This document shows positions 1 through 27,544 of a stretch of DNA of 27,544 bases, piece after piece; the stretch's first letter is position 1; every line of letters begins with the position of its first letter. Origin of the DNA: a virus. Made by a program: the position numbers and the translations under genes. Under the pieces are notes generated by a model. The model did no database searches and was not told the DNA's origin. It saw nothing but the letters and a program-made list of their open reading frames with translations. The DNA lies in the IMG/VR virus record IMGVR_UViG_3300031703_000043, positions 1 to 27,544 of that record; one strand, 5' to 3'.

Positions 1-649
1 CTACTTCGCTTGCGAAGCCATTGTCTAGTAGGTCCCAAGCACCTGATACACCTTTGTAATAATAAGCCGCTGTTTCAGTGTTACTGTTTACTACTTCAAC
101 TAAGTAATTTCCATTAACAACTGTTGCCGTTGCTGAGCCTGCAGAAGAAACAATTTCTACTGTTGGAAGTTTTTCAACCCAAGCTGATCCTACGTATTCG
201 TATATACCCCAACTTGATGTTGTAGGGCTGGTCCAATATGTGTTGTTAGCAGGGTCGCCTGTTGGCTCTGCTGATAGTGGACGTAATGCTGTTAAGTCAA
301 CGTCTGCACGAACAATATATGCCGCTGAACTTTGACCGAGAAAGCTGTATGCCGCTAGTAGTCCATATTCGTTTGTTTCGTCACCTTGTGATACTGTGCC
401 ACTTACTTTACGGAAATCTACATTTCCAAAGTATTGTGTTAGTTCACGTTGTGATGTTACTAGAATAGGTTTCTTAGCATTTACTGATTTTGTGTATTTT
501 GCTTTGCCGTCGGTTTCAGTTAGGGTTGGATCAACCTTGTCCTGTCCTGTAGCAATAAACAACATTGGAACAGTGCCCGCACCCGCTGGTCCGTATACTG
601 ATTCGTCTGTTACTGTTACCTGTACGCCAGGTGAAACAAGATTTGCCAT
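1..649 (-). CDS. Tail sheath protein, gp18-like, N-terminal part (cut by window edge)
   Basis: The open frame starts with ATG at 649 and runs off the left edge after 216 residues. The N-terminus (MANLVSPGVQVTVTDESV, then a GPAGAGTVPMLFIATGQDK-like stretch) matches the start of T4-like contractile tail sheath proteins as I remember them from marine myoviruses. Sheath subunits stack around the tail tube and contract at infection. An AGGAG ribosome binding site lies about 8 nt upstream, in a context almost identical to that of the 60-aa gene starting at 19312. A late-promoter-like GTAAATAC (700-707) and a small hairpin (670-686) lie in the leader. Near residues 140-155 a Trp-rich stretch (YEYVGSAW) resembles motifs in the gp15-like and 235-aa proteins of this window. 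The C-terminal part lies outside the window. Confidence 0.88.
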   Translation of the reverse strand, partial: MANLVSPGVQVTVTDESVYGPAGAGTVPMLFIATGQDKVDPTLTETDGKAKYTKSVNAKKPILVTSQRELTQYFGNVDFRKVSGTVSQGDETNEYGLLAAYSFLGQSSAAYIVRADVDLTALRPLSAEPTGDPANNTYWTSPTTSSWGIYEYVGSAWVEKLPTVEIVSSAGSATATVVNGNYLVEVVNSNTETAAYYYKGVSGAWDLLDNGFASEV

Positions 650-693
650 GTTATAGCTCCTTTAGTGTGTTTAGAATATATCTAAATTTTGTT

Positions 694-707
694 ATACTAG
701 TATTTAC
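694..707 (-). promoter_or_regulatory. Possible late promoter with palindrome, tail sheath leader
   Basis: On the minus strand the motif reads GTAAATAC (700-707), one base from the ATAAATAC seen before other structural genes here. It overlaps the 10-bp palindrome ATACTAGTAT (694-703). The first-base mismatch lowers confidence, but the position about 50 nt upstream of a major structural gene fits. Confidence 0.45.
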
Positions 708-743
708 CGCAAAATGCTTAAAAGGGGGGTTTACAGAGTTAAC

Positions 744-1499
744 TTAGCTGTTAATGGTGGCTAATAGCTGATCAAAACTTGCACATATCATATGTTCAAA
801 TCCATCACCCCATTTACCATGAACAATCATGTGAATTCTGTTTTCTGTACCGTTGTTTATAACACTATGCCTTCTTCCTATATCAATTCCTCTAGCTTCA
901 CCAGGTTCCCATGGTACAAGTCCTGCTTCTTCTAATGCAAAGTCCACTCCTGGTGGATTACTTAATGATACGTTAAATGCAGCCATGCTTCTTCTATCAA
1001 AGTCCTGATGTGGTTGAATATAACCACCCGGTTCTAATAACATGAATCTACATCGTTGATACTCTTTAAACGGCCAGGCATTCTTTAGCCAGTCTACTGT
1101 TACTGGACAATGTTCTGCTATGTCTGTCCAACCATATGGGGCACTATTTTCTTCTGTGTCTATTCCTTCTCTTATGTAATGATCAGCTGGTTGTGTTCTT
1201 TCTGCTGTTTGTCCATGTACACAAATGCTACTCCAGCCTGGATGCATATCACCTCGGTGCTCAACATATCTGTCTAAAACTTTTTCAGCTTCAGCTGCCA
1301 TTGCTTCATGTGGTACTTCTATATTAGTAACTAAACTAGGACAATTTGATTCATTCATAATCCATTTACAGTACTGTATCATTGTACCTCGGTGTTCTCT
1401 CCAATTTAAAAACTGGTCACCTGGATTATTTAAATTTTCGTAGTGAGAATGCTTTTTACATTCATTGATAAAATTAGTTACGTTATCTATTTGTTCCAT
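744..1499 (-). CDS. Fe(II)/2-oxoglutarate oxygenase, aspartyl/asparaginyl beta-hydroxylase-like
   Basis: 251 residues. The C-terminal half carries the double-stranded beta-helix signature: an iron-binding HxD (H164-Q-D166) in a GGYIQPHQDFD context, the distal histidine H211 (RRHSVINNG) and a likely 2-oxoglutarate-binding arginine R221 (ENRIHMIVHG). The RxHxVxNxxxxxRxHxxxH arrangement is typical of the aspartyl/asparaginyl beta-hydroxylase family, which hydroxylates side chains of protein substrates. The N-terminal 130 residues are not recognised. The start overlaps the 3' end of the upstream 476-aa gene by 13 nt, so the pair is probably co-transcribed and coupled. The substrate is unknown; a virion or host protein is possible (inference). 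It is one of four oxygenase-like genes in the window. Confidence 0.78.
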   Translation of the reverse strand: MEQIDNVTNFINECKKHSHYENLNNPGDQFLNWREHRGTMIQYCKWIMNESNCPSLVTNIEVPHEAMAAEAEKVLDRYVEHRGDMHPGWSSICVHGQTAERTQPADHYIREGIDTEENSAPYGWTDIAEHCPVTVDWLKNAWPFKEYQRCRFMLLEPGGYIQPHQDFDRRSMAAFNVSLSNPPGVDFALEEAGLVPWEPGEARGIDIGRRHSVINNGTENRIHMIVHGKWGDGFEHMICASFDQLLATINS

Positions 1500-2917
1500 T
1501 TGAACATCTTTCCTAATGTATTACTTGGTAGATTTTCAAAATCTATTGATGTATGATTTTCTACAAATTTAATTGGTCCTGCGATCTGATCTTGTGTTAA
1601 CAATGGACTTGTACACTTAGCAACAATATTATTGTTAGAGTAAAACTTCAGTTTAGCAAATAGCTCATTGTACATTATTACACGTTGTTCTAAGCTATAA
1701 TAAACCGCTGTTGGGTAATAATGAAAGATGTTACTTAAATGAACATACGTCAATCCTTTAGCTGAATAATTAGCAGACCATTTTGCAAATGATGTATACC
1801 TATTAGGATTCATTAAATTTGTTTGTTCATATTGAATGTTAAATGTGCTAAATGTATCTCTCCACCATTCTTGCCATTCAGGCATTGAATCAAGTAGTTT
1901 TTGTGTATCCTGTAGTTGTTGCTGTCCTCTAAATAATTCGTCTTTCCTAGAATAGTAACTGCATTTACTATCCATCATTTTATTCATGTATTCAGTGTAG
2001 TTTGTTCCATCCCATTCTGTTATTAATTGTTGCATACAGTCTAAAGCAAATGTACTAATATCGTATATAATAATTGTACTGCCTGGTGGTAATCTAAGAT
2101 TCTTTGCATACAACATAGGACTTATACCAGCTGACGGTGCAACTACTTTAGTAAACTTTTGGTCCTTGTCACCAATATTATTTGTTTCAGTGTCGGGTAT
2201 TTCAGTATTACCAACAAAGAATATTTGCGTATCCATCTGTTCATGTAGATAGAATATATTTCTCCAAGCATCATCACGAACCTCTGCATACAAATATTCC
2301 TTAGATTGACGTAATGAGAGATCCCAAGAATGAATAGTTTGGTTATCATCTAAAAGTGCTTTTACTAAATTCCACCCGCCATTTTTATGTGTATATGTAG
2401 CTGGTTCGGATCCTGGTTTAACCCAATAAGGAGTATACTTGTCATGATGATTCTGTGTACTGCGTATTGGCTTTGTTGTTTCCCAAGGCCCGCTATCATG
2501 TTCGTCTCCCCATTCTGGCATGCCTGCTTCTGCCCACCAATCTAAGTCAATTAAAAAGCATTGTGGATGAATCCAAAAGTACTCGTCTCCCTTATCTAGT
2601 ATATGTCCTATAAATTTTGAGTCAAGATGTTTTTCATAAAATTCAGGGAATACTCTCTCAAAATATTTGTGTACTGTTCCTTGCTTAAATACAACTATCT
2701 TTGAATAGCCTGCATTATATGCTTGTGTTAATAATCCTGATATTTTTTCATCCACGAATTGCTGATCACAGAAAAGCCCAAATTCGACAGAGTCGTATTC
2801 AGCTATATTTTGGGATATTCCGTTGAGGAGGGAGTTGCTTATGCGGTCGTTATATAACCAACCTACACATAATTCTTTAGTTTCTACTTTGGCGTTCCAC
2901 CAATCATCATTAAACAT
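1487..2917 (-). CDS. Two-part phage protein: glycosyltransferase-like N-terminus, Rossmann-like C-terminus, function unknown
   Basis: 476 residues with no signal peptide or membrane segment. Residues about 15-200 look like a nucleotide-sugar-binding type fold: a beta strand plus a long loop, then DKGDEYFWIHPQCFLIDLDWW (109-128) and GMPEWGDEH (132-140), resembling the acceptor-side half of GT-A glycosyltransferase-like phage proteins. Residues about 257-310 (VVAPSAGISPML, then TIIIYDIS and LITEWDG) look like a separate Rossmann-type domain; the YDIS stretch would fit a nucleotide- or SAM-binding strand. I recall similar proteins in marine T4-like phages annotated only as hypothetical. The gene lies just after a late-promoter-like ATAAATA (2948-2954) and overlaps the downstream oxygenase by 13 nt. 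The domain readings are inference. Confidence 0.6.
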   Translation of the reverse strand: MFNDDWWNAKVETKELCVGWLYNDRISNSLLNGISQNIAEYDSVEFGLFCDQQFVDEKISGLLTQAYNAGYSKIVVFKQGTVHKYFERVFPEFYEKHLDSKFIGHILDKGDEYFWIHPQCFLIDLDWWAEAGMPEWGDEHDSGPWETTKPIRSTQNHHDKYTPYWVKPGSEPATYTHKNGGWNLVKALLDDNQTIHSWDLSLRQSKEYLYAEVRDDAWRNIFYLHEQMDTQIFFVGNTEIPDTETNNIGDKDQKFTKVVAPSAGISPMLYAKNLRLPPGSTIIIYDISTFALDCMQQLITEWDGTNYTEYMNKMMDSKCSYYSRKDELFRGQQQLQDTQKLLDSMPEWQEWWRDTFSTFNIQYEQTNLMNPNRYTSFAKWSANYSAKGLTYVHLSNIFHYYPTAVYYSLEQRVIMYNELFAKLKFYSNNNIVAKCTSPLLTQDQIAGPIKFVENHTSIDFENLPSNTLGKMFKWNK

Positions 2918-2946
2918 ATGTTGTCCTTGTAATTTGTCTACAACAT

Positions 2947-2954
2947 TATTTATC
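2947..2954 (-). promoter_or_regulatory. Possible T4-type late promoter (ATAAATAA)
   Basis: The minus strand reads ATAAATAA about 30 nt upstream of the 476-aa gene start, overlapping the stop codon of the dNMP kinase gene. The core matches the late motif seen before structural genes here, but the last base differs from the usual C or G. Confidence 0.45.
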
Positions 2955-3585
2955 TTACAAAATGGTTGAGTGTTTGTTCCTTTAGATCAACTAGTGAAGT
3001 AGTGTTGGCTATTTGTTTATCAAACTTCCAGCCTGCCCAGCTCCATTCACTTTTGTGTACTTCTGGAAATACTATAGACATACTGTTATCTGCTGGAATG
3101 GGTGTATTTGCTGTGTTAATACCTACTGCTGTTGCCCACCAATCTGGGTTCTCTGAGCGCCATACAACCGCTGTGTGCCCACCTAAGCGTTTTATAGCCT
3201 TTAGCTCATTAAAGAATCTACAGTCTGATATAACAACGTTTCTGTCAGTTTGTTCAATTTGTCGTTCACATGCCGCTACCCAAATGTCTGGGTGGAAGTG
3301 TGTTCTTAGTACATCAGTACCTACGTGTTGCAATGCCCAACGTGGAGTAAAGTTAGGAATGTCTAAGCGTTTAGCCCACCAGTCATCAACTGTCTCACGC
3401 CAAACTCTGCTTTCAGGTGTATTACCTTCTAGCAGTATTCTATCCCAACCAAAAATATTAGCACATGCATCTTTTAATACTCCTGCAAAACTAACTCGTG
3501 CAAATCCTTCTTCAATTAGAAAGCCTGCCGCTGTATCTTTACCGTGTCCTATAAGACCACATATACCTACAATTTTCTTAGTCAT
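2950..3585 (-). CDS. Deoxynucleoside monophosphate kinase (T4 gp1-like)
   Basis: 211 residues. A P-loop, GLIGHGKDT (residues 10-18, K16), sits at the N-terminus and is followed by AGFLIEEGFARVSFA, WRETVDDWW and WALQHVGTDVLR, the pattern of phage dNMP kinases related to T4 gp1. The enzyme phosphorylates deoxynucleoside monophosphates to diphosphates for phage DNA synthesis. The central VVISDCRFFNEL stretch (about 157-168) is also typical. The gene has its own perfect sigma70 promoter (3609-3637) and an ACGGAG ribosome binding site, so it is probably expressed early, unlike the surrounding late genes. Confidence 0.88.
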   Translation of the reverse strand: MTKKIVGICGLIGHGKDTAAGFLIEEGFARVSFAGVLKDACANIFGWDRILLEGNTPESRVWRETVDDWWAKRLDIPNFTPRWALQHVGTDVLRTHFHPDIWVAACERQIEQTDRNVVISDCRFFNELKAIKRLGGHTAVVWRSENPDWWATAVGINTANTPIPADNSMSIVFPEVHKSEWSWAGWKFDKQIANTTSLVDLKEQTLNHFVR

Positions 3586-3608
3586 TCTATTGCTCCGTTG
3601 TAATTTAT

Positions 3609-3637
3609 ATTATAATTGATTTTTAATTAGTTGTCAA
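3609..3637 (-). promoter_or_regulatory. Perfect sigma70 promoter for the dNMP kinase gene
   Basis: The minus strand has TTGACA (3632-3637) and TATAAT (3609-3614) separated by exactly 17 bp. Both hexamers match the bacterial consensus, and the start codon lies about 24 nt past the -10. This suggests transcription by host RNA polymerase early in infection. Confidence 0.85.
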
Positions 3638-3645
3638 GTACAAAC

Positions 3646-4227
3646 TTAATTATTTGATTTTCCATTTATTCCTGTTACAGGACAGCTAACAATTGTTGTA
3701 GAAATAATACGCATATGTGTACTTGCTTCTACTATATTAAAAATAGCCAATGCAAGCATTGTTTTATCTATTAAATGTTTATCTTTATTATCGTTATATT
3801 TGCTACTATTAAATCTGCCAGGTTTAATATTAATTACTTGACAGTGTTTTTCCATAGTAGATAAGTTTAATGCAATTTCGTCTAATGCGTGTTTACCAGC
3901 ATCATATCTTTTTTGTTGTGTGCTTTCGTTTTTTCTATTTCTAGTTTGTGGAGAAGATCCACTAATAACTACAATCTTTTTATGCTGATCTTTATATTCG
4001 TCCCATAGCTCACAAAGCATATCAATTTGTGCAAATCTGTTTTCATTACTACTTGCTACAATGTATATGACAGCAATATCTTTAGCATTTTTTACAATTT
4101 TCTCTCTGCTGCTGAAATTAGAAATATCATATCCATTATCTAAACTAAAGCCTAGTGGATTCTTATGTAGTTTGAAAATTTCATTCCCAAGTCCACTACT
4201 ATGGCCAATAATTAAACAATCATACAT
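3646..4227 (-). CDS. Short-chain dehydrogenase/reductase-like protein
   Basis: 193 residues, short for the SDR family (usually about 250). The N-terminal GHSSGLG (8-14) fits the glycine-rich nucleotide-binding motif, VVISGSS (86-92) fits the catalytic-serine strand, YDAGK (108-112) gives the YxxxK catalytic pair, and INIKPGRF (132-139) matches the PG motif after the active site. It is therefore likely an NAD(P)-dependent oxidoreductase or a sugar-modifying member, substrate unknown. The C-terminal substrate-binding part is shortened. The start overlaps the end of the upstream oxygenase gene by 8 nt (4220-4227), so the two are probably translated together. No strong ribosome binding site is visible. 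The gene ends just before the kinase promoter. Confidence 0.72.
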   Translation of the reverse strand: MYDCLIIGHSSGLGNEIFKLHKNPLGFSLDNGYDISNFSSREKIVKNAKDIAVIYIVASSNENRFAQIDMLCELWDEYKDQHKKIVVISGSSPQTRNRKNESTQQKRYDAGKHALDEIALNLSTMEKHCQVINIKPGRFNSSKYNDNKDKHLIDKTMLALAIFNIVEASTHMRIISTTIVSCPVTGINGKSNN

Positions 4228-4843
4228 TTATAAACTTGCCTTCTTTGTAGCGTTTGATCATATCTTCGTATGTTTCATGAGTAATTTTAATTCTAAACAT
4301 TACTCGTTCATATTTTATCTGTTCAACACTATGTAATGTTTTTCCATTAAAAATACTTGGATGATTCATATCATATGTATACTCATATTCAATTCCTAGA
4401 GGGTTATCTCTGTCACTATCCTCACCTTTCCAAAAAGTAATTTTTTCAAAATCATTCTCTGGCAAAATAGGAAGCATTATATTATAGTGCATCTGCCTAT
4501 CAGTATGAGGTTTAAAAACAAATTCTGGTTCGTAATACATAAATGTTATATCGTCGTTACCAAGAGGTTCTAAAAAATTAAATTTACTTATTAGTTCTTT
4601 AACTTCTGGATATTCCTGCATATGTTTTCCTTCGTATGCAGGGCTATACACTCCCATTAATCTTCCAGAATAGCCATCTGTTCGACCTTGGTGTCTGTGT
4701 ACTTGATTTTTTCTATTTTTAATAGCAGTCTTGTATTCGTTCCACTCTAACGCACAATGACTCATACGCTCATATAAATTTTTAAGAGCGGGTCGATTGT
4801 ATACAAGTTCGTCTACTACAACATGATGTTTTGATTCTTGCAT
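4220..4843 (-). CDS. Fe(II)/2-oxoglutarate oxygenase-like protein
   Basis: 207 residues. The core motifs of a non-heme iron dioxygenase are visible: HxD at H113-T-D115 (FKPHTDRQMHYNIMLPI), distal histidine H171 (NGKTLHSVEQ) and a following arginine, R180 or R184, for 2-oxoglutarate. The N-terminal 90 residues hold a helical, charged region that I do not recognise. The gene follows the gp13-like neck gene by 11 nt and overlaps the SDR-like gene at its 3' end, so it belongs to the same late-type unit read from 5622. No clear Shine-Dalgarno sequence precedes its ATG. Target unknown; proteins are more common than metabolites for phage members of this fold (inference). Confidence 0.75.
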   Translation of the reverse strand: MQESKHHVVVDELVYNRPALKNLYERMSHCALEWNEYKTAIKNRKNQVHRHQGRTDGYSGRLMGVYSPAYEGKHMQEYPEVKELISKFNFLEPLGNDDITFMYYEPEFVFKPHTDRQMHYNIMLPILPENDFEKITFWKGEDSDRDNPLGIEYEYTYDMNHPSIFNGKTLHSVEQIKYERVMFRIKITHETYEDMIKRYKEGKFINV

Positions 4844-4854
4844 TAATAGTTACT

Positions 4855-5592
4855 TTATCCAATTAGGAATCCCAAACCGGTACTTCCATCATTGAATAAT
4901 GTTAGTTCTATTTCCAGTTTGTCAATTTCTGCTTGAGCATCTGCTCGTAGTTGGTCTGCGTTCATTGTAGTTCCACCCTGTGGTCCTGCAATCTGTGTAA
5001 ACTTACCACGTGCTTCTGATAAGATTAATTTAGCATGTGCGAACGCATAGTCTTTTAACCAAGGTCCTGCATATGTATCTAACAACAAGTCATCTGCTGG
5101 CCTGTAGTTATAGCAATGCAGTACTGCGTTGTCATTTGCTTTAATCTTACGTTGTAAAATTAGCTTTTTATCTTGTGGGCGCCATGTGAACATTATCTCT
5201 GCTCCAAATAGTCTACCCATTGCTTCTCTATTTTGCTGAAGGAAATCAAAAGTTGCTAGTCCGCCATTACGACTACTGCCTAGCAAATAAGTGTTCATGT
5301 ATGCCGCTTGGAATGGTTCGATGTCATTTCCTGTACCACTACTTACACCTGTTGTCCTACGATAGATGTCACGTACTTCCATTACCTCAGTTGGTAATGT
5401 ATATTCGCTCTGATCTTTCATCATTTCTAAAATAATGAAACTTTCTTCAACTGCGTTCTCAGCACGTTGGCGATATTTCTGAAGAGATTTTGATATCGCT
5501 AGCTCATAATGTTCTGGGTCTAGTTCGACATCGATCATTCCACCACCTAGGCGTAATTCAATCTCTTTCTGAAGTTTGTTTAATGCACTCAT
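4855..5592 (-). CDS. Virion structural protein, probable neck protein (gp13-like)
   Basis: 245 residues. The opening (LQKEIELRLGGGMIDVELD), the helix with QKYRQRAENAVEESF, then YTLPTEVMEVRDIYRR, the Ala/Gly-rich middle and a C-terminal SEARGKFTQIAGPQGG stretch follow the pattern of a conserved structural protein of marine T4-like phages that I recall being assigned to the neck (gp13). Such proteins join the DNA-filled head to the tail. It has its own late promoter (ATAAATAC, 5615-5622) and an AGGAG site. The partner neck gene (gp14-like) is about 5 kb away on the opposite strand, so the T4 order has been broken. The gp13 assignment is less certain than the structural role. Confidence 0.62.
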   Translation of the reverse strand: MSALNKLQKEIELRLGGGMIDVELDPEHYELAISKSLQKYRQRAENAVEESFIILEMMKDQSEYTLPTEVMEVRDIYRRTTGVSSGTGNDIEPFQAAYMNTYLLGSSRNGGLATFDFLQQNREAMGRLFGAEIMFTWRPQDKKLILQRKIKANDNAVLHCYNYRPADDLLLDTYAGPWLKDYAFAHAKLILSEARGKFTQIAGPQGGTTMNADQLRADAQAEIDKLEIELTLFNDGSTGLGFLIG

Positions 5593-5614
5593 TTAAGTTT
5601 GTCTCCTGCTGTAT

Positions 5615-5622
5615 GTATTTAT
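5615..5622 (-). promoter_or_regulatory. T4-type late promoter (ATAAATAC)
   Basis: The minus strand reads ATAAATAC about 22 nt upstream of the gp13-like start codon, the same 8-mer as before the two large fibre genes and gp14. It likely drives the run of genes 5592 to 3646. Confidence 0.7.
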
Positions 5623-5628
5623 CAGAGT

Positions 5629-6924
5629 TTACTTATTAAATGTCGCTATAAGAATCGTCTCACCATTAATACGTCCATTCAGTTTTGTTTCTGTTGTTTT
5701 TAAGGAGTCAACTAACTTCTCTAACTTAGATCTAGTAGACTTCTTCATTTGTGGAAGCACTTCTGCAGGCTTACGTATTGTACGTTGTATACTCTTGTTC
5801 TCATCGTACCCAATAATAGTAGTTCCTTTAACACTAAGTCCACTACCTTCACGTTGTAGTCCCATTGGATCTACATTGCTAGCATAGTAAATACCTAGCT
5901 TACGGTTGCGAGTGTTAAATACCACCAGCATTCGGGCGTAAACGATATCAGCTGGCAATATGCTTGCTAAACCATAATCGGGGTCGCTTTGCTTAAATTT
6001 GAGCTTCTTAACTAGGTCTTCTGGACTCTTAGTACGTACTTTACGTACTTTGCGATTCAATTTACCTTCTGCTTCACAAATATCACATGCACCTTCAATC
6101 TTTCTGTATATTGCAAGTGCCGCTTTTTGTTGAGCAGTTGACATGTGACTGTAACCTTCTTCAAGTTGTAAACGGTTGTCATCTTTGTCATCTTTAGATA
6201 CTTTAGCATTAAGCTCTGCAAATTCTGCAACTGCATCAGCATAGTACTTACGAATAATTCTAGCATGTGCTGTTTTAACGCCTGCTTTTTTAAGCATAGC
6301 AGTTGGTTCAAAGTCTTTTGCCAATGATGTATCATATCCACTGTTAAGCCATACGTCTAAGAAGTCTTCTACTTCACCTGTCATATCAATTGCGGCTCTG
6401 TGTAACAACTCTTGAATAGTAGGCTTGCGAGTATTTAATTCTAACCTAGCATCTAGTATTGCTTTCTCTTCTGCTTCTTTAACAAATGATGTTCCTTCGT
6501 CAATTGCATTAGCAATGCGTTTCTTAATGAAGTCACTAATTGGTTTAGGAGTTCCTGATGTACCAGCTAGCCCTTCCCAATATGCATTCCAAGCGAGATG
6601 CTCGTCTGGACAACCCATAGTAAGCATGCGACAGTAGTAACCTGTTACTGCACTTATTGATTGACTCTTCGCTGCCTTAACACATTTAATGTCTTGCTTA
6701 GTATATTCGTTAGCAAGCATCCAAGTGAATGCAAAGTCATGCAGATCACTTACTTTGTAATTTTGATAATAATAATCCGTTGCGGCTTGACGTTTCTGAT
6801 GAAACTCTTTACCTGACCAACCATCTGCACCATCCCAATTAGGATCCTGTAAAAGGTTTTTACGAATCTTTAAAGAAGTTGCTCTTGGCTTCTTCTTTTT
6901 TGTTAATTTTATTCCTACTGCCAT
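5629..6924 (-). CDS. Lysine-rich protein of unknown function
   Basis: 431 residues, not recognised with confidence. The N-terminus is strongly basic (KLTKKKKPRATSLKIRKN, 6-23). The middle is helical and charged, with a single CxxC pair (C280-D-I-C283) followed by a very basic stretch (KLNRKVRKVRTK), and the C-terminus (KSTRSKLEKL) is basic too. These features would suit a nucleic-acid-associated protein, but no catalytic motif is apparent. It follows the 54-aa ORF by 1 nt, with a GGAG site inside that ORF's last codons, which suggests coupled translation. It ends shortly before the neck gene's late promoter. I recall hypothetical proteins of this length near head and neck genes in marine myoviruses. 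Confidence 0.7.
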   Translation of the reverse strand: MAVGIKLTKKKKPRATSLKIRKNLLQDPNWDGADGWSGKEFHQKRQAATDYYYQNYKVSDLHDFAFTWMLANEYTKQDIKCVKAAKSQSISAVTGYYCRMLTMGCPDEHLAWNAYWEGLAGTSGTPKPISDFIKKRIANAIDEGTSFVKEAEEKAILDARLELNTRKPTIQELLHRAAIDMTGEVEDFLDVWLNSGYDTSLAKDFEPTAMLKKAGVKTAHARIIRKYYADAVAEFAELNAKVSKDDKDDNRLQLEEGYSHMSTAQQKAALAIYRKIEGACDICEAEGKLNRKVRKVRTKSPEDLVKKLKFKQSDPDYGLASILPADIVYARMLVVFNTRNRKLGIYYASNVDPMGLQREGSGLSVKGTTIIGYDENKSIQRTIRKPAEVLPQMKKSTRSKLEKLVDSLKTTETKLNGRINGETILIATFNK

Positions 6925-6925
6925 T

Positions 6926-7090
6926 TTATTCTCCGTGATAACTTTGAAACATTAGACGATCAATTTCGTCTGCTTTATTTTGGTACTTATCAATTAGTGA
7001 AGAAATCTGCTTGTTATCAACAAATCCTTTAGGATCTGCTGTTGATTGTAAATTTTGTAGTGCTTCGATAAACTCTAAATGTTCTAACAA
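6926..7090 (-). CDS. Small 54-aa protein with TTG start, unknown function
   Basis: Reading from TTG at 7090 gives a 54-residue helical, charged protein (start MLEHLEFIEALQNLQS, end FQSYHGE) stopping at 6926-6928. AAGGAG sits 8 nt before the TTG, which decides this start because no ATG lies in frame nearby. The stop is followed after 1 nt by the ATG of the 431-aa gene, whose ribosome binding site lies inside this ORF, an arrangement expected of translational coupling. A TTGACA with a weak TACACT 17 bp on lies upstream at the 3' end of the 120-aa gene and might be a promoter. No membrane segment or known motif. Confidence 0.62.
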   Translation of the reverse strand: MLEHLEFIEALQNLQSTADPKGFVDNKQISSLIDKYQNKADEIDRLMFQSYHGE

Positions 7091-7127
7091 AAGTATTACT
7101 CCTTGATTGCAATTTGTTTATAGTGTA

Positions 7128-7490
7128 CTACGCTTCTACAGCGATGTCAACCTTTTCAAATCCAAAGTCTGCAACAACGTGCATAATTCCATTAGAATCT
7201 TGCACAACATCAGCAACACTAACACTATGCATTTCGTTTAAACGTTCAATATTTTCTTCCGGGCCCATGTTACCTATGTGAAATACACCTTCAAGTGTAT
7301 CAGCAGTAATATTAGCAACATGTGAATAATAACCATCTAATATGGCTTTACCTGCTTTAGAAGCAATGCTTTTTGAAAACTGCATATCTAGCTTTGCTTT
7401 ATGATGAGGAACTGCATCGTGTCCTTCTGCGTTAATTAGGTCAACATCTGCATCTGAGAGTTTAATTTGAAAAAGTTTAAAGTTTGCCAT
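7128..7490 (-). CDS. Small conserved-type phage protein, unknown function (120 aa)
   Basis: 120 residues (start MANFKLFQIKLSDADVDLIN). It is acidic and soluble with mixed alpha/beta character, and no catalytic motif is visible. The MxxFKLFxIKLSDAxVxxIN opening resembles a hypothetical protein I recall from marine T4-like phages, but no function is attached to it. It is preceded by GGAG and a perfect sigma70 promoter (7519-7547) that is nearly the same as the one for the next gene upstream. It is therefore probably an early gene, perhaps a host-interaction factor (inference). Confidence 0.7.
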   Translation of the reverse strand: MANFKLFQIKLSDADVDLINAEGHDAVPHHKAKLDMQFSKSIASKAGKAILDGYYSHVANITADTLEGVFHIGNMGPEENIERLNEMHSVSVADVVQDSNGIMHVVADFGFEKVDIAVEA

Positions 7491-7509
7491 TTTGTAGTTC
7501 TCCTTTGTT

Positions 7510-7547
7510 TATAATACTATTATAAGGTAAGACGTCTTGCTTGTCAA
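7510..7547 (-). promoter_or_regulatory. Perfect sigma70 promoter with two dyads, 120-aa gene
   Basis: On the minus strand TTGACA (7542-7547) and TATAAT (7519-7524) are 17 bp apart. The spacer contains the 10-bp palindrome AAGACGTCTT (7529-7538), and a 15-bp dyad (7510-7524, arms TATAATA and TATTATA around one base) covers the -10 and start region. The promoter is nearly identical to the one at 7929-7966. Confidence 0.85.
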
Positions 7548-7550
7548 CCA

Positions 7551-7904
7551 TTAAATGAATAAATTACTTTTCATTCCTCTTTTTTCTCTCCAAGCATTAA
7601 CAATACGGTCACTCCAGCCTGGGTTGTTATTATCTAACACGATAGTTGGTGCAACTTCATGTCCGTTACGTGCTTCAACATACTCTTCAACAGTAAAGTT
7701 GTTAACAAGTTCTTTCATAAACTTTGCTTTAGTAATTGGCGTTCCGGCATATTTAAAACGTGCAATAAACAAGTCAATTCCACGACCAACATTACTTGGA
7801 TGTACATTTTTACCTGCTTCGTAAACTGGCTGACCTTCATATGCACCTCTGTACATTAAGTATCCACCGTGGTAACTAAAATCTGCTTTATTAAACTGTG
7901 TCAT
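7551..7904 (-). CDS. Small conserved-type phage protein, unknown function (117 aa)
   Basis: 117 residues from ATG at 7904 (MTQFNKADFSYHGGYLMYRG). This start is chosen because GGAG lies 8 nt upstream and the sigma70 promoter lies just behind it; a longer frame reaching 8000 would run through the promoter and the halogenase terminator. The YHGGYL motif, FIARFKY (about 54-60) and KAKFMKELVNNFTVEEYVEAR (about 68-88) follow the pattern of a small hypothetical protein that I recall as common in marine T4-like phages. No function is known. It is soluble with no membrane segment. The near-twin promoter implies co-regulation with the 120-aa gene downstream. Confidence 0.72.
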   Translation of the reverse strand: MTQFNKADFSYHGGYLMYRGAYEGQPVYEAGKNVHPSNVGRGIDLFIARFKYAGTPITKAKFMKELVNNFTVEEYVEARNGHEVAPTIVLDNNNPGWSDRIVNAWREKRGMKSNLFI

Positions 7905-7928
7905 ATTCAACTCCGTTTTTTTATTGTC

Positions 7929-7966
7929 TATACTTATAGTATACAGTAAGAAGTCTTGGTTGTCAA
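7929..7966 (-). promoter_or_regulatory. Sigma70 promoter with -10 dyad, 117-aa gene
   Basis: On the minus strand TTGACA (7961-7966) and TATACT (7938-7943) are 17 bp apart. A 15-bp dyad (7929-7943, arms TATACT and AGTATA around 3 nt) begins at the -10. The spacer shares CAAGACnTCTTAC with the promoter at 7510-7547. Confidence 0.82.
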
Positions 7967-7977
7967 CCAGAACCGCC

Positions 7978-8006
7978 ATAAAAAAACCCTTGTATTTCAA
8001 AGGGTT
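7978..8006 (-). terminator. Rho-independent terminator of the transporter/halogenase operon
   Basis: On the minus strand a 7-bp stem (AACCCTT / AAGGGTT, 8000-8006 and 7985-7991) with an 8-nt loop is followed by a run of T. It lies about 20 nt after the halogenase stop, separating the late operon from the sigma70 promoter that follows. Confidence 0.82.
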
Positions 8007-8024
8007 GTAAATTAATTTAATTTT

Positions 8025-9230
8025 TTATTCTGGATAGTGTTTAAAATCGTCAAAATATAGGCCTAATGATGCCCATATTGCGTCTGGGTACAAACTTGTA
8101 TACTTGTTTGAATTCTTTTTATAGCTTTCCCATAAAGTTTTACTTGCATCCAACTTACTGTAGTATTTCCAAAACTCTGTATCTGTGCGATTACTTAACA
8201 TATAATGGTGTAATATGTAATCTGAGTTATCTTTTTGTACTTTCATTATTGCCTTGTTGTATGCTTTTGGTGGTGAACCTTTTAATATACATCTTACTAG
8301 TAGTGTGATACTGTATTGTACTAAAAATAATCCATTTGCTTCTAATGGATCAACAAACCCTTGACCAAGTCCAATTGATACTACATTATCTACCCAAGGG
8401 TTCTTCAGTACACCTGGAGTCCATTTAAGTAAACGTGGCTCTATTCCTTTAAATGGTGTTCTGTGAGCAGTCCATTTTTTAAACTTTTCTAACGCTTCTT
8501 CTTCGCTTACAAAATCAGTACTAAAAACATAACCAGTTCCTGTTCTATGTTGCAAGTCTACCATAAACTGCCAACCATCTGGTCTAGCGAATGTTTTTGT
8601 ATATGGTATACTTTCGCCTTCTAGTTCTAACGGCCTAACCCAAGAACGATTAACTTTATGATGTTCACTAAATGTTTCTTCTGTTTTATCTTTGACAAAC
8701 TGTCTACGAAATCCTGTAGCGTCTACATATAAATCATATCCTGGTGGAAGTTCTTCTAATGTATCAATAACATGGTTAACACGTTTACAATGATCACGTA
8801 CAACGTGTCCTGCAAGGTTAGCATCTAAATGATATGCTACTGCTCTCCATCCTTCTTTATCGTACAAGTCTGGATTTATATCATCTCTAACTTTTTTACC
8901 TTGCTTAAATTCTTTATACCAATCATTAAATAATGTTTTAGGTTCGTTTTGCCAAAAAGTCATTAAGTATGGATCTGCACCTAATGCATCCCATTCGTAT
9001 TTTATATTTCCATATTTGTGAACTGCATTACATCCGTCCATCCATTCTTTTTCTGGAATACCTAGTTCTTCAAAAAATGCACCTATTTGTGGAAGTGTTC
9101 CTTCTCCTACTCCTACAGTAGGAATTTCATCACTTTCTATAAGTGTTATTTCTGCATCAGGTAAAAACTTTTCCATGTAACCTGCACACCACCAGCCTGC
9201 TGTTCCACCGCCAATAATACATATTTTCAT
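8025..9230 (-). CDS. Flavin-dependent halogenase (tryptophan halogenase family)
   Basis: 401 residues. The N-terminal FAD-binding motif GGGTAGWW (7-14), then VGVGEGTLPQI (39-49) and GIPEKEWM (57-64) are hallmarks of the family. K72 (NAVHKYGNIKYEW) falls where the catalytic lysine of PrnA-type halogenases lies, and E297 (FVDPLEANGLFL) matches the conserved active-site glutamate. GWQFMVDLQHRTGTGYVFS (219-237) occupies the place of the WxWxIP-containing segment, with W220 kept but the rest changed. The enzyme would use FADH2, O2 and halide to halogenate a substrate; no flavin reductase is visible in the window, so the host would have to supply FADH2. The protein is shorter than bacterial members (about 510-540). 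Related halogenases occur in cyanophages, including VirX1. It overlaps the upstream membrane gene by 4 nt (ATGA). Confidence 0.88.
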   Translation of the reverse strand: MKICIIGGGTAGWWCAGYMEKFLPDAEITLIESDEIPTVGVGEGTLPQIGAFFEELGIPEKEWMDGCNAVHKYGNIKYEWDALGADPYLMTFWQNEPKTLFNDWYKEFKQGKKVRDDINPDLYDKEGWRAVAYHLDANLAGHVVRDHCKRVNHVIDTLEELPPGYDLYVDATGFRRQFVKDKTEETFSEHHKVNRSWVRPLELEGESIPYTKTFARPDGWQFMVDLQHRTGTGYVFSTDFVSEEEALEKFKKWTAHRTPFKGIEPRLLKWTPGVLKNPWVDNVVSIGLGQGFVDPLEANGLFLVQYSITLLVRCILKGSPPKAYNKAIMKVQKDNSDYILHHYMLSNRTDTEFWKYYSKLDASKTLWESYKKNSNKYTSLYPDAIWASLGLYFDDFKHYPE

Positions 9231-9574
9231 CCGATATAATACCTTATGATTATAAACGAGCTAATACCAATCCATAAACTATTGAATGCTACTAATGTAG
9301 GTAGTAGCTTTTGTTCGCTCACCCATATTAACAACGCTGAAGTCATTAATGTTATGAAATGTGCCCATATAACTTCTTTTCCAAAAATTATAGCAGGAAG
9401 TATCACAAGTAGTTTAGCAGTCCATGCTGCTGCTTCAACTACATTGTATCTTTTTAGCCAATAACCTTTACTAAACCATAAACAATAAGATTTATGTATT
9501 TCCTTGAAACCAACTTTGTTATAGACAACAAAAACAATTGTTGCCCATAATGTTAGTGTTAATATAGTTACCAT
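9227..9574 (-). CDS. Small integral membrane protein, probably four transmembrane helices
   Basis: 115 residues with hydrophobic segments at about 3-20, 44-65, 68-88 and 90-113, leaving a short charged loop (KEIHKSYCLWFSKGYWLKRYN) between the first two. I do not recognise the family. It starts 4 nt after the transporter stop and its stop overlaps the halogenase start by 4 nt, so it is the middle gene of a tight three-gene operon. Its position suggests an accessory to the transporter or a membrane anchor for halogenase work (inference). No catalytic residues are evident. The ATAAATA in the last codons of the transporter gene lies too close to its ATG to serve as its promoter. Confidence 0.8.
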   Translation of the reverse strand: MVTILTLTLWATIVFVVYNKVGFKEIHKSYCLWFSKGYWLKRYNVVEAAAWTAKLLVILPAIIFGKEVIWAHFITLMTSALLIWVSEQKLLPTLVAFNSLWIGISSFIIIRYYIG

Positions 9575-9578
9575 ACTA

Positions 9579-10553
9579 TTATTTATCCGCTTTTATTAGT
9601 CTTTCAAACTCTCTAAGTCTTTTATAAACACTTGCTAATTCAATAATTGTTGGCCATGCTTTTAACAAATATTGCATCGAACCTTCAACTCTTCCAAATG
9701 CTCTTATAATTTGTTGCATAACACCTAATGTTACAACACCTGCTACAATAGCTGGAGCTAAGAAAACATAAGCTGATAACACATTGGCTTGTAAATATGA
9801 AAGTCTACCTATATTAAAATATAAATATCTTATATAAGATTTAAAGTGAATTCCTCTAACATCTTGGAATATTTCTTCAATTGTTTTAGGACGAATAGTA
9901 TTATCATCTTCTGCAATGACAAGTATCTTTCTGTAAGCTGCTTCTTTCTTTTGTAAGTCATATTCGACTCCAACTAGACGCAACACCCATCCTAATGCTA
10001 TTAAGAATATAGTTCCACCAACAGTCCATATTAATGCACCTGTTATTAATCCATATTGCCAATCACCAAAGAAGAATATTGGAATACCAGCTGATAATCC
10101 TAAAAGAATAGGAATAAACTGTATTAACACCATAACTGATTCAATAAAACTTGTACCAAGTGATTCCATGATACGACTAAACTTAATTGTATCTTCTTGT
10201 ACACGTTGAGCCGCACCTTCTATTGTACGAGCTTTATCGTATACGCTGTGATACCATTCTACCATTGCTGCTCGCCAACGGAACAGATAGTGTGCTGTAA
10301 AGTAACTGATAAGAACATATATTAAAACATAAATTGCGGCCAAGTAAAAGAAACTTGCTAAACTTGCCCAGTATTCACCAATAGTTATTGCATTTGGCTC
10401 GCCTAATGCTTTTTGTATCATATCATAAAATTGTCCAAACCATTCGTTAATTTTAACGTCAATTTGAACTTGTATCCATAAAGAACTCAGGATAACAGCT
10501 GAACCCAGCCATGACCATAACTTCCAATGGGTTTCTGTAAAAAATCTAAACAT
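9579..10553 (-). CDS. SbmA/BacA-type peptide transporter, N-terminally short
   Basis: 324 residues. Segments match E. coli SbmA as I remember it: LFRWRAAMVEWYHS (90-103), IEGAAQRVQEDT (111-122), EAAYRK plus EDD (204-217), LYFNIGRLSYLQ (244-255), a VAGVVTLGVMQQI helix (270-282) and VYKRLREFE (309-317). SbmA/BacA proteins sit in the inner membrane and use the proton gradient to import peptides such as microcins and proline-rich antimicrobials; the related Rv1819c moves vitamin B12. This protein begins where SbmA residue about 85 would lie, so the first helices of the 406-aa family are missing. The start is supported by AGAGGA 6 nt upstream and by a perfect late promoter (10597-10604) directly behind it. 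It heads the operon with the membrane protein and the halogenase. Confidence 0.9.
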   Translation of the reverse strand: MFRFFTETHWKLWSWLGSAVILSSLWIQVQIDVKINEWFGQFYDMIQKALGEPNAITIGEYWASLASFFYLAAIYVLIYVLISYFTAHYLFRWRAAMVEWYHSVYDKARTIEGAAQRVQEDTIKFSRIMESLGTSFIESVMVLIQFIPILLGLSAGIPIFFFGDWQYGLITGALIWTVGGTIFLIALGWVLRLVGVEYDLQKKEAAYRKILVIAEDDNTIRPKTIEEIFQDVRGIHFKSYIRYLYFNIGRLSYLQANVLSAYVFLAPAIVAGVVTLGVMQQIIRAFGRVEGSMQYLLKAWPTIIELASVYKRLREFERLIKADK

Positions 10554-10572
10554 AAGTTTTCCTCTTATAAAA

Positions 10573-10588
10573 TGTAGTTTTAACTACA
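10573..10588 (-). other. Leader hairpin of the transporter operon
   Basis: A 7-bp inverted repeat (TGTAGTT / AACTACA) with a 2-nt centre lies between the late promoter and the ribosome binding site of the SbmA/BacA-like gene. Similar dyads sit in other late leaders here. Confidence 0.6.
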
Positions 10589-10595
10589 CACATAA

Positions 10596-10604
10596 CTATT
10601 TATA
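10596..10604 (-). promoter_or_regulatory. Perfect T4-type late promoter (TATAAATAG)
   Basis: The minus strand reads TATAAATAG, the full T4 late consensus, about 44 nt upstream of the transporter start. It implies that the transporter, membrane protein and halogenase are made late in infection. It is divergent from the gp14 late promoter only 22 bp away. Confidence 0.8.
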
Positions 10605-10626
10605 TGTTTCTACGATACGAAATTGC

Positions 10627-10634
10627 ATAAATAC
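10627..10634 (+). promoter_or_regulatory. T4-type late promoter for gp14/gp15 (ATAAATAC)
   Basis: ATAAATAC lies about 20 nt upstream of the gp14-like start, with AAGGA between them. It drives the only plus-strand unit of the window. Confidence 0.72.
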
Positions 10635-10654
10635 AATATAACAAGGAAACCTAC

Positions 10655-11722
10655 ATGCCAAGATTAAGTTTATACAAACCATTTAAAGGTAACGACTATA
10701 AGTTTATGGATCATGCAATCCGTGAGCAATTCGACATAGGTGGTACCGGAATACACGTACACAAGTACTTAGGCCCAAACGTTAGAAGAGATAGTAACGA
10801 CCCTAGTGAGCCTAACTACGGTAGTGGTTTAGAAGTTGACAATATAACTGGACAAGAAATAAATCCCGAAGGCAACATAGACGAAACAAAGATACAAGAT
10901 CTATTGTTTATGGAAAACCGAGACAGGAAGTATGATCCAGATATTTTTGAATTACGTGGAGTATATAATGTAAGTGACAACGACTTTGACTTAACCCAAT
11001 TTGGCCTATTCTTAACAAACGATACACTTTTTATTAGTTTTCACATTAACGACATGGTTGAACGTATGGGTCGTAGACTTATGCCAGGAGATGTAATTGA
11101 ATTACCTCATTTAAGAGATGAATTATTGCTTACTGCGGAACGTGAAGCTATTAACAAATTTTATGTAGTACAAGATGCGGCAAGAGGCAGTGAAGGATAT
11201 AGTCAAACATGGTATCCACACATTTGGCGTGTTAAAGTAGCACCACTTACAGATACACAAGAATACGCAGATATACTTGGTACTGCTAACGATCCAGACA
11301 GTTTAAAACAAGATTTAAGTAATTATAAAACAGAACTTAACATTAGTAATGCAATTGTAGCGGCTGCTGAAAACGCAGATCCATTAGGGCTTCCATTAGC
11401 AGAACATTTATTTGGACAAGAAGATAAAACTGATGAATATGTACATGGCGACACACTAGTACAAGGTGATCAGTTTCCAGCTTTTCCAAATGATGGAGAA
11501 TACTTTGTTAGAACTGATTTCCAACCAAATAGACTGTTTGTAAGACGTGGAAGTAAATGGCATAGATTATATGACAATATTACTGGCCAAACTTGGAGTG
11601 ATAGAACATACAATGCAAGTAGCTTTATTAACAATAATAAAACAACAGTAGTAGATGATAAAGAACAGCCAGAACGTCAGGCAATATCACAAGCTATTAA
11701 ACCTAAGAGTGATTTTAAATAA
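10655..11722 (+). CDS. Neck protein, gp14-like
   Basis: 355 residues. The start MPRLSLYKPFKGNDYKF, the HKYLGP segment (about 37-42), ENRDRKYDPDIFELRG and FDLTQFGLFLTNDTLFISFH (about 112-131), RRLMPGDVIELPHL and SQTWYPHIWRVK (about 183-194) follow the conserved pattern of gp14 neck proteins in marine T4-like phages as I remember them. The protein helps join head and tail. It is longer than T4 gp14 (256 aa); the extra C-terminal part includes a Trp motif (LFVRRGSKWHRLYD) resembling those in gp15 and gp18 of this window. The stop overlaps the gp15 start by 1 nt (TAATG), so translation is coupled. The ribosome binding site is AAGGA. Confidence 0.82.
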   Translation: MPRLSLYKPFKGNDYKFMDHAIREQFDIGGTGIHVHKYLGPNVRRDSNDPSEPNYGSGLEVDNITGQEINPEGNIDETKIQDLLFMENRDRKYDPDIFELRGVYNVSDNDFDLTQFGLFLTNDTLFISFHINDMVERMGRRLMPGDVIELPHLRDELLLTAEREAINKFYVVQDAARGSEGYSQTWYPHIWRVKVAPLTDTQEYADILGTANDPDSLKQDLSNYKTELNISNAIVAAAENADPLGLPLAEHLFGQEDKTDEYVHGDTLVQGDQFPAFPNDGEYFVRTDFQPNRLFVRRGSKWHRLYDNITGQTWSDRTYNASSFINNNKTTVVDDKEQPERQAISQAIKPKSDFK

Positions 11723-13080
11723 TGGCACAACAATATTTTTATGATAAACAAATTCGTAGATACATTCAGCAATTTATAAGATTGTTTAGTGGCTTTAACG
11801 TTGAAATGGGAAAGAACGATCAGGACTTAGCTGTATTCCAACAAGTTCCTGTACGTTATGGTGACATTAACAGAATGGCTGCCCACATAACAAGAGAGAA
11901 CAGTGAAAACATTATTAATACTGTTCCATTTTTAAGTTGTTATGTAACTAGTTTAGACATGATGGCAGATCGTAGAACATATCAAGATCATGTTGATAAG
12001 GTTCAAGTGTTTGAAAAGAAATATGACGACACTACAGGAGCATATACTAACGAAAAAGGTAACAGCTACACAGTTGAAAGACACGCACCCGTTCCTTACA
12101 TGCTACAAATGAATACTGACATTTGGACATCTAACACAGATCAAAAATTACAGTTAATGGAACAAATACTTGTATTGTTTAATCCTACATTAGATATTAG
12201 AACTAATAGCAGTGTAATAGATTGGACAGCACTAAGTCATGTAGAGTTAACTGGAACAACATGGAGTACTAGAAGTGTTGGTTCTAGTATAGATGATATT
12301 ATTGATGTTGCAACGTTAAGTTTTAACATACCAGTATACATTAATCCACCAGCTAAAGTAAAACAACAGAAATTAATTCACACTATTATCAGTGAACTTT
12401 ATAACCTAGACGAAGACAACTTAGACTTGTTTAAGAACGAACAAGCATTCGACAAAAAGACGTTACAATACACAGTTGTAACATATGAAGATAGAAAAGT
12501 AAAGTATGAAGATGGCAATCTGCAATTACTAAATCAAAACGGATCTACATTAGACGACGATGGTATAACTTTAGATTGGTCTAAAGAATTACTAGCATTT
12601 GGAGTTTTAAGACCCGGTATAAGTCAATTGCGACTTAGAAAAAGTACACAAGTATCTGATGTAACAGAAGATATTATTGGCAGATTAGACATACATCCAT
12701 CAAATGTAAATCTATTAACAGTCGACATAGATGCAACAACATTACCTACTAATACATTAGGTACAGTTGATGCTATATTAGATCCAGCGATTAACTTCCC
12801 TGGCGATGGTACTATGCCATCAGCAGCTACAGGCCAAAGGTATATCTTATTATCTGATTTACCGTCAAGCACTAATTGGGGCAATGTAGTAGCTGGTAAG
12901 TATGATATCATAGAGTATAATGGGTCAGCATGGATTGTAAGTTTTGATAGCTCTAACATTTCGGCAGTAAATTACGTAACTAACGTAGCAAGTAATGACC
13001 AATTAGAATGGAATGGCTCTGAATGGGTCAACAGCTATGAAGGAATTTATAATGCAGGCTACTGGCGACTATATCTGTAA
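11722..13080 (+). CDS. Tail completion and sheath stabilizer protein, gp15-like
   Basis: 452 residues. The start (YFYDKQIRRYIQQFIRLFSGF), then VPVRYGDINRMAAHI, YTVERHAPVPYMLQMNTDIWTSNT and QKLQLMEQILVLFNP are the conserved core of gp15, which caps the tail tube and stabilises the sheath before it joins the head. T4 gp15 has 272 residues; here about 180 C-terminal residues are added, containing two Trp-rich repeats (IIEYNGSAWIV and QLEWNGSEWVN) that may bind sugars or form surface loops (inference). It overlaps gp14 by 1 nt. A possible 25-aa reading frame starts inside its last codons in another frame. Confidence 0.83.
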   Translation: MAQQYFYDKQIRRYIQQFIRLFSGFNVEMGKNDQDLAVFQQVPVRYGDINRMAAHITRENSENIINTVPFLSCYVTSLDMMADRRTYQDHVDKVQVFEKKYDDTTGAYTNEKGNSYTVERHAPVPYMLQMNTDIWTSNTDQKLQLMEQILVLFNPTLDIRTNSSVIDWTALSHVELTGTTWSTRSVGSSIDDIIDVATLSFNIPVYINPPAKVKQQKLIHTIISELYNLDEDNLDLFKNEQAFDKKTLQYTVVTYEDRKVKYEDGNLQLLNQNGSTLDDDGITLDWSKELLAFGVLRPGISQLRLRKSTQVSDVTEDIIGRLDIHPSNVNLLTVDIDATTLPTNTLGTVDAILDPAINFPGDGTMPSAATGQRYILLSDLPSSTNWGNVVAGKYDIIEYNGSAWIVSFDSSNISAVNYVTNVASNDQLEWNGSEWVNSYEGIYNAGYWRLYL

Positions 13081-13129
13081 CACAGATGATCCATGCGACG
13101 ATTGCACACATTGGATAGGCACACTATAA
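13052..13129 (+). CDS. Possible 25-aa Cys-rich micro-ORF
   Basis: ATG at 13052 opens a 25-residue frame (MQATGDYICNTDDPCDDC, then THWIGTL) that overlaps the end of gp15 and stops 1 nt before the NUDIX start codon. AAGGA lies 7 nt upstream of the ATG. Three cysteines and an acidic CNTDDPCDDC core could bind a metal. The fit between two coupled genes and the biased composition argue for a real gene; its length and overlap argue for caution. Confidence 0.42.
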   Translation: MQATGDYICNTDDPCDDCTHWIGTL

Positions 13130-13130
13130 C

Positions 13131-13568
13131 ATGATAACAGCAAGCGGTTGCTTATTTTTAAGCACAGACACAGGCAGAGTTATGCTACAGCAAAGAAGTG
13201 GCGCTGTCAACCATCCTAGAACATGGGGCTTTTTTGGCGGCAAAGCTGAGGGTAAAGAAAGACCTGTTGAATGTTTAATGCGTGAGGTTGAAGAAGAATT
13301 AGGATTAGTTCCTGATGTTAAAAAAGTTATTCCAATTAACAAGTTTACAAGTCCTAATAAGAAATTTATATACCATACATTTGTAGTTACAGTAGAAGAA
13401 GAATTTCTTCCTATATTAAATAATGAAAGTGATGGTTATTGTTGGGTTAAAGTAGGTAATTGGCCTAGGCCGTTGCACCCTGGTGCTAAGATACAATGTA
13501 GTTCAAAACAGTTCATTAAAAAAATAAAAACTGTATACGAACAGCATACTACGCCGTTGGAAAAATAA
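13131..13568 (+). CDS. NUDIX hydrolase
   Basis: 145 residues with a complete NUDIX box, GKAEGKE(x7)REVEEELGL at 37-59 (pattern G-x5-E-x7-R-E-x2-E-E-x-G-x), where E52, E55 and E56 would bind the metal. The preceding PRTWGFFGG stretch is the usual lead-in. NUDIX enzymes hydrolyse nucleoside diphosphates linked to another group (sugars, oxidised dNTPs, NADH, RNA caps); the substrate cannot be read from the sequence. Phage members are common and may clean the nucleotide pool. It is the last gene of the plus-strand late unit, and its last 20 nt overlap the 3' end of the opposite-strand sulfotransferase-like gene. Confidence 0.88.
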   Translation: MITASGCLFLSTDTGRVMLQQRSGAVNHPRTWGFFGGKAEGKERPVECLMREVEEELGLVPDVKKVIPINKFTSPNKKFIYHTFVVTVEEEFLPILNNESDGYCWVKVGNWPRPLHPGAKIQCSSKQFIKKIKTVYEQHTTPLEK

Positions 13569-14265
13569 TACCCATTTCTTTTCTAGTAAACATTCTATCT
13601 AAAAATGCATTAAATACTTCTTCAGTATCATATTGATGAAGTTCGCTAAATTCAGGATCAACTTCAATAATTTCTTCTATAGTTCTTATATTATATGTAA
13701 AGCCTAATGCAATTGCAGTTTCTTTCCAACCCGAATATCTTTTTAACTTAAAATGTTTTTTTATTTCAGCACATTCAATTTTAACTTGCTGTAGCATTTT
13801 TTCATCATTCTCGTACCAAGTGTACATCGGGTAATCAATATTCCACCCACCTACATGTTTCCACCATTTAACACATTCTTCTGGTGTATCGTGGAATGCC
13901 CATATTGTAGCTTTTGGAAATAATTCTTTTAATAATGGTATATGATAACTAAACCAATGACTTTTAATAATTTTAATCCCATGGTCCCAATTAGCAAATG
14001 GTGCTTTAAACTCTTTTACTATTTCTTCTTTTGTTAAATGTTGAAGTAAATCAAACTTATGACCTACTGGATTATCCGGACCCCAATATGCGCCTCTGTG
14101 CCAGCCAACAACTTCTCCATTAACTTTTTTTCTATAAACAAAGTCATTTTTATTATCACTTAAATTAATATCTCTACATAAAAGACTAAGCATACGAATT
14201 GCTCCACTCCATCTAGAACCTGGAGCTCCTGCAACTATTATTAAGTCTTCACCTTGGTATTCCAT
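13549..14265 (-). CDS. Sulfotransferase-like protein
   Basis: 238 residues. GAPGSRWSG (13-21), in LIIVAGAPGSRWSG, fits the 5'-phosphosulfate (PAPS) binding loop that opens sulfotransferases, and IKIIKSHWFSYHIPLLKELFPKATIWAFHDTPEECVKWW (97-135) follows the second conserved part (K-x-H, strand with aromatic, then helix). These enzymes move a sulfate from PAPS to a sugar or protein. Conserved-residue support is partial, so this is a fold-level call. The start overlaps the SGNH gene stop by 1 nt (TAATG), and the 3' end overlaps the NUDIX gene tail to tail. It is the last gene of the surface-chemistry operon. Confidence 0.65.
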   Translation of the reverse strand: MEYQGEDLIIVAGAPGSRWSGAIRMLSLLCRDINLSDNKNDFVYRKKVNGEVVGWHRGAYWGPDNPVGHKFDLLQHLTKEEIVKEFKAPFANWDHGIKIIKSHWFSYHIPLLKELFPKATIWAFHDTPEECVKWWKHVGGWNIDYPMYTWYENDEKMLQQVKIECAEIKKHFKLKRYSGWKETAIALGFTYNIRTIEEIIEVDPEFSELHQYDTEEVFNAFLDRMFTRKEMGIIFPTA

Positions 14266-15074
14266 TATATGCCTTTGTTAAGTTCTGTTAATATTTTATC
14301 TGCTAGATAATTATGAGTTTTAGGTCCTGGGTGTGTTTGGTCTCTTCCTAAGTCTATCATTTCTTCTTTACTGTATTGTATTGATTTAATATGTGTTGGT
14401 TGATAATCATAGAACCAATGCTTTCTTCTTTCATTTGGTTCTAATATATAATACTGTGCATTTGGAAATGCTTGTAGTAATGCTAATTCAAACATTTTAA
14501 ATATTTTACCATTGCTTTGTTTAAAAGTTTCTCTAACAAGTTCTCTAACTTTTGCATCTTTTTCTTTTCTTAACCAAAATCTCATAAGCCAGTTAGTGTC
14601 ATTAACACCCCAGAAATCAGTAAGTATAACGTACTTTGGATTAAGTTTAAAATTAAATAAATTATCTGCCATATCTGTTAATGTATCAAAATCACTTATA
14701 TTAAAATGGTTCAATGCTAGCTTTTTAGAAAGCAAATATGGTATACTCATCTCATACGGTATTCCAGTTCCTAATAATAAACTACCGCCCGCAAATACTA
14801 TACCAACATCAGTTAAATCATCCGGACCTCTATATCCATATTTGTTCCATGTATAACTAAAGTCCAATTCGGCATTATTATCCCAATCAAGTTCTTGTAT
14901 TGCATTAAAAGTAAAATGGTCAGTTCCATTTTCTCCTATTTTACATTTGTTTCCTGTATCATGTCTGCCATAATATTTTATTGTTTCGTTTGGCAGTCTT
15001 GGTTGTTTTGCAGATTTTTCACCTGCGGTATATTTAAACTTTGGATCTACGACTGGATTTCCAAATTCTATCAT
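14265..15074 (-). CDS. SGNH/GDSL-type hydrolase
   Basis: 269 residues. The nucleophile block FAGGSLLLGTG (94-104, S98), the GVND block (156-159, with N159) and the C-terminal DQTHPGPKTH (245-254, D245 and H248) are the three signatures of the SGNH fold. Such enzymes remove acetyl groups or esters from sugars and lipids; in a phage they may trim host surface glycans or decorate virion sugars (inference). No signal peptide, so it acts in the cytoplasm or on virions. It overlaps the upstream oxygenase by 4 nt and the downstream sulfotransferase-like gene by 1 nt. Confidence 0.78.
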   Translation of the reverse strand: MIEFGNPVVDPKFKYTAGEKSAKQPRLPNETIKYYGRHDTGNKCKIGENGTDHFTFNAIQELDWDNNAELDFSYTWNKYGYRGPDDLTDVGIVFAGGSLLLGTGIPYEMSIPYLLSKKLALNHFNISDFDTLTDMADNLFNFKLNPKYVILTDFWGVNDTNWLMRFWLRKEKDAKVRELVRETFKQSNGKIFKMFELALLQAFPNAQYYILEPNERRKHWFYDYQPTHIKSIQYSKEEMIDLGRDQTHPGPKTHNYLADKILTELNKGI

Positions 15075-16024
15075 ACTTCAATAATCCTATTAGGATCTGG
15101 ATTGTCAATCATGTGTTGTACTTTATCACTAACGAATCCAGTAAACTGAAAAGTAACTCTAGGTGTATATCCAAAGTTAGCTGTTCCGTGTGGCATATTA
15201 CACCAATCATAAGTTATACACGTACCTGCTTTGTATCCTTGATGGTAGGTATTACCAAATTGCCATACATGACCATAGTCCCAATCTTGTAAGTGAACTA
15301 GGAATCTTCTTAATTTTAAAGGATTTTTATCTGCACCTGCTTCTGTCCAAACTTTACGCCAACCTGGTCTTGCATATCTCATTTGTTGATCAATATGTAT
15401 AGGAGTAACTTGTCCTAATTTTTGTATATGCATTCTCGATTGGTGTACTTCTACTTCTAACGAGTCAATCATACGTAAAAGTATTTCATACTCTGGTGCA
15501 GGATTGCGTCCAGCATAGTAATTCTTTCCGTCTTTATCAAATTTTGCTTTAACAACCATGTCATGATACATACCGCTTATATCTTCTTTACCAGATGCAT
15601 TTAAAACGTCTTGTATTTCACCATCATGTAAATCTTTGTCTTGTTTACTTAAATTTCTATTTCTATAATTTCCTATAGTCATTTCTTTTGAATGTTCTAC
15701 TGCGTACTTAATTGCTGGTGCAAAATCTCCTTCAAATCTACAGGGTATTACAAATGTTTCTTCATGTGGATCAGCAAAAGGATCAAAGTGCCAATCTGCA
15801 TGTAATTTATTATGCTCCCATCGACTTGGAACTCCATCTACTTTAAAGATGTTGTCCATAGTTTTATGTGTACTCATTTGCTCGTTACTATACAGTTCAT
15901 CTTTGTATGATGTGTCAGCTTGTGTATTACCTTCTTGATGTTCATAGTCAGAGTTTTTAACTGCATCAACTAAATCGTCAATCTTTTCTCCACTATAATA
16001 GTTTTTATCTGTTTTTTCTTTCAT
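15071..16024 (-). CDS. Fe(II)/2-oxoglutarate oxygenase-like protein, long N-terminus
   Basis: 317 residues. The C-terminal half has HxD at H210-I-D212 (VTPIHIDQQMRYARPG), then FLVHLQDWDYGHVWQF, the distal histidine H279 (NMPHGTANFG) and R289 (TPRVTFQFTG), which together make a complete 2-oxoglutarate oxygenase active site. The first about 190 residues, rich in charged and acidic segments, are not recognised. Similar phage proteins are known in marine T4-like genomes. The start abuts the upstream oxygenase gene with no gap, so the two oxygenases are co-translated. Substrate unknown. Confidence 0.77.
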   Translation of the reverse strand: MKEKTDKNYYSGEKIDDLVDAVKNSDYEHQEGNTQADTSYKDELYSNEQMSTHKTMDNIFKVDGVPSRWEHNKLHADWHFDPFADPHEETFVIPCRFEGDFAPAIKYAVEHSKEMTIGNYRNRNLSKQDKDLHDGEIQDVLNASGKEDISGMYHDMVVKAKFDKDGKNYYAGRNPAPEYEILLRMIDSLEVEVHQSRMHIQKLGQVTPIHIDQQMRYARPGWRKVWTEAGADKNPLKLRRFLVHLQDWDYGHVWQFGNTYHQGYKAGTCITYDWCNMPHGTANFGYTPRVTFQFTGFVSDKVQHMIDNPDPNRIIEV

Positions 16025-16603
16025 TTAATGTTCCTTACAGTTTGGTAACATACTAATAATTGTCTTTAAATTACTTTCAGTTAAGAATACACTCATCAAT
16101 ATATGATATATGCCATCAGCCATTGCAAAACTTCCATGTTGTTTTCTTGTATTTAATATATACGGTACACCTGGCTTGAACTCTACACGCTTATCTTCGT
16201 ATATAAAGTTCCATTCGTTTACGGCTGTTTTGTTTAATGGAATAAAAATTCTAATTTGTGGGTTCATTCTAAATGCATCTCTATGCATACTAAAGAAACT
16301 ACCTGCAGACATTTTTGCAGCCCTGCATCTAGCTAAATTTTCCCACTCTACAAAGAATTCCATAAGACTTGGACATTGACCAAGATTTTGGTTATAGCCC
16401 TGGTTCTCGTTGTGCTTGTCTTTAGAATCTAAAGATAAGTCGCCTAATGGTCCTGTAAGATTTAAACCAAACTTTCCATTAGGTCCGGCTTCCCATTCTA
16501 ACTGTTCTAATTCGTTGATAACTTTTTCAGAATCAAATTTGTAATCTAATTCAAATATATCTCCGTAACTATTCAGTAGTGGTAGTAGATTTATATCGCT
16601 CAT
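16025..16603 (-). CDS. Oxygenase-like protein, Asp/Asn-hydroxylase type, incomplete site
   Basis: 192 residues. HxD at H107-R-D109 (SFFSMHRDAFRMNPQIRIFIPL) and the distal histidine H156 (NTRKQHGSFAMADG) fit the aspartyl-hydroxylase-like fold. The arginine expected about 10 residues after the distal histidine to hold 2-oxoglutarate is missing: the stretch reads GIYHILMSVFL, with H167 there. It may bind a different cosubstrate, use the arginine from another strand, or act as a non-catalytic partner of the neighbouring oxygenase (inference). The start overlaps the DUF6356-like gene by 35 nt; the stop touches the next start. Confidence 0.68.
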   Translation of the reverse strand: MSDINLLPLLNSYGDIFELDYKFDSEKVINELEQLEWEAGPNGKFGLNLTGPLGDLSLDSKDKHNENQGYNQNLGQCPSLMEFFVEWENLARCRAAKMSAGSFFSMHRDAFRMNPQIRIFIPLNKTAVNEWNFIYEDKRVEFKPGVPYILNTRKQHGSFAMADGIYHILMSVFLTESNLKTIISMLPNCKEH

Positions 16604-16853
16604 TTTTTGGTTTCTTCCTTAATTCGTCCATATCTTTGATATGTTGGATACGCATAATTTGATGATACATTTTAATTACACCCTTGGGTGCATCTGCTTT
16701 CCACATAAATGGGAACAGTCCATGTACTACGCTTTTAAAAGCAATTATGATAAGAGACCAACTATTTTTTATACTGTGCCATAAGTGATAAAAGTATCCC
16801 CATCCAGTTTCAACGTTAAGATGATGCTTGGATTCTTTAAACCACCTTATCAT
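16569..16853 (-). CDS. DUF6356-like small membrane-associated protein
   Basis: 94 residues. The pattern ESKHHLNVETGWGYFYHLWHSI followed by a hydrophobic segment (about 33-50) and a VHGLFPFMW motif resembles the DUF6356 family, small proteins with one or two membrane helices and unknown role, often found in marine phages and proteobacteria. The C-terminus is charged (KKPKNERYK). It starts 2 nt after the upstream glycosyltransferase stop, with AAGGAA as ribosome binding site, and its end overlaps the oxygenase start by 35 nt. Confidence 0.6.
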   Translation of the reverse strand: MIRWFKESKHHLNVETGWGYFYHLWHSIKNSWSLIIIAFKSVVHGLFPFMWKADAPKGVIKMYHQIMRIQHIKDMDELRKKPKNERYKSTTTTE

Positions 16854-16855
16854 GT

Positions 16856-17944
16856 TTATTCCTTAACTTTCTTCTTCATACTAGCTACAAATTGTTCACG
16901 TAACCATTCGTAGTCATTAATTTTGTTAAGATTTTCTACGCTGTCTTTATGTTCAAGACCATATGCTTTTCCTTCTAATGCACCTTTAAGACAATAACGT
17001 CCAAAACGAGCACCATTGTCAACAGTACACCATGTTTCTAATCTTGCGTCTGTTTCTATTTGTCGTTGATTAGGATTAACACTACTTGCAAGTTTAACAC
17101 ATTCACGGAATGCACTACGCCATGTTCTATATGGGTCTTTATTAAATCTTGTTATGTTTGATACATCACTAATTGGTTGATAAAAACTAGCTCCTGTTGT
17201 AAAGTCAGGTAACACATGTCCTAGTGTTCTAAGTTGACTTCTTGGAAATAGTTTAACACCGCCATATCCATATTGTAAGTCATTTACTGGATTTCTAGCA
17301 GACCAAACATATGTTGTATTCTTACGTTTACTCATTGGTGGAATAAAATCAAAGCTAAAGTGATTCATCATATCAGCATCAGCATCTACTACATAAACCA
17401 TTTCTGATTTTGCTAAGTCGCCTACTGCTTTATGTGCATTACCTATGCCTTCAACATTTTTAACGTGTTGTGCATCTTTAAATCTATTTCTTAATTTTTG
17501 AAAGTTCTCATCTGCTTCTGCTTCATGATAACTAATCATAAAGATATCAAACTCTGCTATATGGTAACTTGATACAAGTTTATTTTCTACTATACCATGT
17601 GCTACTCCATTAGTGGGAACTAAATGAATGTCGCCCCAACTAACCGCTCTGTTTGTTCTTTTAACTACTCTTGGAAATGTATGTATTACAGTTTTACCAA
17701 TATCTGTTGGTCTGTAATGCCAAGGAAAAGTTGGATTAGCTTCCATCTCATCAAATACAATCCAAGCCATATCTGCTGTACCTTTGTGTTTTGAGGCAAA
17801 CGCTAATAGCTCTTCTTGGGTTGTAATTTTAACAGATGTTCTAATTATTGGGTATGCTTCAAACATAAACCTTTTAAGTCTGTCCCAAGGTGTTACAACG
17901 TTCTGTCCTTGGAATTCTCTTCTATTGTTAATCAAATTAATCAT
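16856..17944 (-). CDS. Glycosyltransferase, GT-A-like, with DADAD motif
   Basis: 362 residues from ATG at 17944 (MINLINNRREFQGQ). This start is preferred over one 27 nt upstream because it overlaps the previous gene by only 8 nt and has AAAGGCG behind it. FDIFMISYHEAEADENFQ (132-149) and MVYVVDADADMMNHF (182-196; nucleotide-sugar and metal binding through D187 to D191) are the core of a GT-A glycosyltransferase, followed by VWSARNPVNDLQYGYGG and a Trp-rich C-terminus. Proteins like this occur in marine T4-like phages. It is likely to glycosylate phage DNA, virion proteins or host surface polymers (inference). Confidence 0.8.
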   Translation of the reverse strand: MINLINNRREFQGQNVVTPWDRLKRFMFEAYPIIRTSVKITTQEELLAFASKHKGTADMAWIVFDEMEANPTFPWHYRPTDIGKTVIHTFPRVVKRTNRAVSWGDIHLVPTNGVAHGIVENKLVSSYHIAEFDIFMISYHEAEADENFQKLRNRFKDAQHVKNVEGIGNAHKAVGDLAKSEMVYVVDADADMMNHFSFDFIPPMSKRKNTTYVWSARNPVNDLQYGYGGVKLFPRSQLRTLGHVLPDFTTGASFYQPISDVSNITRFNKDPYRTWRSAFRECVKLASSVNPNQRQIETDARLETWCTVDNGARFGRYCLKGALEGKAYGLEHKDSVENLNKINDYEWLREQFVASMKKKVKE

Positions 17945-18587
17945 TGCAATCGCCTTTAACTGTAAATGCACGTGTTCCTATATGTGCAATTCTATCACTT
18001 AGTTCGTGACTAATATTTACTTCATAACCGTGTTCATTAGCTAGGCTACAAAAGTATATATCTTCTCCTACTAAGCTAGTATAAGTTTCGTTATACTGAA
18101 TCATATAATGAGGTAGAGGAATATTTTCGTATACTTCTCTTTTTACTAACATCATTCCACTGCCAACTGCCCAAACAGGCTCAATGCCTGTACCTCCAAA
18201 CACTCTGCTATCTAAATTGCTTTTGCTTTTAAATGCAACGGGTCTGTGTGGTGGAACTCTTGTACAGTAGTTACCAGCTATGATGTCTTTGTTTGCCGCT
18301 AGTAATATATTTAGGGTATCAACTGGAAATTGCATATCAGCATCAATCCACATAATATGTGTGCAGTCAGTTTCCAATGCTTCGTGAACCAATTGTTGGC
18401 GTTGCATTGCAACTTCACTACCCATGTTGAAGTGTAAGCTAGTTGGTAAATCAGTCTCGCCGCACTTTTTCTGAAGTTTAGCGAGGCTATAAGCAAATAC
18501 CGCTGTAACATTATCTCGCACAGGTACACATATTGCTACTTTCGCGGCTTTATCTATTTTGTGGTAAAACGTCGGTATGCTAACCAT
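17937..18587 (-). CDS. Glycosyltransferase family 2-like protein
   Basis: 216 residues. KVAICVPVRDNVTAVF (16-31) opens the fold, THIMWIDADMQFP (76-88) carries the DAD metal/UDP-sugar motif (82-84), and GSGMMLVKREVYE with VGEDIYFC (173-180) gives the later acidic catalytic region. This is the compact GT-A pattern of small phage glycosyltransferases. It follows the 140-aa gene by 3 nt and overlaps the larger glycosyltransferase by 8 nt, so the two may act in sequence on the same acceptor (inference). No membrane segment. Confidence 0.8.
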   Translation of the reverse strand: MVSIPTFYHKIDKAAKVAICVPVRDNVTAVFAYSLAKLQKKCGETDLPTSLHFNMGSEVAMQRQQLVHEALETDCTHIMWIDADMQFPVDTLNILLAANKDIIAGNYCTRVPPHRPVAFKSKSNLDSRVFGGTGIEPVWAVGSGMMLVKREVYENIPLPHYMIQYNETYTSLVGEDIYFCSLANEHGYEVNISHELSDRIAHIGTRAFTVKGDCND

Positions 18588-18590
18588 TAA

Positions 18591-19013
18591 TTACTTTTCT
18601 TGAGCTAAGTCAGATTGTAGTTCTGCTTCAACTTGCTGAACTTCGTAATTAAGTTGTTTAGCGATAGCAGTTGTAGATTTAACACAAGCTGAAAAAGCTT
18701 CGTCTTCTAGTGCTACCATATAATTCATATGTTCTGGTTGTACTTTTCCTATTGTTAGAATATCTACTGCCGCTAGCTTTGCTAAACGTGCAATCCAATA
18801 TTCTTCTTCAGTTTCTTCAATATTTGCAATTAATGCATCAACATCATGTTCAGCACTAAAGTCTGCCATGATTGCTTCTAATACTGGAAGATCTGGATGT
18901 TGTTGTTCACGGGCTTGCATAAGCTCCGTTGTAAGTATTTGTGCTTTTCTCGCCGGTGTTGGGTGGGCGCCAAGTACAAAGGTTTCTATCTCGAATCGAG
19001 TTCTAATGCTCAT
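18591..19013 (-). CDS. Acidic helical protein, unknown function, first gene of operon
   Basis: 140 residues, rich in Glu, Ala and Gln, almost all helical (start MSIRTRFEIETFVLGAHPTP). The stretch around residues 17-45 (PTPARKAQILTTELMQAREQQHPDLPVLE) is the best-defined part. I recall similar hypothetical proteins in marine myoviruses but cannot give a function. It has GGAG 8 nt upstream of ATG and follows the sigma70 promoter with the 10-bp dyad (19066-19105). It may be a structural chaperone or adaptor, which is a guess. Confidence 0.7.
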   Translation of the reverse strand: MSIRTRFEIETFVLGAHPTPARKAQILTTELMQAREQQHPDLPVLEAIMADFSAEHDVDALIANIEETEEEYWIARLAKLAAVDILTIGKVQPEHMNYMVALEDEAFSACVKSTTAIAKQLNYEVQQVEAELQSDLAQEK

Positions 19014-19043
19014 TGTTTTCTCCTGTGTTGAGTTTACTTAATA

Positions 19044-19058
19044 GATCAATGAATGATC
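19044..19058 (-). other. Small inverted repeat in the 140-aa gene leader
   Basis: Five-bp arms (GATCA / TGATC) with a 5-nt centre lie just downstream of the sigma70 -10. The size matches other 5-nt-loop dyads in this window. Confidence 0.5.
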
Positions 19059-19065
19059 AACTTAT

Positions 19066-19105
19066 ATTATATATGATAACAGTGATGTTGTCAATCAACA
19101 TCACT
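19066..19105 (-). promoter_or_regulatory. Perfect sigma70 promoter with 10-bp dyad centred on the -35
   Basis: On the minus strand TTGACA (19089-19094) and TATAAT (19066-19071) are 17 bp apart. A perfect inverted repeat, arms AGTGATGTTG and CAACATCACT (19081-19090 and 19096-19105) around 5 nt, is centred on the -35 hexamer, as expected of an operator. It likely drives the surface-chemistry operon from 19013 leftward. Confidence 0.85.
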
Positions 19106-19106
19106 G

Positions 19107-19114
19107 CTATTTAT
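19107..19114 (-). promoter_or_regulatory. Late promoter motif upstream of the sigma70 promoter (ATAAATAG)
   Basis: The minus strand reads ATAAATAG 2 nt upstream of the dyad. The same operon could thus be read early from the sigma70 site and late from this one. Confidence 0.55.
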
Positions 19115-19129
19115 TAAACTATTTTTGAC

Positions 19130-19312
19130 TTAGGATGCGCCTGTACTGTTAGGATTCTGCCATCCGCCAAATGTAGCCGACAATTGTATGTTTGTCGATA
19201 CTGATGGTGAAATGAAAGCACCTAATGTTGAGAGTGATACTGTACCACTTAGCCCAAAATAGTTTCTTACTGTTCCCATGCTGATTGACGAACCAGTTGC
19301 TGGTAATGCCAT
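19130..19312 (-). CDS. Small virion-type protein, 60 aa
   Basis: 60 residues (MALPATGSSISMGTVRNYFG), Ser/Gly/Thr-rich and ending in FGGWQNPNSTGAS. The MALPxxGxxSxG opening is typical of short beta-rich structural proteins that I recall from marine phages, found near tail fibre genes. AAGGAG lies 8 nt upstream, in a context that differs from the tail sheath gene's by one base in 19, which suggests strong late expression. Its leader holds a late promoter, a 5-nt-loop hairpin and a 14-bp palindrome. Confidence 0.65.
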   Translation of the reverse strand: MALPATGSSISMGTVRNYFGLSGTVSLSTLGAFISPSVSTNIQLSATFGGWQNPNSTGAS

Positions 19313-19331
19313 ATTATAGCTCCTTGCGTAT

Positions 19332-19345
19332 ATTTAACGTTAAAT
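19332..19345. repeat. 14-bp perfect palindrome in leader
   Basis: ATTTAACGTTAAAT reads the same on both strands. It lies between the hairpin (19347-19361) and the ribosome binding site of the 60-aa gene. Confidence 0.7.
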
Positions 19346-19346
19346 A

Positions 19347-19361
19347 CAAGCATATTGCTTG
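19347..19361 (-). other. Leader hairpin with 5-nt loop
   Basis: Arms CAAGC and GCTTG with an ATATT loop lie just downstream of the late promoter of the 60-aa gene. Confidence 0.55.
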
Positions 19362-19366
19362 CATAA

Positions 19367-19374
19367 CTATTTAT
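19367..19374 (-). promoter_or_regulatory. T4-type late promoter (ATAAATAG)
   Basis: The minus strand reads ATAAATAG about 55 nt upstream of the 60-aa gene, followed by the hairpin and the 14-bp palindrome. Confidence 0.65.
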
Positions 19375-19375
19375 C

Positions 19376-19405
19376 TATATGTCATCGTGACATATACTAG
19401 TATAT
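19376..19405. repeat. Overlapping inverted repeats after the 235-aa gene
   Basis: A 9-bp inverted repeat with a 3-nt loop (19376-19396, arms TATATGTCA / TGACATATA) overlaps a 14-bp palindrome, ATATACTAGTATAT (19392-19405). The two structures cannot form at once. The palindrome core ATACTAGTAT recurs in the tail sheath leader (694-703). No T-run follows on the minus strand, so this is not a typical terminator. Confidence 0.65.
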
Positions 19406-19411
19406 TTCTTT

Positions 19412-20119
19412 TTAAGGTGTTATTACTAATGTTGACGGTACTAGTTGTATCCAACTTGTTCCGTTGTATCCTTCAAAAATCTTTGTGTCCGTATTAAAGT
19501 AAAATTGTCCTTCAACTGGACTTGTTGGTCTATTTGCTTCTGTACCTTTAGGCGCTACCCACGTTGGTGGTGTACGAGCATACGATTGTAACGTGCCTGT
19601 AATTGTAGTTATTTGCCCATTAGTATAAGAATTTGCTGATGCTATTGCTTGTGTTTTTGCTGTTACATCAAGTGCCATTGTGGCTGTAGTTGTAGCATAT
19701 GCTGACAAACTTACACTACTACCATTTGTTATAGCTAACGTAGAACCTGTTAACGTTAATACCTGTGCTTCGCCTGCTGTAGTAATGTAACCTGCATCAT
19801 TTGTTAACTCACTTACTAGTGTTGGAATTGACGATGATACAATATTATCTGCTGTAAGAGTAGCTAGTGTTAAATTTCCTTTTGTTATATCGTTTGCACT
19901 TATTACATTATTATCTTCGCTTTGCGTATACTGATCTATTATATAAAATGTAGAAGTATCAGCATCACGTATAAGGCCAGAATAGGTATTAACTCCTATC
20001 TTGCCTAAGAATCCAACATCTGTATTCCCAACATTATTTTTACCTAAGATAATAATAGAGTCGGTGAAAGAAATGTTACTAGTTTCCTGATTGGATGTTT
20101 GAATTTTTCTAAACGACAT
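19412..20119 (-). CDS. Tail fibre/virion protein, 235 aa
   Basis: 235 residues (MSFRKIQTSNQETSNISFTD), Thr/Ser/Ala-rich with short beta-type repeats. The middle (SELTNDAGYITTAGEAQVLTLTGSTLAITNG) has the NDAGYIT stretch common in phage fibres, and the C-terminus (RPTSPVEGQFYFNTDTKIFEGYNGTSWIQLVP) is the usual end of fibre or adhesin subunits in marine phages. It is probably a tail-fibre or baseplate-associated subunit. It has a late-type promoter (20146-20153); the ribosome binding site is weak (AAGGGAAG). Confidence 0.65.
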   Translation of the reverse strand: MSFRKIQTSNQETSNISFTDSIIILGKNNVGNTDVGFLGKIGVNTYSGLIRDADTSTFYIIDQYTQSEDNNVISANDITKGNLTLATLTADNIVSSSIPTLVSELTNDAGYITTAGEAQVLTLTGSTLAITNGSSVSLSAYATTTATMALDVTAKTQAIASANSYTNGQITTITGTLQSYARTPPTWVAPKGTEANRPTSPVEGQFYFNTDTKIFEGYNGTSWIQLVPSTLVITP

Positions 20120-20145
20120 ATAGCTAGCTTCCCTTTTGTATACTT

Positions 20146-20153
20146 ATATTTAT
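20146..20153 (-). promoter_or_regulatory. Possible T4-type late promoter (ATAAATAT)
   Basis: The minus strand reads ATAAATAT about 27 nt upstream of the 235-aa gene. A 10-bp inverted repeat (20149-20158 with 20172-20181, arms TTTATGACTA / TAGTCATAAA) overlaps it. Confidence 0.55.
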
Positions 20154-20174
20154 GACTATCTATATTAACTGTAG

Positions 20175-20208
20175 TCATAAAAAAGGGTAGCAATTACGCT
20201 ACCCTTTT
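20175..20208 (-). terminator. Rho-independent terminator after the S74 fibre gene
   Basis: An 11-bp perfect stem (AAAAGGGTAGC / GCTACCCTTTT, 20181-20191 and 20198-20208) with a 6-nt loop is followed on the minus strand by a T-run. It lies 20 nt after the stop of the 750-aa gene. Confidence 0.88.
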
Positions 20209-20227
20209 AGTTTTAAAGTAATAAAAA

Positions 20228-22480
20228 TTACTTAGATTTTTTAAGTTCTGCTACTTGTGCTGATAATTCCTTAACTGCTTCAATTAGTAGACCTGTAATG
20301 TTACCATAAGCTACAGAGTGAACACCGTTAGCATCTGTGTGTACTGCTTCTGGAAGAACTGCTTTAAGTTCTTGGGCAATAACACCTGTTGATACTGAAC
20401 CGTCTTCAATTCTCTCAAACGTAACACCACGTATTGCTTCAACTCTACCTAATGCACCATCAATTACTTGAACGTTAGTTTTTAAAGTATCGTCCGAGTA
20501 AGCTGTGATATCACCAGTTGCTGTAAAGTTACCAGTATATGCGCCACTCATTAAGAACTGAGTACCACTTAACGTCATACCGTTGCCAGCTGTGTAAGTA
20601 GTATTCGCATCACCATTGTCAGCATATACTTTCGCTGCCGCAAGTGCCGCATCTGCTTTAGTAGTTGCATCACCTGATGCTGTACTAATTGCGTCTGCTT
20701 CTGCTGTGTCTGAGTAGCTATATGAAATTGTAATAGCTTCAGATTTTTTAGTATCAGCATATGCATTTGACTGCGTTGCACGTACTACATCTTTAGCTTC
20801 TGCTGAAGCAATTGCTGCCGCTTGTGCCGCATTAGCTTTAGTAGTTGCATCTGCTGCCGCTGTAGAAGCTGCTGAAGATGTAACGTTAGTAATTGCAGTT
20901 CCAAGTTCGGTATCAGTTGCCATTGCGTCTTGAATCTCTTTCAAGGTATCAAACGCCGCGCCTGCTCCGCCAGTTACTGCCGCTATTGCTGCTGCTTGTG
21001 CCGCATCTGCTTTAGTAGTTGCATCACTTGAAGCAGTACTAATTGCGTCTGCTTCTGCTGTATCTGCATACGCTTTAGCTGAAACAAGAGCTGCATCTGC
21101 TTTAGTAGTTGCATCACTTGATGCTGTACTAATTGCGTCTGCTTCTGCTGTGTCTGCATATGCTTTTGCTGAAACAAGAGCTGCATCTGCTTTAGTAGTT
21201 GCATCAGTTGCCGCCGCTGTTGTTACGTTAGCGTCACCTGTTGTTATTGCACTTGAAAGTGTACCAGATAGTGCAGTATTTGCACTTACTGCCGCCGCTT
21301 CTGCTGCCGCTTGTGCCGCATTAGCTTTAGTACTTGCATCAATTGCCGCTGAACTAATTGCCGCTGCTTCCGAAGCATCTGCATAAGCATCCGAAGTTAC
21401 CATACGTGCTACGTCTTTCGACTCTGCTGATGCAATTGCATCTGCTTCTGCTGTATCTGCATAACTTTGTAATGATGTAGTTGCTGTTGCAACTTCTGCA
21501 TCTGTGTAGTTGTTTGCTGATGTTACTGCACCTGATGAAGTTCCACTATCAGAATATGCTTGATATGCTGTAGTAATAGCTACTTCTCTAGTATCAGTGT
21601 AAGCTGCCGCTACAGATTCTGCACCAGTTTTAGCTGTAGCAATGTCAGTTGTAACTTGACTTGCTGCTGCTTTTGTATTTACTGCTGTTGTTAGAACTGC
21701 TTCAGCTGCCGCTGCACGTGCTGTTTCATCATTTATTGCTACGTTAAGTAATGCTTCGTTTGAACGAGCCAATACTTTTTCAGTAACAATTTGGTCATTG
21801 TTAACAATAATTGCAGCTGCGTTTGTTGCAACTCCACTAACGTTTACTGCAATTGCAGAAGTATTAGCTGTAAGTGATGCTGTATGAGTTGCAAGAGTGT
21901 TTGTAACCTCTGAAGCAAAACTTGCATTGTCGCCTAAAGCGTTCGCTAGTTCATTTAATGTATCTAATGCTGCCGGTGCACCATTAATTATGTCTGCAAC
22001 CTTTTGGTCAACATACGCTTTGTTTGATACGTCTGTTGCGCCAACGGGTGTGCCAACACTAATAATAGTATTTCCGTTCATGTTTATCTTGTCACCAAAT
22101 TGAACAGCTATGCCGTTTGCATCAGTAATATTTTTTCCGTCTGCCATTTGCAGCGTTGCCGCCATTGCAAGTGGAGTGCTTGACGCTAGTGTAAGAACAC
22201 CGGTGCCTTCCGCTTTAACAGTAATTCCCTGGTCGATGTCTGCACGAACAACAATAGTACCCGAATCGTCTTCTAGTACTTTTTGGTTGTTAATGTACAA
22301 TGAACCTTGAGATAGATATAAGTCTTTCCACTTTGCAGTAGGAGAACCTAGATCGAAACCAGTTGTGCCATCTGAATCTATAGTAGGAAGAATGTGCCCG
22401 CCCATTGTTAGATTTGCTAATAATTCAGATGCGTCATCAGTTTTGAAACCACCATCAATTATAAATTTTCTTTGTGCCAT
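20228..22480 (-). CDS. Tail fibre with C-terminal S74 intramolecular chaperone, 750 aa
   Basis: 750 residues. The N-terminus (MAQRKFIIDGGF) is followed by a beta-rich head, a long Ala-rich helical region of repeats such as DATTKADAALVSAKAYADTAEADAIS, a GNGMTLSGTQFLMSG beta segment, and the C-terminal 89 residues starting S662-D-D-T-L-K667. That end is the S74 intramolecular chaperone domain: it trimerises the fibre, then cuts itself off using a Ser/Lys dyad (S662 and K667, spaced as in endosialidases). The PAALDTLNELANAL stretch near residue 175 is a common fibre module. It is preceded by AGGAG, a late promoter, a hairpin and a palindrome, and followed by a strong terminator. It probably forms a receptor-binding fibre. 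Confidence 0.87.
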   Translation of the reverse strand: MAQRKFIIDGGFKTDDASELLANLTMGGHILPTIDSDGTTGFDLGSPTAKWKDLYLSQGSLYINNQKVLEDDSGTIVVRADIDQGITVKAEGTGVLTLASSTPLAMAATLQMADGKNITDANGIAVQFGDKINMNGNTIISVGTPVGATDVSNKAYVDQKVADIINGAPAALDTLNELANALGDNASFASEVTNTLATHTASLTANTSAIAVNVSGVATNAAAIIVNNDQIVTEKVLARSNEALLNVAINDETARAAAAEAVLTTAVNTKAAASQVTTDIATAKTGAESVAAAYTDTREVAITTAYQAYSDSGTSSGAVTSANNYTDAEVATATTSLQSYADTAEADAIASAESKDVARMVTSDAYADASEAAAISSAAIDASTKANAAQAAAEAAAVSANTALSGTLSSAITTGDANVTTAAATDATTKADAALVSAKAYADTAEADAISTASSDATTKADAALVSAKAYADTAEADAISTASSDATTKADAAQAAAIAAVTGGAGAAFDTLKEIQDAMATDTELGTAITNVTSSAASTAAADATTKANAAQAAAIASAEAKDVVRATQSNAYADTKKSEAITISYSYSDTAEADAISTASGDATTKADAALAAAKVYADNGDANTTYTAGNGMTLSGTQFLMSGAYTGNFTATGDITAYSDDTLKTNVQVIDGALGRVEAIRGVTFERIEDGSVSTGVIAQELKAVLPEAVHTDANGVHSVAYGNITGLLIEAVKELSAQVAELKKSK
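21000..21210. repeat. 90-nt tandem repeat in the S74 fibre gene
   Basis: A unit of 90 nt (30 aa, containing AYADTAEADAISTASSDATT) is repeated directly with only a few differences, the period being seen between 21091 and 21181. Low divergence suggests recent duplication. Confidence 0.75.
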
Positions 22481-22491
22481 TTTATGACTCC

Positions 22492-22505
22492 TTTTTGATC
22501 AAAAA
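22492..22505. repeat. 14-bp palindrome in leader of S74 fibre
   Basis: TTTTTGATCAAAAA reads the same on both strands. It lies next to the ribosome binding site of the 750-aa gene. Confidence 0.65.
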
Positions 22506-22509
22506 AGTT

Positions 22510-22530
22510 ATTGCTACATTGAGTAGCAAT
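22510..22530 (-). other. Leader hairpin with 5-nt loop
   Basis: Arms ATTGCTAC and GTAGCAAT (8 bp) with loop ATTGA start 1 nt after the late promoter of the S74 fibre gene. Confidence 0.65.
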
Positions 22531-22538
22531 GTATTTAT
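22531..22538 (-). promoter_or_regulatory. T4-type late promoter (ATAAATAC)
   Basis: The minus strand reads ATAAATAC about 50 nt upstream of the S74 fibre gene. Confidence 0.72.
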
Positions 22539-22584
22539 TGCTTTTTTATAGCTATTAACTGCTTTTATAACAATCATTAGCTAA

Positions 22585-22618
22585 AAAAGGGGCGTCACCT
22601 TTAACAGCGGCGCCCCTT
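22585..22618 (-). terminator. Rho-independent terminator after the 1588-aa fibre gene
   Basis: An 8-bp GC-rich stem (AAGGGGCG / CGCCCCTT, 22588-22595 and 22611-22618) is followed on the minus strand by six T. It lies about 35 nt after the stop codon. Confidence 0.87.
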
Positions 22619-22651
22619 AAATGTTAACTATTTAAGAGACGTAAACGTTTC

Positions 22652-25600
22652 TTAAACATCGATGTATGTTCCAATAACTTTAACAGTTGCTGAACCTGAT
22701 GTCGGTGTGTATGTTAACAACACATTATTACCACTCATTGTTACACTTGCATCACCAATTAAATCTGTACCAGTATAAACTAGTGCAAACTCTGTGATAT
22801 ATGCAGTTGTACCGTCGTGTACTACTAATGCTTCACGTGTTTCGAAGTTACCAGCGCCATCACCTACTTGGATCACATACTTAGCTGAACGATACAATGT
22901 ACCATTAAACGAATCTACTGTAGTAGAACCAGTTGCTGAAACTTCAGCTTTCTGGACGTATGCTTTGATATCAGCTGCTAATTTATCAGTTGTAACTTGA
23001 CCAGCTGTTAATACTGGAGTTAGTCCTGACATGTGAGCAACAACTACTGCCTGCGTACCTGTTGGTAACGCACTTGAGAAAGTAATCGTTTGTGCTGAAC
23101 CATTAATAGTATAGTGAGTACCTGGATCCTGAATAACACCGCCAACAAATACCATGCTGTTAGCTTGGTCTGTTACGAAGTTAATCGAGTAAGTAGTCGC
23201 TACACCATCACCTGGGATAGTTTGACGTTGGTTAGATGTAAACAGTTCCAATGGATCTTTAAGAGCCATTCCTGTTTCACCTGCGTTAACTGCTAGAACG
23301 TAATTAGCTTTATCTGTGTATGCCGTATCGGATACATCAGTTAAGTCTAGTACTGATTCATTAGTGTCAATTGAGATTACACCAGTGCTGTTATCGTATG
23401 TTACGAGTCCTGCGCCTGCTGTGTCTACAACACTAATTGATGTTCTTGCACGTGCAGTTGTGAAGTACAAGTTGCTGCCTTCAGCTAAGTCATCTGTAGT
23501 GTATACAGTGATGTCTTGGCTTGAAATTGCTGCGTCTAGTACTGCTTTAGAAACTGCATCACCCGGTAGGGATGCTGTGCTTAAACCAGTTAGCATGTTT
23601 GTACCCATATCAATATCACCACTCATTACGCCACCAGCTTTAGCTAGTTTAGTTGCGATTGTAGTGTCTTGAGCTGAGTCAGCTGCTGCAAATTCAGTGC
23701 GTATTGCACCTCTATCTGTAGTTGCTGTTGCGTGGTCTGTATCGTTAGCTGATACTTCTGCCGCTAGTGCTACGCTTAATGCTGCTTCCGCTGCTCTGGC
23801 TGTTGTAGCCTCGTCAGTGATTGCAGTACCATTTGCCGCTACTGCACCAGTCAATGTACCATCTGCATCTTGGAATGCTGTAACGATTTCACTTAATGAA
23901 TCAAGTGCCGCTGCATCTGTGTTGCTGATGATGTTTGCTACTGTTGCTGTAAGGTTAGTAACTGATAATGCGTTTGCCGCTTCCGCTGCCGTTGCACGTG
24001 TTACTTCAGAAGTTAAGTTACCAGATACTGTTACAATAGAAGCTGCGTTAACACCCTCTGCCGCTGTTGCTCTAGTTACTTCGTTACTGACTGCTGTTGC
24101 GTTTGCACTCTCTGCTGCTCTAGCTGTAGACGCTTCTGATGCTAAGTTGTTTGTTAGCACTGTTTCCGCTGCTCTAGCTGTAGTTGCTTCAGAGTTAATT
24201 GCAGTATCAAGTTTGTCGTCTGCATCTTTTAATGAACTTGCTGTATCAATAAAGTTTGCAGAACCGTTAGCAACATATGAACCAGTTGCTGTTAAACCAG
24301 CGCCTGCTTGTGTTGTTGTAATTTCGGTTAAGTTTGATCCTACGTTTGTTGTAAGAGTTGCTTCTGCTGCTCTTGCAGTAACAGCTTCCGCTGCGATTGC
24401 ATTTGAGTTAGCTAATTCAGCTGCTCTTGCTGTAGTTGCTTCTGCTGATATTGCATTTGCATTAACTGCTTCCGCCGCCGCTGCACGTGTCGCTTCAGCT
24501 ACAATGCTAGCATTGTTTGCAGAAATGTCTGATACGTTAGTTGCGATGTTAGTTGCGTTAGTTGCAATTGCAGTTACATTAGTTGCAATGCCTGCTGTGT
24601 TTGTTGCGATATTACTTGTGTGTGTAGCGTCTGCTGATGTTCTAGCAGTCTGCTCAGCTAATATAGCCGCATCCAATAATGTGTCCGCACCTTTTAAAGA
24701 TGCCGCTGTATCTATTGCATGTGTACCTGAAAGAGCTGTGTATCCACCGTCTGCCGCAAGTCCTGCACCTACTTGTGTTGCATCTACTTCAGCTTGCAAA
24801 GTTGCTAAACCACCTGAGCTCGCACTGTTAAGTTCATTAATCGCTGACGTTACAGTTTGTGCTGTAGTAGTCATTGTTGCTGAACCCATAGTTGTTTCGA
24901 GTGCGTCTACGTTAGCTTCTTCAGTAGTTAGGCGGTTGCCTAATGCTGTGTCTGCTGCCGCAAATTCACTACGTACAAGTGTACGATCTGCTGATGAAGC
25001 TGATGCTAATGAAGTAATTGCACCATTGATAGTTCCGTCAGCTGTTTGGAATGCAGTAACAATTTCTGTTAATGAATCTAAGGCTGCTGGATCTGTGTTA
25101 GTTAGAATTGAATCAATTCTACTTGTCTCAGTATCAATGTTGGCTTGTAATGTTGCTTCTGCTGCTCTAGCCGCAACAATTTCGTTGTTTAGACCAGTTA
25201 AGTTAGTAGCAATACCTGAGATGTTAGTTGCGATAAGTGCCGCATGGTTAACATCAATTGTTGTAGAACGTGATGTTTCGTCACTAATCGCTGTTGCGTT
25301 AGCAAGTTCTGCCGCTCTAGATGTTACTGCTTCTGCCGCGATTGCATTAGTATTTACAAGTTCTGCCGCTGCCGCTCTAGTTGCTTCAGCTGTGATTGCA
25401 GTGTTTAACACTACATCTGCTGCTGCTCTGTCGCTTGCTTCAGTTGAAATTGCACTTGCGTTCGTTGCGATGCCAGTTGCGTTAGTTGCAATGTCGCCAT
25501 CGTTTGCAGTGATGTTAATAGCATTAGCTTCTTCTGCTGCTTCGGCACGAGTTTTTTCAACTAGTACTTTGGCGCTTGCATCTGTTGCCGCTGTTGCTTC

Positions 25601-27418
25601 TGCTGCTGCTTGTGCCGCGTCTGCTTTAGTAGTTGCATCTGCTGCCGCTGTAGCGATCGCATCTGCTTCTGCTGTATCAGCATAAGCGTCTGAAGTTACC
25701 ATACGTGCTACGTCTTTTGCTTCTGCTGACGCAATTGCGTCTGCTTCTGCTGTATCTGCGTATGCGTCACTTGCCGCTTTAACTGCTACGTCTGCTGCTG
25801 CTCTGTTAGTTACTTCGTTAGCAATGGCAGTTGCGTTTACTAATTCTGCTGCTCTTGCTGTAACTGCTTCTGCATCAACGTTTGCTTGTAATGTTGCATC
25901 GCCGCTTGCTCTGTCACTAATCTCACTATTGAGACTTGTTGTAACAGTATTAAACGCCGCTGTTAATGTGCTATCGCCTGCTTGGAATGCAGTAACAATT
26001 TCTGTTAATGAATCCAATGCCGCTGCATCTGTGTTACTTACAATGTTAGCAATGTTAGTTGCGTTAGTTGCAATGTCAGTTGCGTTAGTAGCAATGTCAG
26101 TTACGTTAGTAGCTATGCCTGCTGTTGCAGTTGTTACTTCAGTGTGTAGTTCGTTAATCGCTCCACCTAATGAAGTAGCTGTAGTGTCTAATGGTGTGTT
26201 ACTAATATCACCAATAGTAGTCGAAAGTGCTGTTACATCTGCTTCTGATGCTGTTACACGAACGTCTAATGCTGCGTCTGCCGCATCGCTTATTACTTTT
26301 TGTGCTACGTCTTTTGCTTCTGCTGAACTAATTGCTGCCGCTTGTGCCGCATTAGCTTTAGTAGTTGCATCGCCTGATGCAGTACTAATTGCATCTGCTT
26401 CTGCTGTATCTGCATAAGTTTCCATAGCTGTTGTAACTGCTACGTCTCCTGCTGCAAATTCACTACGTACTGCTGTATCAGCAGTTGCTCTTGCTACGGA
26501 TTCAGAATTAATATCTGTTGCGTTTGCAAGTTCAGATGCTCTAGCTGTAGCCGCTTCTGATGCAAGATCAGCTGTTAGTGTTGAAACTTCGCCATTTGTA
26601 GTTGCAATTTCTGCCGCTAGTCCATTTGCGTTAGTAATGATGTCAGCTTCTGCAGAAGTAGTACGAGCATCTAGTGCTTGTTCTGCTGCTCTTGCTGTAG
26701 CCGCTTCATTAACTATTGCTGTTGCGTTAGTTCCTTCGTTTGCTCTAGCAGTAACAGCTTCCGCTGCAATTGCTGTAGTATTTAAGCCTTCTGCTGTAGT
26801 TGCACGTGATACTTCGTTTGTAATTAATGTTGAGTTTGCAACAATAGCCGCTGTTAAAGCACTATCTTGCGTTTGGAACTCAGCAACAATTTCACTTAAC
26901 GAGTCAAGTGCAGCCGGGTCAACATTACTAATAATGTTGCTTATTTGTGTTTGTAAACCAGCGTCCGCCGATTTGTAAGCTATGTCTAGTGCAGACTCTG
27001 CTGCTCTTGCTGTAGCTACTTCGGTGGCTAGATCTGCAGTTAGTGTACCTTCAGCTGAACGTGCTGCCGTAGCTTCTGCAACAACCGCGTTAGCGTTTGC
27101 TACTTCTGCTGCTCTAGCTATAACCGCTTCCGCATCAACCGCAGTTGAAATGGCGCTGGCTGTTGCTGAAACTGCACGTGCATCTGTGAAGTATTTTGCT
27201 GACGCATTCTCAGCTAAGTCAGCTGTATCAAAAGAGGCAATTAAGTCTCCTGCTGAAACGGCTGCCAATGCTGATGTTGCATTAACGTGTACTAACAGAG
27301 TATCTAGGTTCTGTAAAGATGAAGCACTAGTTTGGCCTGAAACTGCACTTACATCTAACTTAGTGTTAAGGATCGACTGATCCGCTAACGCTGGACTCTT
27401 AATTTGTCTAAAAGCCAT
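22652..27418 (-). CDS. Giant repetitive tail fibre/virion protein, 1588 aa
   Basis: 1588 residues from ATG at 27418 (MAFRQIKSPALADQSI), with GGAG 8 nt upstream; a TTG 18 nt farther back is rejected because it precedes that site. Most of the chain is built from short Ala/Thr/Asn/Asp repeats (forms of TARAAE, NATDIATN, DATTKADAAQAAA), consistent with long coiled-coil or beta-helical shaft. Four copies of a DPAALDSLSEIVTAFQ-like module recur near residues 163, 458, 769 and 1163, so roughly every 300-390 residues. The C-terminus has a beta-rich head with DLAEGSNLYFTTARAR, DLTDVSDTAY and a final jelly-roll-like part (about 1390-1588). It is likely the long tail fibre or a long whisker, with host-binding at one end (inference). 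Its late promoter is cut by the right edge. Confidence 0.82.
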   Translation of the reverse strand: MAFRQIKSPALADQSILNTKLDVSAVSGQTSASSLQNLDTLLVHVNATSALAAVSAGDLIASFDTADLAENASAKYFTDARAVSATASAISTAVDAEAVIARAAEVANANAVVAEATAARSAEGTLTADLATEVATARAAESALDIAYKSADAGLQTQISNIISNVDPAALDSLSEIVAEFQTQDSALTAAIVANSTLITNEVSRATTAEGLNTTAIAAEAVTARANEGTNATAIVNEAATARAAEQALDARTTSAEADIITNANGLAAEIATTNGEVSTLTADLASEAATARASELANATDINSESVARATADTAVRSEFAAGDVAVTTAMETYADTAEADAISTASGDATTKANAAQAAAISSAEAKDVAQKVISDAADAALDVRVTASEADVTALSTTIGDISNTPLDTTATSLGGAINELHTEVTTATAGIATNVTDIATNATDIATNATNIANIVSNTDAAALDSLTEIVTAFQAGDSTLTAAFNTVTTSLNSEISDRASGDATLQANVDAEAVTARAAELVNATAIANEVTNRAAADVAVKAASDAYADTAEADAIASAEAKDVARMVTSDAYADTAEADAIATAAADATTKADAAQAAAEATAATDASAKVLVEKTRAEAAEEANAINITANDGDIATNATGIATNASAISTEASDRAAADVVLNTAITAEATRAAAAELVNTNAIAAEAVTSRAAELANATAISDETSRSTTIDVNHAALIATNISGIATNLTGLNNEIVAARAAEATLQANIDTETSRIDSILTNTDPAALDSLTEIVTAFQTADGTINGAITSLASASSADRTLVRSEFAAADTALGNRLTTEEANVDALETTMGSATMTTTAQTVTSAINELNSASSGGLATLQAEVDATQVGAGLAADGGYTALSGTHAIDTAASLKGADTLLDAAILAEQTARTSADATHTSNIATNTAGIATNVTAIATNATNIATNVSDISANNASIVAEATRAAAAEAVNANAISAEATTARAAELANSNAIAAEAVTARAAEATLTTNVGSNLTEITTTQAGAGLTATGSYVANGSANFIDTASSLKDADDKLDTAINSEATTARAAETVLTNNLASEASTARAAESANATAVSNEVTRATAAEGVNAASIVTVSGNLTSEVTRATAAEAANALSVTNLTATVANIISNTDAAALDSLSEIVTAFQDADGTLTGAVAANGTAITDEATTARAAEAALSVALAAEVSANDTDHATATTDRGAIRTEFAAADSAQDTTIATKLAKAGGVMSGDIDMGTNMLTGLSTASLPGDAVSKAVLDAAISSQDITVYTTDDLAEGSNLYFTTARARTSISVVDTAGAGLVTYDNSTGVISIDTNESVLDLTDVSDTAYTDKANYVLAVNAGETGMALKDPLELFTSNQRQTIPGDGVATTYSINFVTDQANSMVFVGGVIQDPGTHYTINGSAQTITFSSALPTGTQAVVVAHMSGLTPVLTAGQVTTDKLAADIKAYVQKAEVSATGSTTVDSFNGTLYRSAKYVIQVGDGAGNFETREALVVHDGTTAYITEFALVYTGTDLIGDASVTMSGNNVLLTYTPTSGSATVKVIGTYIDV

Positions 27419-27431
27419 AGAGATTTCTCCA

Positions 27432-27447
27432 ATCAAATATATTTGAT
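27432..27447. repeat. 16-bp perfect palindrome in leader of the 1588-aa gene
   Basis: ATCAAATATATTTGAT reads the same on both strands. It lies just upstream of the GGAG ribosome binding site. Confidence 0.7.
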
Positions 27448-27471
27448 ATGCGTATAATCTTTACACGCATA
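27447..27471 (-). other. Leader hairpin with 5-nt loop
   Basis: On the minus strand TATGCGTGTA and TATACGCATA form a 10-bp stem (one G-U pair) around AAGAT. Confidence 0.62.
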
Positions 27472-27536
27472 AGTATACCAATTGCTTAAAAAGGCATACT
27501 ACGTTGATTTTATAAAAAGAATAAAACCTACGCAAT

Positions 27537-27544
27537 GTATTTAT
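27537..27544 (-). promoter_or_regulatory. T4-type late promoter at the right edge (ATAAATAC)
   Basis: The minus strand reads ATAAATAC at the edge of the window, about 120 nt upstream of the 1588-aa fibre start. Bases upstream are not visible. Confidence 0.65.

Follow-up and report, generated by a model that had tools for sequence, protein, structure and literature searches.

An SbmA-family importer and an exchangeable membrane protein-halogenase cassette in a putative late operon of a phage

A locus of a large marine phage in which genes for an SbmA/BacA-family transporter, a small membrane protein (TM) and a flavin-dependent halogenase (Hal) follow one another raises the question of whether the three proteins form one machine that imports a compound and halogenates it, as a sequence-only reading proposed, or serve separate functions. 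The window analysed here is the whole 27,544-nucleotide stretch of the viral record IMGVR_UViG_3300031703_000043. All three genes lie on the minus strand, with the positions and packing first given for them: SbmA at 10553-9579 (324 aa, without the TM0 region), TM at 9574-9227 (115 aa) and Hal at 9230-8025 (401 aa, a short enzyme with K72 and E297). Four nucleotides separate SbmA from TM, and TM and Hal share a 4-nt ATGA overlap. The combination had been called undescribed, and literature searches indeed gave no paper joining an SbmA to a halogenase. Our preferred reading, with a probability of about 0.5, is a late operon made up of two functional units, an SbmA importer and a TM-halogenase cassette. 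Since SbmA is common to most close relatives, and TM-Hal is swappable and more faithful to a nearby group of tailoring genes, the operon, which we regard as real, probably combines two separate functions and is probably not a single machine for import and halogenation.

SbmA adjoins a head/neck gene, here named gp13-like, in most sampled relatives; in the window this gene lies on the plus strand at 10655-11722 (phrog_11591, 1.4e-93). Between the two, TATAAATA at 10604-10597 on the minus strand presumably matches the late-promoter consensus. The perfect late promoter claimed at this place stands in part. The exact word occurs twice in the AT-rich window against 4.5 expected, and this chance-level frequency led us to reject the word alone as promoter evidence; it recurs upstream of SbmA in only 4 of 80 relatives (L001-L004, all with 100% identical SbmA). 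The element is nevertheless credible because 58 of 65 neck-adjacent relatives carry a TAAATA core before SbmA, compared with 5% of background tiles. The terminator, described as strong, was overstated: the weak hairpin at 7985-8006 (minus strand) has a stem of seven pairs, three of them G-C, before a T-run, and such sites number 3 against 3.3 expected. With the TAAATA core kept in relatives, late-type expression of the operon is plausible.

The transporter belongs to the SbmA/BacA-type family, as first read. PF05992 spans residues 8-320 as a whole-length family domain (2.4e-136), and residues 5-324 align to residues 78-397 of the SLiPT-family E. coli SbmA (7p34; 3.9e-89), so that the TM0 region is missing. 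The protein is a full-length match to NF009036 (PRK12369, putative transporter; 427.7 bits, cut-off 385). It scored 365.9 bits against the SbmA equivalog NF008306, under the cut-off of 492, and is therefore placed in PF05992/NF009036 rather than in SbmA proper. According to PMC13316013, the proton pathway of E. coli SbmA runs over E193, E203, E269, E276, E287 and E378. Mapped by hand from the alignment, all six are kept in the phage protein as E120, E130, E197, E204, E215 and E305, together with the equivalent of Y368, and these glutamates are invariant in 17 viral copies, the window included. The low dN/dS of 0.04-0.12 was also found. Unlike the E. coli protein, this transporter is encoded in a phage late region.

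Its nearest cellular copies come mainly from SAR11/SAR116 bacteria and are 81-87% identical among the best 80 of 522 bacterial matches, beyond which closer cellular copies may exist. Copies at least 78% identical occur in 11 of 147 SAR11-family genomes. In the SbmA tree all viral copies but one are separated from 38 of 40 host copies, and the phage host may be placed in these groups from SbmA similarity only. We considered and rejected the idea that isolated phages carry SbmA: 4 of 50,697 records matched (an Acinetobacter record, its sister and two short unannotated ones), and the one Acinetobacter record examined has bacterial-type neighbours.

How firmly SbmA and Hal are joined can be judged from relatives. 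The SbmA loci comprised the best 80 of 208 and the best 80 of 207 matches, merged by hand into 93 contigs, and the neck loci were the best 80 of 421. SbmA is present in 41 of the 47 neck loci with a fully visible slot and is thus near-core in the sampled relatives; the 33 loci with incomplete slots were left out of this count (12 without visible SbmA and 21 with it, 3 of these 21 also with Hal). Literature searches found no report of a phage family with an SbmA-type importer as a near-core gene; its presence makes one ask what a marine cell that is dying would still need to take up. The linkage on which the joint reading depended holds in part: gene order is kept in relatives and the genes are under purifying selection, but the halogenase is missing from 20 of the 41 SbmA-positive, fully visible slots. 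It was likewise absent from the visible slot of all six loci lacking SbmA.

The halogenases of this slot are not one clade (AU test, p 1.35e-6), and at least three lineages were found behind SbmA at the same place. Between one relative (L005) and the window, DNA identity is 83-92% in tiles across SbmA, 96-99% from the middle of TM to near the end of Hal, and a patchy 63-83% farther on; TM-Hal is exchanged as a cassette. Slots hold no Hal, Hal, RpiB-like+Hal, RpiB-like+TM+Hal, TM+Hal or AspH-like+Hal+TM+Hal. Of the halogenase loci (the best 80 of 82), 13 bear TM; in each of these 13, TM is immediately upstream of a Hal and SbmA is also present. A divergent sister lineage (L298/L404) again has TM-Hal behind SbmA, and there an Asp/Asn-hydroxylase-like gene separates SbmA from the halogenases. 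This lineage was rejected as a wholly independent location, as both members share the gp13...SbmA surroundings plus three extra genes; L404 also has g431 and neck genes behind. Sixteen halogenase contigs of 36-236 kb that do not belong to the slot class yielded SbmA once, and this homologue is 34% identical. A halogenase occurs somewhere on 8 of 10 hand-picked SbmA-bearing viral contigs of 67-222 kb, and on 2 of 22 contigs in a second set, chosen mostly for having none nearby.

The assignment of Hal as a flavin-dependent halogenase is borne out by PF04820 (1.7e-70), phrog_2928 (7.2e-82) and its fold. Its AF2 model (pLDDT 88.9) matches SttH with a VIA Z of 43.3 over 392 residues, and a GxGxxG flavin motif (IIGGGTAGWW) lies near the N-terminus. 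K72 and E297, which we take to be the catalytic Lys and Glu of flavin halogenases, align with those of known enzymes, as first noted, and are invariant in 25 viral sequences, the window included. BrvH, Xcc4156, PrnA and RebH share the fold over nearly the whole chain and the catalytic Lys and Glu positions, whereas the chains named tryptophan halogenase among the aligned matches have 497-554 aa against 401 aa in Hal. VirX1 of cyanophage Syn10 (PDB 6qgm) has the same fold (VIA Z 35.0) but 531 aa. The marine phage halogenase listed in Syn10 as CPUG_00132 is 32% identical to Hal but has 507 aa and GWVWNVP where Hal has GWQFMVD, and SbmA is not annotated in the 7-kb Syn10 stretch examined. In Pelagibacter phage HTVC008M, the gp079 halogenase gene immediately follows that of a 2OG oxygenase within a group of late genes; it differs from Hal in its 28% identity, and SbmA is not annotated in the 13-kb stretch.

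The GWQFMVD of Hal stands in place of the WxWxIP motif. This was not taken as excluding a halogenase because, according to PMC8407142, a number of flavin halogenases lack the motif or its variants. In the Fx.Px.Sx.G tunnel motif, Hal reads FVDPLEANG, with F, P and G kept and S changed to A. Its dN/dS is low, with 0.17-0.28 between halogenase types, where silent sites are nearly saturated. No convincing halogenase was found in 147 SAR11-family and 58 SAR116-type genomes, an empty search that is no proof of absence; two fragments of ~67-69 residues (E 6e-4 and 9e-4) were not counted. The flavin reductase family PF01613 was found in 0 of 11 contigs. PF00881 was found in 5 of 11, over the cut-off in 3, none of which bears SbmA, and below it in the SbmA-bearing G005 and in G240. 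We know of no natural substrate of a viral halogenase.

The more faithful partner of Hal is a tailoring island on the minus strand at 16853-13549. It encodes a small DUF6356 protein (g94, 16853-16569; PF19883, 1.3e-8), a 2OG-oxygenase-like protein (g192, 16603-16025), a 2OG/cupin-like protein (g317, 16024-15071), an SGNH-hydrolase-like protein (g269, 15074-14265) and a sulfotransferase-like protein (14265-13549). The label of g192 is by motif only (conserved HRD and H positions), because it has no Pfam match and no meaningful PDB match. The HxD...H pattern names g317, which is without Pfam or PDB match. Motifs also name g269 (no Pfam match, weak PDB esterase match, E 0.32) and the sulfotransferase-like protein, which has a P-loop-like motif only, no Pfam match and, as sole PDB match, a chain named gp55 (E 0.023). 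The island is present with 8 of 9 Hal-bearing gp13 (neck) alleles versus 0 of 20 Hal-less ones, a split uncorrected for kinship, behind which there may be few events. These 29 distinct alleles derive from 174 loci (many on the same contigs), of which 51 extended far enough in both directions. In L298, Hal is present but the island is not.

Elsewhere, halogenases adjoin the same island genes without SbmA. Hal lies directly after g192 in six clusters of other phages, and one locus (L443) reads g94-g192-Hal-g317-g269. Among 29 viral halogenase clusters (from the best 80 of 82 loci), 13 lie near AMP-ligase/GNAT-like genes, 6 near DUF6356 and 2OG-like genes, 5 behind SbmA and 5 near none of these; 24 of the 29 have no SbmA within 3.5 kb. 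A cluster was counted if any member has the gene; in 3 of the AMP-ligase/GNAT clusters a single member has it, and the GNAT label denotes weak matches. The partner profiles were made from genes beside these halogenases, and the counts therefore measure recurrence, not independent detection. Background in 27 Hal-less loci was AMP-ligase 0, GNAT 0, DUF6356 0, AspH 4, g192 2 and nitroreductase 2. The grouping of viral halogenases by a small number of partner modules, which include a transporter operon, indicates the genes to co-express in a search for the substrate.

In the two-unit reading, the first unit would be a proton-coupled, SAR11/SAR116-like importer of the SbmA family, near-core beside the neck gene, which most likely would let the late-infected cell continue to take up peptides or other bulky hydrophilic solutes. 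The second would be the exchangeable TM-halogenase cassette, whose Hal most likely depends on FADH2 and would halogenate an aromatic group, most likely on a molecule that the island enzymes modify as well. A single transport-coupled system, in which SbmA, perhaps with TM, would move a peptide or small molecule for Hal to modify in the cell, seems rather unlikely, and the roles suggested with it, such as disabling competitors or helping lysis, are speculative. The tight coupling with 4-nt spacings, the joint absence in SbmA-less slots, the constant presence of SbmA in TM-bearing halogenase loci and the halogenases on most hand-picked large SbmA contigs speak for it, but nearly half of the SbmA-positive slots have no Hal, Hal tracks the island, most halogenase clusters have no SbmA nearby, SbmA is almost absent from the longer halogenase contigs beyond that class of slot, and L122-type viruses have TM at a locus without Hal or SbmA, on contigs of 48-117 kb without SbmA. 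A counterpoint to two units is the presence of at least three Hal lineages behind SbmA and the recurrence of TM-Hal there in L298/L404. Such linkage exceeds plain neighbourhood unless the place is a hotspot, and the recurrence in the sister lineage makes a functional link between SbmA and TM-Hal possible. That SbmA, TM, Hal, RpiB-like and other genes gathered by insertion at a plastic cargo site, functionally unrelated, would explain the varying slot contents; it is highly doubtful, as Hal presence tracks the island and TM is always directly upstream of Hal in TM-bearing halogenase loci.

Hal and the 2OG-like enzymes might instead modify virion proteins late, such as tail fibres or other adhesins, with SbmA unrelated. 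The late region adjoins neck and tail genes, and the fold of Hal is shared by MibH, a lanthipeptide tryptophan halogenase (VIA Z 33.5). Tail-fibre-assembly or collagen-like genes lie close by in 2 of 9 cyanophage halogenase regions (P-RSM6, S-CREM1), and annotated 2OG oxygenases in 3 of 9 (P-RSM6, S-CREM1, Syn1); the remaining 6 show neither by annotation, many genes there being hypothetical. The AMP-ligase and/or GNAT-like company of 13 of 29 clusters suggests small-molecule substrates. Virion modification is unlikely in our judgement, and the odds that the substrate is small or membrane-linked rather than a virion protein are little better than even. A broader and speculative proposal is that large marine phages have natural-product-like tailoring pathways centred on a distinct, short halogenase whose partner module varies (AMP-ligase+GNAT-like, DUF6356+2OG-like, or SbmA with or without TM). 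In its SbmA form, SbmA, with TM as a small carrier, would move across the inner membrane a substrate that is hydroxylated, halogenated and perhaps sulfated in the infected cell; taken jointly, these elements are improbable.

TM matches no known family, as first read: it gave no Pfam, PHROG or PDB match, and another TM member gave only an E of 0.19, which is not meaningful. Four helices are predicted (2-21, 44-64, 68-89 and 92-114), the AF2 model has a pLDDT of 70, and dN/dS is a moderate 0.15-0.26. A SemiSWEET or mitochondrial pyruvate carrier identity was not adopted, since the fold matches are weak (VIA Z 4.5-5.8, under what is given as noise for helical proteins) and sequence searches, Pfam included, gave no support; PF03083 itself had only sub-cut-off matches in SAR116-type genomes (2 of 58). 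Relatives of TM occur in four viral contexts. Small membrane proteins, either TM or DUF6356-like, repeatedly adjoin viral halogenases.

The SbmA/BacA-family transporter, the small membrane protein (TM) and the flavin-dependent halogenase (Hal) belong to a real operon, with the positions and spacing described by the sequence-only reading. All three genes lie on the minus strand: TM (9574-9227) starts 4 nt after the transporter gene (10553-9579), and Hal (9230-8025) overlaps TM by 4 nt. Within the window, a virus record of 27,544 bases, the region 6501-13200 is identical to part of a 90,378-base viral contig. Neighbouring genes of head/neck, tail-sheath and head-tail-adaptor families indicate a contractile-tailed phage; the best-listed isolate relatives of the sheath-stabiliser-like gene, from large Pseudomonas and Sinorhizobium phages, are about 37-39% identical. 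The proposed late promoter stands in part: TATAAATA is present at 10604-10597, and TAAATA begins 37-53 nt upstream of the transporter gene in 58 of 65 neck-adjacent loci, compared with 5% of 70-nt background tiles, but the word alone occurs twice in the window against 4.5 expected copies. The claimed strong terminator fell away, as the hairpin at 8006-7985 is no better than chance.

At roughly even odds (about 0.5), we read the transporter as a near-core gene and the halogenase as an exchangeable tailoring enzyme, the two being separate units. Among 93 SbmA-bearing viral contigs (from the best 80 of 208 and best 80 of 207 loci), SbmA adjoins the neck gene (gp13-like, 10655-11722, plus strand) in 65. 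Hal lies within 2 kb in 27 of these (11 with TM) and is missing in 27; the other 11 are incomplete, one having TM. In the 28 remaining contigs a halogenase lies further off, 5.4-6.3 kb downstream (10), within 2 kb (L298 alone) or is absent (10), and 7 contigs are incomplete. With the neck gene as anchor (best 80 of 421 loci), the slot was fully visible in 47 loci; 41 contain SbmA and six contain neither SbmA nor Hal. Of the 41, 21 also carry Hal, eight of them together with TM, and 20 do without Hal. Cargo behind SbmA comprises Hal, RpiB-like+Hal, RpiB-like+TM+Hal, TM+Hal or AspH-like+Hal+TM+Hal, the last joined in L298 by a DAO-family gene. A halogenase was found on 8/10 hand-picked large SbmA contigs and on 2/22 of a second set, picked mostly for no halogenase nearby. 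The RpiB-like sugar isomerase gene that separates SbmA from the halogenase (L065 4481-5023, L088 4234-4728) and two sulfotransferase-like genes in the slot of an SbmA-less relative (L381 4632-6973) were named by sequence reading.

A single clade of slot halogenases was rejected (p-AU 1.35e-6). Locus L005 has a backbone like that of the Hal-only type L007. Its identity to the window is 83-92% across the SbmA tiles, 96-99% between mid-TM and a point close to the Hal end, and 63-83%, patchily, further on. The earlier proposal of one system that imports and halogenates is still alive, since this one place gained a halogenase or had it exchanged more than once and TM-Hal recurs behind SbmA. As for the substrate, a small or membrane-linked molecule is suggested by the AMP-ligase/GNAT-like neighbours and the small membrane proteins. 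In 2/9 cyanophage regions, tail-fibre-assembly or collagen-like genes near the halogenase suggest a virion protein instead, but by annotation the other 7/9 have no such genes.

Hal is also linked with a tailoring island (16853-13549) of DUF6356 (g94), 2OG-like g192 and g317, SGNH-like g269 and a sulfotransferase-like gene. Of 29 different neck alleles whose loci extend far enough to either side, the island occurs in 8/9 with Hal and 0/20 without (Fisher p 2e-6, not corrected for kinship); SbmA is in 25/29. The Hal-bearing exception, L298, carries its own Asp/Asn-hydroxylase-like gene; the equivalent gene of L404, the sister of L298, matches PF05118. In other phages g94-g192 directly precede a halogenase, and L443 has the order g94-g192-Hal-g317-g269, its Hal filling a junction that contains no gene in the window. 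According to the available text of PMC9599517, which does not contain the word "halogenase", pelagiphage 2OG-Fe(II) genes are frequently close together, often with ferrochelatase. The window also holds an Asp/Asn-hydroxylase-family gene (744-1499; PF05118, 3.6e-10) and, in the same region, a 2OG-like gene recognised by motif only (4220-4843). Two long repetitive fibre-like proteins of 750 and 1594 aa are encoded at 20228-22480 and 22652-27436; long antisense ORFs opposite both are probably compositional.

SbmA matches PF05992 (2.4e-136) and exceeds the NF009036 cut-off, and it scores below that of the SbmA equivalog NF008306. Its alignment with E. coli SbmA begins at residue 78, so TM0 is missing. 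The six proton-pathway glutamates, as given in the accessible part of PMC13316013, were mapped by hand to E120, E130, E197, E204, E215 and E305 and are invariant in 17 viral copies; dN/dS is 0.04-0.12. Bacterial relatives (best 80 of 522) are 81-87% identical; their titles, where informative, mostly name SAR11 or SAR116, and many give only "Alphaproteobacteria" and one Gammaproteobacteria. In a 59-row tree, 38/40 host copies cluster together, and a single viral copy sits at the base of that cluster; the remaining viral copies lie outside it, with two contigs labelled bacterial among them. SbmA matches occur in 122/147 SAR11-family genomes, 11 of these at ≥78% identity. Frequent host neighbours, read from their sequences, are NDUFA4-like and GlpX-like genes in SAR11 and rodA, mreBCD, pbp2, glmU and glmS-like genes in SAR116. 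Directly upstream of viral SbmA, a MotA/TolQ/ExbB-like gene (Pfam-based in L404) and two membrane genes without assignment occur in L404 (3465-5099), L298 (5972-7591), L053 and L077. In L056 (304-6125), genes upstream of SbmA were read from sequence as TGT/DpdA-, GTP cyclohydrolase I- and QueE-like, a set reminiscent of 7-deazaguanine DNA modification. The "Acinetobacter phage MD-2021a" contig (L211) has bacterial-type genes around sbmA and is probably not phage. Among the papers listed by the literature searches none concerned phage-borne SbmA, and the words phage, virus, Pelagibacter and SAR11 are absent from the main text, as available, of PMC12003926 on SbmA/BacA distribution.

Hal (401 residues) matches PF04820 (1.7e-70), and its model (pLDDT 88.9) fits flavin halogenases across nearly the whole length (Z: SttH 43.3, BrvH 41.7, Xcc4156 41.6, VirX1 35.0). 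The catalytic lysine and glutamate are in place as first described (K72 and E297, invariant in 25 viral sequences). The WxWxIP position reads GWQFMVD, in contrast to GWVWNVP in Syn10 CPUG_00132 and GWVWKIP in HTVC008M. Within the window's type, dN/dS is 0.03-0.05. Cyanophage halogenases are well known (20/153 in the accessible part of PMC10452541), and since PMC3037559, as far as available, lists short cyanophage halogenase genes of 1104-1167 nt, short viral halogenases are not new.

The best 80 of 82 halogenase loci gave 29 clusters at 80% identity, with these partners within 3.5 kb: AMP-ligase and/or GNAT-like genes (13), g94+g192 only (6), SbmA (5) or none of the genes sought (5). Pfam confirmed AMP-binding, nitroreductase, carbamoyltransferase, radical SAM, DAO, fatty-acid desaturase, ketoacyl synthase, MotA/ExbB and DUF6356 on single chosen members. 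On halogenase contigs outside the slot class (36-236 kb), SbmA was present on 1/16, at 34% identity. L056, L034, L465 and L474 hold clusters of AMP-ligase, long halogenase and GNAT-like genes, with ketoacyl synthase in L056, L465 and L474 and desaturase-like genes in L056 and L034; this set looks like a small biosynthetic cluster (Pfam on L056 only). In L444, L446 and L462 a nitroreductase-family gene, possibly the flavin reductase for the halogenase, lies just upstream of it, directly so in L444. Carbamoyltransferase genes lie beside halogenases in L444 (Pfam), L442 and L448 (both by sequence reading), and radical-SAM genes in L442 (Pfam) and L430 (by sequence reading).

For TM, Pfam, PHROGs and PDB sequence searches found no family. 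A low-confidence model has four helices; five diverse copies share invariant N, E, K, H and R positions along the chain, and dN/dS is 0.15-0.26. A search of five TM contigs found SbmA on none, and two of these have a halogenase nearby. TM follows SbmA and precedes Hal in the window's type, and is flanked by two halogenases in L298 and L404. In L116-type phages 2OG-like genes surround it and the halogenase is 1.6-1.7 kb away. The L122-type locus has neither Hal nor SbmA; a gene read as ammonium-transporter-like (L122 3545-4783) lies near its TM.
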